Assembly: GCA_016192455.1 (NCBI GenBank) | Contig: JACPUC010000019.1 | Location: forward strand, 1 to 64,000 | Length of the DNA stretch: 64,000 bases | DNA from: Candidatus Tectimicrobiota bacterium | Lineage (GTDB): Bacteria; JACPUC01 | Direction: 5' to 3' | In this document: positions 1 to 64,000 of the stretch, piece by piece | Layout: each line of letters opens with the position of its first letter | How positions within the stretch are numbered: the first letter of the stretch is position 1 | Translations under genes and position numbers: made by a program | Notes under the pieces: generated by a model | The model's input: only the letters and a program-made list of their open reading frames with translations | The model's database searches: none | Told to the model about the DNA's origin: nothing

Positions 1-468
1 CAGGGTTGGTGGTGCGGAACTTGCGTGGCATAACACCCCCACCAGCAAACAGCGGAACAGGGCCGGCCCCCCGCCGGTTGCGAACACCTCACAGTCTACC
101 AAAAACTAGACGCCTGCGGGGGTTTCTCCGACAGGCTCCTAGCGGGCGGAGAGCAACTCGTGAGGAAGTCGCCGGGAGGGTGAGCAGGTGAGGGGCTGAG
201 CCTGTGGTTCGACCAGCGGCGCCCCCGCCCAAGGCGTAGCGGCGGGAAGATGTTCGAACCTTTGGTGAGCTGCGGCGGAGAACCCGGCACGCCGCTCCCA
301 GGCAGCCGCGAGCCGCCGCCTTCGGGCAGCCTGGAAGATTCCCAGGGAAGGGGGTCTGCCCCCGCGCCACATGCCTGCCGCAAGGCGCAGACCGTGCCCC
401 CTCCCGAGCCGCGAGACAGAGCATGCCGCAGGGTTCCCCCTCCGCGCCCAACCACCTCCTGTCGCTCT
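1..468. other. Intergenic/edge region with no supported gene
   Basis: No open frame here has a recognisable domain. The overlapping frames on both strands are what GC-rich DNA gives by chance. A stretch near 192-220 resembles the 5' end of tmRNA, but no matching 3' end or tag reading frame follows before the next gene. The region lies downstream of the response regulator stop and may hold the edge of an element that continues outside the window. Confidence 0.5.
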
Positions 469-1857
469 TCAGCTCGCGGCTCTGGTTAACTCGATTTTCT
501 TCATCTTCTCCACGAGTGTGGTGCGATTCAGTTGCAGCAGCTTCGCAGCCTTGTTCTTCACCCAGTTGCTGCGCCGCAGCGCTTGCAGAATAAGCTCACG
601 TTCGAAATCGTTCACGGCCCTTTTCAGGTCGATGCCGGCCTCTGGAATCTCCAGGCGGCCGAGAGACGAGCCCCCGGCATCCTTACTCCGCAGGTTCTCC
701 GGCAAGTCCTCCAGGCCGATGGTGTCCTTCACCTTCAGGATGACCATGCGCTCGATCATGTTCTCGAGCTCGCGAACGTTCCCAGGCCAAGGGTAACGTT
801 GCAGCCACTCCATGACGCCGGGATCGAGACCCACGACCTCGCGCTGCTTCTCTTTCTTGAATCGGGCCAGGAAGTGCTCCACCAGCAAGGGGATGTCGCT
901 GCAGCGCTCCCGCAGGGGCGGCAGGTGGATCGGAATGACATTGAGCCGATAGTAGAGGTCCTCGCGGAAGGTCCTCTTGGCAACCACCTCTTCGAGGTTC
1001 TGATGCGTGGCGGCAATTACTCGCACACTGACCTTCACGGTCTTCGTGCTGCCGATCGGCTCGAACTCCTGCTCCTGCAAGACACGCAGGAGCTTCACCT
1101 GCAGGTTCGGGCTCATATCGCCGATCTCATCGAGGAAGATGGTGCCGCCGCTGGCGAGCTCGAAGCGCCCGATGCGCGTGTTCAGGGCGCCCGTGAAGGA
1201 GCCCTTGACATGCCCGAACAGCTCGCTCTCCAACAGATCCTCGGGGATGGCGCCGCAGTTCACCGGCACGAGCGGTCGATCCTGCCGCCGGCTGTTGTAG
1301 TGCAGGGCCCTGGCAACCAGCTCCTTCCCCGTGCCGCTCTCGCCCAGGATCAAGACCGTGCTGTCAGTATCAGCGACCTTCTCGATCATGCGGTAGACGC
1401 GCTGCATGTTCTCGCTGTCGCCGATAAGGTTGTCGAACCGGTACTTCTGCCTGAGCTGTCGCTTCAGGTGCTGGTTCTCCCCCTTCAAGCGGCGGAATTC
1501 CAGCGCCTTGCGGACGACGATGCGAATCTCGTCGAGGTGGAACGGCTTGCTGATGTAATCCGCCGCGCCGGCCTTCATCGCTTGCACCGCCGACTCAATG
1601 GTGCCGAAGGCGGTGAAGACCACTCCGACCGCCTCCGAGTTGGTGCGTTGAATCGCCTTCAGCACCTCAATCCCCGTGGCCTTCGGCATCTTGAGGTCCG
1701 TCAGCACCACGTCGAAGGTGTCGGCCTCGATCTGCTTGATCGCCTCCTCGCCATCCTTGGCGGTGGTAACCTGGTAGCCCTCGAGTTGCAGGGCTTCGGC
1801 CAGGAACTCACGGTTTCCCTCTTCATCATCAGCGATCAGCAAACGGCCTGACGGCAT
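469..1857 (-). CDS. Sigma-54-dependent response regulator (NtrC/AtoC family)
   Basis: A 462-residue two-component regulator that activates sigma-54 RNA polymerase when phosphorylated. Residues 1-120 form a receiver domain with acidic pocket D10/D11, phospho-acceptor D54 and the SKPF lysine. An AAA+ domain follows with Walker A (GESGTGKE), a Walker B stretch (GGTIFLDEIGD) and an R-finger region. The C-terminus is a Fis-type helix-turn-helix (SNWVKNKAAKLLQLNRTTL). The sigma-54 contact loop reads GSFTGA instead of the usual GAFTGA. The start at 1857 was chosen because an AAAGGGAGA Shine-Dalgarno precedes it and the receiver domain begins there; the frame stays open upstream but that part is unlike the family. 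No partner histidine kinase is in the window, so the signal is unknown. Confidence 0.93.
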   Translation of the reverse strand: MPSGRLLIADDEEGNREFLAEALQLEGYQVTTAKDGEEAIKQIEADTFDVVLTDLKMPKATGIEVLKAIQRTNSEAVGVVFTAFGTIESAVQAMKAGAADYISKPFHLDEIRIVVRKALEFRRLKGENQHLKRQLRQKYRFDNLIGDSENMQRVYRMIEKVADTDSTVLILGESGTGKELVARALHYNSRRQDRPLVPVNCGAIPEDLLESELFGHVKGSFTGALNTRIGRFELASGGTIFLDEIGDMSPNLQVKLLRVLQEQEFEPIGSTKTVKVSVRVIAATHQNLEEVVAKRTFREDLYYRLNVIPIHLPPLRERCSDIPLLVEHFLARFKKEKQREVVGLDPGVMEWLQRYPWPGNVRELENMIERMVILKVKDTIGLEDLPENLRSKDAGGSSLGRLEIPEAGIDLKRAVNDFERELILQALRRSNWVKNKAAKLLQLNRTTLVEKMKKIELTRAAS

Positions 1858-2170
1858 AACGCGTCTCCCTTTCTCCACAGCCATGGAGCTTGCCCAACAA
1901 GAAGCGGAAGCCGACGAACCGCGCAACGCGCCCAGGCCAGGGAGCGCGCGGCGGCGCTGCGTTCTCCAGGCGGCGCTGGCCGGCGCTTTCCGCACCCTCA
2001 TTGCTCGGCCAACCACGAAATGCCGCAGCGTCACGCGTCACGCCAAACTCCGCGGCCCTGCTCTTCCACCGGCTGCCGGCGCCACGGGGCCGGCCTCTCT
2101 TCGAAGCACCCAGTCCAGACTGGGGCGCAGCCTACCCCCCTTCCCCGCCACCCCGCAGGGTAGAATCCCA

Positions 2171-2216
2171 CTGAGCGTCAAACTTGACAAAATGGCTGAC
2201 AATTTTTAAGTATACA
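2171..2216. promoter_or_regulatory. AT-rich promoter-like stretch between the response regulator and endonuclease V
   Basis: An AT-rich island in a GC-rich intergenic gap (1858-2286). It holds TTGACA at 2184-2189 and TATACA at 2211-2216, a spacing of 21 that is too long for a good sigma-70 promoter. It also holds a short inverted repeat (GTCAA-AC-TTGAC) and a second TGACAA. It probably carries the start region for one or both divergent genes, but no exact promoter can be assigned. Confidence 0.3.
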
Positions 2217-2286
2217 GCGCCAATCTTTCCGACACAAGAAGGAAAGCGTCAAAATTTCAACTTCCCGCAAAGAGTCCTCAACTCCA

Positions 2287-3039
2287 GTGGCCACCTCTCC
2301 CACTCCCGGCGCCAACCCAGAGGCGACACCCCCCCGGCCGACCGGTTCCCGGCGCCGAGCCGTGGCGCATCGCTGGCGGGTTGGCCCCGCCGCGGCGCGC
2401 AGGATTCAGGAGCGTCTGCGCTCGGCCGTGCGCCTGGAGCTCCTCGCCTGGCCGCCTCGAACCGTTGCGGGTACCGACGTGGCCTACGACAAGGGGGAGC
2501 AGCGGGCTGTTGCCGGGGTGGTGCTCCTCTCCTTTCCGGAGCTGAAACTCCTCGAGGAGCACTGGGCCGGCGTGCCGTGCGACTTCCCCTACGTGCCGGG
2601 GCTGCTCAGCTTCCGCGAGGCGCCGGCCCTGCTGGCGGCGCTGCGCAAGCTCCGCACTCTCCCCGACGTGATCATGGTGGATGGTCAGGGTCTGGCGCAT
2701 CCGCGGCGCTTTGGGCTCGCCTCGCACCTCGGCGTCCTGCTCGACCTCCCCACCCTCGGCTGCGCGAAGTCGCGCCTAATCGGACAGGCCGACGAGCCGG
2801 GCGGCGAGCGCGGCTGCACTGCCGATCTCATCGACGACGGGGAGGTCATTGGGGCGGTGCTGCGGACGCGCCCGCAGGTCGCCCCGATCTTTGTCTCCGT
2901 AGGCCTCCGCATGCTCCTCGCTGACGCCGTCTCGTTAGCCCTGGCGTGCTCGCCCCGCTTCCGCGTCCCCGAGCCGACCCGCCTGGCCGACCAACTCGTC
3001 AGCCGCCGCCGCAGGCAGATGGAAGGCAACAGGTGCTGA
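2287..3039 (+). CDS. nfi: Endonuclease V (deoxyinosine 3' endonuclease)
   Basis: A repair enzyme that nicks DNA one base 3' of deoxyinosine and other deaminated bases. The 250-residue product carries the family motifs: AGTDVAY (metal-binding D64), PYVPGLLSFRE (E111, with the tyrosine-containing wedge) and VDGQGLAHPRRFGLASHLGV (D132). The catalytic D/E/D set therefore looks complete. The GTG start adds about 30 proline- and arginine-rich residues absent from typical homologues of about 220 residues, so the true start may be an internal codon. The gene stands alone, diverging from the response regulator. Confidence 0.92.
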   Translation: MATSPTPGANPEATPPRPTGSRRRAVAHRWRVGPAAARRIQERLRSAVRLELLAWPPRTVAGTDVAYDKGEQRAVAGVVLLSFPELKLLEEHWAGVPCDFPYVPGLLSFREAPALLAALRKLRTLPDVIMVDGQGLAHPRRFGLASHLGVLLDLPTLGCAKSRLIGQADEPGGERGCTADLIDDGEVIGAVLRTRPQVAPIFVSVGLRMLLADAVSLALACSPRFRVPEPTRLADQLVSRRRRQMEGNRC

Positions 3040-3333
3040 GCAAGCAGGCGCCGCGCGCTCCGCGCGCCATGCAACGCCCTCTCGCGCACTCCCCTCGACC
3101 CCTGAAGCCTCCCAGCGCGCACCCGCCGTTGCAGTGCCGAGGCAAAAAGCCTCTCGCAGGCGTCCTCCCTTCTGCTAGACTGGTAGACTGGAGCGGTGCG
3201 AAGCCCCGGTGAAGGCCAGGCACCGATCCGAGGAGGGACCTGCTCTCGCACCTACCCCTCTCACTCGACGCCAGGATGTCCCTCGCCTCTCCACTTCACC
3301 CTTTCACCCCCGTGAACGCTCGAAGGAGGAGCG

Positions 3334-4692
3334 ATGAACGCTGCTGAAGAGGCCTACCGTCGCCCCCGTCAAGAATCCGCTCTCCTCTACGAGCGCGCCC
3401 GGCGGGTCATCCCCGGCGGCGTCTCGCACACGGTGCGCTACTATCCCCCCTACCCCGCCTTCATGGAGCGCGCCCAAGGGGGACGCATCTGGGATGTCGA
3501 TGGGAACAGCTACCTCGATCTCTGGCTGGGCCACTACACCCACATCCTCGGGCACGCGCCGGACTGCATCCTCGAACCGCTGCGGCAGGCTCTGGGGCGT
3601 GGTCTCAACTGGGGACATGCGAACGAGCACGCCGTGGAGCTGGCCGAGCTGATTTGCGAGCTGGTGCCGAGCGCGCGGATGGCGCGCTTCTGCTGCTCCG
3701 GCACCGAGGCGACGATGTTCGCGGCGCGCCTGGCGCGCGGCTTCACGCGGCGCCGCATGATTCTCAAGGTGCGCGGCTCCTGGCACGGGCCGAGCAGCGA
3801 CCTCGCCGTGGCCATCACCTTCCCCTTCGAAGAGCCGGAATCGACGGGCATCCCGCCGGAGACCCAGCAGTTCACCGCCACGCTGCCGTTCAATGAGACG
3901 GAAGAGACGCTGAAGATCATCGACCGCCACGCGGCGGACCTGGCGGCGGTGATCCTCGACCCCATCGTCGGAGCCAGCGGCTTTCTCCCCCCCCAGCGCG
4001 GCTACCTCGAGGCGGTGCGCCAGGCCACCCAGGCCTGCGGCGCGCTCCTCATCTTCGACGAGATCATCACCGGTTTCCGCGTCGGGCTTGGCGGCGCCCA
4101 GGGGGTGTTCGGCGTTCTCCCTGACCTGACCACCCTAGGCAAGATCGCCGGCGGCGGCATGCCCATCGGCGTGGTGTGCGGTCGCGCCGACATCATGGAG
4201 GCGAGCACGCCGATCCTGCAGGCCCGCAAGCAGACCCCCCTCCTCATTGGCGGCGGCACCTTTTCCTCCAACCACCTGTCGATGCTGAGCGGCCTGGCGA
4301 TGCTGCGCCACCTGCGGCGGCACGCCGACACCTTCTACCCCCGCCTCGCCGCAGCCGGGGAGCGCCTGCGGCGCGGCATCGAGTGGGCCATGGCGGAATC
4401 GGGCATCGTGGCGCAGTGCACGGGTTACGGCTCCCTGGTCGGCGTCAACTTCCCCAGGGTCTACGACGTGACGCTCGACACCCCCTGGAAGGTGCACGCC
4501 ATGACCTCCAACGCCGCTTACGGGGATGAGCTGAGGCTGCGCCTCATGGAGCACGGCGTCTTCGCCGTGCACGGCGGCGGCGCCCTCTGCACCGAGCACG
4601 GCGACAGCGACCTCGAGGCCATCATCGAGGCCTACCGCCTAGCTGGCCGGGAGATGGTCGAGGCGGGGCTGAGCGTGGCGCGGCCGCGGTAG
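3334..4692 (+). CDS. Glutamate-1-semialdehyde 2,1-aminomutase-like class III aminotransferase
   Basis: A PLP-dependent fold-type I enzyme of 452 residues, preceded by a strong AAGGAGGAG ribosome site. It has the class III landmarks: IWDVDGN, the phosphate-binding CSGTEATM (121-128), FDEIITGFR with PLP-contacting D242, and TTLGKIAGGGMPIG with Schiff-base K270. The closest family I recognise is HemL, which makes 5-aminolevulinate in the C5 pathway, and the window also encodes HemA, HemB, HemC and HemD. However, the segment after the phosphate motif (WHGPSSDLAVAI) differs from the canonical HemL HADSLLVKAGSG stretch. The gene is on the opposite strand from the hem operon, with an acyl-CoA dehydrogenase gene in between. 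It may be the functional HemL or a paralogous aminotransferase. Confidence 0.8.
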   Translation: MNAAEEAYRRPRQESALLYERARRVIPGGVSHTVRYYPPYPAFMERAQGGRIWDVDGNSYLDLWLGHYTHILGHAPDCILEPLRQALGRGLNWGHANEHAVELAELICELVPSARMARFCCSGTEATMFAARLARGFTRRRMILKVRGSWHGPSSDLAVAITFPFEEPESTGIPPETQQFTATLPFNETEETLKIIDRHAADLAAVILDPIVGASGFLPPQRGYLEAVRQATQACGALLIFDEIITGFRVGLGGAQGVFGVLPDLTTLGKIAGGGMPIGVVCGRADIMEASTPILQARKQTPLLIGGGTFSSNHLSMLSGLAMLRHLRRHADTFYPRLAAAGERLRRGIEWAMAESGIVAQCTGYGSLVGVNFPRVYDVTLDTPWKVHAMTSNAAYGDELRLRLMEHGVFAVHGGGALCTEHGDSDLEAIIEAYRLAGREMVEAGLSVARPR

Positions 4693-4724
4693 GAGACTGA
4701 GGCATTTCTTGCCTGACGTGAGTT

Positions 4725-4789
4725 TGCGAGGGAACCATGTCCCCTCGCGCACCCCTTTTACGCGAGCTGCTGCGCAGCTCGCGGGGGTG
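4725..4789. repeat. Intergenic palindromic repeat, copy 1
   Basis: Two adjacent hairpins: a GCGAGGG...CCCTCGC arm pair, then a 10-bp stem with a 3-nt loop at 4761-4783 (CGCGAGCTGC / GCAGCTCGCG). Near-identical sequence recurs at about 25014-25073, and diverged copies lie at about 34030-34090 and 53029-53060. The copy sits between convergent genes, where it could act as a bidirectional terminator, though no T-run follows. Confidence 0.7.
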
Positions 4790-4868
4790 GCGGCCTGCCA
4801 ATGACAAACCCCGCCTCGTGTGAAGCAGGGTTCGTCGTTCTCATCGCTGCGCGGCGCAGGCAGCGCGA

Positions 4869-6041
4869 CTACGTGAACGCCGGGATGCCGGTGATGTCCT
4901 GCCCGAGGATGAGGGTGTGCATGTCGTAGGTGCCCTCGTAGGTGTTGACCGACTCGAGGTTGCACATGTGGCGCATCACCGGGTACTCGTCGAGGATGCC
5001 GTTCGCCCCCAGGAGGTCCCGCGCGTTGCGCGCGATGTCGAGGGCCATCTGCACGTTGTTCATCTTGGCCAGGGAGATTTGCTGGTGGCGGAGCTTGCCC
5101 TCGTCCTTCAGGCGGCCCAAGCGCCAGCAGACGAGCTGGGCCTTGGTGATCTCGATCAGCATGTGCGCCAGTTTGCGCTGCACGAGCTGGAAGGAGGCGA
5201 TGGGGCGGTCGAACTGGATGCGCGACTTGGCGTAGTTGACCGCCGTCTCGTAGCAGCTCATGGCGGCGCCGACGGCGCCCCAGGCGATGCCGTAGCGGGC
5301 TTGGTTCAGGCACATGAAGGCGCCGCGCAGCCCCGGCGTCTTGGGCAGACGGGCGCCGGCGGGGAGGCGCACGTCCTCGAGCACCAGCTCGCTGGTGATG
5401 GAGGCGCGCAGCGACCATTTCCCCTTCATCTGCGGCGTCGAGAACCCTTTCGTCCCCTTCTCGACGAGGAAGCCGCCGTAGCTGTTCTCTTCGTCGATGC
5501 GCGCCCAGACGAGCGTCACATCGGCGATGCTGGCATTGGTGATCCACATCTTCGTGCCGTTGAGGATGTAGTCATCCCGGTCGCGCACCGCCTTCGTCAA
5601 CATGCCGGCGGGGTTGGAGCCGAAATCCGGCTCGGTCAGCCCGAAGGCGCCGATGGCTTCGCCGGCGGTCATCTTCGGCAGCCAGCGTTCCTTCTGCTCG
5701 TCGCTGCCGAAGGTGTGGATGGGGTACATGACCAAGCCGCCCTGCACCGAGCAGAAGCTGCGCAGGCCGCTGTCGCCGCGCTCCAGCTCCTGCATGATGA
5801 GGCCGTAGGCGACATTGTTCAGCCCGGCGCAGCCATAGCCTTGCAGGTGCGCCCCGAACAGCCCCAGCTCGCCGATCTTTGGGATCAACCCCATCGGGAA
5901 CGTCTGAGCCTGGGCGTGAGCGTCGATGATCGGGACTACTTCCTTCTCGACGAATTCCCGCACGGTGTCTCGGATCATCAGCTCCTCTTCGCTGAAGAGA
6001 TCCGAAACGTTGTAGAAATCCACTCCTTTGAAGCTCGCCAT
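4869..6041 (-). CDS. Acyl-CoA dehydrogenase, glutaryl-CoA dehydrogenase-like
   Basis: A 390-residue FAD flavoprotein of the acyl-CoA dehydrogenase superfamily. It shows the FAD-binding signatures GAFGLTEPDFGSNP and WITNASIADV, the helix motif FDRPIASFQLVQ, and a C-terminus YEGTYDMHTLILGQDITG. The last is typical of glutaryl-CoA dehydrogenases, with E369 as catalytic base. These enzymes oxidise and decarboxylate glutaryl-CoA to crotonyl-CoA in lysine, tryptophan and aromatic-acid breakdown. It starts with ATG 104 bp downstream of hemB, possibly as the last gene of that transcript but with no functional link. Aryl-CoA-ligase-like genes elsewhere in the window fit an aromatic route. Substrate cannot be fixed without alignment of the acyl pocket. 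Confidence 0.85.
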   Translation of the reverse strand: MASFKGVDFYNVSDLFSEEELMIRDTVREFVEKEVVPIIDAHAQAQTFPMGLIPKIGELGLFGAHLQGYGCAGLNNVAYGLIMQELERGDSGLRSFCSVQGGLVMYPIHTFGSDEQKERWLPKMTAGEAIGAFGLTEPDFGSNPAGMLTKAVRDRDDYILNGTKMWITNASIADVTLVWARIDEENSYGGFLVEKGTKGFSTPQMKGKWSLRASITSELVLEDVRLPAGARLPKTPGLRGAFMCLNQARYGIAWGAVGAAMSCYETAVNYAKSRIQFDRPIASFQLVQRKLAHMLIEITKAQLVCWRLGRLKDEGKLRHQQISLAKMNNVQMALDIARNARDLLGANGILDEYPVMRHMCNLESVNTYEGTYDMHTLILGQDITGIPAFT

Positions 6042-6145
6042 ACGCGGTCCCTTTCTCGAATATCACGCTCCATGGTCATCGGCGGCACTACTTCCCTCTC
6101 CCCACCTCTCCCCGTGGGATCGGCCGCGCGCGCCCCCTTCTCTGC

Positions 6146-7126
6146 TCAGAGCGGCCGCTGCAGCGCCCGCGCCACCTGCTTGGAGTAGTAGGTCAGGATC
6201 ATATCGGCGCCGGCGCGCTTGATGCTCAGCAGCGCCTCCCACATGACGCGCTCGCCGTCCAGCCAGCCGAGCCGCGCCCCCGCCTGCAGCATGGCGAACT
6301 CGCCGCTGACGTTGTACGCCGCCAAGGGCCGATTGAAGCGCTGCTTGACGCGGTAGATGATGTCGAGGAACGGCAAGGCGGGTTTCACCATGACGATGTC
6401 GGCGCCTTCGGCGATATCCAGCTCCACCTCGCGCAGCGCCTCCTCGGCGTTGCCGGGGTCCATCTGGTAGGCGCGGCGGTCGCCGAACTGCGGCGTCGAG
6501 TCGGCGGCCTCGCGGAAGGGGCCGTAGAAGCTGGAGGCGTACTTGGCGGCGTAGGCCATGATCGGCGTGTCGCTGAAGCCGTGCTCGTCGAGCCGCGTGC
6601 GGATGGCGCCGACGCGGCCGTCCATCATGTCGGAGGGGGCCACCATGTCGGCTCCCGCCTGGACGTGCGACAGGGCGGCGCGCGCCAGCAGCTCGAGCGA
6701 CGGGTCGTTGAGCACCCGCTCGCCCTCGACGACGCCGCAGTGGCCGTGGCTGGTGTACTCGCAGAGGCAGACATCGGTGATGACGACGAGCGCCGGGAAG
6801 CGGTTCTTCACCGCCGCCACGGCGCGCTGAATGATGCCGTGCTCGGCGTAGGCTTCCGAACCCACCTCGTCCTTGTGCTGCGGGATGCCGAAGAACATGA
6901 CCGCGGGGATGCCGAGATCGCTCACGTCCTTCAGCTCTTCGAGGAGGCGGTCGATCGAGAAGCGGTAGTTCCCCGGCATCGAGGAGATCTCCCGCTTCAG
7001 GTTCTCGCCTTCCTCGACGAAGAGCGGCAGGATGAGGTCATCGATCGCCAGGCTGGTTTCGCGCACCATGCGCCGCAGCGCGTCACTCTGCCGCAAACGA
7101 CGCGGACGATACGTCGGAAAGTGCAT
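6146..7126 (-). CDS. hemB: Porphobilinogen synthase (delta-aminolevulinic acid dehydratase)
   Basis: Condenses two 5-aminolevulinate molecules to porphobilinogen in the cytosol. The 326-residue protein has the zinc-type metal site [14 protein letters not shown] (C120, C122, C130), and both active-site lysines: K195 in [13 protein letters not shown] and the Schiff-base K248 in [10 protein letters not shown]. Length and motif order are normal for the family. It lies 78 bp downstream of cobA/hemD and is probably the last haem gene of the operon hemX-hemA-hemC-hemD-hemB. Confidence 0.97.
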
Positions 7127-7204
7127 GGGACGCTCCTTTGCCCCACAGGGGATGTGCTGCGACGTTCCGCCCGGCGATCAGCGGCCCGCCCTGCGGCCCG
7201 CTGC

Positions 7205-8848
7205 TCATGGCGCGGCCTGCCGCCGCTCCTGAAAGTATTCTAGCAACTTCCGCGTCAGCCCCTCAATCGTGTACTCGTCGGCGGTGACGGTGGGCGTAAG
7301 CCCGTGCTCGCGCAGCGTGTCAGAGGTGACCGGCCCGATACTGGCGAGGACGATCCCGTGCAGCAGCTCAGCCGCCCGATCCTGGGGGAGCACGCTGAAG
7401 AAGTTGGTCACCGTCGAGGAGCTGGTGAAGGTGATGGCGGCGACGCGCCGCTGCTCCAGGTGCTCGAGCATGGCCGCATGGGCCGGGGTGGCCGCCGGCA
7501 GGACGGTGCGATAGGCCGGCACCACGTCGATCACCGCCCCCCGCTCGCGCAGCATCTCCGGCAACACCTCCCGCGCCACCAGCGCGCGCGGCAGCAGGAA
7601 GCGCAGGCCGGCGACTTCGCCGCCGGCGCGCTCGAGGAGGGCCGCGAGCACCCCCTCGGCGCGGTACTCCGCCGGCATGAGATCAACGCGCAGGCGCAGG
7701 CGCTCGATCTCGGCGGCCGTCTTCGGCCCGATGGCGCACAACTTGGCCTGGCCGATGGCCCGCAGGTCCAGCCCGACCTCCCAGAGGCGCTGGGCAAAGA
7801 AGCGCACGCCGTGCACGCTGGTGAAGAGGAGCCAGTCGTATTCGCCCAGGCGCCGGAGAGCCGCATCGAGCGACGCGTAGTCATCGAGGGGCCGCGGCTC
7901 GATCACCGGGCAGGGTATGACCTCGGCGCCGGCGCGCTCGAGGAGGGCCGCGAAGGTCGCCGCCGCCCCCGCCGGGCGCGTCACCACGATGCGCTTGCCG
8001 AAGAGGGGCTTGGCTTCAAACCAGGCGAGGGCTGGACGCAGACGCGCCGCCCCGCCGAGGAACAGCACCACGGGGGCGGCCTCGCCACTCCCCTGGCGCG
8101 GCTCCAGCTTGTTGACGATGGTGACGAGGGGCCCTCGCAGGGTACGCTGCCGCGGGGTCGTCGGCTCCAGGACGAGGGCCGCTTCGGTCTCCGGAGCATA
8201 CCCCATGCCCAGGAGCTGCGCGACCACGGCCGGCACCTCGCCCCATGGCATGGTCATCGCCAGCGCCGCCCCGGGACCGGCCAGATGGCGCCTGCCACCG
8301 GCCGGTGTGGCGGCATCGTCCGGCGCGCCGCCGACGAGCGCCCACGCCTGCTCTGTCTGGCGGCCCATGGGAAACATCGCGGCGTAGGCCGTCGCCGCGG
8401 CGATCGTCCCCACCCCCGGCACGAGTTCAAAGGCCACCCCGGCAGCCGCCAGCGCTTCGCCGAGGTCGCCCGCGCAAGCGTGCCGCGCCCCCTCGAGGCA
8501 GGCATCGCCGGCAACCAGGCGCACCACCACCCGCCCTTCGCCAGCCCTCCTGATCACGTGCCCGGCGAGCTCGTCCGCCGCCTCGGCAGCGCCCTGCCCT
8601 CCCGGTACCATGCGGAGTTCCACGGTTTCTCGGGCCAGTCCCAGGACAGCGCGACTCACCCCCTCATCATAGACGACGACATGCGCCTCGTGCAGGCATT
8701 GCGCCCCCTTCAGGGTGAGGAGGCCACGGTCGCCCGGTCCCGCGCCGACGAGGTAGACGACGCCCGCGGAGCCGCCACGTTCTGCCACCGCCCGCCCCGT
8801 CGATTCACTCGCCGCCACGCCTTCCCCCCTGCCATCCTTGCGCATCAC
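7205..8848 (-). CDS. hemD: Fused uroporphyrinogen-III methyltransferase-like / uroporphyrinogen-III synthase
   Basis: A 547-residue two-domain protein. Residues about 30-255 resemble SAM-dependent uroporphyrinogen-III methyltransferase (VYLVGAGPGD at 31-40, VPGVGTIAAATAYAAM). Residues about 283-547 are HemD, which cyclises hydroxymethylbilane to uroporphyrinogen III (GKRIVVTRP, LLFTSVHGVRFF, FTSSSTVTNFF, SIGPVTSDTLREHG). In the N-terminal domain the usual GGDPFVFGRG SAM-binding segment reads AGDACLEGARH, so methyltransferase activity is doubtful while the HemD half looks intact. The start overlaps the hemC stop by 4 nt (ATGA), indicating translational coupling. Confidence 0.92.
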   Translation of the reverse strand: MMRKDGRGEGVAASESTGRAVAERGGSAGVVYLVGAGPGDRGLLTLKGAQCLHEAHVVVYDEGVSRAVLGLARETVELRMVPGGQGAAEAADELAGHVIRRAGEGRVVVRLVAGDACLEGARHACAGDLGEALAAAGVAFELVPGVGTIAAATAYAAMFPMGRQTEQAWALVGGAPDDAATPAGGRRHLAGPGAALAMTMPWGEVPAVVAQLLGMGYAPETEAALVLEPTTPRQRTLRGPLVTIVNKLEPRQGSGEAAPVVLFLGGAARLRPALAWFEAKPLFGKRIVVTRPAGAAATFAALLERAGAEVIPCPVIEPRPLDDYASLDAALRRLGEYDWLLFTSVHGVRFFAQRLWEVGLDLRAIGQAKLCAIGPKTAAEIERLRLRVDLMPAEYRAEGVLAALLERAGGEVAGLRFLLPRALVAREVLPEMLRERGAVIDVVPAYRTVLPAATPAHAAMLEHLEQRRVAAITFTSSSTVTNFFSVLPQDRAAELLHGIVLASIGPVTSDTLREHGLTPTVTADEYTIEGLTRKLLEYFQERRQAAP

Positions 8849-9846
8849 CGCTGCGCGGCCTGGGCCGCGGCCAGGATCTCCGCCAACAGCTCGCGGCCAC
8901 CCATGGCCAAAATCTGCTCACCCACACGAGCGCCCAGCTCTTCCGCCTCATCGAGAGCGGCAACGCCCTCCGCCGCGAGGATCGGCGCCCCTTCCAGCGC
9001 GGCCAGGAGAGCCCGCAGGCGCAACTTCCTACCCTCCACCACGGCGTAGCCGGCGATGGGCACTTGGCAACTGCCGCTGAGGCGCCGCAGGAGGGCGCGT
9101 TCGGCGCGCACCGCAGAGGCCGTCTCGGCGTCATGGAGGACGCGCACCGCCTGCTGCGTCGGTGCGTCCTCCTCGCGCACCTCGATCCCCAAGGCGCCCT
9201 GGCCGATGGCCGGCAGGCTCAGGCTCGGGTCAAGGTAGGCGGTGATGGCCTCCCTCCAGCCCAGCCGGTGCAGGCCCGCCGCGGCGAGGATGACGGCATC
9301 GACCTCGCCGGCGCGCAGCTTGCGGAGCCGGGTGTCGAGGTTGCCGCGCAGCGGTGCTACGGTCAGATCTGGCCGGCCCGCCAGCACCTGGGCGCGTCGG
9401 CGCAGGCTGCTCGTGCCAAGCCGCGCCCCTTCCCTGAGAACCTCAAACGAGATGGCGGTGAGCGTACGGCTGGGGGAATCTCCCAGCGCCGCAGCGCCGT
9501 CGTTCTCTCTCCCGCCTGGGAGGAGCAGGGCGTCGCGCGGGTCCTCGCGGCGGGTCACGGCGCCCAGCGCCAGCCCCGGCGCCAGCTCCGCCGGCACATC
9601 CTTCATGCTGTGGACCGCCAGGTCGATGCGCCCCTCCCGCAGCGCTTCCTCAATCTCCTTGACGAACAGTCCCTTGCCGCCGATTTTCGACAGCGGCACG
9701 TCGGTGAAGCGGTCGCCGGAGGTCTTGATGATCAGGAGCTCGACGCGCAGGTCGGGGTGGGCCTTCCGGAGGGCAGCCGCCACCCCCTGCGCCTGGCAGA
9801 GGGCAAGCTGACTGCCGCGGCTGCCGAGGGTGATCGTTCGTTCCAT
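8845..9846 (-). CDS. hemC: Hydroxymethylbilane synthase (porphobilinogen deaminase)
   Basis: Polymerises four porphobilinogens into hydroxymethylbilane using a dipyrromethane cofactor. The 333-residue reading starts at the ATG of MERTITLGSRGSQLAL; the frame stays open upstream but that part is low-complexity and unlike the family. Catalytic D83 lies in HSMKDVPAE, the arginine-rich substrate site in GTSSLRRRAQ, and cofactor-carrying C260 in SGSCQVPIAGY. An insertion of roughly 20 residues sits before GTSSLRR (about 112-138). It follows hemA by 76 bp and overlaps hemD. Confidence 0.96.
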   Translation of the reverse strand: MERTITLGSRGSQLALCQAQGVAAALRKAHPDLRVELLIIKTSGDRFTDVPLSKIGGKGLFVKEIEEALREGRIDLAVHSMKDVPAELAPGLALGAVTRREDPRDALLLPGGRENDGAAALGDSPSRTLTAISFEVLREGARLGTSSLRRRAQVLAGRPDLTVAPLRGNLDTRLRKLRAGEVDAVILAAAGLHRLGWREAITAYLDPSLSLPAIGQGALGIEVREEDAPTQQAVRVLHDAETASAVRAERALLRRLSGSCQVPIAGYAVVEGRKLRLRALLAALEGAPILAAEGVAALDEAEELGARVGEQILAMGGRELLAEILAAAQAAQR

Positions 9847-9922
9847 GAGGGGTCCTGAGGATGAGGGACGGATGAAGACGGTCGGAGGCGGGCCAGCCGT
9901 GGGATCGGCACTCCCCCGCGGC

Positions 9923-11188
9923 TCAGCGATCGAGCTGAAAGAGCTGGCGGATCGTCTGCGCGTAGGCCGTGCTCCCGTCGGACGATCCCTGCTGCTTGAG
10001 GGAGACGAGCGGCGCATGGAGGAACTTGTTGAGGAGCGACGTCGTGAGCTGCTCGATGGCCTGGATGTCAGCCTCGCTCATCTTGCCGTTGCGATTGACG
10101 AACCTCTCCACCTCAGCACGCCGGATGTGCTCGAACTTCTCCCGCAGCGCCACGATCGTGGGGGTCACATCGCGGGCGTCGAACCAGGCGAGGAACTTCG
10201 CCACCTCGGACTGGACGATCTCCTCGGCCCGCACCGCCTCTCGCTGGCGCTCCTTGATGTTGGTTTCGATGACGTTCTCGAGGTCATCGATGTCATAGAG
10301 GAAGACATGATCGATCTCGTTCACCGCCGCATCGATGTCGCGCGGCAGGGCAATGTCGATGAAGAACATCGGCTTGTTCTTGCGCTGCCGGATGACGCGC
10401 TGGACCTCGTCCTTGTTGACGATGACTTTTCCCGCCGCCGTCGAGCTGATGACGATGTCGGCCTGCGCCATGCGCTCCTGCAAATGCTCGAAGCGAATGG
10501 CATCTCCCCCCAGGCCCTCGGCCAGCTCCACGGCGCGGTTGAAGGTGCGATTGCAGACAAGGAGTGATTTCACCCCGTTGCTCAAGAGATGACGCGCCGC
10601 CAGCTCCGCCATCTCGCCGGCGCCGATGAGCATGACCGTCTTGTCCGCCAAGTCGCCGAAGATTTTCCTGGAGAGTTCCACCGCGGCGTACGAAATCGAC
10701 ACGGCGTTCTCGGAGATGCGCGTCTCGGTGCGCACCCGCTTGGCCACCGTGAAAGCGCGCTCCAGGACTTGGTGCAGCACGGGTCCCAGCACGCCGCTCT
10801 CCTTTGCCGCCTGGAAGGCGGCCTTTACCTGCCCGAGGATTTGCGCCTCCCCCACGATGAGCGAGTCAAGGCTGCTGGCCACGCGGAAGAGATGCCGCAC
10901 CGCCTCGGCGTCCTGGTAGGTGTAGAGACAGGCCTCGAAACTGGAGAGAGGCACGCCCCGGCAGTCGCCCAGGTGCGTCCGCAGCTCCTTCGCGCTCAGC
11001 TCGGCATCCTGCACCCTGGCGCAGATTTCCGTGCGGTTACAGGTGGAGAGGAGAAAGGCCTCCTCGACAGCCGGCATCGCCCCGAACTGCTTGAGGGATT
11101 CGACCAGGTGCTCGTCGGAGAAGTGGAGCTGCTCGCGCACGCTGATCGGAGCGGTCTTGTGACTGAGACCAAGTAGGAGGATGTTCAT
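9923..11188 (-). CDS. hemA: Glutamyl-tRNA reductase
   Basis: First committed enzyme of C5-pathway tetrapyrrole synthesis: reduces glutamyl-tRNA(Glu) to glutamate-1-semialdehyde with NADPH. The 421-residue protein shows the catalytic domain with C50 in LSTCNRTEI, the motif SLIVGEAQILGQVKAAF, an NADPH-binding segment VMLIGAGEMAELAARHL, and a C-terminal dimerisation helix region. Length is normal. It lies between the hemX/ccsA-like gene and hemC. A tRNA-Glu gene is at 54963-55040. Confidence 0.97.
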   Translation of the reverse strand: MNILLLGLSHKTAPISVREQLHFSDEHLVESLKQFGAMPAVEEAFLLSTCNRTEICARVQDAELSAKELRTHLGDCRGVPLSSFEACLYTYQDAEAVRHLFRVASSLDSLIVGEAQILGQVKAAFQAAKESGVLGPVLHQVLERAFTVAKRVRTETRISENAVSISYAAVELSRKIFGDLADKTVMLIGAGEMAELAARHLLSNGVKSLLVCNRTFNRAVELAEGLGGDAIRFEHLQERMAQADIVISSTAAGKVIVNKDEVQRVIRQRKNKPMFFIDIALPRDIDAAVNEIDHVFLYDIDDLENVIETNIKERQREAVRAEEIVQSEVAKFLAWFDARDVTPTIVALREKFEHIRRAEVERFVNRNGKMSEADIQAIEQLTTSLLNKFLHAPLVSLKQQGSSDGSTAYAQTIRQLFQLDR

Positions 11189-11245
11189 GGCTCCCTGCCT
11201 GTCAGCCTCAAGCCTGTCGGCGATGCGGAAGGGAAGCTTCCCCTT

Positions 11246-12046
11246 TCACTTCGCCGTGTGGAGGAAGTACGTCAACACCGCGACGCAGAACCCCAGGACC
11301 GCCAGAACCGAAGGCTTGCGGCCCCGCCAGCCTCCGGCCAGTCGGCCGATGAAGAGCACGGCGTACATCAGCCAGGTCACCAGCAAGGGAAGCGTGTACT
11401 GGAAGTCCCAGCGCAGCAGCGACCCTTTCGCCGCGCCGGCCCAGATGATCCCCGCGATCAGCCCAAAAGTCAGGAACGGAAAGCCGAACGACTGGGCCGT
11501 CGCATTGATGCTGTCAAGCGATTCAAGGGAGGGGAAGCGGTAGTAGAAGGCGCCGATTTTCTTCGATTTGAGCTGGCTCTCCTGGATGATGTACATGAGG
11601 CCGGCGCCAAAGATGAGTGCGAAGGCCGCCAAGCCGGCGAAGGCGAAGACGATGTGCATGCCGAACCACACGGAGCGGACCTTCGGGTCAAGTTGCACGG
11701 TATATTGGAAGATCAGGAGAGCGAAGAAGGTGGCGAGGAACGCCAGGGGGACGAGGAAGATGCCGAGGCTGCCGGTGCGGTAGCGCATCTCCGCCACCAG
11801 GTACACTAGGGCCACCACCCAGGAGAAGAGGATGAGAATTTCCGAGAAGGTGGCGAACGGCGGTCGGCCCACTGCCCGCGCGTAGAGCAGCAAGGCCACA
11901 CTCTGCGTCAGAAAGCCTACCGCAACCCCGATCGTGGCGAGGACGAACGTCGTTCTGCGATGCCGCCTGACATTCCACCAGTACCCGCAGGCACTCAGGA
12001 AGTAGCAGAGCAGCGCAACACTGAAGAGGAGGTGCGGAACTCTCAT
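11246..12046 (-). CDS. HemX/CcsA-type cytochrome c assembly membrane protein
   Basis: A 266-residue integral membrane protein with about eight hydrophobic segments, of the cytochrome c assembly (CcmC/CcsA/HemX) family. A diverged WWD-like haem-contact segment is visible around IIWAGAAKGSLLRWD. Histidines in HIVFAF and near the C-terminus could be haem ligands. HemX-type members sit directly upstream of hemA in many bacteria and influence glutamyl-tRNA reductase level or haem handling; the same order is seen here, 57 bp before hemA. A CcsA role in haem delivery is the alternative, but CcmF is encoded separately at 49512-51581. Confidence 0.82.
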   Translation of the reverse strand: MRVPHLLFSVALLCYFLSACGYWWNVRRHRRTTFVLATIGVAVGFLTQSVALLLYARAVGRPPFATFSEILILFSWVVALVYLVAEMRYRTGSLGIFLVPLAFLATFFALLIFQYTVQLDPKVRSVWFGMHIVFAFAGLAAFALIFGAGLMYIIQESQLKSKKIGAFYYRFPSLESLDSINATAQSFGFPFLTFGLIAGIIWAGAAKGSLLRWDFQYTLPLLVTWLMYAVLFIGRLAGGWRGRKPSVLAVLGFCVAVLTYFLHTAK

Positions 12047-12424
12047 GGGGCTTCGTGCTTAGCGCGGAACGAAGGCGCGGGGGTGACCCAGTCACCACCT
12101 CAGCCTGCAAGCGTGTCGCTGCCTCGCTGCGGCAACGAGGCGTCTGCCGCCAGTACCCGGCAAAGGCGGCATTTCCTTCCCGCGGGTTACGCGCCGCGGC
12201 TCTCCTACATCAAGTTTCCTTAATTATGTGGGCCGCGATGGCGCGTTTCGCAAGTGTTAGAGTCAAGATGGAGGGCAGCCTCTCCTCAGCAGCGCGGTTC
12301 AATCTCCTCGGCCCTCGCCGTCGTTGCCGCAGGAGCCGGCCGGGAGGACCGAAGCGGCGCTTCCCGGGCAACCCGCACCCCTCCTCTCTTCGTTGCTCGG
12401 TTAACGGTGGGAAGGGGCGGCGCC
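12047..12424. other. Intergenic region upstream of the hem operon
   Basis: No gene is supported here. On the minus strand TTGCGA and CATAAT occur around 12223-12255 with a 19-bp spacer, a weak candidate promoter for the hem operon. Nothing else is recognisable. Confidence 0.3.
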
Positions 12425-13168
12425 TCAGATGTATTGACCTCCGTCGACTTTCAACACCTCCCCGGTAATGTGCCGGGCCTTCTCGGTGCACAGGAACGTC
12501 ACCACGAACGCCACCTCCTCCGCGGTTCCGGCACGACCGAGAACGATCTCGCCGAGGGCCTGCTCCTTCACCGCGTCCGGCAGCACCTCGTACATCTCGG
12601 TCCTGATGAAGCCGGGCGCCACAGCGTTCACGTTGACGTTCGATCTGCCGAGCTCGCGCGCCAGGGCCTTCGTGTAGCCGATGATCCCCGCCTTCGCGGC
12701 GGAGTAGTTGGTCTGCCCGAACTTGCCGCGCAGGCCGTTGATGGAGGTGATGTTGACGATCTTGCCGTGCTTCTGGTCGCGAAAGATCGGCGCCACGGCG
12801 CGGCTGTAATTGAAGCAGCCCTTCAGGTCCACGCCGATGACGCGGTCCCACTGCTCCTCGGTCATCTTCCAGGAGACCCCATCCCAGTTCACCCCGGCGT
12901 TGTTCACCAGGATGTCGACGTGGCCGAGCCGTTCGACAGTGTCGCCCACGATGCGCTGCGCCGCCTCGAAGTCCGAAGCGTCGGCCTGGAAGCAGCACGC
13001 CTTGCGCCCCAGCCCCTCGATGGCGCTGACGAGCTGCAGCGCTTTCGCCTCCTGGCTCTGGTAGGTGATGGCGACGTGAGCGCCGTGCCGCGCCAGGTCA
13101 ACGGCAATGGCCGCGCCGATGCCGCGACTCCCTCCGGTGACAATGGCGACCTTGTCCTCGATCTCCAC
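12425..13168 (-). CDS. SDR-family 3-oxoacyl-ACP / acetoacetyl-CoA reductase
   Basis: A 247-residue classical short-chain dehydrogenase/reductase. It has the NAD(P)-binding TGGSRGIG (11-18), NNAG (89-92), and catalytic S142, Y155 and K159 in the NITS...TNYSAAKAG context. The C-terminal GEVLKVDGGQYI is typical of FabG/PhaB proteins, which reduce 3-ketoacyl thioesters with NADPH. It has its own unit of transcription here, without fatty-acid or PHB genes nearby, so fatty-acid elongation, PHB synthesis or another ketone reduction are all possible. Confidence 0.85.
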   Translation of the reverse strand: MEIEDKVAIVTGGSRGIGAAIAVDLARHGAHVAITYQSQEAKALQLVSAIEGLGRKACCFQADASDFEAAQRIVGDTVERLGHVDILVNNAGVNWDGVSWKMTEEQWDRVIGVDLKGCFNYSRAVAPIFRDQKHGKIVNITSINGLRGKFGQTNYSAAKAGIIGYTKALARELGRSNVNVNAVAPGFIRTEMYEVLPDAVKEQALGEIVLGRAGTAEEVAFVVTFLCTEKARHITGEVLKVDGGQYI

Positions 13169-13455
13169 GACACCTCTCCCCTCGTTGGACGTTGCCTCTG
13201 CTGTTTCGTGGTTCGCCTGTCACGCGCCGTGGCTCGGACGTTCAACTCAGCGGTTTCGCCGGGCGGCGCGGAAGGAGCGAACCACCGGCGCGCCGTGATG
13301 CACCGCTCTCCCCTCCGCCTTCTCGATCGCTCCTCCCTCAGGTGGCAGCCGCGCGGCGGCGCGGCGGCGATGGACAAAAAGCAACTCGCCCCTTGCAGAA
13401 ACTCTTCCGGGGGATGCCCAAGCACCCTTCTGACCTGTCGATCTGAGAGGCAGCG

Positions 13456-13932
13456 CTAGAGAAGCTTCTTCTGGTACGGTTTCTCGCTCAGGATTTCATC
13501 GAGCTCAGCCTTGAATTCATTGATATCCCGGAATGAACGATACACAGAGGCAAAGCGGACATAGGCCACTTCATCGACCTCGTGCAGCTCGCGCATGACG
13601 CGCTCGCCGATGCGGTAGCTGCGGATTTCCTTTTCCCCGCTCATCTGCAAGGCCCGTTCGACGCGGTTCACGATCTCCTCTCGCTGGGCCACGCTGATGG
13701 GGCGCTTCTCGCACGCCTTCTCCACGCCGAGGGCGATCTTGCGGCGGTCGAACGGTTCGCGCCGGCCATCCTTCTTGATGACCATGGGCAACACCTCTTC
13801 GACCCGCTCGTAAGTCGTGAAACGGCGGTTGCACACCAGGCATTCCCTGCGGCGCCGGATGACATTCGACTCTTTGCTCAGGCGCGAGTCGACAACCCGA
13901 TTATTCAGTTCACCGCAGGCGGGACACTTCAA
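13456..13932 (-). CDS. nrdR: Transcriptional repressor NrdR
   Basis: ATP/dATP-sensing repressor of ribonucleotide reductase genes. The 158-residue protein has the N-terminal zinc ribbon ([17 protein letters not shown], then [17 protein letters not shown]) and the ATP-cone domain beginning [16 protein letters not shown]. Length is family-typical. It lies 144 bp downstream of glyA on the same strand, a pairing seen in many bacteria. No ribonucleotide reductase gene is in the window. Confidence 0.97.
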
Positions 13933-14076
13933 GGCTGCATCTCTCCGCCCATGAGCTGATCAGCGCCCAGCGTGCCACGAACCTGACCGCACGGGGCGCC
14001 GACACGCCGCCCGCGGCAGCCCTCCAGGGCTGCAGGGAGGGCCGCGGGGTGGTGTCTCCAGAGGCACCGCGAGACG

Positions 14077-15333
14077 CTACGAGAGGTGATGGAGGTACTG
14101 CGGGAAGCGGCTGCACAGCTCGCGCACCTTCCCGCGCACCTCACGACGCAGCGCTGCATTCCCCGGCTCGTCAAGGACCCGGCAGATGTACTCGGCGATC
14201 AGCTCCATCTCGGGGGCGCCCATGCCGCGGGAGCTGACCATGGGCGTGCCGATGCGGATACCGCTGGTGACCATCGGGCTGGTGGTGTCGAAGGGGATGA
14301 CGTTGCGGTTGACGATGAATCCGGCCTCGTAGAGCGCCTCGGAGACGGCGCGGCCGGTCAGTCCCTTGGGCCGCAAGTCCAGGAGCATGAGGTGGTTATC
14401 CGTGCCGCCGCTCACCAGGCGACAGCCTCGCCCCGTGAGGGCCTTCGCCAGCGCCGCGGCGTTGGCGACAATCCGCTCCTGGTACTGCTGGAACCCCGGC
14501 TTCGAGGCCTCATGGAAGGCCACCGCCTTGGCGGCGATCTCATGCATGAAGGGGCCACCCTGCAAGCCGGGAAAGACGTTCTTATCGAGCACCTTGCCGA
14601 GGTGGGCGCGCGCGAAGACCAGGCCGCCGCGCGGCCCCCGCAGCGTCTTGTGGGTGGTGGTGGTCACGAAGTCGGCATGAGGAAACGGGCTGGGATGCAC
14701 CTTGGCGGCGACGAGGCCGGCGATGTGAGCCATATCGACGACCAGATAGGCGCCGACCTCAGCGGCGATGGCGCGGAAGCGCGCGAAGTCGATACTACGG
14801 GGATACGCGGACGCCCCGGCGAGGATGATCTTCGGCTGGTAGCTGCGGGCCAGCTCGGCAACCGCGTCGTAGTCGATGCGCTCGGTCTCCCGGCTCACCC
14901 CGTAGTGCACGAACTGGTAGAGCTGCCCGGAGAAGTTCACCGGGCTGCCATGGGTGAGGTGGCCGCCATGGGCAAGGTCCATGGCCAGAACGGTGTCCCC
15001 CGGCTTCAGCACCGCGAAGTAGACCGCCATGTTCGCCTGCGAGCCGGAGTGCGGCTGCACGTTGACGTACTCGGCATCGAAGAGTTTGCAAGCGCGCTGG
15101 CGCGCCAACGCCTCCACCGCGTCCATATTCTCGCAGCCGCAGTAGTAGCGGCGTCCCGGGTAGCCCTCCGCATACTTGTTGGCGAGCACCGAGCCGCAGG
15201 CCTGCATGACGGCGTCACTCGCATAGTTCTCGGAAGCGATGAGGCCGATCATGTACTCCTGCCGCTCTGTATCGCGCCGGATGATGGCCGCCACCTCGGG
15301 GTCCACTTCCGCCAGCGTACGCATGACGTCCAT
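14077..15333 (-). CDS. glyA: Serine hydroxymethyltransferase
   Basis: PLP enzyme interconverting serine plus tetrahydrofolate with glycine plus 5,10-methylene-THF. The 418-residue product has IGLIASENY, the [18 protein letters not shown] segment, [12 protein letters not shown] and the Schiff-base K229 in [15 protein letters not shown] chose the ATG at 15333 (AGGAAA upstream); an in-frame ATG at 15324 is equally possible. A good sigma-70 promoter lies at 15505-15534. Likely co-transcribed with nrdR. Confidence 0.96.
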
Positions 15334-15504
15334 ACGTTCCGTTTCCTGGGATGCGTCTCCGCCGCTCAACCGCGGCGCCTGGGGGGCGCCGGGCGTCAAC
15401 GCGGGGAGCCGTCTCCCTCAATGAGGAACCCCATCAGCCGCATCCGGCCGCACCTCACGGCATCACAAGGGACGCCTGGGGTCGATGCGGAGCATACTAT
15501 TGGA

Positions 15505-15534
15505 AGTATACTCTCCAGCTTTTCCCTTTCGCAA
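15505..15534 (-). promoter_or_regulatory. Sigma-70-type promoter for glyA-nrdR
   Basis: On the minus strand TTGCGA (15529-15534) and TATACT (15505-15510) are separated by 18 bp. They sit about 170 bp upstream of the glyA start in a gap with no gene (15334-15645). A short inverted repeat, ATACT-N6-AGTAT, overlaps the -10 and could be an operator. Confidence 0.5.
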
Positions 15535-15645
15535 GCTCACCCTCATGCGGCCGTCGTCTCTGCCAACGGGTCAGCCGCACAGCGGCCTTGCCGGCGCCCG
15601 CCGGTGGGACGAGCGCCTCCTGCCGCGCCTGCCGCTGGCGTGCCC

Positions 15646-18657
<3,012 letters not shown>

Positions 18658-18993
18658 GGCACGTAGCTCTTCCTGATGACGAATCCGAGACACAGCAGCC
18701 TGCCGGCTGCCGCCCTCGTGGGGCGCCAGCGGCAGGCAGGCCGACAGCGGCCACCTGATGAAGGCTAACACCCGCCCGAAACCGGCGCAAGCTTCAATGT
18801 TCGGTTCCCGGCACAGGTCCCCACAGCCGCGCGGCCCTTCTGGGTTGCAAATTCCCTCCTCGTCTTTCACAATCAAGCGCTGAGATCCCCAGCGCGGCCC
18901 CTTTCGCGGTGCGCCTTGGTGGCCGCGCGGGGCATGTCGCTCGACGGTTGCGAAGAGTGCCCTGACGAACTTGCTTGAGGGAGGGGTGACGGC
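18658..18993. other. Divergent intergenic region between uvrA and a CoA-ligase gene
   Basis: Should hold promoters for both divergent genes. I see no SOS (LexA) box of the known CTGT-N8-ACAG type and no clear -10/-35 pair. Nothing further can be supported. Confidence 0.3.
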
Positions 18994-20406
18994 ATGAACT
19001 ACCTGCAAGTGGACTGCCAGAATATTGAGCTGCCCACGTTCTCTTACAAACTCGGTATGGAGCGGCTGCCGCCCGCTCAGTTTCGCGCCATGCAGATGGA
19101 GCGATTGAAACCGTTCCTGCAGCGCGTCTACGAGCACAACCCGTTCTTCCGCGCCCGCTTCGATGCCGTCGGGTTAAAGCCGAGCCATGTGAAGAGTTGG
19201 CAGGACTTCAAGAAGCTCGTGCCGTTCGTCACCAAGCAGGAGGTCCTGGAGGACCAGCGCGACCATCCCCCCTACGGCACCCGCCTGGGGGTGCCGCGCC
19301 AGCAGCTCCGCGTCATGCAGACGACGAGCGGCACCACCGGGATCGGCCAGGAGGTCTATGGCCTCACTGCCGTGGATACCGTCTACGAGGGCCTCAATTC
19401 GGCGCAGTGCATCAGCGGCCAGGGTGTTGAGCCGGGCCAGCACGTGGCCCTCACCTACCCCGTCTCCACCTCGAGCGCGGGGCAGTGCATCATCGAGGGG
19501 CTGCGGATGTACGGCGCCGTGCCGGTGCTCCTCGGCCTTTACGATGCGCAGATGAAGTTCAACTTCATGAAGAGCCTGCAGACCGAGTACATGATCACCG
19601 CGCCGGCCTACCTGACGCGGCTGAGCGTGCTGGCGAAGGAGCTCGCTATCGACCCAAAGCGCGAGTTCCCCAAGCTCAACTCGATCTGTGTCGCCACCGA
19701 GGCCTTCCCGGTGAGCTGGGCGGAGCGCATGCGCGACTTCTGGGGCAAGCCGATCCACGAACTCTACGGCTCGACGCAGCAGGGGAGCGTCATTGGCTAC
19801 ACCTGCACCGCCTGCACCGCCACGGTCAACGGCAAGCGCGGCCTCCTCCACTTCCCGGAGTGGATGTGCATCCTCGAGCTCGTCGATGCCACGACGAACG
19901 AAGAGGTCGGCCCGGGCGAGGAGGGGGAACTCATCCTCACGACCTTCGCCCGCGAGGCCTCGCCGCTCGTCCGCTTCCGCACCGGCGACCTGATGATCCG
20001 CGGCGACCTGAACCGCTGCATCTCGGGTCGCACGACGCTGGCCGCCGAGGCCGGCACCATCCGCCGCGTCGACGACATGATCAAGATCAAGGCCTCCAAC
20101 GTCTGGCCGGCGTCGGTCGACAACGTCATCTTCTCTTACCCCGAGGCGGATGAGTACAACGCCCGCGTGTACCTCGATGAGGCCGGCGCCGAGAAGGTCG
20201 AGATCAAGCTCGAGTTCAAACCCGACGTCAAGGACCAGGGCCGCAAGGCGGCGGTGCTGCGGCAGATGGCGGGCGAGATCAAGAACCGCACCGCCGTGAC
20301 CATGGAGATCGTCGAGGTGCCCAAGGGGACGGTGCAGCGCTTCGAGTGGAAGCCGAAACGCTGGAAGGACCAGCGCATGGAGGGACTCGGCGGCGTGAAA
20401 CTGTAA
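18994..20406 (+). CDS. Phenylacetate-CoA ligase (PaaK)-like AMP-forming acyl/aryl-CoA ligase, copy 1
   Basis: A 470-residue adenylate-forming enzyme of the PaaK branch, expected to activate a carboxylic acid with ATP and CoA. It has the P-loop-like [12 protein letters not shown], the ATEAFPVSW and [10 protein letters not shown] adenylation motifs, the acidic hinge [12 protein letters not shown], and a C-terminal domain ([15 protein letters not shown]). A CxxC pair (YTCTACTA) sits after the YGST motif. A related gene lies at 26273-27682 on the other strand. It starts after a GGGAGGGG ribosome site and is followed by a molybdenum hydroxylase subunit on the same strand, which suggests an aromatic or heterocyclic acid as substrate. 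The substrate is inferred. Confidence 0.85.
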
Positions 20407-20525
20407 CGCGGAAGAGACGGGCCAGGCGAAAGAGGGGTCGGGTCACCAGTAAGGTGGGGTGCTGGGGCGGCGCCGTGTCGCCCCCTCATCCCCACGGCGC
20501 TCTTTCCCGCGTTGAGGGTGCGGCC

Positions 20526-22823
20526 ATGCAGGTGGGAACGGACGAGCTTGCGGTGCTGGGGCGGCGCGTGCGCCGCATCGATGGGGTGGAGAAGGCGACC
20601 GGCCAGGCGCGCTACACGGCGGACCTGCGCCTGCCGCGCCTGCTGCACGGCAAGGTGGTGCGCAGCTCCGTGCCGCACGCCCGCATCCGCGCCATCGACC
20701 TCGGTCACGCCCGCAAGGTTCCCGGCGTTAAGGCGATCCTCACCGGCCTGGACCTCCCTGATCACCGCTTCGGCTTGATGGTCCAGGATCAGCGTCCCCT
20801 GGCGCGCGACAAGGTGCGCTTCATCGGTGATGAGGTGGCGGCGGTGGTGGCCTCCCACGCCGACGCCGCGGCCGAGGCGGCTGACCTCGTGCGCATCGAG
20901 TACGACGAGCTTCCCGCCGTCTACGACGTCTTCGAGGCCATGCAGCCGGAGGCGCCGCGCCTCCACGAGGTCGAGGGCAACGTCGCCTACCGTCTCGCCT
21001 TCCAGCGCGGCAACGTGGACGAGGCCCTGGCCGCCAGCGATGTGGTGGTAAGCGCTCGCTACCGCACCTCGGCGGTCCATCCCCTCCCCCTGGAGCCGAT
21101 GGTCTGCGTGGCTGAGCCGCACGCGGATGGACGGCTGACCATCTACACGCCCAACCAGAACATCTTTCTCGCCCGCGGCCACCTGGCGAAAGCCCTGCGC
21201 CTGCCCCTCGATCGCCTGCGCCTCGTCCAGCTTGCCATCGGGGGCGGCTTCGGCGCCAAGCTCGACATGCCGGTGCATGTGCAGGCGGCCGTCATGGCGC
21301 TGGCGGTGCGGCAGCCGGTGCGCCTCCTCCTCGACCGCCACGAAGATTTCTCCTGCACCATGGCGCGCGTGCCGATGACGGTGGACCTCACCCTCGGCGC
21401 CCGGCGCGACGGCACGCTGACGGCCAAGCGCCAGCGCATCATCGCCGACAACGGCGCCTACTCGAGCCACGCTCCGGCGATCCTGGCCTCCAGCTCGACG
21501 AAAGGGGACTCCCTCTACCGCGTGCGGAACGTCGCCTGCGAGGGGCTGCTCGTCTACACCAACAAGACGCCCACCGGCGCCTTCCGCGGCTACGGCAACC
21601 CGCAGCTCACCTTCGCGCTCGAGTCCCATATGGACGTGCTGGCGGAAGCCCTCGGCATCGATCCGGTCGAGCTGCGGCTGAAGAACGCCATGCGGCCCGG
21701 CGAGGTCTCGGTGCACGGTAACACCATCCACAGCGGCGGCGCCGAGGTCTGCCTGCGACGCGCCCTGCAGGTCCTGCCGCCTCTCCCGGAGGTGCGCGCC
21801 CCGCGCGGGCCGGGAGGGCGCCTGACCCGCCGCGGCCGCGGCGTCGCCTGCGGCATCCACGTCAGCGGGGCGCGCGGCTTCGTGAACTGGGACGGCGGGG
21901 CGGCTCAGATTCACCTCCACGAAGACGGCACGGCGCGGCTGCTGAACGGCGATGGAGAAATGGGACAGGGGAGCATGACGACGCTGGCGCAGATCGTCGC
22001 GGAAGAGCTTGGCCTCAAGACCGAGGACGTACGCGTCGCGCCGCCGGATACCGACACCTCGCCCTACGGTCTCGGCTCCTTCGCCAGTCGGCTCACCGTC
22101 ACTACCGGCCACGCGGTGCGCAACGCGGCCCGCGAAGTGCGGCGTCAGCTCTGCGACGTGGCCGCCGACGCCCTCGAGGTCTCCGCCGACGACCTGGAGT
22201 TCGTGGACCGTCGCATTCGGCTGCGGGGTTCGCCCCAGCATGGCATGAGCGTCGCCGACGCCGCCGCCCGCGCCGTCTTCAGGCAGGGGGGCGCGCCGAT
22301 CATGGGGCAAGGCGTGTACGACGCCCCCACCACCCTCGCCGACCCGGTCACCAAGTACGGCGACACCTCCAGCACCTACGTCTTCATGTGCCAGGTAGCG
22401 GACGTGGAGGTTGACCTTGAGACGGGGCGGGTGACGGTGCTCAACCTTTACTCCGCCCACGATATCGGCAAAGTCATGAATCCGCTCGGGGCGGAGGGCC
22501 AGGTGGAGGGCGGCGTCGCCCAGGGCCTGGGGTTCGCCCTCTCGGAAGAGGTGATCACGCAAGGGGGCAAAATCCAAAACGCCGACCTGACCGATTATCG
22601 CCTCCTCACCGCCCTTGACCTGCCGGCCATCGCCTACGACCTGCTGGAGACCAACGATCCCATTGGACCATACGGCGCCAAGGCCCTCGGCGAGACGCCG
22701 CTGGTGCCCACCGCGGCGGCGGTGGCAAACGCCGTGCGCGCCGCCACCGGGGTACGGATCAGCGAGCTGCCGCTCAGCCCGGCGCGCGTCCTCGCCGCCC
22801 TGCGCGCCGCTAAGCGGGGGTAG
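20526..22823 (+). CDS. Xanthine dehydrogenase-family molybdopterin-binding (large) subunit
   Basis: A 765-residue large subunit of a molybdenum hydroxylase (xanthine oxidase family; 4-hydroxybenzoyl-CoA reductase alpha is a close type). The N-terminal a/b-hammerhead domain starts LGRRVRRIDGVEKATG. The Mo-cofactor region has GGGFGAKLDM, GAFRGYGNPQ and NGDGEMGQGS. The catalytic glutamate is E723 in GAKALGE. The start at ATG 20526 was chosen because the conserved region begins just after it. The FAD-binding medium subunit and [2Fe-2S] small subunit that normally accompany it are absent on both sides. It follows the PaaK-like ligase by about 120 bp, so hydroxylation or reduction of an aryl-CoA is a reasonable inference. 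Confidence 0.88.
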   Translation: MQVGTDELAVLGRRVRRIDGVEKATGQARYTADLRLPRLLHGKVVRSSVPHARIRAIDLGHARKVPGVKAILTGLDLPDHRFGLMVQDQRPLARDKVRFIGDEVAAVVASHADAAAEAADLVRIEYDELPAVYDVFEAMQPEAPRLHEVEGNVAYRLAFQRGNVDEALAASDVVVSARYRTSAVHPLPLEPMVCVAEPHADGRLTIYTPNQNIFLARGHLAKALRLPLDRLRLVQLAIGGGFGAKLDMPVHVQAAVMALAVRQPVRLLLDRHEDFSCTMARVPMTVDLTLGARRDGTLTAKRQRIIADNGAYSSHAPAILASSSTKGDSLYRVRNVACEGLLVYTNKTPTGAFRGYGNPQLTFALESHMDVLAEALGIDPVELRLKNAMRPGEVSVHGNTIHSGGAEVCLRRALQVLPPLPEVRAPRGPGGRLTRRGRGVACGIHVSGARGFVNWDGGAAQIHLHEDGTARLLNGDGEMGQGSMTTLAQIVAEELGLKTEDVRVAPPDTDTSPYGLGSFASRLTVTTGHAVRNAAREVRRQLCDVAADALEVSADDLEFVDRRIRLRGSPQHGMSVADAAARAVFRQGGAPIMGQGVYDAPTTLADPVTKYGDTSSTYVFMCQVADVEVDLETGRVTVLNLYSAHDIGKVMNPLGAEGQVEGGVAQGLGFALSEEVITQGGKIQNADLTDYRLLTALDLPAIAYDLLETNDPIGPYGAKALGETPLVPTAAAVANAVRAATGVRISELPLSPARVLAALRAAKRG

Positions 22824-22855
22824 GCGGTTGGGGGGCAAATCGACGCCAGATGAAC

Positions 22856-22883
22856 GCGGGGCGAGGAGTGTTCCTCGCCCCGC
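22856..22883. terminator. Strong 12-bp hairpin downstream of the molybdenum hydroxylase gene
   Basis: Perfect inverted repeat GCGGGGCGAGGA-GTGT-TCCTCGCCCCGC, 33 bp after the stop. No T-run follows, so it could be a factor-assisted terminator or another palindromic intergenic element. Confidence 0.5.
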
Positions 22884-23083
22884 TGCGCGTTCCAGCCTCT
22901 TTCGGGCGCTCGCCACCTTACCGCAGCAACTCTTCCAGGTCCCGCACCTGCCTCCAACATAAGCGTCTACATAGTTGATTTCACATGGGGATGAGGTTGA
23001 CGGTCGCGCGGCCAGCGTCCCCCACCTCTGAGATCTCCGAGCCTCTGCGGTTAAGTGGATCGCACCGCGGAGACGCAGAGGAG

Positions 23084-23111
23084 GTAGGGGGGGGTCGCGA
23101 ACCGCCCTTAC
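23084..23111. repeat. Degenerate copy of the 28-bp palindromic repeat
   Basis: A diverged copy of the palindrome found intact at 29267-29294 and 53064-53091; one arm is damaged by extra G residues. It overlaps the end of another inverted repeat with arms near CCTCTGCG (about 23041) and CGCAGAGG (about 23075-23082). The 22824-23201 gap holds no gene. Confidence 0.55.
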
Positions 23112-23201
23112 GGGTAATGGGCTGAGAACCTGCTTGGAGAAAAGTGTACGCGTTGGTTTTCATGACCTTGCCGGGGGTCCGAAGGCCCATGGGGAACGGC
23201 C

Positions 23202-23615
23202 TCAGCCGACCGGCAGACGCGGCAGGCGCGCGGCATTCGCCATGGCGGCCTGACCCTCGCTGCGGCGGCTCAGCTCCTCGCGGCACGCGTCGACGGCGCG
23301 CAGGAACTCCGCCAGCCAGGTCTCTTCGGCCCTTCCCCCCACGCTCGCCAGGTAGCGTCGCAGCCGCTCACTCCCCTTCCTCAGCAGCTTCACCGCCGCG
23401 CCGGGTTGACCGCGCCGCAGCTTCACGCCCCCCGCGGCGAGCTGGATGAGGCCCTGGTAGAAGCTGCGCCGCGGCTCCGCCGCCGCCATCCAAACCTCCT
23501 CCCACGCCTCGTGCGCCTCGAAGTACTCCCCCGCGTTGAAGTGCGCCGCGCCGCGGCGGGCGGCTTCGCTGGTAAGGAGGCGCGAGAGCCTTATCCCTCC
23601 CTCCCGGTGAGCCAA
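23202..23615 (-). CDS. DUF309 domain protein
   Basis: A 137-residue protein with the DUF309 signature: FNAGEYFEAHEAWEEVW, then FYQGLIQLAAGGVKLRRG. The family is small, alpha-helical and of unknown function, with a conserved E-H-E-x-W-E cluster. Residues after about 115 are low-complexity and probably not part of the fold. It lies 12 bp downstream of the FAD oxidoreductase stop-to-start junction on the same strand and is likely co-transcribed. Confidence 0.8.
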   Translation of the reverse strand: MAHREGGIRLSRLLTSEAARRGAAHFNAGEYFEAHEAWEEVWMAAAEPRRSFYQGLIQLAAGGVKLRRGQPGAAVKLLRKGSERLRRYLASVGGRAEETWLAEFLRAVDACREELSRRSEGQAAMANAARLPRLPVG

Positions 23616-23627
23616 CGCCGCCTCCCC

Positions 23628-24977
23628 TCACGCCGCCGGCGCGAAGCGCTCCTTGATCAGGCCGGCGACGATCTGCGCATTGCGGGCGCAGCCGTCGCTG
23701 CCGCTGAAGCCGCGCGGCACCGAGGCGTCGCCGCAGAAGAAGAGGTTGGGCAGCGGCGATTGCGGGTCGATGACGAAGCCGGGAATGGTGTTCATTATGG
23801 GGCGGGACTTGTGGTAGAGGCGCACGGTGAGCACCTCGCACTCGCGCTCGAACTCCGGCACCTGCTCCCTTAAGTCTTCGAGCACGAGGCGCCGCTCCAG
23901 CTCGCGGTCGACGTTCTCATGGCTGCCCGGCTCGACGATCTGTAGCGTCAGGTAATAGTAGACTCCCGGCGGCGACAGGCTGCGGTCGAGCTGGTTCATC
24001 ATCTCGATCTGCCCCAGGCGGCGCGTCTCCACCATCGGCAGGAAGCAGATGCAGCCGTCGAAATCGAAGAGCTTCTTCTCGCTGACGAAGATGACCTCCA
24101 TGCCGGCGGCGGGGCGCAGGGTGCGACGCATCTCCGCCAGGTATTCCGGCGCGAAGCGATCCTCGCCGACGAGCGCCACGGTGTCGCGCGGCGGGATGTT
24201 GCTGATGACCACCTGGGCCTGCACTTCGACGGAGCGCCCCTCGACGTCGAAGACGACGCCGTCGACCCGCCCGTTGCTCGCGGTGATCTCGACCGCCTTC
24301 GCCCCCTTGACGATGGCGCCGCCGCGCCCCTCGATGGCCGAGGCGAGCATGTGGTGCAAGGTGATGACGCCCCCCTTCACCCAGCCGTAGGGAAAGCTGG
24401 GGGAGTTCTTCATGGTGTGGATGGCGGTGCCGGCGGGCATTTCGTTTGCGCCGGCGCTCGACAGGTTGGCGGCGATGGCCCAGAAGAAGCCGCGGATGAG
24501 CTGGTTATCCGTGCACTGCGCGATCCACTCCTCGAGGGTCAGGTTGTCCGGCGGCTCGTTTCCTTGCAGGGCGTCGTAGACCATCGAGGTGACGCGCTCG
24601 GCCTCCTCGGCGCTGCGGGCCATCTCGCGGATGATCGTCTTCAGGCCGCCGCGCTGCGGCATGATGACGTCCCGCCCGCCGAAGCGGTACTTCAGCGGAA
24701 TCTCCGGCTCCAGCAGCGGCGCCTGCGGCAGCCCGACCTCCTGCAGCACCTGGTAGAAGTAACGGTTGGAGCAGTAGACGTTGCCGCCGGTGTTGAGCAG
24801 GTAGTCGTCTTTGAAGCGGTGCGTGCTGAAGCGCCCGCCGAGGAGCTGCAGCTTCTCCGCCACCAGCACCCGGTAGCCGGCGTTCGCCAACAAGGCGGCG
24901 CTGCACATGCCGCCCACGCCGGAACCGATGATGACGACGTCGTATCTGGAAGAGAGGTTGGCGGGAAGCGTGGTCAT
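23628..24977 (-). CDS. CrtI-like NAD(P)/FAD-dependent oxidoreductase
   Basis: A 449-residue flavoprotein of the phytoene-desaturase/amine-oxidase superfamily. It has an N-terminal dinucleotide fold (VVIIGSGVGGMCSAALLANAG), the following GG-doublet (LLGGRFSTHRF) and a C-terminal FAD motif (FFCGDASVPRGFSGSDGCARNA). Carotenoid partners (crtB, crtE) are absent, so it may act on another polyunsaturated or cyclic substrate, or as a ring reductase/isomerase. It is in the catabolic region, probably in one unit with the DUF309 gene. Substrate unknown. Confidence 0.75.
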   Translation of the reverse strand: MTTLPANLSSRYDVVIIGSGVGGMCSAALLANAGYRVLVAEKLQLLGGRFSTHRFKDDYLLNTGGNVYCSNRYFYQVLQEVGLPQAPLLEPEIPLKYRFGGRDVIMPQRGGLKTIIREMARSAEEAERVTSMVYDALQGNEPPDNLTLEEWIAQCTDNQLIRGFFWAIAANLSSAGANEMPAGTAIHTMKNSPSFPYGWVKGGVITLHHMLASAIEGRGGAIVKGAKAVEITASNGRVDGVVFDVEGRSVEVQAQVVISNIPPRDTVALVGEDRFAPEYLAEMRRTLRPAAGMEVIFVSEKKLFDFDGCICFLPMVETRRLGQIEMMNQLDRSLSPPGVYYYLTLQIVEPGSHENVDRELERRLVLEDLREQVPEFERECEVLTVRLYHKSRPIMNTIPGFVIDPQSPLPNLFFCGDASVPRGFSGSDGCARNAQIVAGLIKERFAPAA

Positions 24978-25013
24978 CGGGCTGCGTTCTCTTTTCCTGA
25001 TTCAGGTAAGGTG

Positions 25014-25073
25014 CGAGGGAGCAGTGCCCCCTCGCGCACCCCTTTTACGCGAGCTGCTTTGCAGCTCGCGGTG
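25014..25073. repeat. Intergenic palindromic repeat, copy 2
   Basis: Near-identical to the copy at 4725-4789, with the same CCTCGCGCACCCCTTTTACG core and both hairpins; the second loop reads TTT instead of TGC. It lies between two minus-strand genes. Confidence 0.7.
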
Positions 25074-25104
25074 CAAGCGCGCGCCTGCGCAATTTTCCAG
25101 CGTG

Positions 25105-26109
25105 CTACTTCCCCTTGAAGTACGGCACCACCTGCTTGGCGATCAACTCCAGAGATTTCTGCGGGTCGGGACCGGGTTCGAGGAAGCAGAAGTGCTGCAC
25201 GCCGGCGTTGATCAGCGCCTCGGTCTGGGCGATGAACTCCTTGGTGTTGCCGCAGACCGAGAAGCTGGCGATGCTGCGCTCGGAGATGTGCTTCGACGCC
25301 TCGGCGAGCTGTCCCTTATAGAAGAGCGCCTCCACCGTGTCGAGCTCGGACCTCTCGATGCCGGCCACCTTGTCGAGCGGCTTCAGATTGTGGAGGACGA
25401 TGGGAAGGACGCGCCGAGCATGGGCGATCGCCTCGTCCTTGTTGTCGGAGATGGCGATGAGCGGGCTGACGCCGATGTCCACCTTGGCGGCATTGCGGCC
25501 GGCGCGCGCCGCTCCGATCTTGATGTTTTCGCGCACCTCCGCCATGTGGAACGGCATGGCGCAGAAGGCCAGCTCGGCCTCGTCGCACAGTTCGCCGGCA
25601 AGCTGGATCATCTTCGGGCCGCGCGTGCCCAGGATGATGCGCAGCTCCGGGCGCAGCACCGGCCAGCGCAGGAAGGCGTTTTCGGTGAGGGTGAAGACCT
25701 CGCCGCGGAAGGGCTTCTTCTCCCCCCGCAGGTAGTGCCGCACCACCTGGATGAACTCGCGCACCGCCTGCATCGGTTTCGGCATCTTCACGCCCATGAG
25801 CTGGTGCGACGAGTCCTGTCCCCGCCCCACTTCGAGCACCGCCCGTCCGTTCGACACCCGGTCGAGGAGCGAGAGGTTCTTCGCCGTGTCGCTGGGGTGG
25901 CGGATGTAGGGGTGCGTCAGCCCCGGCCCCACGGTGATCTTCTGCGTGTTGTCGGCGATGGCGAAGAGCACCGGCCACATCGGCACGTCGAGGGTGAAGT
26001 CGTCGGCGATGGAGACCTCATCGACGCCCGCCGCCTCCATCATCTGCGCGACGCGGATGAACTCCTTCAGCGGACGCCAATGGATGAATCGGACGGAGAA
26101 CTTCACCAT
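25105..26109 (-). CDS. Luciferase-like (LLM class) oxidoreductase, F420/FMN type
   Basis: A 334-residue TIM-barrel protein of the bacterial luciferase/methylene-H4MPT reductase superfamily. Recognisable parts are VDEVSIADDF, ITVGPGLTHPYIRHP, the LDRVSNGRAVLEVGRG signature and ILGTRGPKMIQLAGE. Members with this signature often use F420, others FMN; the sequence alone does not settle it. It sits between the CrtI-like gene and the second CoA ligase on the same strand, so a role in the same catabolic route is plausible. No F420 synthesis gene is in the window. Confidence 0.8.
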   Translation of the reverse strand: MVKFSVRFIHWRPLKEFIRVAQMMEAAGVDEVSIADDFTLDVPMWPVLFAIADNTQKITVGPGLTHPYIRHPSDTAKNLSLLDRVSNGRAVLEVGRGQDSSHQLMGVKMPKPMQAVREFIQVVRHYLRGEKKPFRGEVFTLTENAFLRWPVLRPELRIILGTRGPKMIQLAGELCDEAELAFCAMPFHMAEVRENIKIGAARAGRNAAKVDIGVSPLIAISDNKDEAIAHARRVLPIVLHNLKPLDKVAGIERSELDTVEALFYKGQLAEASKHISERSIASFSVCGNTKEFIAQTEALINAGVQHFCFLEPGPDPQKSLELIAKQVVPYFKGK

Positions 26110-26272
26110 GGCAAGGAACCTCCAGAGTTACGGGATCGGCCAATCCAGAAGACGTTGCATGTCTCGGAACGCCACGGGCAGAGCGCGCCTCTGAGGAGGC
26201 CAGGGGCCGGCTCGGCACGCCGACATGGCGGGCGACTCCGCGGCGCCTCGGCGCAGGTCGGGCCAGCCATGC

Positions 26273-27682
26273 CTACGATGTCCGCGCCAGCCCCTCCTGG
26301 CGCTGATCCTTCCAGCGGCGCGGCTTCCAGTCGAAGCGCTCGACGCTGCCGGGGGGGACCTCGTTGATCACCATGCTCACCTGGGTGCGGTTCTTGATCT
26401 CGGCGCTCATCTCCCGCATCAGGTCCTGCTTGCGCGCCGCGTTTGTGACCTCCGGCTTGAACTCCAGGCTGATCTCGACGCGCTCCGCCCCCTGGCCGTC
26501 CAGGTAGACGCGGCCGTTGTACTCGTCCGCCTCGGGGTACGAGAAGATAACGTTATCGACCGCCGACGGCCAGACGTTCGCCCCCTTGATCTTCATCATG
26601 TCGTCGTAACGCGACACGGCGCCCACCAGGAGGCCGTCCATGGTGCGGCCGCTGGAGCAGTTGCGCGGCTCGATGAGGGTGACGCGGTCGCCGGTGCGGA
26701 AGCGGATAAGCGGCGACGACTCGCGGCTGAACGTGGTGATCACCGCCTCGCCCTCCTCGCCGTAGCCCACTTGCTCGCCGCTGTCGGGGTCGATGACCTC
26801 CATGAGAGTGGCGTACTCCGGCATGTGCAGGACGCCGCGCTCGCCGTTGCGCACCGCGCCGCAGCCGGCGCAGGTGTAGGCGAAGTAGCTGCCCTGCTGC
26901 GTCGAGCCGTACATCTCATGGATCGGCTTGCGCCAAATCTCGCGCATGCTCTCCGCCCAGGCGACGGGGAAGGCTTCGGTCGACACGGTGATGGCCTTCA
27001 GCTTCGGGAAGTCGCGCGCGGGGTCCAGGCCGATCTCGCGGCAGAGGGTGGTGAGGCGCGTCAGGTAGGCGGGCGCGGTGAGCAGGTAGTGGGCGCCGAA
27101 GTCGCGCATGAAGCGCAGCTTCGTCTTGCCGTCGTAGAGCGCCAGGGGCAGCAGGACGCTGCCGTAGAGGCGCATCCCCTCCGCCGTGCACTGCCCCGCC
27201 GAGGAGGTGGTGAAGGGATACGTCAGGGCGCAGATGTCCCCCGGTTCGATGCCGATCCAGCGCACGCAGGTGGCCACGCCGCTGCCTTCGTAGATGCAGT
27301 CGTTCTCCGTCAGGCCGTAGATTTCCTGCCCCAGGCCGGTGGTGCCGCTGGTGGTGTGAATCTTGCGCAGGCGCTCGGGCGGCACGCCGAGGCGGGTGCC
27401 GAAGGGCGGGTTCGTCTCTTGATCGGCCAGCAGGTCCTGTTTGGTGATGAAGGGGACGTGGCGGCGGAACTCCTCCAGACTCGTGAGGCGCGTCACGTCC
27501 ACCTCGGCGGCGGTGAAGCGCCGTTGGTAGAAGTCGTTCGTGGCGGCGACGCGGCGCAGGAAGGCCAGCAGGCGATCAAGCTGCAAACGCAGCAGCTCGC
27601 CGCGCGGCAGGCGCTCGTACTCCTCGTGGTAGACGTAGGTCGGCAGGTCGATGTGCTTGACGTCGATCGCTCCCCTGGTCAT
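26273..27682 (-). CDS. Phenylacetate-CoA ligase (PaaK)-like AMP-forming ligase, copy 2
   Basis: A 469-residue paralogue of the gene at 18994-20406, with the same motif order: HTTSGTTGLGQE, VSTEAFPVAW, HEMYGSTQQG, RFRTGDRVTL and [20 protein letters not shown] CxxC pair recurs at the same place (YTCAGCGA). The two are alike from end to end but clearly diverged, so they probably have different substrates. It is transcribed towards the luciferase-like gene and diverges from the Liv-type binding protein at 27879, suggesting linked uptake and activation of an organic acid. This is inference. Confidence 0.85.
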   Translation of the reverse strand: MTRGAIDVKHIDLPTYVYHEEYERLPRGELLRLQLDRLLAFLRRVAATNDFYQRRFTAAEVDVTRLTSLEEFRRHVPFITKQDLLADQETNPPFGTRLGVPPERLRKIHTTSGTTGLGQEIYGLTENDCIYEGSGVATCVRWIGIEPGDICALTYPFTTSSAGQCTAEGMRLYGSVLLPLALYDGKTKLRFMRDFGAHYLLTAPAYLTRLTTLCREIGLDPARDFPKLKAITVSTEAFPVAWAESMREIWRKPIHEMYGSTQQGSYFAYTCAGCGAVRNGERGVLHMPEYATLMEVIDPDSGEQVGYGEEGEAVITTFSRESSPLIRFRTGDRVTLIEPRNCSSGRTMDGLLVGAVSRYDDMMKIKGANVWPSAVDNVIFSYPEADEYNGRVYLDGQGAERVEISLEFKPEVTNAARKQDLMREMSAEIKNRTQVSMVINEVPPGSVERFDWKPRRWKDQRQEGLARTS

Positions 27683-27878
27683 GGGGCAACCTCACGCTCG
27701 TTGCCAGGATGCTTGCCTTGCTGGTATGATAAGCGGCGCATGTGTCTCCACGACAGTGAACAGGAACGCGGCGATCCGTTGTACGGATTTTCCATCTTTG
27801 ACCGCGTACCGTCAAGCGCCTGGGCACGACCGGTGCCGCGGCGCTGCCACTCCAGCTTGAAGGAAGGGAGGAACGCCT

Positions 27879-29066
27879 ATGGCACCATCACGTCATCCGT
27901 ACCGCACGACGCTCTCAATCGTGGCGCTTTTCCTGCTCGTGCTCATCGGGCTTGCCGCGCGGCCGGCGGCGGCGAAGCTCGAAGGCAAGGAGGTGAAGAT
28001 CGGCGTCATCAACCAGGTCAGCGGCCGCTTCGCCGCCTTCGGGAAAGACTCCGAGGTCGGCTTCAAGATGGCCATGGAGCGGCTCGAGAAGATGGGAGGC
28101 ATGGGCGGCCTGCCGGTGAACTTCGTCTTCTGTGATGACGCCAGCAAGTCCGACGAGGCCATCGCCTGCGTCCGCAAGCTCGCCAACTCCGACAAGGTGC
28201 TGGCAATCATCGGCCCGTTCCTGAGCGCCTCGTGCAAGGTGGCCTTCCCCGTCGCGGAGCGGCTGGGCATCGTGGCCATCTCCCATGCCTCGGCGGCGCC
28301 GGGTCTGGCCGCGCCGTACAAATTCGCTTTCCGCGCCGCTCTCACCAGCGACAAGCTCAACGCCCCAACCTTCGCCTTGTGGGCGAAGAAGAACCCCACC
28401 GTGAAGACCCTCGTCTACCTCTGGGACAACTCCGACGTGGTCTACAAGGGCGAGCACGACGGCGTCTTCCCGGACCTCTTCAAGAAGCACGGCATGCAGG
28501 TCCTCGACGACATCACCTTCGGGCCGGCGGACATCGACTTCTCGGCCCAGGTGACGCGCGCCAAGGCGAAGAACCCCACTGGCATCATCGTCACGGCGAG
28601 CTACTCCCAGGGCGCCAACGTGGTGCGCGAGATTCGCCGCCAGGGGATGACGCAGCCGATCTACGGGGGCATCGGCATCTCGAGCCCGGAGTTCATCCGC
28701 CAGGCCGGCAAGTCGGCGGAAGGGGTGGTGAACGCGCAGGCGTTCTGGCCGGGCAACCCCGACCCGAAGGTGAAGGGGTTTGTGGACGAATACACCAAGC
28801 GGCATGAAGGCAAGCCCCCCCCCATGTACGCCGCCGCCGCCTATGACCTGATGTTCATGATGAAGAAAGTCATCGAGGAGGGAGGGGTGACGAACCGCCC
28901 CGCCGACCTGCAGGCGGATCGCGACCGCATCCGCGCCGGCTTCGCCAAGATGAAGAACTACCCCAGCCTGGCCGGCAATGTCTCCTTCAACGAGGATGGG
29001 GACGTGGTGCAGGAGGAGCCGGTGCCCCTCGTGGTGAAGGACGGCTTCTGGGCGAAGTACGAGTAA
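27879..29066 (+). CDS. ABC transporter substrate-binding protein, branched-chain amino acid (LivJ) type
   Basis: A 395-residue periplasmic binding protein of the type I fold. A signal peptide is clear: basic start, hydrophobic stretch SIVALFLLVLIGLAA, cleavage near AAA-K. The mature part begins VKIGVINQVSGRFAAFGKD and contains IGPFLSASCKVAFPVAERLG. The start follows a GAAGGAAGGGA ribosome site. No cognate permease or ATPase genes are adjacent, so it is an orphan binding protein. Homologues in catabolic clusters bind aromatic acids as well as amino acids. Confidence 0.88.
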   Translation: MAPSRHPYRTTLSIVALFLLVLIGLAARPAAAKLEGKEVKIGVINQVSGRFAAFGKDSEVGFKMAMERLEKMGGMGGLPVNFVFCDDASKSDEAIACVRKLANSDKVLAIIGPFLSASCKVAFPVAERLGIVAISHASAAPGLAAPYKFAFRAALTSDKLNAPTFALWAKKNPTVKTLVYLWDNSDVVYKGEHDGVFPDLFKKHGMQVLDDITFGPADIDFSAQVTRAKAKNPTGIIVTASYSQGANVVREIRRQGMTQPIYGGIGISSPEFIRQAGKSAEGVVNAQAFWPGNPDPKVKGFVDEYTKRHEGKPPPMYAAAAYDLMFMMKKVIEEGGVTNRPADLQADRDRIRAGFAKMKNYPSLAGNVSFNEDGDVVQEEPVPLVVKDGFWAKYE

Positions 29067-29161
29067 GGTCGGTCGCTGAGCGTGGCTAGTTGTGGTGTCT
29101 CACAACTTCGCTGACAAACTTAATGTGGAGGAGGCATTGGTAAAGAGGTTTCTTGTGAAGG

Positions 29162-29224
29162 AACCACGGATATACACTGATGAACACTGATGGTATCCGT
29201 GTGTATCCGTGTCCATCAGTGGTT
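29162..29224. repeat. Inverted repeat built from ATCCGTG/CACGGAT units
   Basis: A hairpin-forming element with outer arms ACCACGGAT and ATCAGTGGT and internal alternating ACACTGATG / TATCCGTGT units. It is not coding. The whole 29067-29444 gap is made of such intergenic elements, including G+A-rich and T+C-rich inverted arms near 29330-29360 and 29410-29440. Confidence 0.6.
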
Positions 29225-29266
29225 CATTCTCAGGACCCTTGTTCCCCCACGCCCCCAGTCCTTTTT

Positions 29267-29294
29267 GTAGGGGCGGTTCGCGAACCGCCCCTAC
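29267..29294. repeat. 28-bp perfect palindromic repeat, copy A
   Basis: A perfect palindrome with arms GTAGGGGCGGTTCG and CGAACCGCCCCTAC. An identical copy is at 53064-53091 and a damaged one at 23084-23111. Behaves like a dispersed intergenic palindromic element. Confidence 0.85.
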
Positions 29295-29444
29295 GATGAG
29301 GGGTGGGCCTGCCTGTGCGTTGCACGCAGACAGGCGAGGGGGCGCGGCTCCCTCGCGGCACCATAGGGTGTAACTTCGGAGACACTCTATCGTTGTGGTG
29401 AACTGCTTGGGCGAGGGAGGAGTGGCCTCCCTCGCCCCCTCTGT

Positions 29445-29669
29445 TTGCGACAGCTCGGCTTGGGCAGCGCCGCCGACCCCTCGATCCTCGGCCGCGTCGG
29501 CTCCAAGGCCGGCATCGACGCCGCCAAGCCCGCGCCCCCCGAGCCCTACCTAATCCCCACCATGTTCCCCGACAACGAGATGCGCCGCATTAAACTCACC
29601 GATTTCGTCCCCAAGGAGCGCCTGGAACAGGTGCCCGATGCGTTTCGGAAGGGGGAGGAGGGGGAGTGA
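29445..29669 (+). pseudogene. C-terminal remnant of a UbiD-like decarboxylase
   Basis: The frame encodes a tail containing LGSAADPSILGRVGSKAGID, followed by a proline-rich stretch. It resembles the end of UbiD-family (de)carboxylases, where a GSK-x-GIDAT motif precedes the C-terminal helix. Nothing upstream continues the protein: the 5' side is replaced by repeat elements, and the only start is a TTG inside them. I read it as the surviving 3' end of a deleted gene. UbiD-type enzymes carboxylate or decarboxylate aromatic acids, matching the neighbouring ligases. Family assignment is moderate. Confidence 0.45.
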
Positions 29670-29795
29670 GGGGGGGGTGAAGATGATGCGGATGGCCGGG
29701 GGGGGGTGTGTTCCTCGCCACTCTACCAGAAATGTCAGATTAAGTCATAGCTATTACATCATATAAAGACTATGGGGAAAAGTATCCGCCACATG

Positions 29796-29906
29796 CTATT
29801 GGTAGTAGATCTGACCCTTGGAGATTTCGTCTCCGCAATATGAGCAAGAATGGTCTACCCGGGCTTTGAGCTGCTTCAGAATCTTGTAAGGATCGAGCTT
29901 TGACAT
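29796..29906 (-). CDS. Small CxxC zinc-ribbon-like protein or truncated gene (36 aa)
   Basis: A short frame preceded by GAGGGAA, reading MSKLDPYKILKQL at the start and HSCSYCGDEISKGQIYYQ before a TAG. The CxxC followed by G-x-E/I-x-K-G-x-x-Y-Y resembles the first half of a zinc knuckle. The reading frame after the TAG continues 13 codons to a TAA, so this may be a broken copy of a longer zinc-ribbon protein. It lies 108 bp downstream of the HsdR-like gene on the same strand, in AT-richer DNA. Function unknown. Confidence 0.4.
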   Translation of the reverse strand: MSKLDPYKILKQLKARVDHSCSYCGDEISKGQIYYQ

Positions 29907-30014
29907 TACAAGCTTCCCTCAAGAGTCCAAGCAGAATCTCAAGCTTGGTCTCCCTCATACATGATGTCCCTTCTGCACCGCTATCCTTTCTCAGTCATTC
30001 CCGATACCGTGATG

Positions 30015-31118
30015 CTAAATCCCCCGCGGTGCCTTCTCAAAGGATTCTCGAACGAAAGGCTCCGCTTCTCGCAACCGTTCCACACTGTTGACCGACAGCT
30101 CCACGTCTCCCACGCCCCAGTGCCCAATTCGGGATACATCTCTGGCAAAGCTCTGAGACGAATCAAGAGACTTTGGATTAGTCTTTACCCACACCCGGAG
30201 GCCCCCTTGCTGGAGGTGTACGCAACAGAAAATCCACTTGCCCACTGACCAGCTTATATATTTCGCTTTGTAGGCACGAGTTATCTTCCCCGGCGCGAGA
30301 TCCTGACACAGCCGATCCAACCCTCGATAGAGTTCTAGAATTTCCGTTGGCTTCCCGGTTGTGTGGTGGGCCTCCGTATATTGTGCTGCCTTGCGTGAAA
30401 CACGGCGTTCTGTTGAGTTCGTCTTCGATTCCGTTTCAGCTGAAGAATATGTGCCTGCAAACCATATGCGCCCGAGAGCTCGTTGGATTTGTGCGAGGGT
30501 GACCGAATCATCGCCTATACTCTTCCGGACGAGGCGAACGAAACTGCTCGGGGTCTGCGTAAATATTTGATCGAGTGCTTTGCGTACTTTCCCGGTTGTG
30601 AAAATTTCTGTTCCCAAGCGATCCAGAACACCTTCTGCGAGGGAGTTCTTTGAAAGACGATTAAGTTGAGCTGTTATCTGCTCGATGGATAACACCGGGG
30701 AGTCACGGGGATCAATGGATGCTTCAAACAGCAGTTTTTCTGGTGCACTGGCACGCTCGGAGGCTCTATAGACCTTGTACCGGACGCCGTTGGTTAGGAC
30801 ACACCATTCTATACCGTCATTGGCTGCATAGCCTACCACCTGCGTTATGGACTTGACGTCGTCAAGAGGATTATCGAGCTGTTTCGCCTCCATGAGGAGA
30901 ACGACCTTTCGGTTGATCCTCATAGCGTAATCCACCGATTTTCCATCAACTGTAGGGTATTCAAGTTCCACCTCGTCAGGGTCGCGCACGTCCCAATTTA
31001 GTGCTTGAAGCAACGGATCAATGAAAATGGTCCTTGTCGGGTATTCTTTCAAGCCTTTTCCGTGGTGTCTAGCCAGTTGAGTACGGAGAAATTCGATGCA
31101 TTTTTCAACTGCTTTCAT
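30015..31118 (-). CDS. Orphan HsdR-N-type nuclease-domain protein with DUF5655 C-terminus
   Basis: A 367-residue protein. The N-terminal ~150 residues resemble the type I restriction HsdR N-terminal nuclease fold, with a PD-(D/E)xK-like set D63, E77, K79 (VDYAMRINRKVVLLMEAKQ). The C-terminal ~110 residues match DUF5655 (YISWSVGKWIFCCVHLQQGG, then RDVSRIGHWGVGDVELSV). There is no helicase domain and no HsdM or HsdS neighbour, so it is not a classical type I enzyme. Codon use and base composition are clearly AT-richer than the flanks, indicating transfer. A defence or DNA-processing role is inferred. Confidence 0.7.
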   Translation of the reverse strand: MKAVEKCIEFLRTQLARHHGKGLKEYPTRTIFIDPLLQALNWDVRDPDEVELEYPTVDGKSVDYAMRINRKVVLLMEAKQLDNPLDDVKSITQVVGYAANDGIEWCVLTNGVRYKVYRASERASAPEKLLFEASIDPRDSPVLSIEQITAQLNRLSKNSLAEGVLDRLGTEIFTTGKVRKALDQIFTQTPSSFVRLVRKSIGDDSVTLAQIQRALGRIWFAGTYSSAETESKTNSTERRVSRKAAQYTEAHHTTGKPTEILELYRGLDRLCQDLAPGKITRAYKAKYISWSVGKWIFCCVHLQQGGLRVWVKTNPKSLDSSQSFARDVSRIGHWGVGDVELSVNSVERLREAEPFVRESFEKAPRGI

Positions 31119-31336
31119 GATTCTTCTTTCATCTTGCCACGCCCAACACTAATTAGATTGATCCGCATAAGATGCGGAACATCCGTCATCGACTTCTACC
31201 ACACGCCTTTATAGATGTTGAGATATTCATCGTATCCACTTCGCCATTACCCACAAGTTCCTGGACGATTCGAATATCATAACCTCATTTCTTGATTGTT
31301 GAGCAGCTTACGTTATTATTGAGCAACTTAAGGCCC

Positions 31337-31435
31337 GCTGTCAAGCGTTCGTTGGTCAAAGATTCGCTTAAGTATCCTCCCCTCTCCACAAACGCCACCA
31401 CGCCCTTCCCCATGGCCACCGGCGGGCGCATTGCG
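31337..31435. repeat. Imperfect ~100-bp direct repeat, left copy
   Basis: Begins GCTGTCAAGC and ends GGCGGGCGCATTGCG. It matches 32399-32496 in the same orientation, most strongly over the last ~50 bases, which include CTCCCCTCTCCACA and CCTTCCCCATGGCCACC. The two copies flank the toxin-antitoxin pair. The 31119-31514 gap holds no convincing gene. Confidence 0.8.
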
Positions 31436-31514
31436 CGTCTGAGCAGTTCAGGAATGTTAAATCTGGATGGTATCGCCCCGCTTTCGCCAAAAGCCTCCCT
31501 CGGAGAGGTTTCGT

Positions 31515-31853
31515 TCATGAGCGAATGAGCGATTCCGCCGACACGCGGGGATCAGGCGCTTCGACGCGCCGCACCCTGACCTTCACGTCCACCCGCAACC
31601 CGAGCCGGTTGAGGATCGACATGAGACGATCAACCGTGAAGCGGCCCAGATCCGCGTTGCGGATACGGGAGAAGTCTGCCGCCGCGACCCCCGCGCGGCT
31701 GTGCGCCGCCCGAACGCTCAACTTCTCCCGGTCGAGCGCCTTGATGATTTCGGCTGCCAGGATGGCCTTGAGCTGCTCGATATCCGCGTTCTCACACCCG
31801 AGGTCGCGGAATACGTTGCCGCTTCCCCGCACCACGTCCAGCTTCTCTTTCAT
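31515..31853 (-). CDS. XRE-family antitoxin (HigA-like)
   Basis: A 112-residue helix-turn-helix protein of the type paired with gp49/HigB toxins. The N-terminus has GNVFRDLGCENADIEQLKA, the usual lead-in, followed by a DNA-binding domain at about 40-90 (KLSVRAAHSRAGVAAADFSRI, diverged in the recognition helix). It overlaps the toxin gene by 4 nt and is encoded second, the HigBA order. Expected to neutralise the toxin and repress the shared promoter at 32265-32293. The C-terminal 15 residues are not conserved. Confidence 0.82.
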   Translation of the reverse strand: MKEKLDVVRGSGNVFRDLGCENADIEQLKAILAAEIIKALDREKLSVRAAHSRAGVAAADFSRIRNADLGRFTVDRLMSILNRLGLRVDVKVRVRRVEAPDPRVSAESLIRS

Positions 31854-32197
31854 CGCAACATCTCCTTCAATCTCTTCAATCGGTCCTTGATAAGATCAAC
31901 GTCCCGCTTCGGCGTCTTGATGCCCCGCGTCGATCTCTTCTGGAATACGTGAACCACCCAGATTTCATCGCCGAGCTGCACCGCGTAGACCACCCGGAAC
32001 GCATCGCCGCGATACGGCAGGGCCACCTCAAAGACGCCCGACCCCATCCCGCGCATCGGCTTCGCAATGTCCGCCTTGCCGCCAGCGGCGGCGATCGCCA
32101 GCGCCGCCAGGCAGATCGACCGCGCCCCCTCCGGGAAGGCCTCGAAGTCCTTCAGGGCCGCCTTGATCCAGGAGATAGGTCGCGGTTTCCGCGTCAT
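31850..32197 (-). CDS. Phage gp49/HigB-type toxin
   Basis: A 115-residue RelE-fold toxin relative, expected to be a ribosome-dependent mRNA interferase. The visible family pattern is a basic N-terminus (WIKAALKDFEAFPEGAR), MRGMGSGVFEVALPYRGDAFR and VVYAVQLGDEIWVVHVFQKRS, ending in a lysine-rich helix. The start at 32197 is preferred to an upstream in-frame ATG at 32293 because the promoter -10 lies at 32265-32270, between the two. The stop overlaps the antitoxin start (ATGA). Confidence 0.85.
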   Translation of the reverse strand: MTRKPRPISWIKAALKDFEAFPEGARSICLAALAIAAAGGKADIAKPMRGMGSGVFEVALPYRGDAFRVVYAVQLGDEIWVVHVFQKRSTRGIKTPKRDVDLIKDRLKRLKEMLR

Positions 32198-32264
32198 GCG
32201 CCGTCGCTGCTCATCGCGTGGCCACGAATCCGCGAAGCTTGGCGAATTCGCTTCCTCTTTCGCT

Positions 32265-32293
32265 ATGTTGTCATATTTGCCAACACCTGTCAA
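32265..32293 (-). promoter_or_regulatory. Promoter and candidate operator of the HigBA-type operon
   Basis: On the minus strand a consensus TTGACA (32288-32293) and CAACAT (32265-32270) are spaced 17 bp. The spacer and -10 overlap an imperfect palindrome, TGTTGgcaaatatgaCAACA, placed where an antitoxin dimer would block RNA polymerase. The start codon follows about 70 bp downstream. Confidence 0.65.
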
Positions 32294-32398
32294 GCAAGGC
32301 CGCCAAAGGGCTAATTTTCGCGCCGGTTCTCCGGCATGTCAGAGACGGCCTTTCGCGCACCATCACCCCTTGCTGCCTCAAGAAGCAAGCTCTACCTT

Positions 32399-32496
32399 GC
32401 TGTCAAGCCTTTCTTCGCCAATGATTCGCCCTGCGCACCCTCCCCTCTCCACAGACGCCACCCCCCTTCCCCATGGCCACCAGCGGGCGCATTGCG
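32399..32496. repeat. Imperfect ~100-bp direct repeat, right copy
   Basis: Second copy of the repeat at 31337-31435, same orientation, with one 1-base gap and several substitutions. It ends about 70 bp before the MmgE/PrpD start. Confidence 0.8.
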
Positions 32497-32568
32497 CTAT
32501 AGTAGGGCGTGATCGGGGCCCTGCGCCCGGCCCGCCCGCCGTCTTTTCTTTCCCGTGGAGGAACCGCC

Positions 32569-33936
32569 ATGGATGCCATTGCCGTGTTCGCCCAGCATAT
32601 CGCCGAGACGGACTACGACGACCTGCCCGCCGAGCTGCACGCCGTCGGCAAGCGTTTCGCGCTCGATACGCTGGGGGTGGCGCTGGCGGGGTCGAGCGCG
32701 CCGGGGTGCGAGACGGTGGCGGAGCTGGTGCGCGGCTGGGGGGGCGCGCCGGAGAGCACTCTTTTCCTGCACGGCGCCAAGGTGCCGGCGCACCACGCCC
32801 TGCTCGCCAACACCATGATGTCGCGGGCGCGCGACTTCTGCGACACCCACGACGACATCGGCCTGCACATCAACACCTCGGTGCTGCCGACGGCGCTGGC
32901 GGCGGCGGAGCAGCGCGGCGGCGCGAGCGGGCGGGAGGTCCTGGCGGCGGTAGCGCTGGCGGGCGATATGATGTGCCGCATGGGCCTGGCGGTGGGCACG
33001 GACCGCCCCATCCACTTCTCGGCGGCGACGATCTACGGCGCCTTCGGCTCCACGGCGGCGGCGGGGAAGGTGCTGCGGCTCGACGTCGAGCAGCTCATCC
33101 ACGCCTTCGGCATCATGCTCAGCCAGACGGCGGGCAACATCCAGTGCCTCATGGACGGGGCGCTGTCGCTGCGCATGCAGCAGGCGTTCGGGGCGCAGGC
33201 GGGGATGCTGTCGGCGCGCCTGGCGCAGCGCGGCATCACGGGCGCGCGGCGCGTCCTCGAGGGCGAGCACGGCTTCTACGCCCTCTACGAGGAGGGAAAC
33301 TACCGCCGCGAACGGCTGCTGGACGGCCTGGGCGAGCGCTACGAGGGCATGAACCTGAGCATGAAGCCCTACCCCTGCTGCCGCTGCAACCACGCCGGCA
33401 TCGAGGCCGTCCTGACCCTGGCGCGCCGGCACCGCATCAGCGCCGACCAGGTCGAGAAGGTGGTCGTCAGCCTGCCGCCCTTCGGCTACACCTCGGTGGG
33501 GCGCCCCTTCTTCGCCGGCGCCACCGTGGTCGACGCGCAGTTCAACATGCAGTACACCACGGCGACCGCGCTGCTGAAGGGGGACGTGTTCATCGACGAC
33601 TTCACGCCGGAGGCGGTGAAGGAGCCGCAGCGCCTGGAGCTGGCGCGGCGCGTGACGGTGCTGCGCAACGACGCCATCCGCGCCATGAAGGCCCTGGCGC
33701 CGGTGCGCGTGGAGATCACCACGAAGTCCGGCGCCACGCACGCCCACACCGTGCCGGCGGCCCTGGGGCATCCCAGCCACCCGATGACCGACACGGAGGT
33801 GCGCGAGAAGTTCCGCAAGTGCGCCGGGCACGCCGTCAAGACGCTGCCGGCGGAGCGCCTGGCGGCCCTCGTCAGCGCCTGCGAGCGGCTGGATGAGCTG
33901 GACGACGTGCGCGAACTGACGGCGCTGCTGGCGTGA
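32569..33936 (+). CDS. MmgE/PrpD family protein
   Basis: A 455-residue member of the MmgE/PrpD superfamily, which includes 2-methylcitrate dehydratase and cis-aconitate decarboxylase. Characteristic parts are ALDTLGVALAGSSAPG near the start, DFCDTHDD with the conserved acidic cluster, LSQTAGNIQCLMDG, and MKPYPCCRCNHAGIEAVL. The start at 32569 follows GTGGAGGAACC; upstream in-frame codons are not conserved. No methylcitrate synthase or isocitrate-lyase genes are near. The superfamily is large and often uncharacterised, so the reaction is unknown; acid (de)hydration or decarboxylation is likely. Confidence 0.88.
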   Translation: MDAIAVFAQHIAETDYDDLPAELHAVGKRFALDTLGVALAGSSAPGCETVAELVRGWGGAPESTLFLHGAKVPAHHALLANTMMSRARDFCDTHDDIGLHINTSVLPTALAAAEQRGGASGREVLAAVALAGDMMCRMGLAVGTDRPIHFSAATIYGAFGSTAAAGKVLRLDVEQLIHAFGIMLSQTAGNIQCLMDGALSLRMQQAFGAQAGMLSARLAQRGITGARRVLEGEHGFYALYEEGNYRRERLLDGLGERYEGMNLSMKPYPCCRCNHAGIEAVLTLARRHRISADQVEKVVVSLPPFGYTSVGRPFFAGATVVDAQFNMQYTTATALLKGDVFIDDFTPEAVKEPQRLELARRVTVLRNDAIRAMKALAPVRVEITTKSGATHAHTVPAALGHPSHPMTDTEVREKFRKCAGHAVKTLPAERLAALVSACERLDELDDVRELTALLA

Positions 33937-33937
33937 G

Positions 33938-33959
33938 GCCTGCCTACCGGTAGGCAGGC
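33938..33959. terminator. Perfect 22-bp palindrome directly after the MmgE/PrpD stop
   Basis: Arms GCCTGCCTACC and GGTAGGCAGGC begin one base after the stop codon. It would form an 11-bp stem with a tight turn. No T-run follows. It may be a terminator or a dispersed palindromic unit. Confidence 0.5.
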
Positions 33960-34029
33960 GGGAGACGGCTGGCGGCGTGGGGATTCAGCCGCGGGGGTCG
34001 AGGCAAAGCAGTTGGATGAATTTTTTGTG

Positions 34030-34090
34030 GGGGACCCTCGCTCCCCCACGCCCCCATTTCGCCCGAGCTGCCGCGCAACTCGCGGGGGGC
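34030..34090. repeat. Diverged copy of the intergenic palindromic repeat
   Basis: Contains GGACCCTCGCTCCCCCACGC and the GCGAGCTGC-type second hairpin in degraded form (GAGCTGCCGCGCAACTCGCG). Related to the copies at 4725 and 25014. Confidence 0.5.
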
Positions 34091-34211
34091 GGGTGCGAGC
34101 AAGGCTTACAGACGGAGACACGGCTCCTTCGCCGCAAACGCATTGGAGAGCCGAGACGACGGCGATGATCTCGTCAGCGAACGGATGAGGCATACGACAG
34201 GCGGGCGCGAC

Positions 34212-34967
34212 CTACCAGGAGCTGCGCGACATCCCTTCCTCGAAGGCTTGCATGACGATCTTCTCCATCTCGAAGAGATCGTCCGAGCCGTAGCGCCGCG
34301 GGAAGGGCGTGGGGATGGGGATTTCGTGGCAGATCACCGTGGGCTTGGGGGTGAAGATGATGATCTTCTGCGCCAGGTAGCAGGCCTCGGCGATATCGTG
34401 GGTGACGAAGAGGATGGTCTTGCGGGTCTCGGTCCAGAGGCGGATAAGCTCGGCCCGCATGTCGCGCGCGGTGATCTCGTCGAGGCTGCTGAACGGCTCG
34501 TCCATAAGCAGGATGTCCGGCTGGATGGAGAAGGCGCGGGCGATGGCGACGCGCTGCTGCATGCCGCCGGAAATCTGGTGCGGGTAGTAGTTCTTGAACT
34601 CCCGCAGCCCGACCATCGTCAGCACGGAGTCAATGATCTTCTGGCGCTGTTGGCGCTTCACCGAGGGGGCCATCACGAAGTCAATGTTATCCTTCACCAG
34701 GGCCCACGGGAGCAAGCGATGGTTCTGGAAGACGAATCCCAGCCGTGGTTTGCGACCCTCTTCCTCGATGATGAGCTCCCCTGAGTCGGCCTTCAACAAC
34801 CCGCCGATCAGGTTCAGGGTGACCGATTTCCCGGAACCGGAAGGCCCCAGCAGGCAGACGAAGCTCCCCGCCTCGACGCTGAAGGAGATATCCTTCAGCA
34901 CGTGGAGCTGCGTGCCGTCGCCGGTGTTGAAGCTCTTGGTGATGTTCTTCAGATGGATCGTGGCCAC
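34212..34967 (-). CDS. NitT/TauT-family ABC transporter ATP-binding protein
   Basis: A 251-residue ATPase of the nitrate/sulfonate/taurine import family. It has Walker A LLGPSGSGKSVTL, Q-loop FVFQNHRLLPW, signature ISGGMQQRVAIARAF, Walker B ILLMDEPFSSLD and the H-loop FVTHDIAEA. The GTG at 34967 is chosen because AAGGTGG lies upstream at good distance; a TTG 24 nt further up is possible. Together with the permease (35068) and binding protein (36124) it forms a complete importer on one strand. Confidence 0.92.
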   Translation of the reverse strand: MATIHLKNITKSFNTGDGTQLHVLKDISFSVEAGSFVCLLGPSGSGKSVTLNLIGGLLKADSGELIIEEEGRKPRLGFVFQNHRLLPWALVKDNIDFVMAPSVKRQQRQKIIDSVLTMVGLREFKNYYPHQISGGMQQRVAIARAFSIQPDILLMDEPFSSLDEITARDMRAELIRLWTETRKTILFVTHDIAEACYLAQKIIIFTPKPTVICHEIPIPTPFPRRYGSDDLFEMEKIVMQAFEEGMSRSSW

Positions 34968-35067
34968 GCCGCACTTCCACCTTCTCAGCAAGGGCCGTAC
35001 GAGAAGCAGGGAGCGTACCTAGGACGCCTTGACGCGCGCCGCCGAGCGCTGCCGGGATGCGCTGCGT

Positions 35068-35808
35068 TCATTTCGGCCGCCAGCGCATGAGGTAGGTCTC
35101 GACCGGTACGATGACGATGTACTCCGTGGCCAGCATCATGACGATCAACATCAGCGTCCAGGCGAAAACGCCGACGTTGTCGAAGTTCTCCCAGGAGTAG
35201 AGCATCTTGTAGCCGATGCCGCTGCCGCCGACAATGAGTTCGGCAAGGACGGACATGCGCCAGCCGTAGCTCAGCGAGCTGCGCGCCGAGCTGAGCAGGA
35301 ACGGCAGGATCGTGGGGATGAGGATGCCGAAGAAAACGCGCCGCCGCGACACGCTGTAGGCTTGCGCCATCTGCATGAGCGACAGGTCGGTGCTCTTCAG
35401 CCCCATCCAGACGTTGATCGCCGTGAGCGGGTAGCCGACGATGAAGACCACGAAGATCACGGAGAACTGCGTGAGGCCGAACCAGATGACGGCGAAAAAG
35501 CTCCACACCAGGGCGGGAATGGTTTGCAGGAAGAAGACCGGCACCTTGAAGAAGCTCTCACCGTAACGCAGCAGCACCCCGGTGATGGTGCCGAAGAAGA
35601 TGGCCGCAAGCCAGCCGGTGAAGACGCGGAAAGAGGTTGCCCCTACATCCCCCCAGAGCTCCCCCTTGTCAACGTATTCGAGGAGCTTCTTCATGGTGGT
35701 GGGAATAGAGGGGAAGAGGTAGACCGGGAAGATGAATGAGCACGCGGTCCAGACCACGACAACCGCCAGGACCGCCAGGAGCGTCCAGCCCGTGCTGCGC
35801 TTCTTCAT
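35068..35808 (-). CDS. NitT/TauT-family ABC transporter permease
   Basis: A 246-residue inner-membrane protein with six predicted helices. The conserved BPD_transp_1 region includes the EAA-like loop (AYSVSRRRVFFGILIPTILPFLLSSAR) and SYGWRMSVLAELIVGGSGIGY, typical of SsuC/TauC proteins. The ATG at 35808 follows GGGAGGAG; upstream codons lie before the first helix and are not conserved. It works with the adjacent ATPase and binding protein. Confidence 0.92.
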   Translation of the reverse strand: MKKRSTGWTLLAVLAVVVVWTACSFIFPVYLFPSIPTTMKKLLEYVDKGELWGDVGATSFRVFTGWLAAIFFGTITGVLLRYGESFFKVPVFFLQTIPALVWSFFAVIWFGLTQFSVIFVVFIVGYPLTAINVWMGLKSTDLSLMQMAQAYSVSRRRVFFGILIPTILPFLLSSARSSLSYGWRMSVLAELIVGGSGIGYKMLYSWENFDNVGVFAWTLMLIVMMLATEYIVIVPVETYLMRWRPK

Positions 35809-36123
35809 GGGCTCCTCCCTCGTACGGCTCCCTAGCCCACGGTGCGCGACGGTTCCCCACGCCGGCGTGGGGACCATCCGCGACCATGCTCCTCAGACGC
35901 GGTCATCGAGAATGAGCGGCGCGCTCAGCGAAGGAGCCGCGGCGCTTCGTTGAGAGACGAGGCCGCGGCTTCGTCCGTGCCCTTCAACCGCCGCGGGGTG
36001 GCGCGAGCGAGGCGCGCAGACTCGACACCTGGGCCGCGGCGCGCTCCTCATCTCACCTCGAGCCGGCAGCCTGGGCTCGGCGCCCCGGCATTGCCGGAGC
36101 GCCCGCCGGCGCGTGCGCCGCCG

Positions 36124-37107
36124 CTACGGCAGCGTCCAGATCTCCTTCGCGTTCGGCACTTCCTTGATAAACCCCAGGTCCTTCACGAGCTTGTAGAAGT
36201 CCTGGACCTGCTTCCACGCCTTTTCGTCGAGGCCGGTACGCATCCACGCGTCTCCGAAGTAGACGCGAATCTCCTTCATGGTCTTCATGTCGAGATCGAG
36301 CTTCTTCGCCCCGATGGCATCGACTTCATCGGGGTGGGAGTACGTCCGCGCGATGGCGACATCGAGGGCTTTCACGAAGCTCTTCAGAGCAGCGCGATTC
36401 TTCTCGTAGTAATCGCGGTGGAAGCCGATGCCGAACTGCGGGAAGAGGCCGCCGTACTTCTGCTCGTAGAGGTCCTGAGGCTTGGCGAGGATGCGATACT
36501 CTCCGGTGGCCAGGGCTTTCGCGAGCGAGGGATGCCAGATGATCGTGGAATCCAGCTTGTTGGTGCCGATGGCGCCGATGCTTGCCGCCGGGGCGCTCGA
36601 GCTTACCTTCAGCTCTTTTTCGAGATCAACGCCGGCGATCTGAAATGCCACGCGCGACAGGATGTACTCGGTGCCGCTGATCGATGGGGTTGAAAAGGTC
36701 CGCCCGCGGAGGTCTTGCAGCGTCTTGAAGGGTGCATCCTTCTTCACGATGATGCCGAACTGGCGGGGGTAAATCCAGGGGCGGATGAGGTTCACCGGCA
36801 CGCCACCCTCCATGAAGTTGTAGGCGGTGACGATGCCGATGTAAGAGCCGTCGGTGCGCTTTCCTTTGAAGGAGGTGTACATCTCCGTGGGGCGGGCGAA
36901 GACGGTGATCTTCAGATCGATCCCGTACTCTTTCTTCAGGTCTTGCTCTTGCAGCCAGAAGAGTGGCAAGGCCGTGACCGATTGGATGATCCCGAGGTGC
37001 ATTTTCGTTTGCGCCGCAACGTTGCTCGATCCAAGGAGCATGACGCCGAGGGCAAGCGCCAACACCTTCAACCCACGCCGACAAACACGACCGGAACGGC
37101 GCTCCAT
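36124..37107 (-). CDS. NitT/TauT (NMT1/SsuA-type) substrate-binding protein
   Basis: A 327-residue periplasmic protein with a signal peptide (basic start, LALALGVMLLGSSNVAAQ). The mature fold begins MHLGIIQSVTALPLFWLQEQ, then FARPTEMYTSFKGKRTDGSYIG-like and PSISGTEYILSRVAF segments, typical of NMT1/SsuA-type proteins. Substrates in this family include sulfonates, nitrate, phthalate and thiamine precursors; none is indicated here. It lies 182 bp downstream of two radical-SAM-like genes on the same strand, so the imported molecule may feed them. Confidence 0.88.
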   Translation of the reverse strand: MERRSGRVCRRGLKVLALALGVMLLGSSNVAAQTKMHLGIIQSVTALPLFWLQEQDLKKEYGIDLKITVFARPTEMYTSFKGKRTDGSYIGIVTAYNFMEGGVPVNLIRPWIYPRQFGIIVKKDAPFKTLQDLRGRTFSTPSISGTEYILSRVAFQIAGVDLEKELKVSSSAPAASIGAIGTNKLDSTIIWHPSLAKALATGEYRILAKPQDLYEQKYGGLFPQFGIGFHRDYYEKNRAALKSFVKALDVAIARTYSHPDEVDAIGAKKLDLDMKTMKEIRVYFGDAWMRTGLDEKAWKQVQDFYKLVKDLGFIKEVPNAKEIWTLP

Positions 37108-37289
37108 GATACCTCCTCCTCAGGGGGACCCACCCGCGCGGTCATGCTTCGACGGCGAGGGTTCCCCGCCCGCACAACCACCTGGCGGTTCGGTTATCAC
37201 CATGCTTGAGAGGGAGAGCTCCCAGGCCCTCCTCCGGGGCTTTAACGTCTGTCGCCCCGGCTTCCTACCCGGGGGCATGGCAGCCGCAA

Positions 37290-38555
37290 CTACGCCGCCG
37301 CCGCCTTCGCCTCGCGCTCGCGGAGCTGCTCGTAGTACTCCCAGTCGCACATCACGTCGTTGATGTTGCAGCCGCGGCAGAAGCACGCCGGCACCGGCAG
37401 GTTATGCTTCTTGCGCAGCTCGTAGTGGCCGCGCGCCATCTTCAGGTAGTACTCGAAGGGAGCTGGGTGCGATTGCCCGGCCAGCTTCGAGTTCGCTTCG
37501 ATCACCCAGACGTCCATGCGCGGAATCACCCCATTCCCCATCAGGTAGTCGAAGCCGCCCAGGGTGGAGGCGACCGCCTCGTCCACGTCGGTGAAGCCGA
37601 AGGGACGCGCCATCTCGGAGCCGGCCACAAACGTGCTGACGATGCGGCCTTCGCCAAAGATTTCGGCGCTGCACACCATGCGCCGCACCCACTCGTGGTA
37701 GCCGATGGCCCGCGCCTTGCCGGGACACATGACGTTCCAGATGCGCTCGTCCCACACCTCGGTATTGTGGTGCAGGGTGCCGACGCCGGTGGCGAAGAGC
37801 TTGCGGGCCTCCTCCTCGCGGTGCGCCACGATCTGGAAGAAGGTGGGATACCACACCTTCAGGCGGCGGCGGATAGCCTCCAGGTAGGTGACATAGTGAT
37901 CAACCTCCTTCTGGCCCTGGAAGGTGGTCAGGATGGTGCCAGCGCTCAGGGCGATGTGACGGTAGCCAACTTCCTGCAGCGCCTGGGCCAAGACCTCCGC
38001 CACCAGCTCCGGGTCCTTGTGCACGTCGAGCTTCTCGCCGGACTTCTTCTGGAACACGGTGTGCGCCGTGAAGTCGCAGAAGAGGCACTCCTCGTTCTCT
38101 TTCCAGAACTCGCAGTACTTGTTGAAGGTGACGAAGAGCTTGTCCATGCCGACGGATTGCACGATGGAGGCCTTCGGCTTGCCGTTCTCCAGCTCTTCGT
38201 AGTAGTAGCGGGGGCGCTTGCGGAAGGTGATTTCCCCCAGCGGCTCCTCGCCGTCGTAGAGCATGAAGGAGCCGTCCCGCACGTCGATGACGTAGGGCGA
38301 GGTGTTGTTGCGGCGGAACTGGATGATGGTGTCGTCGCTCTTCAAGATGAAATCCTGCGGAATCTTCTCCCCGGCGGTGGCCGGCGTACTGACATCCTGG
38401 GAGAAGAGGAAGTAGCCCTTGAAGACGGTGTCGAGGCGGCTAAAGGCATCGATGGCGGCGGGCGTCGGGTTCACCCCCAGGCGCAGCGTTTCGATCTTGA
38501 TGATGATGCTCTCCGGAACTTCAGGATAGCGCTCGAACAACGCACGCATGCCCAT
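37290..38555 (-). CDS. Radical-SAM-like protein with C-X8-C-X2-C motif, paralogue 1
   Basis: A 421-residue protein I recognise only as radical-SAM-like. After an N-terminal domain of about 140 residues, a strand leads into three cysteines C148, C157 and C160 (NKYCEFWKENEECLFCDF), spaced C-X8-C-X2-C rather than the usual C-X3-C-X2-C. A TIM-barrel-like stretch follows (HIALSAGTIL, FQIVAHREEEARKL, TLHHNTEVWD). A second group, C391, C393, C396 and C403 (CFCRGCNINDVMC), could hold an auxiliary cluster. The ATG at 38555 follows GGGAG. It is about 90% identical to the next gene upstream. Reaction unknown. Confidence 0.7.
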   Translation of the reverse strand: MGMRALFERYPEVPESIIIKIETLRLGVNPTPAAIDAFSRLDTVFKGYFLFSQDVSTPATAGEKIPQDFILKSDDTIIQFRRNNTSPYVIDVRDGSFMLYDGEEPLGEITFRKRPRYYYEELENGKPKASIVQSVGMDKLFVTFNKYCEFWKENEECLFCDFTAHTVFQKKSGEKLDVHKDPELVAEVLAQALQEVGYRHIALSAGTILTTFQGQKEVDHYVTYLEAIRRRLKVWYPTFFQIVAHREEEARKLFATGVGTLHHNTEVWDERIWNVMCPGKARAIGYHEWVRRMVCSAEIFGEGRIVSTFVAGSEMARPFGFTDVDEAVASTLGGFDYLMGNGVIPRMDVWVIEANSKLAGQSHPAPFEYYLKMARGHYELRKKHNLPVPACFCRGCNINDVMCDWEYYEQLREREAKAAAA

Positions 38556-38658
38556 GCCGACCATCTCCCTGCTGGTGCAGCAACCCACCGCCCTGTTCGC
38601 CGCCACCGTTGGGCGACGCGGCGGCTCTCACCCGTCCTAGCCTTCCCTGCCCCGCCGA

Positions 38659-39921
38659 TCACGCCACGGCAGCCTTTGCCTCGCGCCCCCGGAGCTGCTC
38701 GTAGTACTCCCAATCGCACATCACGTCGTTGACGTTGCAGCCGCGGCAGTAACACGCCGGCACCGGCAGGTTATGTTTCCTGCGCAGCTCGTAGTAGCCG
38801 CGCGCCATCTTCAGGTAGTACTCGAAGGGGGTCGGCGGCTGCCCGGCCAGCCGCGTGTTCGCCTCGATCACCCAGACGTCCATGCGCGGGATGATGCCGT
38901 TCCCCATGAGATAGTCGAAGCCGCCCAGGGTCGAGGTGACTGCCTCGTCTACGTCGGTGAAGCCGAAGGGACGCGCCATCTCGGAGCCCGCCACAAACGT
39001 GCTGACGATGCGCCCCTCGCCGAAGATCTTGGCGCTGCGCACCATGCGCCGCACCCACTCCTGGTAGCCGATGGCGCGCGCCTTGCCGGGACACATAACG
39101 TTCCAGATGCGTTCGTCCCACACCTCGGTATTGTGGTGCAGGGTGCCGACGCCGGTGGCGAAGAGCTTGCGGGCCTCCTCCTCGCGGTGCGCCACGATCT
39201 GGAAGTAGCTGGGGTACCAGACCTTCAGACGGCGGCGGATGGCCTCGAGGTAGGTGACGTAGTGATCAACCTCCTGCTGCCCCTGGTAGGTGCTCAGGAT
39301 CGTGCCGGCGCTCAGGGCGATGTGCCGATACCCGGTCTCTTTCAGCGCCAGGGAGAGCACCTCGGCAACGAGCTCCGGGTCCTTGTGCACGTCGAGCTTC
39401 TCGCCGGACTTCTTCTGGAACACAGTGTGCGCCGTGAAGTCGCAGAACAGGCACTCCTCGTCCGCTTTCCAGAACTCGCAGTACTTGTTGAAGGTGACGA
39501 AGAGCTTGTCCACGCCGACGGACTGCACGATGGAGGCCATCGGCTTGCCGTTCTCCAGCTCTTCGTAGTAGTAGCGCGGGCGTTTGCGGAAGGTGATTTC
39601 TCCCAGCGGCTCTTGACCGTCGTAGAGCATGAAGGCGCCGTCGCGCACGTCGATGCTGTAGGGTGAGGCATGGTTGCGGCGCAACTGAATGACGGTGTCG
39701 TCGCTCTTCAAGATGAAATCCGAAGGAATCTTCTCGCCCGCGGTTGCCGGCGTGCTCACGTCCTGGGAGAAGAGAAAGTAGCCCTTGAAGACCGTGTCGA
39801 GGCGGCCAAAGGCGTCGACGGCTGCAGGCGTCGGGTTCACTCCCAGGCGCAGCGCCTCGATCTTGATGATGATGCTCTCCGGAACTTCAGGATAGCTCTC
39901 GATCAACGCGTGCATGCCCAT
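38659..39921 (-). CDS. Radical-SAM-like protein with C-X8-C-X2-C motif, paralogue 2
   Basis: A 420-residue tandem paralogue of the gene at 37290-38555, about 90% identical over its full length. All seven conserved cysteines are kept (NKYCEFWKADEECLFCDF and CYCRGCNVNDVMC). The ATG at 39921 follows GAGAGAGGG. Differences concentrate in the first 100 residues and a few helix positions, so both copies appear to be under selection. It is first in the run of minus-strand genes leading to the NitT/TauT importer and probably shares its job. The upstream gap (39922-40355, 434 bp) holds no supported gene. Confidence 0.7.
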   Translation of the reverse strand: MGMHALIESYPEVPESIIIKIEALRLGVNPTPAAVDAFGRLDTVFKGYFLFSQDVSTPATAGEKIPSDFILKSDDTVIQLRRNHASPYSIDVRDGAFMLYDGQEPLGEITFRKRPRYYYEELENGKPMASIVQSVGVDKLFVTFNKYCEFWKADEECLFCDFTAHTVFQKKSGEKLDVHKDPELVAEVLSLALKETGYRHIALSAGTILSTYQGQQEVDHYVTYLEAIRRRLKVWYPSYFQIVAHREEEARKLFATGVGTLHHNTEVWDERIWNVMCPGKARAIGYQEWVRRMVRSAKIFGEGRIVSTFVAGSEMARPFGFTDVDEAVTSTLGGFDYLMGNGIIPRMDVWVIEANTRLAGQPPTPFEYYLKMARGYYELRRKHNLPVPACYCRGCNVNDVMCDWEYYEQLRGREAKAAVA

Positions 39922-40355
39922 GCCGACCCTCTCTCTGGTTATGACGTCCACCCTCACGCCTCGAGGCTGGGGAAGGAGCAGACGGTCCGCTACACCGCAC
40001 CCCACCGCCGGAAACCCGGCGTTGATCTCTTCCTTCGGGTTCGACGAGAATCGAATGAGTTGACGTATCGTACCCTGATTGAAGCGAATGGCGCAAGGAG
40101 AAACCGTCCCAAGCAGCCCAGGGCTCGGCGCGCCACTCAGAGGATGAGTTACAAGAGCGAAGGTGCGGAAAACCGGTCCCGCACCCTGGTGAAAAGAGAC
40201 CTGAGTTCAGCACTCCAACCCCTGCCGCCGGAAGAGGTTCAGCGCCGCGGAGCGGACACACCGACGCCCCCAGCAAAACGCCGGGGAGAGACCAACCGCG
40301 CACCCCGGCGGCGGCACGCAGCGCTGCCCTCGCCCTGCACGCCGCCGCTGGCGCC

Positions 40356-40838
40356 TCAGCGCAACTTCCATTGAAAGCGGCGTTCCTTCACTCCGGCAAT
40401 GTCCCGCACGATCATCTCGATCAACTGCGTCTGCGGCCCGATGAGCATCTGCCCCTCAGCGGTCTTCGCCGGGAAGCGCAGCTCGCCGCGGCGATGATGC
40501 CCGCCGCCTGCCTCGTTGAACCAGCCGGCCGGCGGCACAGACTGACCGCCATCGTTGCGCAAGCTCGCCAGCTCTTCGAGGCGGTAGCCGTCGAGATCAA
40601 CGGAGTGGGTGCTGAGCTTGACCTGGAAATTCAGCGTTGCGGGCGGTTGCGGCAGCGTCGGGTTGAGGTAGGTGACGCTCATCTCGACCATGCCGGCGTC
40701 ATTGGTCCGTTCCCAGGTGGTCTCGGCGCCGGCGCGGGGCGCCAGCAATCCCAGGACCAACACGAAAAAGAGCAGGCTTGCCGCGACTCCACTTGCCCTT
40801 GAGCGGTACGAACGGCGTGCGCTATACACGGTTGGCAT
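40356..40838 (-). CDS. Secreted protein of unknown function
   Basis: About 160 residues with an N-terminal signal or anchor (SLLFFVLVLGLLAPRAGA) and a small beta-rich domain (MVEMSVTYLNP, LNFQVKLSTHSVDLDGYRL, ending FQWKLR). I do not recognise the family. The ATG at 40838 is only adjacent to its AGGAG, so the in-frame GTG at 40829 may be the real start. It lies immediately downstream of the YVTN propeller gene on the same strand, overlapping nothing, and both are exported, so a shared periplasmic role linked to the cytochrome genes upstream is possible. Confidence 0.6.
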   Translation of the reverse strand: MPTVYSARRSYRSRASGVAASLLFFVLVLGLLAPRAGAETTWERTNDAGMVEMSVTYLNPTLPQPPATLNFQVKLSTHSVDLDGYRLEELASLRNDGGQSVPPAGWFNEAGGGHHRRGELRFPAKTAEGQMLIGPQTQLIEMIVRDIAGVKERRFQWKLR

Positions 40839-40968
40839 CTCCTCGCGTCGGTGGGTGAAACTTCGGGACCGGTAGGAATCCGAGCCGGGCCTGCCGTCCT
40901 CCCTGTTCGCTTGCTGCCGCGGCGGCCTGCCGGCGGTCTTGCTGGACTGGGTGCACCCCTTCTCGCGT

Positions 40969-41985
40969 TCAGCGCAGGGCCCGCGGGGCGCCGCCGGAAT
41001 AGGCGAGTTGGTGGGGCTCCGCTCCCACCTCGAGTGCGGCGATGATCTCAAGAGACTGCGGGTCGATAATCAGCGTCTGACGCGTGCTGAGGCGGTTCAT
41101 GACAATGAAGTACCCCGCTGCCGTCCCCACCGTGAGGAGGTGGCCCGGCTCCTTGCCGATCTCCACGGTCTTCTCGACCTGGTTCGTCGCCGTGTTCAGG
41201 ATGGAGTACGTGGTTCCGCCGCGGTTCGTGACGTAGAGGCGCTTCCCATCGGGGGAGGCGGCGATGCCGTGCGGGCCCATCCCCGTCTTGACGCGGCCGA
41301 TCTGCCGGCGGGCCGCAAGGTCGATGATGCTCACGTCGCCGGAGAAATTATTCGTCACGTAGAGGCGCGTGCCGTCAAGCGACAGAGCCAAATGGTCCGG
41401 CGCTTCCCCCGTCGCCACCGTTCCCACCACCTCCTGTTTGCCGGTGTCAATGATCGCCACCCGATCAGCCTCGCGGTCGGTCACGTAGGCGAAGCGCGAA
41501 TCCGCCGAGAAGATGACCGAGTCCGGCGTTTTCATCCCCTTGATCTTGGCGACGAGGCTCTGCCGGGCGACATCGACCACGGCGACGAAGCCGGCCTTCT
41601 CCGTGGTGGCGTAGGCCCACGCGCCATCCGGAGAGATCGCCACATGGTGGGAGTGAGTCCCCAGCTCGATCTCCTTGACGATCTGCCCGCGTTGCGGGTC
41701 AGCGAGGATGAGTCGCGTCGATTGCGTGATCGACGGCACGACCAGGAGCTTCCCATCCGGGGTGGCTGCGAGCCCATGCGGCTGCGCTTCCACAGGAATG
41801 GAACGCAGAATCGCGCGCTTGGCAAAGTCGATGACCAGCACGCGCTTGGCAGGTCCCATGGCGAGGTAGAGCTCTCCCGCCACGGAAACGGCCAACGCCG
41901 GCGCCGCCCGCGCCAGGAGCCCCAGCAGGACCAAGGCGCACACGGCACTCAAACCACGAGCCGTCAGAGAGATCCTCACGCGCAT
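40969..41985 (-). CDS. Exported YVTN-type beta-propeller protein
   Basis: A 338-residue periplasmic protein with a signal peptide ending near APALA. The mature part is a seven-bladed propeller made of YVTN repeats: RFAYVTDREADRVAIID, RLYVTNNFSGDVSIID, RLYVTNRGGTTYSILN, each followed by PDG/LDG turns. Such propellers often accompany c-type cytochromes and act as binding scaffolds or as non-catalytic relatives of cytochrome cd1 and nitrous oxide reductase propellers. It has no CXXCH. It lies 54 bp downstream of the monohaem cytochrome. Confidence 0.88.
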   Translation of the reverse strand: MRVRISLTARGLSAVCALVLLGLLARAAPALAVSVAGELYLAMGPAKRVLVIDFAKRAILRSIPVEAQPHGLAATPDGKLLVVPSITQSTRLILADPQRGQIVKEIELGTHSHHVAISPDGAWAYATTEKAGFVAVVDVARQSLVAKIKGMKTPDSVIFSADSRFAYVTDREADRVAIIDTGKQEVVGTVATGEAPDHLALSLDGTRLYVTNNFSGDVSIIDLAARRQIGRVKTGMGPHGIAASPDGKRLYVTNRGGTTYSILNTATNQVEKTVEIGKEPGHLLTVGTAAGYFIVMNRLSTRQTLIIDPQSLEIIAALEVGAEPHQLAYSGGAPRALR

Positions 41986-42039
41986 CGTAACCCTCCTTGA
42001 TCCACATGCAGCAGCCGCAGCGCGCGCCGGCGGCTTCCC

Positions 42040-42522
42040 TCACCGGAGGGATGGCCCCGGCGGCGTCTCCGGCGCCACGTGGTTCTCTCGTTTGGCGCTC
42101 GCTCCGCCTGCGGCGAAGCTGCGCAGGTAGGCGATGAGGTCCTCGATCTGGTAGGGGCGCAGCGTCCTTCCCCAGGCCGGCATGAGGTAGGAGAGGCCGG
42201 CGCCTGGGCCGCCTTCGGTGATCACGCGCCGCAGGTCATCGGCGGACCTCGTCGCCATGTAGGCAGCATCGGTAAAGTCCCGCGGCGCCTTGGCCAGGAA
42301 CTCGGCGTTGCTCCCCCTGCCATCCCCACGCGGGCCGTGGCATGCGGCGCAGTAGTAAGCGTACAGCGCCTTGCCGCGCTGCAGCCGTTCCGTTCGTCGG
42401 GGCGGTGTGATGAGCGGCGCCGCCTGGCGAGGCTCCTCGGCTCCGAGCGCCGTCGCGGCCAGCACGGCCAGTGCGAGCAGGAGAGCCCCCGCCACCTTTC
42501 TTGCGCGGTCACTGCGCGTCAT
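42040..42522 (-). CDS. Monohaem class I cytochrome c
   Basis: A 160-residue exported cytochrome c. Signal peptide to about residue 28 (ALLLALAVLAATALGA). Haem is attached at C58-A-A-C61-H62 (YCAACHGPRGDG), with the sixth ligand Met in SYLMPAWG. Its start overlaps the 3' end of the octahaem cytochrome gene by 14 nt, so the two are translationally linked and the protein is probably the electron acceptor or terminal carrier of the complex. Confidence 0.93.
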   Translation of the reverse strand: MTRSDRARKVAGALLLALAVLAATALGAEEPRQAAPLITPPRRTERLQRGKALYAYYCAACHGPRGDGRGSNAEFLAKAPRDFTDAAYMATRSADDLRRVITEGGPGAGLSYLMPAWGRTLRPYQIEDLIAYLRSFAAGGASAKRENHVAPETPPGPSLR

Positions 42523-44578
42523 CGGTTTTCAAGCTCATCAGGTAGGCGGTCATGGCCGCGGCCTCGGTGTCGCTGATGCCGAGGTTCGGCATGCGCGTGT
42601 GGCGCACGAGAAGCTCAGGCGTCTGCATCATCCCCCGCACCCAGGCCGGCTGCAGCCGCGCCCCGGCGCTGCTGAGGTCCGGCCCCACCCGTCCGCCCCG
42701 CTCGCCGACGCGGTGGCAGGCGATGCACGGGTGCACCCGCGAGAACAATCGTCGCCCCTCTTGGATGAGGGCCTCGGTGCTCTCCTCCTTGCCGGGGTGG
42801 GGACCGAGCCCATCGGCGCGCAGCATGGAGGTGGCGTAGGCGACAAGGACCTCGATCTCGTTGTCAGTCAGGCGGAAATCCGGCATGCGCGCGCTCGACA
42901 GGGGGTTGCGCGGCTGCGGCTCCGCCAGGTAGCGTCGCAGCCAGGCCGGGGTGACCCGGCTCCCCAGCGCCGTGAGATCGGGACCGATGTCGCCGCCCTG
43001 GGCGCCGATGCGGTGGCACGTGAGGCAGCGATACCGCTCCACGACGGCGCTCAACTCCCCCTTATGGAGCATCGTCGGGGCGCGATCAGATGCCGAGGGC
43101 ACTCGATACTTTTGCGGCGGCTTGTGCGGCAGGCTGAGGATGAAGGTCGCCAGGGCATCGGTATCTTCCATGGCGACGTTGGGATAGGGCATCCTGGCGT
43201 CTTCGTAGAAGGTATGGGGCGTCATGATCTTGGCGAAGAGCCAGCTCTCCGCGGTGCGGTTTGCCCCCAGCTCGTTGGAACCGAAATCGAGTTCCTCAAC
43301 GCCTTTCAGCGCGAACTTCGTCAGGTCGGGGCCGGGACTCCCCTTGGGAAGGCCGCGCAGGAGATGGCAGCCGGTGCAGTTGGAGCTCAGCACGATCTCC
43401 CTGCCGCGCTTCCTGAGCTGCTCCTCGGAGGAGACCGCCCCGCCCCCTCGTTCGCTTGGCAGCGCCGGGGGGGCACTTGTGTGCCGGGCTGCGGGTTTCT
43501 CGTCTGCTGCCCTGCTCAGCAGGTAGCTTGCCAGGTTCAGTGCCTCCCGGCGCGAGAAGCGGTAGGCCGGCATGCGCCCGCTGGGCTGCTCGCGGCGGTT
43601 GTCCTGCAGGTAGCCGACCAGCCAGGCGGCGTTCACCTTCTCGCCCAGGGCGGTGAGCGGCGGGCCGATCTTCTCGGGCGCCAGCAGACCCTCCGGTTCG
43701 GGACCGGAGAAGTCATGGCAGGTGCGGCAGGCGGAGCGCTCGAAGAGCTGCTTGCCCACCTCGGCATCCGCCTGGGCGAGCTCCTCGGCGCGCAGCTCCG
43801 GACGGGGCAGGGGCGACCCTGCCGCGGCAGATGCCGCCGGCTCCTCCTCGCTCATCAGGTAGGCGACGAGCGCGTCAAGTTGCTCCTCCTTGAAGCGGTA
43901 GTTCGGCATGCGCGCCGCCGGCCAGACCTGCTGCGGGTCCTGCAGGTAGCGTCGCACCCAGGCGGCGCTTGTCTTCCGCGGTAGGTGATCGAGGCTCGTC
44001 TTCGCCTCGGCCGGCAGCTCCCGGCCGCTCACCGTGTGGCAGCCCAGGCAGTTGAGGCGCTCGAAAAGCTGCTGCCCCCTGACGGCGCGCGGCGCCTCCA
44101 CCACCCGGGGCTGGGCGTGGCAGCCGAGGCAGGGAGCTTCCAGAAAGGCCGCCGGCAGCAGCGGGTACTTCCAGCTCGCCTTGCGGCCGTGCCCGCCGTC
44201 AACGCTTGTGCCAAGGCCATCGCCGCGATGGCACACCGTGCAGCCGAAGGACTCGACCGGATGGAAGCGCAGGAACGGCTCGGGATGCGCCGTGAGCGGC
44301 TGCGGCCAGGCGGCGGCGCGCTCCTCCGTCACGCCGAGGTGGCACGTCGTGCAGCGGTCGAGCACGCCGAGGGCCGGCACGTTGATCTGCGCGATGCCCT
44401 TGACCGCAGCCTCTCCCTTTGCTGCCGGGGCGGCTTGCCCCGTCCCGGCCGCCGGCCGCACCAGGCGCGCGTACTCCTCCTGGTGGCCCACCCAGTCGCG
44501 CTGCCGATCCCTCCACACAGCGAGCAGGATCGCCGCCAGCAGGGCGAAGCTGAAGAGCACGAAGAGGACATACCTCAT
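42509..44578 (-). CDS. Membrane-anchored octahaem cytochrome c
   Basis: A 689-residue protein with one N-terminal membrane helix and eight CXXCH sites. The first three (C76-H80, C113-H117, C150-H154) are close together in a multihaem head. The other five lie in tandem class I cytochrome c modules, each followed by a W-L/V-xx-YL segment and a Met-Pro ligand (ARMPNYRF, GRMPAYRF, ARMPYPNV, ARMPDFRL, TRMPNLGI). It takes the place of cytochrome c1/f in a Rieske/split-b complex: genes for cyt b subunits and Rieske lie directly upstream in transcription order, with 1 bp between it and the cyt b C-terminal subunit. Located at the periplasmic face. Confidence 0.93.
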   Translation of the reverse strand: MRYVLFVLFSFALLAAILLAVWRDRQRDWVGHQEEYARLVRPAAGTGQAAPAAKGEAAVKGIAQINVPALGVLDRCTTCHLGVTEERAAAWPQPLTAHPEPFLRFHPVESFGCTVCHRGDGLGTSVDGGHGRKASWKYPLLPAAFLEAPCLGCHAQPRVVEAPRAVRGQQLFERLNCLGCHTVSGRELPAEAKTSLDHLPRKTSAAWVRRYLQDPQQVWPAARMPNYRFKEEQLDALVAYLMSEEEPAASAAAGSPLPRPELRAEELAQADAEVGKQLFERSACRTCHDFSGPEPEGLLAPEKIGPPLTALGEKVNAAWLVGYLQDNRREQPSGRMPAYRFSRREALNLASYLLSRAADEKPAARHTSAPPALPSERGGGAVSSEEQLRKRGREIVLSSNCTGCHLLRGLPKGSPGPDLTKFALKGVEELDFGSNELGANRTAESWLFAKIMTPHTFYEDARMPYPNVAMEDTDALATFILSLPHKPPQKYRVPSASDRAPTMLHKGELSAVVERYRCLTCHRIGAQGGDIGPDLTALGSRVTPAWLRRYLAEPQPRNPLSSARMPDFRLTDNEIEVLVAYATSMLRADGLGPHPGKEESTEALIQEGRRLFSRVHPCIACHRVGERGGRVGPDLSSAGARLQPAWVRGMMQTPELLVRHTRMPNLGISDTEAAAMTAYLMSLKTDDAQ

Positions 44579-44579
44579 C

Positions 44580-45356
44580 TCACATCGACCCCCACGGCGT
44601 CGTCACCACGTAGTGCACATCCCACAGCAGCCGCAGGGCGATCTTCAGGAAGACGCCGCCCATGAGGGCGAGCAGGCTGACCATCCAGACGTAGCGGAAG
44701 CGTCCCATGCGCGGCAGGAACGAACCACGGAAGCGCCATCCCAGGCAGGCGACGAGGAGGAGGTAGGCGCCCACGACGAGCGCGCCGGCGAGCGGCGAGA
44801 AGCTCCAGCTCTGCGCGGCCCCGTTCTGCCCCTGCCCTGCCGCAACCGCCGACCAGGGCGTCACGAAGCGCCATCCCGCTCCGCGGAACCACGCCCCGAC
44901 GAGGATGAGGAGGAACCAAAACGTCAGGCCGACAGTGAACACGACGTTGCCGAAACGGCGGCTGCGGCGTGGCGTTGGGCTGCGCCCGGTTCTGCGGCTG
45001 TCTTCGAGGAACGGCAGCGACATGAGCCCAAGGACGATAAGGCCGGGAATCACCACGCCGGCCATCCAGGGGTCGAAGTAGACGAGGAGCTCCTGCAGCC
45101 CCACGAAGTACCAGGGCGCCTTGGTCACCGCCGGCGTGAAGGCGGAGTTTGCCTCACCCTCCAGGGGAGCATCGAAGACCACGGAAAGGAGAACGAAGAA
45201 CGCCGTCACCGCCAGGACAGCCAGCAGTTCGAGGAAGACGAGGGTCGGGTAGCTCGGCACCCTGTCGGCCCCATCGGGGCCTTGACGCGCGGCGCCCACC
45301 TCAGTTTCCTCCGCCTCCCCCGAAGCCGCGGCCTCGAGCGGCGCGTTTTCCAGCAT
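44580..45356 (-). CDS. Cytochrome b C-terminal subunit (subunit IV/PetD-like)
   Basis: A 258-residue membrane protein corresponding to the C-terminal half of cytochrome b. The quinol-site region is seen in KAPWYFVGLQELLVYFDPWMAG, close to the PEWY-bearing segment in other complexes. Four or more further hydrophobic helices follow, more than in PetD. The N-terminal ~35 residues are charged and non-conserved. The ATG at 45356 has GGAG at 6 nt. It pairs with the b6-like subunit at 45459. Confidence 0.88.
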   Translation of the reverse strand: MLENAPLEAAASGEAEETEVGAARQGPDGADRVPSYPTLVFLELLAVLAVTAFFVLLSVVFDAPLEGEANSAFTPAVTKAPWYFVGLQELLVYFDPWMAGVVIPGLIVLGLMSLPFLEDSRRTGRSPTPRRSRRFGNVVFTVGLTFWFLLILVGAWFRGAGWRFVTPWSAVAAGQGQNGAAQSWSFSPLAGALVVGAYLLLVACLGWRFRGSFLPRMGRFRYVWMVSLLALMGGVFLKIALRLLWDVHYVVTTPWGSM

Positions 45357-45458
45357 CCTTTTCTCCACCTCCAGGCTCCTCCCCCCAAACCTCACTCCGG
45401 TGGGCGCCGGCAAGGGCTGCAACAAGCACCGCCCTGCTCCCCGCTCGCTTCCCCACTC

Positions 45459-46202
45459 TTAGAGCGGCGTCTTCAGCATGCCGTCCTTCCGCACCCGCCA
45501 GAAGTGCACCATCATGAGGACGATGGCGACGACCGGCAAGACGAAGACGTGCAGGACGTAGAAGCGGATCAGCGAGCTCTCGCCGATGACCCGGCCGCCA
45601 AGGAAGTAGAACCCCACATCGGTGTTGAGATCGACCAGGCTGGCCGGACCCGCGGCGCCGAGGACCGGCATGGCGCGCAGCATGTTCGTGCCCACCGAGG
45701 TGGCCCAGTACGCCAACTGATCCCACGGCAGCAGGTAGCCGGTGAAGCTGAGGAAGAGAGTCAGGACCAGCAGGCTCACCCCTACCACCCAGTTGAACTC
45801 GCGCGGCGGTTTGTAGGCGCGCGCATAGACGACGCGCGCCATGTGCGCAATAACCGTCAGAACCATCCCATGCGCCGCCCAGCGGTGCAGGTTGCGCAGG
45901 AACTGTCCCATGGTCACGGCGTACTCGAGGTCCTTCATGTCGCGGTAAGCGAAGGCCGTCGTCGGACGGTAGTAGAACATCAAGAGGAGCCCGGTGACGG
46001 TCAAGATGATGAAGAGGAGGAAGGAGATGCCGCCCATGCAGAAAGTCGTCGTCAGGCGCAGGCGCTGGCGCGGCAGGGTGGCGGGATGCAGGTGCAGGAA
46101 GAAGTTGTTGCGGGCCGCCTGCTTCTGCTCGCGCGGGCTGCGCGGCAGAGGGCGGCGGAAGACGGCGCGCCAGACCTGGCTGGTGAGAATCGCCTTGCGC
46201 AT
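45459..46202 (-). CDS. Cytochrome b N-terminal subunit (b6-like)
   Basis: A 247-residue four-helix cytochrome b that binds two haems. Ligand pairs are H106/H120 ([18 protein letters not shown]) and H218/H233 (YVLHVF...MVHFW); the 15-residue step in the second pair is the cytochrome b6 spacing. [14 protein letters not shown] is the conserved quinone-site loop. Split b6 plus subunit IV organisation points to a b6f-like quinol:cytochrome c oxidoreductase. Confidence 0.93.
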
Positions 46203-46265
46203 GCCTTGGTCCTTCCGGCTCGCGGGGCGCTCGGCAGAGCCGCAGCGCCACCCTGCCAGCTCCGC

Positions 46266-46880
46266 TCACGCATTGATGACGAAGGGGGCGCGATCGCGCT
46301 GGCCAGGCTGGTTGGCTTGCTCGGGGAGGCGGATGCCGGCAAGCCCGTTGCGCACGAGGAGGCGTCCATCGCGGGTCAGGTGGAGAGGGCTGCGATAGAG
46401 CGGTTCGGGCGCCGGCCCTTTGACCACATCACCCTCAAGGTCGAAGACCGAGCCATGGCAGGGACAGCGGAAGACCTGCTCGCTGGGGGTCCAGCGCGGG
46501 GTGCAGGCAAGGTGGGTGCAGATGGAGACGAGCGCGTAGAGCCGCGCATCACGCCGCACCAACCACACCTTCTGGTCCTCCACCCATTGGGTGTTCACGG
46601 TGTCGGCCGGAAGATCAGCGACGGGGGCGGGACTGAAGGTGGCCGGCGGCTCGTCGACGACGTTCGGCTTCATGAACCGCACCAGGTTGTAGCCGGAGAT
46701 GAGGGAGGCAAGAGAGAGCCCCCCGAAGCCGGTCCACAGGCAGAAGGTGCGTCGATCAAGCTGGCGTGCGGCATTCCCGCGGGGAGAGGAATCCCCTCCC
46801 TGCGGAGACGCCTGCTCCGCTCCCTCCGGCCGAGAGTTAGTTGGTGTTGGCTCTCTGCTCACGACCCGCTCCTCTAGCAC
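46266..46880 (-). CDS. Rieske [2Fe-2S] protein
   Basis: A 204-residue Rieske subunit. The N-terminal anchor carries a Tat-like LDRRTF before a hydrophobic stretch (GGLSLASLISGY). The cluster ligands are C121 and H123 (CTHLAC) and C139 and H142 (CPCHGS), with C126/C141 for the disulfide. It transfers electrons from quinol at the cyt b site to the multihaem cytochrome. First gene of the complex operon (Rieske, b, b', octahaem c, monohaem c). Confidence 0.95.
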   Translation of the reverse strand: MLEERVVSREPTPTNSRPEGAEQASPQGGDSSPRGNAARQLDRRTFCLWTGFGGLSLASLISGYNLVRFMKPNVVDEPPATFSPAPVADLPADTVNTQWVEDQKVWLVRRDARLYALVSICTHLACTPRWTPSEQVFRCPCHGSVFDLEGDVVKGPAPEPLYRSPLHLTRDGRLLVRNGLAGIRLPEQANQPGQRDRAPFVINA

Positions 46881-47304
46881 CTTACACCTGCGGAGACCAC
46901 TCCTCAGATGGGAAGGAGAGGCCGCCGAGCCGCCGCCGTCCCTGCCGCAACGGAGAGCCCCAGGCGCTCTCCGCCGTCCGCTGCAATGAAGGTAGCTGAA
47001 CGTTCACACGACACCGACCTTAGGCGAGAATGTGTAACCCGAATCTTGCCGGCGCAAGGGCATCTAGAGATCGTTCCGTGGGTCTCCGCCTCTCGGCCGC
47101 CAGGGGTTGCGCCGGCGGGGAAACAGCGCACCCTCGCCGCTGGGTTATGCGGCATCCGGTACCCTCAATCTCCGTCGTTCTGCTCGTTAGACGACGCCCT
47201 GTTCCATCCAGAAGCCCCAGCTTCGCGGCAGCGCGGCGCCGCCGTTTGCCCTATCGCGCTCCCCTTGCGGCCGCGCTGATGGGATGGCCGCCCCCACCCT
47301 GGGT
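46881..47304. other. Intergenic region upstream of the Rieske operon
   Basis: No gene supported. One 7-bp GC-rich hairpin (CGGAGAG / CTCTCCG) lies near 46952-46974 without a T-run. It separates the cytochrome maturation cluster from the complex genes on the same strand. Confidence 0.4.
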
Positions 47305-47631
47305 TCACTCGACAAGCAGGCGCAAGCCGCGCAGCGCTCGGATGCGCACCACATCTCCCACGGCATGGGCGGTGGCGGCGCGGGCCTCCCACAGCTCGTT
47401 GGCGTAGCGCACCCTGAGATTGCGGCCGCACACGCCGATGACCTCCACCTCCTTGCCGATCATCGCTTCCGAGCCGCAGAGCGACTGCTTCCGCATGACC
47501 TGGAAGACCAGGAGGTACATGGCGACGGCGAGGCTGTTCACGAAGCCGTAGCCGGCCAGCGCCCAGGGCAGCGGCACAATCCAGAAGAGGATGAGACCGA
47601 ACGCCGGCATCCCCAGGAGGACGTGGCACAT
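47305..47631 (-). CDS. Small NfeD-like membrane protein
   Basis: A 108-residue protein with two N-terminal hydrophobic segments and a C-terminal OB-fold domain of the NfeD type (GKEVEVIGVCGRNLRVRYANELWEA-like pattern ending in VVRIRALRGLRLLVE). A GAGGGTGAG site precedes the ATG. NfeD domains usually assist SPFH proteins or membrane proteases; none is adjacent. It lies 222 bp downstream of the selenocysteine thioredoxin gene, in a stretch with no convincing frame of its own. Confidence 0.7.
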   Translation of the reverse strand: MCHVLLGMPAFGLILFWIVPLPWALAGYGFVNSLAVAMYLLVFQVMRKQSLCGSEAMIGKEVEVIGVCGRNLRVRYANELWEARAATAHAVGDVVRIRALRGLRLLVE

Positions 47632-47853
47632 GACTCACCCTCAGGCTCTGAGATGGCGAGCGGCTCCGCAACCCAGGTGGTGAACAGGACGCCGCGCGGC
47701 AATCTCGTCGAAGCGCACCATCAGCCTGCCCAGGCGCCTGGCTTGCGGCGGGCCCCTGCCGGTGGGAACGCCATGATCTTGGGCTTGCCAGCGGGCCCGG
47801 CGGAACACCGCCGCAGGTGCCGCCTTCACACTCAGAGCAGCCCACGCCAGCCT

Positions 47854-48456
47854 TCAAGTCTCTTCGAGGAGCTGCTTGATGAAACGATTGATGCCGGGAG
47901 AGGTCCACTCCCGCGGGCCCACGGCGACGGCCACGAGGCGACCGCGCTTGTCGATCAGGAAGCTCTCCGGATGGCCGCTGATGCCGTAGTCTTGCGCCAC
48001 CGCGCTGCGCGTGTCGAGGAGGCTGCGGAAGGTCCAGCCGCGGCGCTGCATCTGCCGCGTCACCATCCCCTCAACCTCACCGACATTGACGGCGAGCACC
48101 ACGAACCGCGGATCATCTTGAAACGTTTCCATCAGCTTTTGAATTGAAGGAGACTCCTTCAAGCATGACTGTCACCAGGTGGTCCGAAAGGTGAGGAAGA
48201 CCACCTTGCCGAGGAAGCTCTGCAGGTCCACGCGGACGCCTCTGGTGTCCTGCAGCGAGAAGGTCGGCGCCGGGGAGCGCGGCTCATACATCTTCATGAA
48301 CACCGCGTAGCCTTCGGCGTTGCGCCGCAGGAGCGCTTCACGCTCGACCACCTTGCGCGCCAGCAGAACCAGGAAGATCAGGATCAACCCCCCCATGACC
48401 CAGACGCCGTAGCCCCGGAAGACGCGCACCGCAGCTTCACCCGTCTTAGTAATCAA
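47854..48456 (-). CDS. Selenocysteine-containing TlpA/CcmG-like thioredoxin (U-x-x-C)
   Basis: Read through an in-frame UGA (48172-48174), this is a 200-residue membrane-anchored thioredoxin. It has a TM segment at about 17-33, then PAPTFSLQDTRG and LGKVVFLTFRTTW-Sec95-QSC98-LKESPS. UGA replaces exactly the first active-site Cys of the W-C-x-x-C motif. Downstream are VVLAVNVGEVEG, the redox-fold helix and cis-Pro YGISGHPESFLIDKRG, all in the same frame. The TTG at 48456 follows AGAGGAG and overlaps ccmH by 11 nt; GTG at 48429 is an alternative. A 7-bp hairpin with a 5-nt loop follows the UGA. By family and context it would reduce apocytochrome or CcmH thiols in the periplasm. Confidence 0.85.
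48144..48162 (-). promoter_or_regulatory. Candidate bacterial SECIS hairpin in the thioredoxin mRNA
   Basis: Directly downstream of the UGA, the transcript reads UUGAAGG-AGUCU-CCUUCAA: a perfect 7-bp stem and 5-nt loop with G at loop position 2. The loop begins 16 nt after the UGA, the lower edge of the spacing known for SelB-dependent elements. Confidence 0.7.
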
Positions 48457-48940
48457 GGTGGTGCAACTCCTCTTGTAAACGTTGGCGGTACATGGCCAGG
48501 TGGGCCTCCTGCAGCTCCGTCGTGGAGGCCTTGGGGGACGCATCGGGGCTCTCCCTGCGACGCTTGTTCGACCACAGGAAGAGCACACTGCTGAGCAGGA
48601 ACCCGGCCCCCACCAGGACCGCGAACGGGGTCACCCAGGCGGTGAGATCGAAGCCCCGCTTGGGGGGCGCCGCCAGGATCTTGGCGCCGTACTGGTCGAC
48701 AAAGTAGGCGATGATCTGTTCCTTCGTCTGACCGGCGGCAAGTTTCTCCGTGATGAGCGCCTTGGCCGGCACCGCCCACCCCTGCATCTCGCAGATAGCG
48801 AGAACCTTGTTGCAGCCGCACTGGCAGATGAGGTCGGCGGCCACGTCCTGCATAGTCACCCCTGCGCTCGCCGCATGCCCTGCCCCATGGAGGAGCAGGA
48901 ACGCGACCAAGAGGATGCCGAGCAGCGTGACGGTTCTCAT
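48446..48940 (-). CDS. ccmH: Cytochrome c maturation protein CcmH
   Basis: A 164-residue exported thiol protein with signal peptide (LLGILLVAFLLLHGAGHA), the paired-cysteine motif LICQCGCNKVLAIC, and a C-terminal membrane helix (VTPFAVLVGAGFLLSSVLFLW). CcmH keeps apocytochrome CXXCH thiols reduced and presents them to CcmF. The ATG at 48940 overlaps the zinc-ribbon gene stop by 4 nt; its 3' end overlaps the selenocysteine thioredoxin start. Confidence 0.9.
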   Translation of the reverse strand: MRTVTLLGILLVAFLLLHGAGHAASAGVTMQDVAADLICQCGCNKVLAICEMQGWAVPAKALITEKLAAGQTKEQIIAYFVDQYGAKILAAPPKRGFDLTAWVTPFAVLVGAGFLLSSVLFLWSNKRRRESPDASPKASTTELQEAHLAMYRQRLQEELHHLDY

Positions 48941-49512
48941 GGGCGCGACTCCTCTGCTGGGGCTGCGGCGGTGTTCCGAGCGAGCGCGGCGCCGCAAGCG
49001 GAGCAGAGCGTTTCACTCCTTGGCGCCAGGCGCCCGCAGCTCCAGCACGAAATTCGACATGGCGCGCCGCACTGCGTGCAGAAAAAGTTTCCGGCCCGCA
49101 GGAGATGGCCGCAGGAGCGGCAGCGGTCGGCCGGCGCGGCGAGCGACTCCATCTGCGCACCCGCCTCTGCCGAGAAGGCCGGGACGCCCGCCCCTCTCCG
49201 CTCTTCCCCTCGCCGGCGGCGTCGATCCCCCTTGAACTCCCGCGGTCGGGCATCCAGCTCCTGGAGGATCGCAATGGCTGCCTCGGATTGCGCCGCGTGC
49301 AGCTCCGCGAAGTCTTCCGCCGAGAGCTTGCCGGTGAGGTGATCGAGCTCCAGATCCTTCAGGGCCAGCAGGGCCGCCTCCTTGCGCTCCCACAGCTCAT
49401 CGGCGGCGCCCCGCCGGGAGCTCTCCTTGGCGCCCCGGAACCAGCGCGAGAAGGGGTAGCTCACCACGCCGGCCGCAACGATGATGATGGCAAGCTCAAG
49501 CAACACGATCAT
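48937..49512 (-). CDS. CcmI-like membrane protein with C-terminal double zinc ribbon
   Basis: A 191-residue protein. One N-terminal membrane helix (LLELAIIIVAAGVVSYPFSRW) and a helical segment with KEAALLALKDLELDHLTGKLS resemble the CcmI N-terminal part. The C-terminal ~60 residues hold four Cys pairs (CRSC, CTQC, CWSC, CSAC), a double zinc ribbon. Start ATG overlaps the ccmF stop by one base. CcmI proteins act as apocytochrome chaperones with CcmF and CcmH; here the TPR domain is replaced by zinc ribbons. Confidence 0.78.
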   Translation of the reverse strand: MIVLLELAIIIVAAGVVSYPFSRWFRGAKESSRRGAADELWERKEAALLALKDLELDHLTGKLSAEDFAELHAAQSEAAIAILQELDARPREFKGDRRRRRGEERRGAGVPAFSAEAGAQMESLAAPADRCRSCGHLLRAGNFFCTQCGAPCRISCWSCGRLAPRSETLCSACGAALARNTAAAPAEESRP

Positions 49513-51581
49513 CAGGCGCCCTCCTCGGAAGCGTTGGGGAAGCCGTAGGCGCGCGAGCTTCGCAGCGCCGCGGCAGGGCTGGCGAGCGCCGGCGCAGCCG
49601 CGTCCCGCGCCGGCTGCCGACCCTGCGACGGGGCGCGCGCGCCACGCAGCTCCGGCACCGGCAAACCGGTGATGAGGGTGCCGAGGATCCAACCCAGGCC
49701 ACCCAGCCAGAGCCAGGAGATGAGGGGGTTGATGACCGCTTTCACGACGATGCGGTCGCGCTCCATCTCAGCCAGGATGACGTAGAGGTCCTCCTTCAAG
49801 GTTGAGCGCACCGCCACCTCGGTGGTGCTTTGCTCTTGCCGGAAGTGGTACTCCTTGCGGGGTTTCAGCGTCCCGAGCGAGGTCCCCCCGCGCCAGACGC
49901 TCAGCGTCACCTCCAGGACCTCCTTCCCCGGCTCGCGCCAGAGGTTGACGGTGTCAAGCTGCAGGCGGTACTCCCGCACGCTCAGGGACTCGCCCCGCAG
50001 CAGCCCAGCTTGGTGCTCCGTCTGGAAGGCGCTGCCGGTGATCCCCACGACCATCATGAGGACGCCGAGGTGGATGACGTAGCCGCCATAGCGCCGGCGG
50101 TTGCGCCCGAACAGCCCGATGAGCGCCTGCGCCCAGCCCGCCCCCTTCATCTGCTGGCGAGCCCGTGTGCCGCGGTAGAACTCGATGATGATCGAGGCGC
50201 CCACGAACGCCGCAAGGCCGAAGCTTATCACCACAAAGGGGTCGCGCAGCCCGCCCAGCACCATGCCGAGCAGCGCCAGCCCGCCCAGCAGCGCCGGCGG
50301 CACGAGGTTGCGCCGCAGGTTGCGGGCCGTCGCCTTGCGCCAGGCGATGAGCGGGCAGATGCCGGTGAGCAGCAGCATGGCCAGGAAGATCGGCGCCATC
50401 ACCTGGTTGAAGAACGGCGGCCCCACCGTCAGCTTCACGCCGCGCACCGCCTCGGAGATGAGGGGGAAGATCGTCCCCCACAGCACCGCGAAAGCGCCGC
50501 CGACGAGGAGCAGGTTGTTGAACAGGAAACTGCTCTCCCTCGAGATGAACGAATCGAGCTGGTGGGCGCTCTTCAGCAGCGGCAGCCGCCACACCAGGAG
50601 GCTCAACGAGCCAAACAGCACAACGCCCATGAAGCCCAGGAGGAGCGGTCCAACCGAGGCCTGCGCGAAACTGTGCACCGAAGTAATGACGCCGCTGCGG
50701 GTGAGGAAGGTGCCGAACAGCGTCAGCGAGAAGGTCGCCATGATGAGCGCCATGTTCCAGACTTTCAGCATCCCCTTCTTCTCCTGGATCATCACCGAGT
50801 GGAGGAAGGCGGTGCCGGTGAGCCAGGGCATGAAGGAGGCGTTCTCCACCGGGTCCCACATCCAGAAGCCACCCCAGCCCAACTCGTTGTAAGCCCACCA
50901 CGAGCCAAAGAGGTTGCCTATGCCCAGGAAGAACCAGGCGAAGAGTGTCCAGTTGCGCGTGCGGCTCACCCACTCATTCCCCACCTTCCCCGCCAGCAGG
51001 GCGCCGATGGCAAAGGCGAACGGAACGGTGAAGCCGATGTATCCCAGGTACAGCGTCGGCGGATGGAAGAACATGCCGGGGTTCTGCAGCAAGGGGTTCA
51101 AGCCGCGGCCATCAGCCGGCACTTGCGCCGCAAGCTCGAAGGGGTTGCTGCTGAAGTTCGTCAACGCCAGGAAGAAGGTCAGCACCGTGAGCAGCACCGG
51201 CAGCACGTAGGGGAAGATGTCGCTCGGTCGCCGCTCGTTCTGCACGATCACCACCACGACCATGAGCGACAGCACCCACACCCAGAAGAGGAGGGACCCT
51301 GCGAGACCGCCGTAGAACGCCGACAACGTGTAGACCAGCGACAGATCGCGGCTGGTGTAGCTGGCGACATACTGCAGGGAGAAGTCCCGGGTCACCAGGG
51401 CATAGATGAGCGCCGCCGAGGCCACGCTGAGCAGGACGCCGAGCATCACGCCGGCGCCAAGGGCGCTGGCGGTGGAAGCCCCGTGCCGGCGTTTGGCGCC
51501 GAGGACCGACACCCCCAAGCCATAGAGTGCCAGCAGGAACGCGAAGAAGAGAGCAAAGCGGCCAAGGTCGATCATGCGCAC
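49512..51581 (-). CDS. ccmF: Cytochrome c haem lyase CcmF
   Basis: A 689-residue polytopic membrane protein that attaches haem to apocytochrome c. The periplasmic haem-binding WWD domain is clear at about 227-252 (GSWWAYNELGWGGFWMWDP). Conserved HPP and LHSVMIQEKKGML histidine segments flank it. About 15 hydrophobic helices and a large periplasmic segment near the C-terminus match the family. The start may be M1 or M3. It lies between the small membrane gene and the CcmI-like gene in one cluster. Confidence 0.95.
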   Translation of the reverse strand: MRMIDLGRFALFFAFLLALYGLGVSVLGAKRRHGASTASALGAGVMLGVLLSVASAALIYALVTRDFSLQYVASYTSRDLSLVYTLSAFYGGLAGSLLFWVWVLSLMVVVVIVQNERRPSDIFPYVLPVLLTVLTFFLALTNFSSNPFELAAQVPADGRGLNPLLQNPGMFFHPPTLYLGYIGFTVPFAFAIGALLAGKVGNEWVSRTRNWTLFAWFFLGIGNLFGSWWAYNELGWGGFWMWDPVENASFMPWLTGTAFLHSVMIQEKKGMLKVWNMALIMATFSLTLFGTFLTRSGVITSVHSFAQASVGPLLLGFMGVVLFGSLSLLVWRLPLLKSAHQLDSFISRESSFLFNNLLLVGGAFAVLWGTIFPLISEAVRGVKLTVGPPFFNQVMAPIFLAMLLLTGICPLIAWRKATARNLRRNLVPPALLGGLALLGMVLGGLRDPFVVISFGLAAFVGASIIIEFYRGTRARQQMKGAGWAQALIGLFGRNRRRYGGYVIHLGVLMMVVGITGSAFQTEHQAGLLRGESLSVREYRLQLDTVNLWREPGKEVLEVTLSVWRGGTSLGTLKPRKEYHFRQEQSTTEVAVRSTLKEDLYVILAEMERDRIVVKAVINPLISWLWLGGLGWILGTLITGLPVPELRGARAPSQGRQPARDAAAPALASPAAALRSSRAYGFPNASEEGA

Positions 51582-51817
51582 GACTCCACCGTCGCCGAGC
51601 TGCCGTGGCGGGCTTGCGGGCGCTGCGCCGACGGCAGGCGGGCATCAGGTAACCTCTTTGCATTGGTGCGGCCGCAGCCGCCGGAATGCGGTCCATGCGC
51701 ACGGGGTCGCGCTCCAACTACCGCCGGGGGATCACCCGAACAGGGAGGGAGCAACCAACGTGGCAAAGATGGAGCGCGGCGGCGGATGCGAGCCCTCGCA
51801 GGGCGAGGCTGCGTCCC

Positions 51818-52132
51818 TTACATGGAGGCGAGCGTGAGGCGAGGAGGTCGGAAGAAGGAGGTGTGGAGGAGGCGCACCCGGGGTGGATGGGCAAGCCACC
51901 GCAACCGGCTGGCGAACAGCGGCCCCAGCACCAGGGGTAGCGCCGCTACGGCAATGCAGCACCCTGCTGGCGCGGGCGTGGACATATGCCCGCTCTCTTG
52001 TAACGTCAGGAGACAGATGTTGAGCAACACCAGGAAGACGCAGAGCGCCAGGATGAGACCCCGCTGCTGGTGGTGGATACGGGCGAGTCTACGCATGCTG
52101 GATCGGCTATCCTGAACTGGAAAGGTGTTCAT
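51818..52132 (-). CDS. Small membrane protein of unknown function
   Basis: A 104-residue protein with two hydrophobic segments (LILALCVFLVLLNICLL and CCIAVAALPLVLGPLFA). The ATG at 52132 follows AAAGGA. No known domain. It lies between the DUF1573-like selenoprotein gene and ccmF on the same strand, so it may assist the same process. The 236 bp to ccmF hold no further gene. Confidence 0.5.
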   Translation of the reverse strand: MNTFPVQDSRSSMRRLARIHHQQRGLILALCVFLVLLNICLLTLQESGHMSTPAPAGCCIAVAALPLVLGPLFASRLRWLAHPPRVRLLHTSFFRPPRLTLASM

Positions 52133-52204
52133 GTCCTTTAAGATGCGCCGCTGGTCGCAGCGCCTCCTTGGTTCCAGCAACGTCCTCAATGCCGCGTCAC
52201 CGTC

Positions 52205-52735
52205 TCAGGGCACGATGAAGTTCCCCTTGATGCGCAAGCGCGTCTCCGGTTGGCGCGGATCGTTCGATTTGATCACCGCTTCGAAGAGGTGCGGTCCTTC
52301 CATCCCCTTGTGCATCATGACGGAGGTGGTCACGGTTCCAGAGAAGCCGGGCTGCAGGGTGACCTCACGGATCACCATCTCCGGCGGTCAGCACCCCTCG
52401 AGCACTTTCATTTGGATCTTCTGATCGCGCCCGAACTCATTGGTGATGCGCAGCTCCGCATCGCCGACGTTGCGGTACACGAACGCATAGGGAGCCAGAC
52501 GATCAATGTACACCTTGCCGAAATCGACGAACTGGGTGTCAAACTCGATCTTCGGCCCCAACGCCACCGCCGGCCCGCCGGGCGCCGCGGCAAGGGGCGC
52601 GAGCTGCGCCGCGGCAGCCGCCCCCGCCGACCAGCTCAGGGCCACGACAGCGGACAGCAGGAGCAGGCCGCACACCGCCACGACGATGCGCGGGAAGCGT
52701 TCCAAGACTCTAGCTCGCGCGCGGCAATCTCTCAT
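52205..52735 (-). CDS. DUF1573-like exported selenoprotein with Cys-Sec motif
   Basis: Read through UGA at 52388-52390 this is a 176-residue protein. It has an N-terminal hydrophobic signal/anchor (VVAVCGLLLLSAVVALSW), then a DUF1573-type Ig-like domain: VDFGKVYIDRLAPYAFVYRN, a MKVLEG-C115-Sec116-PPE turn, LQPGFSGTVTTSVMMHKG, and SNDPRQPETRLRIKG. The 60 codons after the UGA complete the domain, so the UGA is internal and falls where DUF1573 proteins have their conserved cysteines. A 7-bp hairpin follows at 18 nt. It is first in the cluster with ccmF/ccmH and a second Sec protein, and may pass electrons to or from it. Confidence 0.82.
52358..52376 (-). promoter_or_regulatory. Candidate bacterial SECIS hairpin in the DUF1573-like mRNA
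   Basis: The transcript reads GGUGAUC-CGUGA-GGUCACC: seven pairs (one U-G) and a 5-nt loop with G at position 2. The loop begins 18 nt after the UGA, in the allowed window and very like the element in the thioredoxin gene. Confidence 0.65.
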
Positions 52736-53310
52736 CTCCCCTCCCTGCTATGCACCGCGTCTGATTTGTGGGAGCGTTCCTCGCCTCTCAAGGGTGGCAC
52801 GCCATCTTTCATGGCTAACTTCATGCCTGCGTGACCTTAAAACCTTGACCGACATCAAAATCTCGAGGAGGAGCGCATCCTACGGCGGCAGGGCTTCCGC
52901 TGGCGCAGAGAGCTAATACCATCCTATAAGTTCCAACACCTCATTCTGACAGGGGGCCTTCTCTCCTCCGCGCACTCCGTAGGAGCGGATCGTAGGGGCG
53001 GGGCTTGCCCCGCCCGGCGCTTACGTCTGCGAGGGAACCTTGTCCCCTCGCGCACCCCGCCTTGTAGGGGCGGTTCGCGAACCGCCCCTACGGGATGGGG
53101 GTATGGGGGAGCATGGGTCCCTCATAAGCTCCTTGCCAATCCAGCGAGCAACGCCGCAACTAGGTGAGCGAACTTGTGGGACACACCACGAACGGGTGGG
53201 ATCGAACCTTTGGGGGCATGTCATGTGATAGGATAGGGTGGTGCAAGTGTAGAACTCCCCGCAGCGGGAGTCCTCCCGCCTTCAACAACCGAGAATTCGG
53301 TGGAGAAGCC
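52736..53310. other. Intergenic region with palindromic repeats between divergent genes
   Basis: No gene is supported. It holds a copy of the GCGAGGG/CCCTCGC repeat at about 53029-53060, the intact 28-bp palindrome at 53064-53091 and a GGGGCGGGGC/GCCCCGCC variant near 52991-53020. It must also hold promoters for the selenoprotein cluster and the amidase, but none is clear. Confidence 0.5.
53064..53091. repeat. 28-bp perfect palindromic repeat, copy B
   Basis: Identical to 29267-29294 (arms GTAGGGGCGGTTCG / CGAACCGCCCCTAC), 24 kb away, again in intergenic DNA next to GCGAGGG-type hairpins. Confidence 0.85.
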
Positions 53311-54702
53311 ATGGAACTACTCTCTGCTTCAGCAACTGAGCTGGCCCGCGCCATCCGTGCCAAGGAAGTCTCCTCCTCCGAGGCGGTGGAGGCGTACCTG
53401 CGGCGCATCGAGGAGATCAATCCCAAGCTCAACGCGGTGGTGGTGGTGACAGCGGAGCGAGCGCGTGCCGAAGCCAAAGAGGCGGATGCGGCGCTGGCGC
53501 GGGGCAGCGTGAAGGGGCCGCTCCACGGCCTGCCCGTGACCATCAAGGACGCCTTCGAGACGGCCGGCGTGATCTCCACCGGCGGCACGCTGGGACGAAA
53601 AGCGTTCGTTCCGGAACGGGACGCCACCGCCGTGGCTCGTCTGCGCGCCGCGGGAGCCATCATGCTCGGCAAGACGAACTGCCCCGAGCTGAGCCTGGCG
53701 TTTGAGAGCGACAACCTTGTCTACGGTCGCACCACCAACCCGTATGACCTGTCGCGGACCCCCGGCGGCAGCTCCGGCGGCGAGGCCGCCATCATCGCCG
53801 CCTGTGGCTCGCCCCTCGGCCTGGGCAGCGACGCGGCCGGAAGCATCCGGCTGCCGTCGCATTACTGCGGCATCGCCGGGATCAAGCCGACCACCGGTCG
53901 CGTGCCGAGGACCGGCCATTTCCCTTCTCCCGACGGCGTGACGCAACCGCTGTGGCAGGTTGGCCCGATGGCCCGCCGAGTGGAGGACCTGATCCTGGTC
54001 CTGCCCATCATCGCCGGCGTGGACTGGTGCGATCCGGCAATCGTGCCGATGCCGCTCGGCGACCCCGCCGGCGTCAAGATCGCCGGGCTGCGGGTTGCGT
54101 TCTACACGGATAACCGCATCTTCGCGCCCACGCCGGAGACGGCCGGGGTAGTGGAGGCGGCGGCGAAAGCGCTTGCCGATGCGGGTGCGGTGGTGGAGGA
54201 GGCGCTGCCGACGGGGATCGAGCAGACCGCCGAGCTTACCAAGGCGGTGCTTGGCGGGGACGGAGGCGCCACGGTGCAGGGCCTCTTACAGGCCGCCGGC
54301 ACCACCGAGATGAGCCCGCTGCTGCAACGCCGGCAGAAGATTCGCACCGCGGGGAAGCTGCCGATTGATGAGTTCTACCGCCAGATGACGCGCTGGCAAA
54401 AGTTTCAGAGTTCCATGCTGGCGTTTTTCCAGCCTTACGACGTGATCATCTGCCCCGCGAACGCCGCCCCGGCCATGCCGCACGGAACCACCAGCGATCC
54501 CGACAAGTTCCTCGCCTTCATGTACACCCTCACCTACAACCTCACCGGCTGGCCCGGCGTGGTGGTGCGGGGAGGAACGTCAGCCGAGGGCTTGCCGATC
54601 GGCGTGCAGGTTGTCGCCCATGCCTGGAAGGAGCACGTCGCCCTGGCGGTGGCCCAGCACCTCGAACGTCTGCTGGGTGGCTGGCAGCCCCCGCCGCTGT
54701 AA
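53311..54702 (+). CDS. Amidase signature family hydrolase
   Basis: A 463-residue Ser-cisSer-Lys hydrolase. The catalytic residues are visible: K79 (VTIKDAFE), S154 in PGGSSGGEAA and nucleophile S178 in LGSDAAGSIRLPS. The pattern is nearer to free-standing amidases (FAAH/6-aminohexanoate type) than to GatA, and no gatB or gatC is adjacent. The ATG at 53311 follows GGAG; the frame is open upstream but non-conserved. It hydrolyses an amide to acid and ammonia; substrate unknown. Confidence 0.88.
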   Translation: MELLSASATELARAIRAKEVSSSEAVEAYLRRIEEINPKLNAVVVVTAERARAEAKEADAALARGSVKGPLHGLPVTIKDAFETAGVISTGGTLGRKAFVPERDATAVARLRAAGAIMLGKTNCPELSLAFESDNLVYGRTTNPYDLSRTPGGSSGGEAAIIAACGSPLGLGSDAAGSIRLPSHYCGIAGIKPTTGRVPRTGHFPSPDGVTQPLWQVGPMARRVEDLILVLPIIAGVDWCDPAIVPMPLGDPAGVKIAGLRVAFYTDNRIFAPTPETAGVVEAAAKALADAGAVVEEALPTGIEQTAELTKAVLGGDGGATVQGLLQAAGTTEMSPLLQRRQKIRTAGKLPIDEFYRQMTRWQKFQSSMLAFFQPYDVIICPANAAPAMPHGTTSDPDKFLAFMYTLTYNLTGWPGVVVRGGTSAEGLPIGVQVVAHAWKEHVALAVAQHLERLLGGWQPPPL

Positions 54703-54962
54703 ATCAAGGACGACGTGCAGAGGTCCCGTTGATGGCGAGGAAAGCCGCTCTACCGCGGGCTGTTGGAGGACCGACTTCGATCACGAAGCGGCATGAGAAG
54801 GGCTCTGATTCATTGCGCAAGCGAGCGCTTATCCACTCCCATCACGCTGCGGAGGAGTGTGCCTGAAATTCCGGGGCTGGAGAGGCCGAAAGAGAGGCAG
54901 GTTCAATCGGCGGCTCAGCCTGCATCGCCAGGCCGCGGAAATGCCAGTTGCGGCTGTAACGC

Positions 54963-55040
54963 TGGCGTCCCCAGGGGGATTTGAACCCCCGTCGCCGGCG
55001 TGAAAGGCCGGTGTCCTGGGCCGGACTAGACGATGGGGAC
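54963..55040 (-). tRNA. tRNA-Glu (anticodon UUC)
   Basis: The minus strand folds as a full cloverleaf: acceptor GTCCCCA/TGGGGAC, anticodon stem CCGGC-CTTTCAC-GCCGG giving UUC, T-arm GGGGG-TTCAAAT-CCCCC, discriminator G and encoded CCA. Glutamyl-tRNA is also the substrate of HemA. Confidence 0.95.
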
Positions 55041-55096
55041 GCCGATTCCGGCGAGCAGCACGGGAGGGCGTTACAGGGACGGTGGTCCAACCAGCT

Positions 55097-55173
55097 TGGT
55101 GAGCCGCGAAGGATTCGAACCTTCGACCCACGCCTTAAAAGGGCGTTGCTCTACCGGACTGAGCTAGCGGCCC
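55097..55173 (-). tRNA. tRNA-Lys (anticodon UUU)
   Basis: The minus strand gives acceptor GGGCCGC/GCGGCTC, D-arm TAGCTCAGTCCGGTAGAGCA, anticodon stem ACGCC-CTTTTAA-GGCGT giving UUU, T-arm with GGTTCGAATCC, discriminator A and encoded CCA. It lies 56 bp upstream of tRNA-Glu in one probable transcript. Confidence 0.95.
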
Positions 55174-55661
55174 ACCTCCTTGGTTATCAGTCTGCGTTGC
55201 GAAGGAGCTGGGGAGGACCGCAGACGCTGCGTTCAGGAGTTCAGGACGAACCCTCGGTTCAACCCTCCCGTTCCAGGTGGCGCGGCCAGCACGTACCGCA
55301 GGGAGAGCCTGCGGCCGCAACGGTTCGCCGCCCGACCTGCTGCCTCAAAGCGAGAGTCTGTGGCGCCCCGGCGCACCAAACGACGACTCGGCATTCCGCC
55401 GGGGCGGGGAGAGCGAGCCTGCGTTTTGCCGCGAAACATCAAGGGCATCCGGTTGGCTCGCAGGGACGCAAGATACATTACTGCGTGAAAGGATTCCCGT
55501 CAAGTTCACCGACTTTCAGCCCTGCCGGCAAGGAACGCGACTCCTGCCGAGGCAAGAGGGGCGCTCGCCCACCACCGCGCCCCTCGCTTGCGTCGCCTGA
55601 AGCCGCCGGCTCCGTCGCGGAGGGATTGCCCTGCCGCGGGGGCGCTCCTCTGTCGCGCTGC
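55174..55661. other. Intergenic region, nothing recognised
   Basis: A 488-bp gap between the tRNA pair and the purine permease stop. No frame here shows a known domain, and no clear promoter or repeat is visible. Confidence 0.4.
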
Positions 55662-56948
55662 TCAGCTCACTAGCAAGTTGGGCACCGACAGCGCGGCGAT
55701 AAGGTAGAGCACCAGGTTGAGGTCCCGCCACTTCCCCAGCGCCAGCTTGAGGAGGACGTAGCTGAGGAAACCAAAGAGCAGGCCATGCGAGATGGAGTAG
55801 GTGAACGGCATGAGGACGATCGTGAGGAAGCTCGGGAAGGCGTCCTCCCAGTTCGTAAAGTCGATCTCCCGCACGCCGCGCATCATGTAGACCCCGACGG
55901 CGATAAGGGCGGGGGCCGTGGCATAGGTCGGGACGACGGCGATCAGGGGCGTGAAGAACATGGCGAGCAGGAAGAGGACGCCGGTGGTGACGGCGGTGAG
56001 GCCGCTGCGGCCGCCCTGGGCGATGCCGCTGGCGGACTCGATGTAGGTCGTCGTCGTCGAGGTTCCCAGCAGGGCTCCCGCGGCCGTCGCCATGGCATCG
56101 GCCGCCAGCATCTGGCCGATCTTCGGGATGCTGCCGTCGGCTTGCACCATGCCCGCCTGGTAGGCCACCCCCACCATGGTGCCGACGCTGTCGAAGAGGT
56201 CCACAAACATCATGGTGAAGATGGCGCCCCACAAGCCCACCGTGAAGATGGCGGCGAAGTCGAGCCGCAGCGCGATGGGGGCCGGCGAGGGTGGCAAGCT
56301 CAGCACGCCTGCCGGCGTGCTTCCATAGCCCAGGAGCATGCCGAGGATCGCCGTGGCCAGAATGCCCGCGAGGATCGCCCCCCGTATTCCCCGCGCGGCA
56401 AGGTACATGATGACGAGCAGACCGAAGAGGCCCAGAAAGACGGTCGGCTTGAGCTTGCCGATGGTGATGAAGGTGGCGGGATGGGCCACCACGAGCCCAA
56501 GGTTTTGCAGGCCGATGAGGGTGATGAAGAGGCCGATGCCGATGGAGAGGGAGAGGCGCAGGGCGGCGGGGATGGAGCGCACGAACCTCTCGCGCACCCC
56601 GACGACGGTGAGGAGGAGAAAGAGGATGCCGCTGTAGAAGACGGCGCCCAGCGCCACCTGCCAGGAGAGCCCCAGGCTCTTCACGAGGGTGAAGGTGAAG
56701 AAGGCATTCAGGCCCATCCCCGGCGCCATCATGAGCGGCACGCGCGGCCACAGACCAAGCAGCAGCGTCGCCAGGCCCGAGATGAGGCAGGTGACGGTGA
56801 TCAGGGCGCCCCGGTCCATGCCCGTCTCGGAGAGAATGGAAGGATTCACGAAGATGATGTAAGCTGCGGTAAGGAAGGTGGTGATGCCGGCCAAAATTTC
56901 AATGCGCACCGTGGTGCCGTGTCGCTGCAGCTCGAAGAAACGCTCCAT
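55662..56948 (-). CDS. NCS2-family purine permease (AzgA/GhxP type)
   Basis: A 428-residue inner-membrane transporter with 12-14 helices. It carries family motifs YIIFVNPSILSETGMDRGA, MMAPGMGLNAFFT, the substrate-site region FVDLFDSVGTMVGVA and TYIESASGIAQGGRSGL. The last is typical of the guanine/hypoxanthine/adenine branch rather than the uracil branch. The ATG at 56948 follows a strong AGGAGGAG. Confidence 0.93.
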   Translation of the reverse strand: MERFFELQRHGTTVRIEILAGITTFLTAAYIIFVNPSILSETGMDRGALITVTCLISGLATLLLGLWPRVPLMMAPGMGLNAFFTFTLVKSLGLSWQVALGAVFYSGILFLLLTVVGVRERFVRSIPAALRLSLSIGIGLFITLIGLQNLGLVVAHPATFITIGKLKPTVFLGLFGLLVIMYLAARGIRGAILAGILATAILGMLLGYGSTPAGVLSLPPSPAPIALRLDFAAIFTVGLWGAIFTMMFVDLFDSVGTMVGVAYQAGMVQADGSIPKIGQMLAADAMATAAGALLGTSTTTTYIESASGIAQGGRSGLTAVTTGVLFLLAMFFTPLIAVVPTYATAPALIAVGVYMMRGVREIDFTNWEDAFPSFLTIVLMPFTYSISHGLLFGFLSYVLLKLALGKWRDLNLVLYLIAALSVPNLLVS

Positions 56949-57184
56949 GCCCAGCTCCTCCTGCAACCGCTCGCCGAGAACGCTGCGCTTCCCAGCTTCG
57001 AGGCGTCTCCCTTAGCCGGACATCGCGGCGCAGAGACCCCGAGCGGGACGGCGCACGAGCGCGCCGGGCCGGCGTGGTGATCCGGCAGCCGTCCCTCTTC
57101 CCGACCAGGCGAGAAGAGCGCGCCCCAAAATCAGGGGTTGCGGCGGCCCCTCGCGCAGCCGCGGGCCGTCCAGGTAAACTCGAA

Positions 57185-57200
57185 TGTTCCACGTGGAACA
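57185..57200. promoter_or_regulatory. parS-like ParB-binding site
   Basis: A perfect 16-bp palindrome, TGTTCCACGTGGAACA, extended by AAT/ATT to 20 bp. This matches the chromosomal parS consensus recognised by ParB/Spo0J, in the form known from pseudomonads. It lies in the 361-bp gap between the permease and the cysteine hydrolase. parS sites usually cluster near the replication origin; parA/parB are not in the window. Confidence 0.8.
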
Positions 57201-57309
57201 TTGGCGGCCGCTCGCGCAGCCGCGCGCTTGGGGCCGGCGCCGCAGCCGTCACGCAGCCTCTGCATCGCCCCCGGAGTCGCACGCCGGCTGGGCAGGAAGG
57301 AAGTGTACC

Positions 57310-57948
57310 ATGATGCAGCCTCTCTTAAACACCCTTGATCACACGGCGCTCCTGGTCATCGACATGCAGAACGCCTACTGCCATCCCCAGGGTGGGATGG
57401 CCAAGGGGGGAAAAAATATCAACCTGATGCGGCAGTCGATTCAACCGATCGTGGAGCTGATCCAGCTCTGCCGGCGCCAGGGCATTCCCATCCTGCTCTC
57501 CCAGCAGGAGCACTGGGGCAACGCCGACTTGACGCGCCGCAAGCATGCCATCCCCTCCCACCTCGACCGTCAGAAGATCAGCATTGCCGAGCGCGGCACC
57601 TGGGACTTCGAGCTCCTCGACGAGATCAAGGCCGTCCTGCAGCCGGAGGACAACGTCTTCGTCAAGCATCGCATGTCCTGCTTCTTCGACACCAACCTGG
57701 CCACGCGGCTGCGCATGCTTGACGTCACCCAGCTCATCATCGGCGGCGTCGCCACCAACGTCTGCGTGGAATCAACTATTCGGGACGCCTACTTCCGCGA
57801 TTTCGACATCATCGTCGTGCCGGAATGCGTCGGCGGCCCCTGGCCCGAGCTGCATGCAAACACCTTGAAGAACGTCGAGATGCTGTTCGGCCGGCTGGTG
57901 TCGCTGGCCGATCTCTACACCGCGTTCGGAGCGAGGGTGATGGTGTGA
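57310..57948 (+). CDS. Isochorismatase-family cysteine hydrolase
   Basis: A 212-residue alpha/beta hydrolase of the isochorismatase/nicotinamidase group. The catalytic triad is visible: D18 (LLVIDMQNAY), K119 (FVKHRMSCFFDT) and C152 (GGVATNVCVESTIRDAYFRDF), with the cis-peptide GGVATN before the cysteine. Members with this VCVEST motif include ureidoacrylate and N-carbamoyl amidohydrolases, so an amide or carbamoyl substrate is more likely than isochorismate. The double ATG at 57310 follows GGAAGGAAG. The nearby purine permease may hint at nitrogen salvage. Confidence 0.85.
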   Translation: MMQPLLNTLDHTALLVIDMQNAYCHPQGGMAKGGKNINLMRQSIQPIVELIQLCRRQGIPILLSQQEHWGNADLTRRKHAIPSHLDRQKISIAERGTWDFELLDEIKAVLQPEDNVFVKHRMSCFFDTNLATRLRMLDVTQLIIGGVATNVCVESTIRDAYFRDFDIIVVPECVGGPWPELHANTLKNVEMLFGRLVSLADLYTAFGARVMV

Positions 57949-58112
57949 CGCGGCGCGCGGCCAAGCTGCGGCGATGAGGGGGCGCGCCAGACGCGCCGCG
58001 CAGCGGTGAAGAGCAAATTCACAGTTCCGTGGGACGTTGCGAAGGGTCGCGGCTGGTCAACTCGCCCGCGAAGGAGAGACCCCAGGACGTGGAACCGGTG
58101 CGAGGGTGGAAC

Positions 58113-58523
58113 ATGGATGCATGGAGAAACGTGTTCCAGAGTTTGTTACGAAGAAGAGAAAGAACCTCGAGGGGATTCACGCTCATCGAGATGCTGCTGG
58201 TGGTATCAATCATCGGGCTGTTGGCGGCAATCGCCATGCCGGGGTATCAACTCTACTCTCGCCGCGCGCGCCGCGTTGAGGCGCGCCAGGAACTCGGCCA
58301 TATCCGCCGCTTGCAGGATAAGTTTTTCGCCGAGAACGGCAAGTACGCGAAGACGGGATCCGAGTTGAGCTACGAACCTCCAATCGGCGCCACCTACTAT
58401 AAGTACAAGGTGGCTGATGACAAAACTTCCACCGCAACCGGCAAGGCGGGGTTTGATGTTCAGGGAGAACTCTGGACCCTCACCTACGCCACCGGAGAGA
58501 TTATCTGCAAAGCCGGGTGTTAG
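58113..58523 (+). CDS. Type IV pilin/pseudopilin-like protein
   Basis: A 136-residue prepilin. The leader ends at G with the cleavage site RG-FTLIEMLLVVSIIGLLAA, with Glu at +5 and a hydrophobic N-helix. A pilin-like helix (RRVEARQELGHIRRLQDKFFAENGKY) and a small C-terminal domain follow with a possible disulfide (ICKAGC). The ATG at 58113 follows GAGGGTGGAAC. No other pilus genes are adjacent, so it may be a minor or orphan pilin. Confidence 0.85.
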   Translation: MDAWRNVFQSLLRRRERTSRGFTLIEMLLVVSIIGLLAAIAMPGYQLYSRRARRVEARQELGHIRRLQDKFFAENGKYAKTGSELSYEPPIGATYYKYKVADDKTSTATGKAGFDVQGELWTLTYATGEIICKAGC

Positions 58524-58647
58524 GGGTTCGTTGACCTGCGAAACGTACAAGTTGATTCTCCATCCAAGCTTGGCAATACTCTTCTTCCAGAACTTCTATT
58601 GTGTGAGATTTAATTTCCGATACTGAAAAACTCGTGCAGGGAACGCT

Positions 58648-59610
58648 ATGAGAGTGGATATTACCTACCATTATCCCCCTGAATTGATGAGTCTCCTCAT
58701 CGACACAATTCCGCTTCTCAACAAAGCGAAAAAAGATGTGTTTCTGTTTTTCCAAGGTGCTGGGGTGGCGGACTCACTCATGAGGCTTCCCCTTCAACGG
58801 TGGAAACAAGACAGGAACAACATAAACAAATTTGAGATTGCCCGGCAAGTTTTAGTCGAACTTAATGCGAGAGGCGAAACATGCTTAAGAGAACGTCGAG
58901 AAGTTCTAAAGCGTGTGATTGAATTCGAGTCTTTTTCATCCTGCTGGCCAGCGGATCAGCTCAAAGCAAGGGGATTAGTTGCAGAAATTCAGAAGGTAGT
59001 TAACGTCAAGGATAGCTTTACGCGTATGGCAAAAGAACGTGAGGCGACCCAACAAGCCCACATAGCTAAAAAACAGGCTGAGATCGATAAGGCTACCAAA
59101 AAGAGAGATGCGATCACAAAGGTAAAAAGTGACCTATCCGCCTTGTTTACCGAAGGTGACAGGCACAGACGAGGAAAGGCATTGGAAGGAGTCTTAAACT
59201 CTCTATTCGAGGCTTATGGCATTCTCATACGTGAGGCGTTTTCTCTTCCCGGCGATCAGGGCGAGGGAGTGGTTGAACAAATTGATGGTGTCATTGAGCT
59301 TGATGGCCACCTATACTTCGTCGAGGTGAAATGGTGGAAGGAGCCACTTGGTGTTGCAGAAATATCACAGCACCTTGTCCGGGTTTACCATCGTGCCGAA
59401 AGTCGCGCAATCATTATCTCTGCCTCTGACTTCACCGCTCCTGCCGTGACTACATGCAAAAAAGCATTGCAGCAGAAGGTAGTGGTGCTATGCACGTTGC
59501 AAGAAATCACAATTTTACTTGAAAGAGAGGGTGACCTTCGTGAGTTTATCAAGAAAAAAGCCCAGGCCTCAATAGTTGATGGTAACCCCTACTTCGAGGT
59601 CCGCATGTAA
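58648..59610 (+). CDS. Orphan Mrr-type PD-(D/E)xK restriction endonuclease
   Basis: A 320-residue protein. The C-terminal ~150 residues form an Mrr-like nuclease with E180 (RRGKALEGVLNSLF), D213 (VEQIDGVIEL), and E226/K228 (LYFVEVKWW). The N-terminal ~125 residues are a helical domain of unknown function (TYHYPPELMSLLIDTIPLLN, then DRNNINKFEIARQVL). A charged coiled coil (about 127-165) joins them. Base composition is much AT-richer than its neighbours. There is no methyltransferase, so a modification-dependent or other stand-alone defence nuclease is inferred. Confidence 0.8.
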   Translation: MRVDITYHYPPELMSLLIDTIPLLNKAKKDVFLFFQGAGVADSLMRLPLQRWKQDRNNINKFEIARQVLVELNARGETCLRERREVLKRVIEFESFSSCWPADQLKARGLVAEIQKVVNVKDSFTRMAKEREATQQAHIAKKQAEIDKATKKRDAITKVKSDLSALFTEGDRHRRGKALEGVLNSLFEAYGILIREAFSLPGDQGEGVVEQIDGVIELDGHLYFVEVKWWKEPLGVAEISQHLVRVYHRAESRAIIISASDFTAPAVTTCKKALQQKVVVLCTLQEITILLEREGDLREFIKKKAQASIVDGNPYFEVRM

Positions 59611-59648
59611 TCAAACAACGGAACGGGCACCTTGACCGGACATCCCCC

Positions 59649-61235
59649 TCACCCCCTTCTCTTGCGCTGCACCTGCTTGTAGACGCCGAAGCCGAGGACG
59701 ATGACGGGGAGCAGCACCACGGAGAGCCAGAAGATGGCCTGCGGCTCGGCGCCGCTGAGCAGGACGGGGCTCCCTTCGATGTCTTTCGGGCGGATGGCGA
59801 TGAGGTCCTCATCCTGCGCCAGCCAGCTCAGGGTGTTCATGAAGAGGTCGCTGTTCCCCTGCAGCTTGACGGCGTTGTTGCTGGCGAAATCGGAGTCGCC
59901 GAACACCACGAGCCGGGCCTGCTTCGGCTCCGGCTGCGCCGTGGGACTGGGGCTGGCCTGCCCCTGGTTCACGTCCACGGTGGCGACCACCGCCACGGAA
60001 ACCGGGCCGGCAATATCCTTCCCTTGATCGAAGACTGCCTCGCCTTGATCGAGCTTGGCGCGGTCGGTCTCGCCCCAACTGTTCGGGCTTGTCTTCGCCA
60101 GGGTCTGCACCGTGATGCCCAGGCCCGGTTTTTCCTTCGGCCGCACGGAGGTGGCGAGGGGGAAGAAGGTGACGACGTTGAACCGATCCGTAATGGGATG
60201 CTTCTCGTACGACGAGACAGTGGGGACGACCTCATCCACGCCGAAGAGCCGACTCAGCTTGTCCAGAACGATGTCGTTGCCGAGGACCACGCCATACTTG
60301 TCGAGCAGCTTCGCATAGCCGGGGGGGGTATCGGGATCGAGCAGGAAGAGGGCATTGCCCCCCTTGGCGATGAATGCGGTGAGACGTTCGAGCTCCTTCT
60401 CGTGGAGCTCCCGCCGGGGACCGGCGATGATGACCGTGGTGGCGTCGTCGGGGACCTTCTCGGCGGTGAGGAGGACGAGGTCCTTGAGGTCGTAGTTGGA
60501 GCCGCGGATGGTCGCGGCGATCTGGCTGTATCCATCCTGAGCAGAATTGTCGCTGCTCTTCTCGCCATGCCCTTTCAGGAGGTACGCCGTCTTGTTCTTC
60601 TCGCGCAGCACCTTGATGAGGCCGTTCGTCAGATCCTGCTCGCGCGGCGCAACCAGCTTCTCCTCCTTCTTGCCGGCTTTCAGCACCACGGTGCCGTAAC
60701 TCTTGATGCCGAACTTCTCGGCTTCACGCGGGCTGCGGTCGGGATCAACGAAACGAAAGCTGAACTTCTCGGAGAGGTAGGCATAGCGGTCGAGCAGGTT
60801 CTGCATCTCCAGGCGGCCGCCCTGCGCCTCTTCATAGAAGGCGATCACCTCGACCGTCTGCTTCAGGTTGCGCACCACCTGCTGCGTCTGCGGGGCGAGA
60901 GTGTAGCGGGCCGTCTTCGTCACGTCGAAGCGCTTCGTATGCTTGGTTGAGAGCACCTCCACCATGACGGCGATGCCAAGCACGACGAGGATCATCAGGG
61001 TGGCGGCGAAGCCGTAGCGGGTGGAGCGGCTCCCCAGCCAGCCGCGCAGGCGGGCGAAGTTCACCAGGAGGGCGATGAGGAGCAGCACGAGCCCCACGAT
61101 GAGGAGGACGACGCTGCTGGTCACCAGGGTTCTGTACGCCAGGCGGACCACCAGGCCCACGGCCACCAGAACGGCCCCGAGGAGACCGAGCCAGGCCGCC
61201 ACTTGCTGGCTTCGACTCGGATACCCTGCACCCAT
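59649..61235 (-). CDS. GldG-type ABC-associated membrane protein
   Basis: A 528-residue protein with helices at the N-terminus and one at the C-terminus around a large extracytoplasmic domain. The domain begins TKHTKRFDVTKTARYTLAPQ and contains the DUF4350/IFT52-like parts LLKGHGE, IIAGPRRELHEKELERL and NALFLLDPDTPPG. It is the GldG component beside GldF- and GldA-like genes. In Bacteroidetes this set supports gliding; in other phyla it is a transporter of unknown cargo. The ATG at 61235 follows GGAGGAG, 3 bp after the permease stop. Confidence 0.87.
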   Translation of the reverse strand: MGAGYPSRSQQVAAWLGLLGAVLVAVGLVVRLAYRTLVTSSVVLLIVGLVLLLIALLVNFARLRGWLGSRSTRYGFAATLMILVVLGIAVMVEVLSTKHTKRFDVTKTARYTLAPQTQQVVRNLKQTVEVIAFYEEAQGGRLEMQNLLDRYAYLSEKFSFRFVDPDRSPREAEKFGIKSYGTVVLKAGKKEEKLVAPREQDLTNGLIKVLREKNKTAYLLKGHGEKSSDNSAQDGYSQIAATIRGSNYDLKDLVLLTAEKVPDDATTVIIAGPRRELHEKELERLTAFIAKGGNALFLLDPDTPPGYAKLLDKYGVVLGNDIVLDKLSRLFGVDEVVPTVSSYEKHPITDRFNVVTFFPLATSVRPKEKPGLGITVQTLAKTSPNSWGETDRAKLDQGEAVFDQGKDIAGPVSVAVVATVDVNQGQASPSPTAQPEPKQARLVVFGDSDFASNNAVKLQGNSDLFMNTLSWLAQDEDLIAIRPKDIEGSPVLLSGAEPQAIFWLSVVLLPVIVLGFGVYKQVQRKRRG

Positions 61236-61238
61236 GCC

Positions 61239-62012
61239 TCAGCTCCTCCAGCGCTTCGACTCCAGCGAGCGCATGGTCAAGAACAGGCAGAAGACGACGA
61301 AGTTGAGGTAGAAGACGATGTGCTGCGTATCAATGACGCCCTGGGCGAACATCGTGAAGTGCTCGATGATGGAGATGTGGCGCAGGATGCGCCCGATCGT
61401 CGGCCCTGTGAAGGTGTCGGCGAAGCCGATGGCCCAGATGAGCAGCAGCGTCCCGAAGGTGCTCACCACGGCGACGATCTGATTCTCTGTCAGCGATGAG
61501 ATGAAGATGCCCAGGGCGATGAAGGCGCCCCCCATGAGAAGCATGCCGAGGTAGCCGGAGAGGATGGGGCTGATCTCCGGGCTGCTCACCGCGCCCACAA
61601 TCAACGGGTGGGCGGCGGAGATCGCCAGGGCCAGCGCATAGACCGTGAGGCAGGAGGCGAACTTCGCCAAGCCCACCTCGATATCGCGCACCGGGTAGCT
61701 CAGCAGCAGCTCGAAGGTACCCTGTCGCTTCTCCTCGGCGAAGAGCCGCATGGTGAGCATCGGCACGATCAGCAGCGCGATGATGCTGGCGTTCTCGAAG
61801 AGCGGCCGCAGCACCCCCTCGTTGACGTTCAACTGGTTCAGGAGCTGGGGCTGCTGCACTGCCTGGAAGCTGATGAGACTGAAGAACGCCAGGTTGCTGT
61901 AAAAGAAGTAGCCCGTAATGAGGAGGTAGAACGCGATCACCACGTACGCGATGGGCGACCCAAAGTAGGTGCGCAGCTCCTTCTTGTAGATTGCCCAGAA
62001 GGCCTGCATCAC
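61239..62012 (-). CDS. ABC-2 type permease (GldF-like)
   Basis: A 257-residue membrane protein with six helices. It begins AFWAIYKKELRTYFGSPIAYV, the typical GldF/ABC-2 start, and contains MLTMRLFAEEKRQGTFELLLSYP. It pairs with the ATPase at 62009 (4-nt overlap) and the GldG-like protein. Confidence 0.9.
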   Translation of the reverse strand: MMQAFWAIYKKELRTYFGSPIAYVVIAFYLLITGYFFYSNLAFFSLISFQAVQQPQLLNQLNVNEGVLRPLFENASIIALLIVPMLTMRLFAEEKRQGTFELLLSYPVRDIEVGLAKFASCLTVYALALAISAAHPLIVGAVSSPEISPILSGYLGMLLMGGAFIALGIFISSLTENQIVAVVSTFGTLLLIWAIGFADTFTGPTIGRILRHISIIEHFTMFAQGVIDTQHIVFYLNFVVFCLFLTMRSLESKRWRS

Positions 62013-62971
62013 GCCACCCCCTGCTCTTCGGTGACGAGTTGGATGAAGATCTCCTCCAGGCTCATGCTCAGCGGCCGCATCTCAAGCAAGCCCCACTGCC
62101 GGTCATGCACGGTGCGCGCCAGCTCGCGGCGCACGTCCACCTCCCTGGAGCTTGTCACCTGGAAGGCGTGCACCGTCGGCTGAGCGCCGTCGCCGCGCGG
62201 CATCTCCTGCGGCGCCACGTCGAGGACGCCGGGCACTCCCCGCAACGCCTGCTGCACCTGCGGCAGCGGTCCGTCCACCTGGAGGTACAGGGCGCGGCCT
62301 TTCTGCAGGCGCGCGTGCAGGTTCTCCGGCGTATCGACGGCCACGATCTTGCCGCGATTGATGATCGTCACCCGCTGGCAGATTTGGTTCACCTCCGGCA
62401 GGATGTGCGAGCTCAGGATGACGGTGCGGCGACCCGCCATGTTCTTGATCAGCTCGCGAATCTCGACGATCTGCTGCGGGTCGAGGCCGATGGTGGGCTC
62501 GTCGAGAATAAGGACCTCCGGGTCGTTCACCAACGCCTGGGCGATGCCCACCCGCTGGCGGTACCCCTTGGAGAGCTTGCCGACGGTGCGCTGCGTCATG
62601 TGCGCCAGGCCGCACTCCTCCAGCACTTTGGCCACGCTGCCCTGGCGCTGCCGGCGTGGCACGCCCTTCACCTCCGCGACGAAGTTGAGGTACTCGCTCA
62701 CTCGCAGCTCACTGTAGAGGGGCACCCCTTCGGGCAGGTAGCCGATGCGCCGGCGCACCTCGAGGGGTTCGGAAAAGACATCGTAGCCAGCGACCGTGGC
62801 GCTCCCCTCCGTGGCGGGAAGGAAGCAGGTGAGGATGCGCATCGTGGTCGTCTTGCCGGCGCCGTTCGGCCCAAGGAAGCCGAGCACCTCTCCGCTCTGC
62901 ACCTCGAACGACACCTTCGAGACCGCTTCGATGTTGCCGAACCGCTTGCTTAGGTTCTTTACCTCGATCAA
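62009..62971 (-). CDS. ABC transporter ATP-binding protein (GldA/CcmA-like)
   Basis: A 320-residue ATPase. Walker A FLGPNGAGKTTTMRIL, Q-loop IGYLPEGVPLY, signature LSKGYRQRVGIAQAL, Walker B VLILDEPTIGLDPQQ and the H-loop ILSSHILPEV are present. The C-terminal ~90 residues form the accessory domain of GldA-like exporters. First gene of the three-gene set. Confidence 0.93.
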   Translation of the reverse strand: MIEVKNLSKRFGNIEAVSKVSFEVQSGEVLGFLGPNGAGKTTTMRILTCFLPATEGSATVAGYDVFSEPLEVRRRIGYLPEGVPLYSELRVSEYLNFVAEVKGVPRRQRQGSVAKVLEECGLAHMTQRTVGKLSKGYRQRVGIAQALVNDPEVLILDEPTIGLDPQQIVEIRELIKNMAGRRTVILSSHILPEVNQICQRVTIINRGKIVAVDTPENLHARLQKGRALYLQVDGPLPQVQQALRGVPGVLDVAPQEMPRGDGAQPTVHAFQVTSSREVDVRRELARTVHDRQWGLLEMRPLSMSLEEIFIQLVTEEQGVA

Positions 62972-63422
62972 GGATGAGACTCCTCGGGCTCCCCTGTCGG
63001 GGAGGAAACGAGGTCTGGCGCAAGCTCTTCCCCCGCGGCTTCACGCAGCGCCGCCGGGGAACCATGCCGACGTGCACGACCTTTCCATGGCGGAGTGCCA
63101 CGCGCCGACATCTGACGGGCACCGTCCCTCAGGGATGCTTCCTGATCGTGGCCTTTCATGGTACGAGACCCCGGCTCGGAACACAAGGCCACCTCAGGCC
63201 TCTCCGGCCACGCTCCGTCCATGAACAGCCTCAGAAGCAGCAGGGCGCGCGCCGCGGGGGCACCCCTACTCGGGCTTCGCGGCGCGGCGACGGCGGAGCC
63301 GCGATCGTTCCCCTCCACTCCGGACCGGAGCCAGCGGGCTCCGCGGGGCCGGCGCGCCCTCCTCACCACGCGCGTCCCGAAGCAACATCGCTGCTCCGGG
63401 ACGCACCGCTCATCCCACGGCT
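62972..63422. other. Intergenic region between groEL and the ABC operon
   Basis: No gene supported. A 7-bp hairpin (CGGAGCC-AGCG-GGCTCCG) near 63330-63347, downstream of the groEL stop, could aid termination but lacks a T-run. Confidence 0.4.
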
Positions 63423-64000
63423 TTAGTGCATATGCCCATGATGGCCATGGCCGCCCTTCTTCTCCTCCTCTTCCTCCTCGGGCTTGTCGGTGATGAGCGC
63501 CTCGGTCGTCAGCATCACCCCGGCGATGCTCGCCGCGTTCTGCAACGCCGTTCGCACCACTTTCGTCGGATCGATGATGCCCCAGTCCATCAAGTCGCCG
63601 AACCGATCCAGTTGCGCGTCGTAGCCGTAGGAGGCGGAGGCATTCGCCTGCACCTGCTGCAGCACAATGCTCCCCTCCTTGCCGGCGTTGTTGGCAATCT
63701 GCTTCAGCGGCTCGGCGAGGGCCTGGCGGACAATGGCGAGGCCAAGCTGCTGGTCACCTTGCAGCTTCTCCTGGGCCATGGCGGCGGCCGCCCGCACGAG
63801 CGCCACGCCGCCGCCGGGCACGATGCCCTCCTCAACGGCGGCGCGGGTGGCATGCAGCGCATCTTCCACCCTGGCTTTCTTCTCTTTCATCTCCGCCTCG
63901 GTCGCCGCGCCTACCTTGATCACGGCAACCCCGCCCACGATCTTGGCAAGTCGCTCCTGCAACTTCTCGCGGTCATAGTCCGAGGTCGTCTCCTCGATCT
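63423..64000 (-). CDS. groEL: Chaperonin GroEL, C-terminal part (5' end outside window)
   Basis: The 3' third of GroEL runs off the right edge. The visible part begins in the intermediate/equatorial region ([26 protein letters not shown]) and includes [32 protein letters not shown] with the conserved GGG, and [20 protein letters not shown]. The tail is acidic and then His/Gly-rich ([10 protein letters not shown]), unlike the usual GGM repeats. Confidence 0.96.

Follow-up and report, generated by a model that had tools for sequence, protein, structure and literature searches.

The window, by which we mean the whole stretch of 64,000 nucleotides of DNA analysed here, carries on its minus strand two tandem radical-SAM-like genes, rSAM2 (38659..39921), the first gene of the pair, and its tandem copy rSAM1 (37290..38555). 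The longest open reading frames extend to 40005 and 38606, respectively; the ATGs at 39921 and 38555, which are common to both copies and are each preceded by an SD sequence, are the preferred and likely starts, and the end coordinate given in the initial annotation of this DNA corresponds to the 39921 start of rSAM2. That annotation had described two tandem radical-SAM-like reading frames of about 90% identity, a description which was borne out on the minus strand, with 89% amino acid identity across 427 residues and 90% nucleotide identity between the copies. A third paralogue, which it had missed, is encoded in the window genome (G000:C10:5262-6800; L050).

The divergence between rSAM1 and rSAM2 was estimated by NG86 (dN 0.05, dS 0.32; dN/dS ∼0.15) and by YN00 (dN 0.04, dS 0.91). 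The NG86 values indicate purifying selection on each of the two copies and a duplication that is not extremely recent; of the previously suggested recent duplication with retained motifs, the retention of the motifs was confirmed.

Cysteine motifs and predicted fold

The cluster loop of rSAM2, C176-X8-C185-X2-C188 (CEFWKADEECLFC), is located at 39442..39480 on the minus strand, preceded by a strand (residues 167-171) and followed by a helix (residues 190-199), and the equivalent C-X8-C-X2-C loop of rSAM1, comprising C165, C174 and C177 (CEFWKENEECLFC), is located at 38076..38114 on the same strand; across both copies the loop reads CEFWK(E/A)(N/D)EECLFC. A second group of cysteines, C-x-C-x2-C-x6-C, is found at the C-terminus of rSAM2 (C418, C420, C423 and C430; 38716..38754, minus strand), where it forms a candidate auxiliary Fe-S site in a segment modelled by AlphaFold with low confidence, and of rSAM1 (37347..37385, minus strand). 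Both motifs and the retention of all seven cysteines in the two copies had been reported before, and we recovered each of them, the cluster loop in the place originally assigned to it.

In an alignment of 53 diverse homologues, C176, C185 and C188 are invariant, together with the start methionine, G55, G234, E294, K308 and G340, and a further, nearly invariant cysteine, C305 within a CPGK motif, had been overlooked by the earlier reading. The exact X8 first spacing is present in 94 of 102 homologues counted, a set which was in part fetched by a pattern covering C-X2-C, so that the homologues derived by HMM constitute the unbiased set; those fetched by HMM alone likewise keep C-X8-11-C-X2-C. 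Because the three cysteines are invariant in 53 relatives, the stretched spacing is a property of the family rather than of the pair. The C-terminal four-cysteine group in its exact C-x-C-x2-C-x6-C form is, in contrast, specific to the pair, the other family branches having C-x2-C or C-x2-C-x2-C in this position. A variant radical-SAM fragment with a C-terminal CFVCRRC was also encountered beside old-yellow-enzyme-like, NifH-family and nitroreductase-like genes (L048:1-8441).

The noncanonical motif, the replacement of the GG of the SAM-binding strand by AG in the pair (residues 233-234) and the rSAM2 score just below the Pfam gathering score (see below) could be taken as signs that radical-SAM catalysis has been lost in at least one of the copies, leaving a structural or regulatory role only. 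However, the family-invariant residues are all kept in both copies and the dN/dS of ∼0.15 likewise argues against such a loss, which we consider very improbable. We rather lean towards both rSAM1 and rSAM2 being functional radical-SAM enzymes that belong to the NF045502 'variant_rSAM' lineage.

Canonical MqnE carries C-X3-C-X2-C, a spacing that the pair does not have, and the first spacing of Elp3 is C-X9-C-X2-C. The similarity of the latter to the three-cysteine spacing of the pair is set against the lack of a GNAT domain and of any Elp3 family match in the Pfam and NCBIfam scans of the two proteins. A lengthened first spacing is also found in HmdB (C-X5-C-X2-C) and in QueE, in which the cluster site is kept with one extended loop within C-X14-C-X2-C (PMC4389238), although families, spacings and substrates differ from those of the pair. 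In view of such known exceptions, C-X3-C-X2-C does not define the radical-SAM superfamily (PMC4389238). Apart from a single co-matching review on iron-sulphur biogenesis, our literature search returned no paper in which C-X8-C-X2-C or C-X9-C-X2-C is mentioned for a radical-SAM enzyme.

AlphaFold predicted a radical-SAM partial TIM barrel for the pair, with a pLDDT of 81 and a pTM of 0.85 using 9 sequences and a pLDDT of 87 and a pTM of 0.86 using 53 sequences. The three cysteines are placed in the loop after strand 1 in the order strand 167-171, C176, short helix 177-181, C185, C188 and helix 190-199; the cluster loop is modelled at a pLDDT of about 89-90, and its extra residues form the inserted short helix 177-181. 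The model therefore supports a view in which C-X8-C-X2-C is a canonical cluster loop grown by an inserted short helix, with the C-X2-C part unchanged. The closest structural neighbours were lipoyl synthase LipA (Z 18.0, 246 residues, 4.7 Å) and MqnE (PDB 6XI9; Z 17.0, 240 residues, 3.8 Å), followed by HydE, HydG, NifB, PylB and BioB, the top rows being tied within about one Z unit (Z 16-18 to LipA, MqnE, HydG and HydE). The strand-loop position of the cysteines ahead of a TIM-barrel-like region, proposed from the reading frames, is thereby reproduced at the strand 1/helix 1 position, and since a barrel with neighbours at Z 16-18 was predicted, the objection that the fold might not be a partial TIM barrel does not apply. 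The C-terminal four-cysteine segment was modelled at a pLDDT of 56-79, that is with low confidence, and the auxiliary cluster is accordingly treated here as a plausible candidate.

Family membership and position of the pair

Both proteins match NF045502 'variant_rSAM' of NCBIfam over nearly the whole model length, at 222.8 and 223.3 bits against a cut-off of 125 (E 4e-66 for rSAM2 and 6e-66 for rSAM1). For Pfam PF04055 Radical_SAM, with a gathering score of 29.5, rSAM1 lies above (30.3) and rSAM2 just below (25.6). Neither an HMM match to SPASM/Twitch in the Pfam and NCBIfam scans nor a PDB chain matching by sequence was found for the pair. Taken together with the AlphaFold barrel and its structural neighbours, the NF045502 match supports the radical-SAM identity initially proposed, and we regard the two proteins as very probably belonging to this superfamily.

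NF045502, for which the product is given as 'radical SAM protein', is a broad model without function and most of the members found share the cysteine spacing of the pair. Matches over the cut-off were present in 15 of 145 genomes drawn across the domain, and the members examined carry C-X8 to X11-C-X2-C, except for one fragment without the motif region. The motif had been singled out as unusual: its loop is indeed noncanonical, but it is not peculiar to the pair, as indicated by the existence of the NF045502 model and by the C-X9-C-X2-C of TIGR04043.

A peptide-pattern search of the genome contigs with rSAM2 alone yielded no relative, and a query built from a four-row alignment yielded more than 540, the best of which reaches 35% identity over its best segment; no relative exceeding about 35% across the full match was found in the genome contigs searched, among which the window genome is the sole representative of its phylum. 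Two of the relatives tested match no Pfam model whatever. In a quick tree of 79 rows, the pair has a long branch (length 2.3) to itself, and its sister set consists of the third-paralogue clade (L050, L061 and L075) and a clade of 53 rows. The pair is thus set apart from the rest of NF045502 by its long isolated branch and its own C-terminal four-cysteine group, and is a new, isolated deep branch within a family of variant radical-SAM proteins that is uncharacterised although a model for it exists.

TIGR04043 (MSMEG_0568), which belongs to the Nit1C nitrilase cluster, is like the pair in its stretched C-X9-C-X2-C and its C-terminal cysteines (C-x2-C-x2-C), and both proteins match it remotely (58-60 bits, E 3e-16). 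A role of the pair in a nitrile- or cyanide-linked pathway, as for the MSMEG_0568 (NitD) family, might be considered on the basis of this homology. However, the score of 59 bits is far under the cut-off of 304 (303.7), identity is about 25%, the NitD family is distant from the pair in the tree, and neither a nitrilase nor other Nit1C genes were seen around the pair, all of which makes such a role very improbable.

The sister clade and the futalosine pathway

Members of the large sister clade, referred to below as MqnE-like, are immediate same-strand neighbours of mqnA (PF02621) at eight loci, distributed over Acidobacteriota, Chloroflexota, Actinomycetota and one gammaproteobacterial MAG. The futalosine-type loci include L063:8093-11553, L072:2152-6205, L103:8027-12728, L127:7565-10732 and L096:1571-3745. 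At the first two the order is mqnA, variant radical-SAM gene and mqnC, with MqnC over the NCBIfam cut-off, and at L127 an MqnC-like gene, below the cut-off, follows the variant radical-SAM gene. At L103 the order is mqnA, variant radical-SAM gene, a hydrolase of the aminofutalosine-deaminase family (below the cut-off) and DAHP synthase; since neither an MqnC- nor an MqnE-like protein was found in the corresponding genome, a gammaproteobacterial MAG labelled Legionella, this cluster may serve a product other than menaquinone.

An MqnC-level protein without MqnE was found in 13 of 386 genomes, which were sorted by hand and in which MqnE was taken to be absent when there was only one MqnC/MqnE-type match and this scored as MqnC; the count is as reliable as this rule. 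The sister clade is present in eight of these 13, compared to four of the 133 genomes with at least two MqnC/MqnE-type matches (Fisher p 1.3e-7, a value which ignores shared ancestry); a rough count at the family level, for which the denominator was assumed, yielded p 3e-5. Each of the eight clade-bearing genomes lacking MqnE encodes two proteins with strong PF02621 matches, the number expected if MqnA and MqnD are both present, and the remaining five MqnE-lacking genomes contain neither the clade nor MqnE. The clade and MqnE occur together in one family of three genomes and in one genome of 9.2 Mb.

A later, separate test covered 297 genomes of the phylum to which the Acidobacteriota MAG G387 belongs, and counted MqnE over its cut-off. 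The clade was present in 28 and canonical MqnE in 183 of these genomes, with an overlap of 0 (Fisher p 2e-13, again irrespective of shared ancestry), and the best MqnE score in the clade-bearing genomes was only at the level of MqnC/CofH. From gene order and gene presence, we predict that the large sister clade is a non-orthologous, alternative aminofutalosine synthase carrying C-X8-C-X2-C. A literature search retrieved no paper proposing an alternative MqnE, and in the passages of Ravcheev and Thiele (PMC4746308) consulted here replacements are proposed for other quinone enzymes and not for MqnE.

The sister position of the pair in the tree and the many conserved residues it has in common with the MqnE-like clade raise the question of whether rSAM1 and rSAM2 are themselves aminofutalosine synthases replacing MqnE in menaquinone biosynthesis. 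TIGR03700 (canonical MqnE, cut-off 434.55 bits) is not among the NCBIfam matches of either protein at E 1. The radical-SAM barrel is common to the pair and MqnE (PDB 6XI9), the job of which the sister clade appears to do. No MqnA or MqnD was found in the window genome: two weak PF02621 matches coincide with NMT1 matches, the stronger of them being a secreted binding protein with a signal-peptide-like N-terminus. With the genome 88% complete, their absence from the assembly is not proof that the organism lacks them. The only MqnC/MqnE-like protein of this genome is CofH. Moreover, the long branch of the pair is not part of the MqnE-like clade, and many residues that are 93-100% conserved in this clade differ in the pair, including invariant ones and the whole C-terminal G-Y-G...FSVSxFMD segment. 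With no futalosine pathway found in the genome and the clade-specific residues differing, we rejected an aminofutalosine synthase identity for the pair, which appears very improbable.

Residues common to the pair and the MqnE-like clade, such as R53, R109, H290, N292, R374, W378 and E381, are mostly not found in the more distant branches. At the level of sequence, this pattern suggests a related active site in the pair acting on a substrate other than that of the MqnE-like clade, and in view of the many clade-conserved residues that differ, the chemistry may differ as well.

As a separate observation, the CofH of the window genome scores over its cut-off and is preceded by a CofG-like gene (L185:8426-10631, contig C2); the organism probably makes coenzyme F420.

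Gene neighbourhood, proposed activity and implications

On the minus strand, the pair is followed by three genes of an ABC transporter, encoding an NMT1/SsuA-like substrate-binding protein with a signal-peptide-like N-terminus (36124..37107; PF09084, E 1e-10), a permease of the SsuC/TauC type (35068..35877) and an ATPase of the SsuB/TauB/NrtD type (34212..34991), the latter two assigned by Pfam/NCBIfam scans. The same-strand order is rSAM2, rSAM1, binding protein, permease and ATPase with no other gene between, and the gaps calculated with the longest reading frames are 52, 182, 246 and 76 bp. From such a run an operon is plausible, with wide spacing for one ahead of the binding-protein gene (182 bp) and the permease gene (246 bp). 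Upstream of the pair, the window contains two genes for cytochrome c (42043-44578), one of which encodes several c-type domains, adjoined by a YncE-like beta-propeller gene (40972-41985). Further away, two patches of lower GC content harbour an HTH_37 gene beside a short reading frame, resembling a toxin-antitoxin pair (31518-32293), and a protein with an Mrr-type restriction endonuclease domain (58648-59607).

Co-occurrence with the transporter had been put forward as a check on the pair, and the outcome is divided: the transporter is present in the window, but a binding-protein homologue is absent from every homologous locus examined. The third paralogue (L050:5262-10500, contig C10 of the window genome) is instead directly beside HyuA/HyuB genes, and the relatives L061:8710-14283 and L075:8968-14235 also adjoin HyuA/HyuB (hydantoinase/caprolactamase-like), with molybdopterin dehydrogenase-type genes near the L061 member (confirmed by Pfam) and apparently near the L075 member. 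The family therefore has several gene contexts.

Two readings of the neighbourhood have to be weighed. The pair may be radical-SAM enzymes next to an unrelated transporter and act on an internal substrate, for instance a cofactor precursor, as may also hold for the HyuA/HyuB-linked paralogue. The window genome (4.46 Mb) encodes a strikingly large set of 75 NMT1-type binding proteins, so that adjacency by chance is not improbable and the link to the transporter is weak; the homologous loci without a binding protein and the HyuA/HyuB genes beside the third paralogue and its two relatives point in the same direction. Against this stand the common strand and order without an intervening gene, and an interval between rSAM1 and the binding protein that contains, on the minus strand, no strong terminator and only a weak stem near 37106. 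We regard an unrelated transporter as a serious possibility, somewhat short of an even chance, and the idea that the neighbouring transporter takes up the substrate of the enzymes as a rather tentative one.

We propose the following model for the pair as radical-SAM enzymes. C176, C185 and C188 would hold a [4Fe-4S] cluster that binds SAM and reductively cleaves it to a 5'-deoxyadenosyl radical, and the C-terminal C-x-C-x2-C-x6-C would hold an auxiliary cluster. The radical would attack a small carboxylated substrate, possibly brought in by the neighbouring NMT1-type ABC transporter, through the sister clade's chemistry or a closely related one; in the MqnE-like clade, this chemistry would be a radical addition of the adenosyl group. 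For the pair itself, chemistry of the adenosyl-addition type is doubtful. At its broadest, the model describes the family as an overlooked radical-SAM lineage derived from an adenosyl-transferring ancestor, in which the largest clade became a second aminofutalosine synthase and the pair founded a further activity with an auxiliary cluster and an imported substrate; we put forward this whole picture as speculative and rather unlikely to hold in full.

Overall, the C-X8-C-X2-C loop hides the enzymes of this family from standard annotation, as seen for the two relatives without any Pfam match. The prediction for the sister clade is the most useful product of the analysis: if true, many bacteria seemingly without MqnE may make menaquinone (vitamin K2) by means of another radical-SAM enzyme. 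Judging by the title of a work cited in PMC11994313, MqnE has been considered as a target for narrow-spectrum antibiotics, and a non-orthologous replacement of MqnE would therefore matter both for pathway prediction and for the range of inhibitors.

Follow-up and report, generated by a model that had tools for sequence, protein, structure and literature searches.

The 64-kb window (the whole stretch of DNA analysed, 64,000 nt of a Candidatus Tectimicrobiota genome) contains, according to our reading of its open reading frames, trxU, ccmH, a ccmI-like gene, ccmF and a DUF1573-like gene, all on the minus strand (Table 1). A preliminary description of this DNA held that ccmF, the ccmI-like gene and ccmH are bracketed, all on one strand, by two redox-protein genes with in-frame UGA codons, and the coordinates confirm this arrangement, each flanking gene having a single in-frame UGA. 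The close or overlapping junctions that it also reported are found from ccmF through the ccmI-like gene and ccmH to trxU, but not at the DUF1573-like gene, which is separated from ccmF by a 629-nt gap and is uncoupled from it. The ccmF/ccmI-like and ccmI-like/ccmH junctions are ATGA overlaps, and ccmH and trxU overlap by 11 nt if trxU starts at the candidate TTG at 48456, directly 5′ of which lies AAGAGGAG; alternative starts are possible at 48429 and 48396. The trxU gene is translationally coupled to ccmF-ccmI-ccmH. A family search with the small ORF between ccmF and the DUF1573-like gene gave no match. The nine-haem c-type module described downstream is borne out by nine CXXCH motifs, with eight in 42509-44578 and one in 42040-42522.

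Table 1. Features of the ccm cluster and its surroundings in the window.
Feature	Position	Strand	Details
Respiratory genes downstream: Rieske protein, two-part cytochrome b, eight-CXXCH and one-CXXCH cytochromes	42040..46880	-	
trxU, putative membrane-anchored ResA/CcmG-like thioredoxin, W-U-Q-S-C active site	47854..48456	-	UGA 48172-48174
SECIS-like hairpin 3′ of trxU UGA	48144..48162	-	8-bp stem, GUC loop from 17 nt past UGA
ccmH, haem lyase thiol subunit, CQCGC motif	48446..48940	-	Pfam CcmH 64.5 bits
ccmI-like, C-terminal double zinc ribbon	48937..49512	-	Pfam DZR 31.4 bits; tblastn match to G031 cluster
ccmF, second genome copy	49512..51575	-	Pfam CcmF_C 206.6 bits
Small ORF with hydrophobic stretch, between ccmF and DUF1573-like gene; may not be a gene	51818..52189	-	
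Putative DUF1573/Ig-like Cys-Sec (CU) protein, N-terminal membrane anchor or signal	52205..52735	-	UGA 52388-52390
SECIS-like hairpin 3′ of DUF1573-like UGA	52358..52376	-	7-bp stem, 5-nt loop

The two UGA codons

Bacterial selenoprotein genes carry a SECIS hairpin a short way past the UGA. In eight of the nine genes that we examined, the hairpin loop begins 17 to 19 nt past this codon; in the second UGA gene of the host genome, the hairpin is off register. The hairpin of the DUF1573-like (hereafter CU) genes keeps one register in four genomes, with all 28 of 28 cells paired and double changes at three of seven pairs, and the thioredoxin hairpin set is 92.9% paired, with double changes at two of seven pairs. 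The folding energies of single sequences are unexceptional, and an Rfam scan of 47000-53500 gave nothing over the gathering scores. The host genome also has selB (366 bits vs a cut-off of 242), selA (579 bits vs 268) and a tRNA-Sec (75.5 bits, anticodon tca), and SelB is above its cut-off in four of the five genomes that carry trxU or CU genes, the search in G056 having returned none above it. In both genes, codon-position G+C is similar 5′ and 3′ of the UGA, and alignments of both proteins indicate that relatives from other phyla keep the UGA at the same position, with conserved flanks on both sides.

Given this selenocysteine machinery, the even G+C, the relatives that keep the UGA and the covarying hairpins, selenocysteine is a better explanation of the two codons than chance, and by all indirect tests trxU and the CU gene appear to be selenoprotein genes. 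The fragmentation of the assembly (31 contigs, 88% completeness) could speak for true stops, frameshifts or assembly errors in broken genes. Nevertheless, such an explanation is scarcely credible, since each gene has one UGA, at the active-site position, and no further stop, in addition to the recurrence of the codon in other phyla, the hairpins and the machinery just mentioned. A pseudogene reading of the UGA genes was likewise considered and rejected in view of conservation together with hairpin covariation.

TrxU, the CU protein and their relatives

TrxU matches the Pfam AhpC-TSA/Redoxin families, with U-x-x-C in place of C-x-x-C. Among described types, it comes closest to ResA (86 bits) and TlpA (58 bits), each below its own cut-off, and its best structure matches include solved ResA structures. 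With CcmG/DsbE and ResA, it shares the thioredoxin fold, a hydrophobic N-terminal stretch (judged by eye), the G-x-x-G-x-P-E-S/T-F motif, a Glu three residues past the second active-site position (SCLKE) and a gene that adjoins ccmF/ccmH. For instance, the published CcmG fingerprint, GVXGXPETF (PMC5909903), is present in its cis-Pro region (YGISGHPESF) with I for V and S for T, and in its relative from the genome G031 (GITGHPETF). P-E-S/T is present in 16 of the 49 relatives aligned; among the 15 UGA rows, three have it, two of which are the ccm-linked pair of host TrxU and the G031 protein; the third, with P-E-T-F, belongs to G261, where no CcmF or CcmH was found within 19 kb. The Glu is unspecific to CcmG, as 48 of the 49 aligned relatives carry it. 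In contrast to CcmG and ResA, TrxU has selenocysteine for the first Cys, whereas all members in a published CcmG table use two Cys, and it lacks two of the usual CcmG traits, with Q-S instead of a dipeptide containing Pro, and with His where a small hydrophobic residue usually precedes the cis-Pro (PMC5909903). It also falls below the NCBIfam cut-offs (dsbE, 40 bits vs 123). ResA and HP0377 likewise deviate from some of the CcmG traits (PMC5909903).

The TlpA/redoxin-type fold and U-x-x-C are also those of known UxxC thioredoxin-like selenoproteins, listed as thiol-disulfide isomerase-like and redoxin family (PMC13188914), from which TrxU differs in its CcmG fingerprint and its ccm link, the latter unmentioned in the passages of that source consulted here. 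In our tree, host TrxU and the G031 protein form one clade (support 100/99), and UGA thioredoxins are interspersed among Cys members. As far as TrxU is concerned, the earlier suggestion that the pair could keep CXXCH thiols reduced fits a CcmG/ResA-type protein, as these are apocytochrome CXXCH reductants, and we read TrxU as a putative selenocysteine CcmG that works with a second haem-lyase set of CcmF and CcmH.

The CU protein of the host contains G-C-U-P-P-E and, further on, MHKGMEGPH, and four such proteins define a motif of E/Q-G-C-U-P-P plus a conserved MxxGMxGxH. It resembles the DUF1573/OS_HP2 selenoprotein (PF07610, NF041425; UGC, also given as UxC) in its Ig-like DUF1573-type domain, with Sec near the same loop. 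However, it has lost the first of the two Cys, its Sec stands after the second one, and MxxGMxGxH is extra. Thus, the label "DUF1573-like" stands as far as the fold is concerned, but the Sec lies off the known DUF1573 selenoprotein site. The host protein reaches 22.4 on Pfam DUF1573 (cut-off 26.1), and the four CU proteins reach 21.4, 26.1, 42.2 and 25.0 on NF041425 vs a cut-off of 100, which the UGC protein of G057 exceeds (104.9). None of the CU proteins has the C-G-C or U-G-C motif. To judge from sequence, the CU protein represents a new DUF1573-like subgroup, with Sec placed differently from the U-G-C selenoproteins.

Conservation was assessed in a domain-wide sample of 386 genomes (for CU, 98 first and then 386; for TrxU, 386) and in 18 genomes of the G137 phylum; it rests on these two sets because phylum searches around G000, G056 and G031 gave one genome each. 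A single close TrxU relative was found, the G031 protein, which is also a UGA protein, and its gene adjoins ccmF, ccmH and a ccmI-like gene that encodes a zinc ribbon, although it is divergent from ccmF and in a different operon. Among 13 other UGA thioredoxin loci, none had CcmF or CcmH in the stretches examined. The CU gene lies near ccmF or ccmE in three of four genomes (the host, G056 and G394), and in G137 no CcmF or CcmH was found within 20 kb of it. The link between selenocysteine and ccm genes therefore recurs, and neither a lack of conservation beside ccm genes nor a distribution mostly elsewhere, which the preliminary description had named as grounds for rejecting it, was observed. 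A plasmid tblastn search with the CU protein gave no match. A search of the open-licence literature by title or abstract start found no report of selenoproteins in ccm clusters.

Possible roles in cytochrome c maturation

Cytochrome c maturation needs thiol reduction outside the cytoplasm. We lean towards the view that the cluster is a second CcmF-CcmH(-CcmI-like) haem-lyase set with a selenocysteine CcmG as its thiol reductant. TrxU would be anchored on the external side of the membrane, where its selenolate, in the first position of U-x-x-C, would attack the disulfide in CcmH or in the CXXCH of an apocytochrome. The Cys of U-x-x-C would then resolve this mixed bond, after which CcmF would receive the reduced CXXCH for haem attachment. 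The analysis shows the gene order and its coupling, the conserved UGA codons, the SECIS-like hairpins, the selenocysteine machinery, the CcmG fingerprint and the recurrence beside ccm genes in G031; from these we infer the location of TrxU, its reducing direction, its substrates and its electron source. The Cys CcmG-like protein that adjoins another CcmH in the host genome also speaks for this view. The nine-haem respiratory cytochromes next door would probably be the haem recipients and are likely clients of the cluster. NrfEFG is a second CcmF/CcmH/CcmI set dedicated to a CXXCK haem site. The window cluster is similar in being a second CcmF/CcmH set away from the main ccm locus, but no CXXCK was found in the five downstream proteins examined, the nrfE and nrfF models score below cut-off and a Sec CcmG-like gene is added. 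A separate ccmE-F-A-B-C locus is found elsewhere in the host genome, and the ccmF of the window is 55% identical to the C2 copy; with canonical ccm genes elsewhere, the Sec enzyme would therefore not be needed for all cytochromes. This weighs against the preferred view, as do the single close TrxU relative with its divergent gene, the two missing CcmG traits, the low dsbE score, the G261 and G137 genes away from CcmF and CcmH, the want of a SelB above the cut-off in G056 and the unexceptional folding energies.

It is unlikely that TrxU is instead a general periplasmic thiol-disulfide reductase that lies near ccm genes by chance, as one of many Sec/Cys swaps among TlpA/ResA proteins. The mixture of UGA and Cys members in the tree would agree with such swaps, as would the UxxC Sec thiol-disulfide proteins already listed (PMC13188914) and another UGA TlpA-like protein of the host, with no CcmF or CcmH in the 13 kb of its locus. 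Against it stand the CcmG fingerprint common to TrxU and the ccm-linked G031 protein, the coupling of trxU to ccmH and the absence of CcmF and CcmH from the stretches examined at the 13 other UGA loci. Less probable still is a dedicated relay in which the CU protein gives electrons to, or takes them from, TrxU, which in turn reduces CcmH or the apocytochrome. A vicinal Cys-Sec pair can, as general chemistry, carry two electrons, and both genes flank the same ccm genes on the same strand, but the CU gene is uncoupled across its gap, and among the genomes tested for both (host, G031, G056 and G137) the two genes occur together only in the host. A search for the CU protein in G031 gave no match, and TrxU searches in the CU carriers G056 and G137 matched Cys thioredoxins only. 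Thus, the pairing originally proposed for the two proteins is not upheld.

A possibility that we regard as doubtful, though less so than these, is that the CU protein handles copper or haem. Its Cys-Sec pair together with Met, Met and His would then make up a soft-metal site carried by an Ig-like fold, and TrxU would act like TlpA in keeping either this site or a CuA/Sco-type chaperone in the reduced state. Cys115, Sec116, Met141, Met145 and His149 do not vary among the four CU proteins, and none of the four classical DUF1573 domains in the alignment has the Met/Met/His set. In addition, the G056 contig has a cupredoxin/Cox2-like gene, Bradyrhizobium TlpA reduces ScoI and CoxB (PMC5909903), and several CU-motif selenoproteins are tabled next to mercury-related names (PMC13188914). 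Nevertheless, this reading draws on four sequences, the window shows no recognisable oxidase or copper gene beside the CU gene, and single-sequence AlphaFold models of the whole CU protein and its mature part are poor (pLDDT 47 and 39) and uninformative on residue proximity. The conserved Met/Met/His beside Cys-Sec makes metal handling as possible as thiol exchange, and the CU protein presumably helps the same cytochrome/oxidase maturation through thiol-selenol exchange or metal handling. It is a speculative and rather unlikely extension that selenium acts at two points of cytochrome c/oxidase maturation in several uncultured phyla, through a Sec CcmG and an Ig-like Cys-Sec-(Met, Met, His) protein that would bind copper or haem and so be a maturation chaperone whose metal site contains a selenolate.

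On the preferred reading of the cluster as a second haem-lyase set, an uncultured bacterium appears to use selenocysteine in an enzyme that prepares proteins to receive haem. A second selenoprotein of unusual build is encoded nearby, and the gene links recur in distant bacteria. The CU subgroup would place Sec at a new position within a domain that has no known function, and because more than one lineage links it to cytochrome assembly, that function becomes testable. Elsewhere in the host genome, a Cys CcmG-like protein (WCPTC, GVPETF) adjoins another CcmH; with this paralogue and the putative Sec CcmG-like protein, a single genome would offer a built-in comparison of the benefit of selenium in this thiol reduction.

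Selenocysteine genes in the ccm cluster

The genes for a ResA/CcmG-like thioredoxin (TrxU) and for a DUF1573/Ig-like Cys-Sec protein (CU protein) lie on either side of ccmF, a ccmI-like gene, and ccmH. Each has a single in-frame UGA, read as selenocysteine (Sec, U), within WUQSC in trxU and GCUPPE in the CU gene, with no other stop in frame and with similar codon-position G+C before and after it. A gap of 629 nt separates the CU gene from ccmF, ATGA overlaps join ccmF to the ccmI-like gene and the latter to ccmH, and ccmH overlaps trxU by 11 nt, with AAGAGGAG lying 5′ of the TTG start. On the 3′ side of trxU are an NfeD-like gene, a Rieske protein, a two-part cytochrome b, and cytochromes with 8 and 1 CXXCH motifs, a count that bears out the nine haem sites of the preliminary description.

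Genes of the cluster in order of transcription
Gene	Position in window	Strand	Order	Remark
CU gene (DUF1573/Ig-like)	52205-52735	minus	1	
ccmF	49512-51575	minus	2	
ccmI-like	48937-49512	minus	3	C-terminal zinc ribbon
ccmH	48446-48940	minus	4	
trxU (thioredoxin-like)	47854-48456	minus	5	TTG start

The same genome (G000) encodes SelB (366 bits, cut-off 242), an adjoining SelA (579 bits, cut-off 268), one tRNA-Sec with anticodon tca, and a LysR regulator matching a selenium-linked model. The UGA in GCUPP is kept in all four CU members, namely G000 itself, G056 and G137, both from a domain-wide sample, and G394 from the phylum of G137, in which 2 of 18 genomes carry the gene. The closest TrxU relative among the matches listed, a protein of G031 (47% identical), has its UGA in FRTTWUHSC. 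Of ten genomes checked, eight (G000, G031, G137, and G394 among them) encode a SelB that scores above the cut-off; in G056, the only match is shorter, below the cut-off, and of the size expected for EF-Tu-like proteins, and UGA decoding there is thus unproven.

Taken singly, the energies of the SECIS-like hairpins are unexceptional: 3-17% of the control windows drawn from ordinary genes do as well, and shuffle z-scores range from about 0 to -4. Their common position and covariation are stronger evidence. The loop of the best hairpin begins 17-19 nt past the UGA in eight of the nine UGA genes examined. The four CU genes share a 7-bp stem in a common register, with 28/28 cells paired and double changes at 3 pairs, while shifting the partner by 1-3 columns leaves 32-61% paired; in four thioredoxin genes, from at least 15 UGA rows among the matches listed, 92.9% of cells are paired, with double changes at 2 pairs. 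The off-register exception is a second UGA gene of G000, TlpA/ResA-like with ATWUPYC (G000:C27:116487-117023; L028:6482-7066, minus), and no CcmF or CcmH was found in 13 kb around it.

A thioredoxin-like protein beside an extra ccm set

TrxU falls among TlpA/ResA/DsbE proteins (Pfam, NCBIfam). Its top NCBIfam model is ResA, at 86 bits under a cut-off of 170 (dsbE, 40 under 123), and ResA structures are among its best solved relatives. The available text of PMC5909903 characterizes CcmG by a membrane anchor, GVXGXPETF, a Glu three residues after the second Cys, a Pro in the active-site dipeptide, and a small residue preceding the cis-Pro. TrxU (YGISGHPESF, SCLKE) and the G031 protein (YGITGHPETF, SCKQE) share the fingerprint-type motif and the Glu, but in both the active-site dipeptide has no Pro and the residue preceding the cis-Pro is His. 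P-E-S/T follows the cis-Pro in 16 of 49 aligned relatives and in only three UGA rows of the at least 15 listed (the window, G031, and G261). The two proteins form one clade (support 100/99); elsewhere in the tree, where many branches are weakly supported, UGA and Cys rows are interspersed.

The neighbourhood recurs in G031, where trxU adjoins ccmF (about 1.4 kb away, on the opposite strand), ccmH, and a zinc-ribbon ccmI-like gene, so that ccm genes lie near TrxU in 2/2 genomes among the matches listed, G000 included. Of 13 further UGA thioredoxin loci (the second gene of G000 and 12 located elsewhere; 4.6-19.5 kb fetched), none showed CcmF or CcmH; with the window and G031, these loci make up all the UGA rows (at least 15) among those matches. 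By our estimate, about 1-2% of randomly drawn 20-kb stretches would contain one of the three ccm places known in G000. The neighbour counts are low, and they come from a sample not designed for them.

Elsewhere in G000, contig C2 (L123:8241-15963) holds the main ccmE, ccmF, and ccmA-B-C-like locus (ccmA-C named by eye), and C22 (L120:6583-7821) holds CcmH adjoining a Cys CcmG-like protein with WCPTC and GVPETF, so that CcmF and CcmH are each present in two or more copies in the genome. Therefore, the CcmF/CcmH set of the window is an additional one, its putative Sec reductant standing in parallel with the Cys one. This is similar in logic to NrfEFG, although the cytochromes neighbouring the window set carry CXXCH sites only.

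The observed genes, their coupling, UGA conservation, hairpins, fingerprint, and recurrence lead us to favour, with moderate confidence, TrxU as the apocytochrome/CcmH reductase of this set. It would act in the periplasm in the reducing direction, with apocytochrome or CcmH as substrates, and would receive electrons from a supply.

Separately, the window encodes a CcsA/CcmC-type Cytochrom_C_asm protein (Pfam; 11246-12046) adjoining a gene that resembles, by eye, glutamyl-tRNA reductase (9923-11188), and, elsewhere, two highly similar minus-strand genes with no assigned function that lie next to each other (37290-38564 and 38659-39921).

The Cys-Sec protein and the proposed relay

The CU protein matches DUF1573 at 22 bits and the HYDIN/VesB Ig model at 32 bits, and by sequence it appears to be a distant DUF1573-type Ig-like domain. 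NF041425 (OS_HP2 selenoprotein; cut-off 100) gives the four CU proteins 21.4, 26.1, 42.2, and 25.0 bits, and a classical UGC protein from G057 104.9 bits. The classical C/U-G-C-T aligns with E/Q-G-C-U, so that the CU protein lacks the first Cys and has Sec after the second; MxxGMxGxHxF is common to all four and missing in four classical domains aligned. Published lists, in the portions available, give DUF1573/OS_HP2 selenoproteins as UGC or UxC (PMC13188914, PMC9312934, PMC2398784), and we treat the CU form as a new subgroup. It may serve in thiol-selenol exchange or in metal or haem binding.

Ccm genes lie near the CU gene in three of four genomes, G000 included. In G056, its 7-kb contig also encodes CcmF and DsbD_2/CcdA-like, Rieske, glutaredoxin-like, and cupredoxin/Cox2-like proteins; in G394, the 8.7-kb contig has CcmE (84 bits), a PCYCGC protein, a 4Fe-4S membrane protein, cytochrome b561, and a multihaem cytochrome; in G137, neither CcmF nor CcmH was found in 20 kb around the gene. 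The preliminary description had proposed that both Sec proteins form a dedicated thiol relay, which co-occurrence does not support, since G031 has no CU match and the listed thioredoxin matches of G056 and G137 are all Cys (G394 lay outside the TrxU search).

UxxC thioredoxin-like and DUF1573 selenoproteins are already known kinds in the literature consulted. As far as our searches of the accessible open-licence literature show, both the CU site and the presence of a CcmG-like Sec protein within a ccm operon are new variants of these kinds.

On the G394 contig, the PCYCGC protein (L117:3590-3979) belongs to the same family as OS_HP4, one of the listed selenoproteins, and CcmE (L117:4708-5187) carries ACPSKFE at what we take to be the place of the usual haem-binding His region and is perhaps a Cys-type CcmE. 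The classical UGC gene of G057 (G057:C1:3582699-3583160; L029/L025) adjoins CcdA-like, thioredoxin-like, and rhodanese-like genes (by eye, tblastn); in this case, a DUF1573 selenoprotein of the known type is likewise found with thiol-transfer genes.

Follow-up and report, generated by a model that had tools for sequence, protein, structure and literature searches.

The gene at positions 52205..52735, on the minus strand of the window (the whole 64,000-nucleotide stretch of DNA analysed here), very probably encodes a genuine selenoprotein that belongs to a subfamily distinct from the OS_HP2 proteins. On the sequence evidence, SelB and tRNA-Sec would read the UGA at codon 116 as selenocysteine, aided by a bSECIS hairpin just downstream, and the product would be an exported, membrane-anchored protein with a single Ig-like (DUF1573/HYDIN-type) domain bearing the motif Cys-Sec-Pro-Pro. 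A preliminary description of this DNA had proposed a selenoprotein, and that reading has gained support from the selenocysteine machinery of the genome, 45 UGA-containing sequences, cysteine homologues, a covarying bSECIS and conservation past the UGA. The gene would thus add a well-supported selenoprotein subfamily, one with members in dozens of uncultured bacteria from soil and groundwater.

The read-through product and its predicted fold

The extent given for the gene in the preliminary description was exact, and the strand, which it had left unstated, is the minus strand. The read-through translation starts at the ATG at 52735, runs MRDC...VLEGC-U116-PPEMVIREVTLQPGFSGTVTT...SNDPRQPETRLRIKGNFIVP and ends at a natural TGA (52207-52205), giving a product of 176 aa. 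The only other in-frame UGA (TGA at 52390-52388, minus strand), and the single one inside the gene, is codon 116, which lies within VLEGC-U-PPEM and would place Sec116 in a GC-U-PP motif. As had been described, the frame stops at this UGA directly after VLEGC, and 60 sense codons separate it from the natural stop; translation with the standard code cuts the protein short at residue 115. The further claim that a DUF1573-like domain is completed past the UGA also held. The HYDIN_VesB_CFA65-like_Ig family (PF22544) matches residues 61–172 of the read-through product (52220..52555, minus strand) with 31.9 bits, above its cut-off of 25.5, and DUF1573 itself (PF07610) matches residues 63–172 with 22.4 bits, just under its cut-off of 26.1; PF07610 also matches 14/14 members of the family alignment A3 at E values up to 0.1, the best being 1.2e-13. 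Because both matches reach past residue 116, the domain spans the UGA.

An AlphaFold2 model of the protein (mean pLDDT 84) consists of an N-terminal hydrophobic helix at residues 16–43 (52607..52690, minus strand), which may be an export signal or a membrane anchor, followed by an Ig-like sandwich. Since this helix is predicted and the N-termini of three homologues resemble lipoboxes (LAACS, LTGCS and LAAAC), the GCUPP protein is most likely exported and membrane-bound. The modelled fold is PapD/ASH-like, with 2qsv as the best structural match (Z 12.3, 106 aligned, rmsd 3.5), and is that of the HYDIN/ASH/PapD-like domains 2qsv, 2e6j and VesB (4lk4), none of which, unlike the GCUPP protein, has been described as a selenoprotein. 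The signature of the subfamily is a hairpin of the form M141-x3-M145-x-G147-x-H149-x-F151 (52283..52315, minus strand), the named residues being invariant columns in alignment A3. In the model the Cys-Sec loop (114–118) and the Met/His loop (140–146) each lie between successive strands, and it is possible, from the conserved residues, that Met141, Met145 and His149 form the second half of a metal site.

Conservation of the UGA and of the downstream hairpin

After removal of duplicates, TGA occupies the codon of Sec116 in 45 distinct sequences (42 with CUPP, two with CUPA and one with CUPS), which come from Rokubacteria/Methylomirabilota, Chloroflexota, Nitrospinota and the window's own lineage; because so many distinct sequences keep it at codon 116, a chance UGA is ruled out. 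Three distinct homologues have the motif GCCPP, with TGC replacing TGA, and in the sampled genomes the Sec forms are far commoner than the Cys forms. Both the conserved UGA orthologues and the Cys-Cys homologues, which the preliminary description had proposed looking for, therefore exist. Conservation after the UGA, another of its suggested checks, is of the protein type: among members with 60–98% identical tails, nucleotide differences downstream of the UGA number 801, 561 and 1814 at codon positions 1, 2 and 3, an excess at position 3 that is as expected if the sequence is translated.

These sequences come from several searches. The first homologue search, over about 190 genomes, turned up relatives in other genomes whose frames contain a single internal TGA, at the Sec116 codon, and a single-sequence scan of genome contigs for relatives gave none. 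With a four-sequence profile, 13 loci were detected across the GTDB species genomes, among them loci in Nitrospinae, Chloroflexota and Rokubacteria, and the 14-row profile from alignment A3 was then used for phylum-wide searches. In 95 genomes of Rokubacteria/Methylomirabilota (the phylum of locus L049) 21 loci, in 21 of the genomes, combine a single TGA with the motif; in 400 sampled genomes of Chloroflexota (the phylum of L047) 19 loci fit the motif, so that about 20 of the 400 genomes carry the gene, the count of 19 leaving out L092 and L095, which have one TGA each and fall outside the motif pattern. Four Chloroflexota genomes (G316, G431, G376 and G432) contain two GCUPP genes apiece, with one TGA in each. 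Viral contigs and plasmids yielded no relatives. L054 and other loci lacking the GC[U/C]P motif encode unrelated Ig proteins or DUF1573-like proteins of the ordinary kind, and were rejected. L051 carries the label Deltaproteobacteria; it is near-identical to Rokubacteria sequences and its genome has no SelA. Since misbinning of the contig is the probable explanation, L051 was left out as evidence for another phylum.

The hairpin GGUGAUC-CGUGA-GGUCACC lies where the preliminary description had placed it, at 52358..52376 on the minus strand, with a loop (52369-52365) that begins 18 nt past the UGA and has G at its second position. In the alignment, columns 21–27 pair with columns 33–39; the loop that they enclose has five bases, and 45/45 sequences have G as the second of these. 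Over 10 distinct rows, 98.6% of cells are paired and double changes occur in five of the seven stem pairs; the paired percentage, the number of double-changed cells and the covariation score were each reached by none of 500 shuffles, and the number of double-changed pairs by six of them. Over 43 distinct rows, pairing is 95%, compared with 80% when shuffled and 14–67% in slid registers, and double-changed cells number 47, whereas none of 1000 shuffles, which carry no correction for relatedness, gave more than 23. In a null that exchanged synonymous codons and preserved the amino acids, an average of 5.16 of the seven pairs formed (highest null mean 5.58) as against the observed 6.67, so the protein sequence accounts for much, but not all, of the stem pairing; the amino acids encoded there are of either the VVGxTT or the TIGxMV type, and switch together with the stem. 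Prediction of a bSECIS, also put forward earlier as a check, thus came out in favour of the element: the hairpin covaries, RNAalifold predicted the same hairpin unprompted from the alignment, and the three Cys homologues, with 4, 2 and 0 of 7 pairs (28.6%), lack it. For the window's own 43-nt segment, the minimum-energy structure from ViennaRNA differs from the bSECIS hairpin, and as single-sequence RNA folding gave mixed outcomes, the alignment evidence was preferred. Scanning for promoters yielded no informative result.

The window's genome (4.46 Mb, 88% complete) contains tRNA-Sec (75.5 bits), SelB (366 bits) and SelA (596 bits), all of which exceed the curated cut-offs. SelA is present in most genomes bearing the GCUPP/GCCPP gene; of the 12 genomes reached through loci, four gave no SelA match, and three of these four carry the Sec form. 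The SelA-negative genomes include a small assembly of 1.7 Mb, one that is probably a mixed assembly and one genome of 3.3 Mb, and the missing SelA likely reflects genome incompleteness. The window is known from one genome sequence only, as would suit a true stop or an assembly error in a truncated gene or pseudogene, but the same TGA in 45 distinct sequences from several phyla, the protein-type conservation of the tail and the covarying hairpin make that reading extremely improbable.

Gene neighbourhood and putative function

Between the selenoprotein gene and the gene for CcmF there is a small membrane-protein-like ORF (51818-52189), for which no Pfam match was found. CcmF (cytochrome c-type biogenesis; 49512..51581; PF16327, 206.6 bits, and PF01578, 138.1 bits) is followed by a CcmH-like cytochrome c biogenesis protein (48446..48940; PF03918, 64.5 bits) and, two genes downstream of CcmF, by a TlpA/redoxin-like protein (47854..48459, with a putative start; PF00578, 73.8 bits on the read-through product), whose gene has an in-frame TGA of its own (48174-48172) in WUQSC, of the UxxC type, and which is probably the first selenoprotein candidate of the preliminary description. 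A Rieske iron-sulfur protein (46266..46880; PF00355, 51.2 bits) lies further along. All of these are on the minus strand, and genes for cytochromes b and c share that strand in the window. At 30 loci the same-strand neighbours include a NapH-like polyferredoxin (18), a COX2-type cupredoxin with the CuA motif (16), a PCYCGC protein (14) and cytochrome c (12), counts that are inflated by closely related Rokubacteria loci, in which the cupredoxin is fused to the polyferredoxin. CopA-type ATPases occur, on either strand, at 11/30 loci. In these uncultured bacteria, selenium is thus linked to genes of copper and cytochrome assembly.

The PCYCGC proteins (OS_HP4, PF13798) are likewise exported, are found in the same genomes and often in the same cluster as the GCUPP gene, and in eight of the 10 genomes checked have their own TGA at the UxxC site, matching the CYCXC/OS_HP4 family. 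They form a sequence family unrelated to the GCUPP protein, and are genomic partners, not relatives; with this partner selenoprotein family in the same clusters, the two families can be tested together. In one Nitrospinota genome (L140, G201:C260) about 2.5 kb separate the PCYCGC-family and GCUPP selenoprotein genes, which share a strand. The window's own genome encodes a PCYCGC-family protein with an in-frame TGA in HGAGUGTC (L139, G000:C19:11393-11635), likely, on this sequence, a third selenoprotein of that genome.

Our current working hypothesis is that the vicinal Cys-Sec pair, probably together with the Met141/Met145/His149 hairpin, forms an extracytoplasmic redox or Cu(I) soft-metal site, and that this putative site serves the maturation of the neighbouring CuA-type cupredoxin and cytochrome c proteins. 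Gene context and the conserved soft ligands point to such a copper/cytochrome maturation role, to which we would give slightly less than an even chance; the sequence data do not tell copper handling from thiol reduction or electron transfer. A likeness to the Sco and PCu(A)C copper chaperones for CuA is proposed only in so far as a periplasmic soft-ligand site would stand beside CuA-type proteins. No sequence match between these chaperones and the GCUPP protein was found, and whereas Sco has a thioredoxin fold, that of the GCUPP protein is Ig/PapD-like.

One alternative is that the protein is a thiol/selenol reductase of cytochrome c maturation, acting on the CXXCH of apocytochromes or on carriers and having no metal role. 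The CcmF, CcmH and Sec-containing TlpA genes of the window speak for this, as do the CcmF, CcdA and CcmG-like genes at Rokubacteria loci and the placing of Cys members directly behind a TlpA-like gene (L045) and near ResB/CcsA-like genes (L050). We nevertheless regard it as the less probable of the two, if a serious contender, for most Chloroflexota loci contain cupredoxin, polyferredoxin and PCYCGC genes, not Ccm genes, and a reductase leaves the invariant Met/His hairpin unexplained. Alternatively, the conserved same-strand cluster of COX2-type cupredoxin, NapH-like protein and cytochrome c could mean that the protein is an electron carrier or a subunit of a CuA-cupredoxin/polyferredoxin/cytochrome complex, and no maturation factor; yet the protein has no cofactor-binding domain and the window has no such cupredoxin cluster near the gene, and we consider this quite unlikely. 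To return to copper/cytochrome maturation, its most specific form is speculative and, taken whole, rather unlikely: a selenolate copper site made of Cys-Sec and the Met/His residues would act with a PCYCGC/CYCXC partner to mature CuA-type and cytochrome c proteins, in a selenium-dependent copper pathway of the cell envelope. If true, this would give a widespread subfamily an Ig-like domain that holds a selenolate copper site.

Relation to OS_HP2

Selenoproteins of the DUF1573 type, with the motif UGC, have already been catalogued as OS_HP2 (PMC9312934, PMC13188914), and the 2026 catalogue, which comprises 119 prokaryotic selenoprotein (sub)families, treats a different Sec position or motif as a separate subfamily (PMC13188914). 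The Cys-Sec-Pro-Pro DUF1573 subfamily is absent from that catalogue (PMC13188914), and a literature search found no published report of a CUPP-type selenoprotein. The preliminary description had known of no Cys-Sec DUF1573 protein, and with respect to the subfamily its view stands, but DUF1573 selenoproteins as such are known and the novelty is therefore at the subfamily level: what is new is the Cys-Sec-Pro-Pro subfamily with its shifted Sec and distinct gene context.

An exported DUF1573-type Ig domain with Sec in the same loop is common to OS_HP2 and the GCUPP protein, and this shared fold, together with weak matches of 14/14 alignment A3 members to the OS_HP2 profile NF041425, would suit a diverged member of OS_HP2. 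However, the window protein scores 21.4 bits against a cut-off of 100, and tested members of the GCUPP family with a match score 21 to 37 bits, whereas two UGC-type controls, L022 and L030, pass with 104.8 and 102.2 bits. Membership of OS_HP2 is also at odds with the Sec position, with the single-domain architecture of the GCUPP proteins and with the invariant Met141, Met145, Gly147, His149 and Phe151 hairpin, which is missing from the UGC-type relatives seen, and we think it very unlikely. L022 and L030, OS_HP2-type DUF1573 selenoproteins from two other genomes, have about 465 residues and are several times longer than the GCUPP proteins. As to the shifted Sec of the separate subfamily that we favour, Sec comes first in the UGC motif of OS_HP2 and one residue later in C-U-P-P; when the stretch from the motif to the conserved Pro-Gly that follows is lined up by eye with no gap, the OS_HP2 Sec falls opposite Cys115 and the glycine opposite Sec116.
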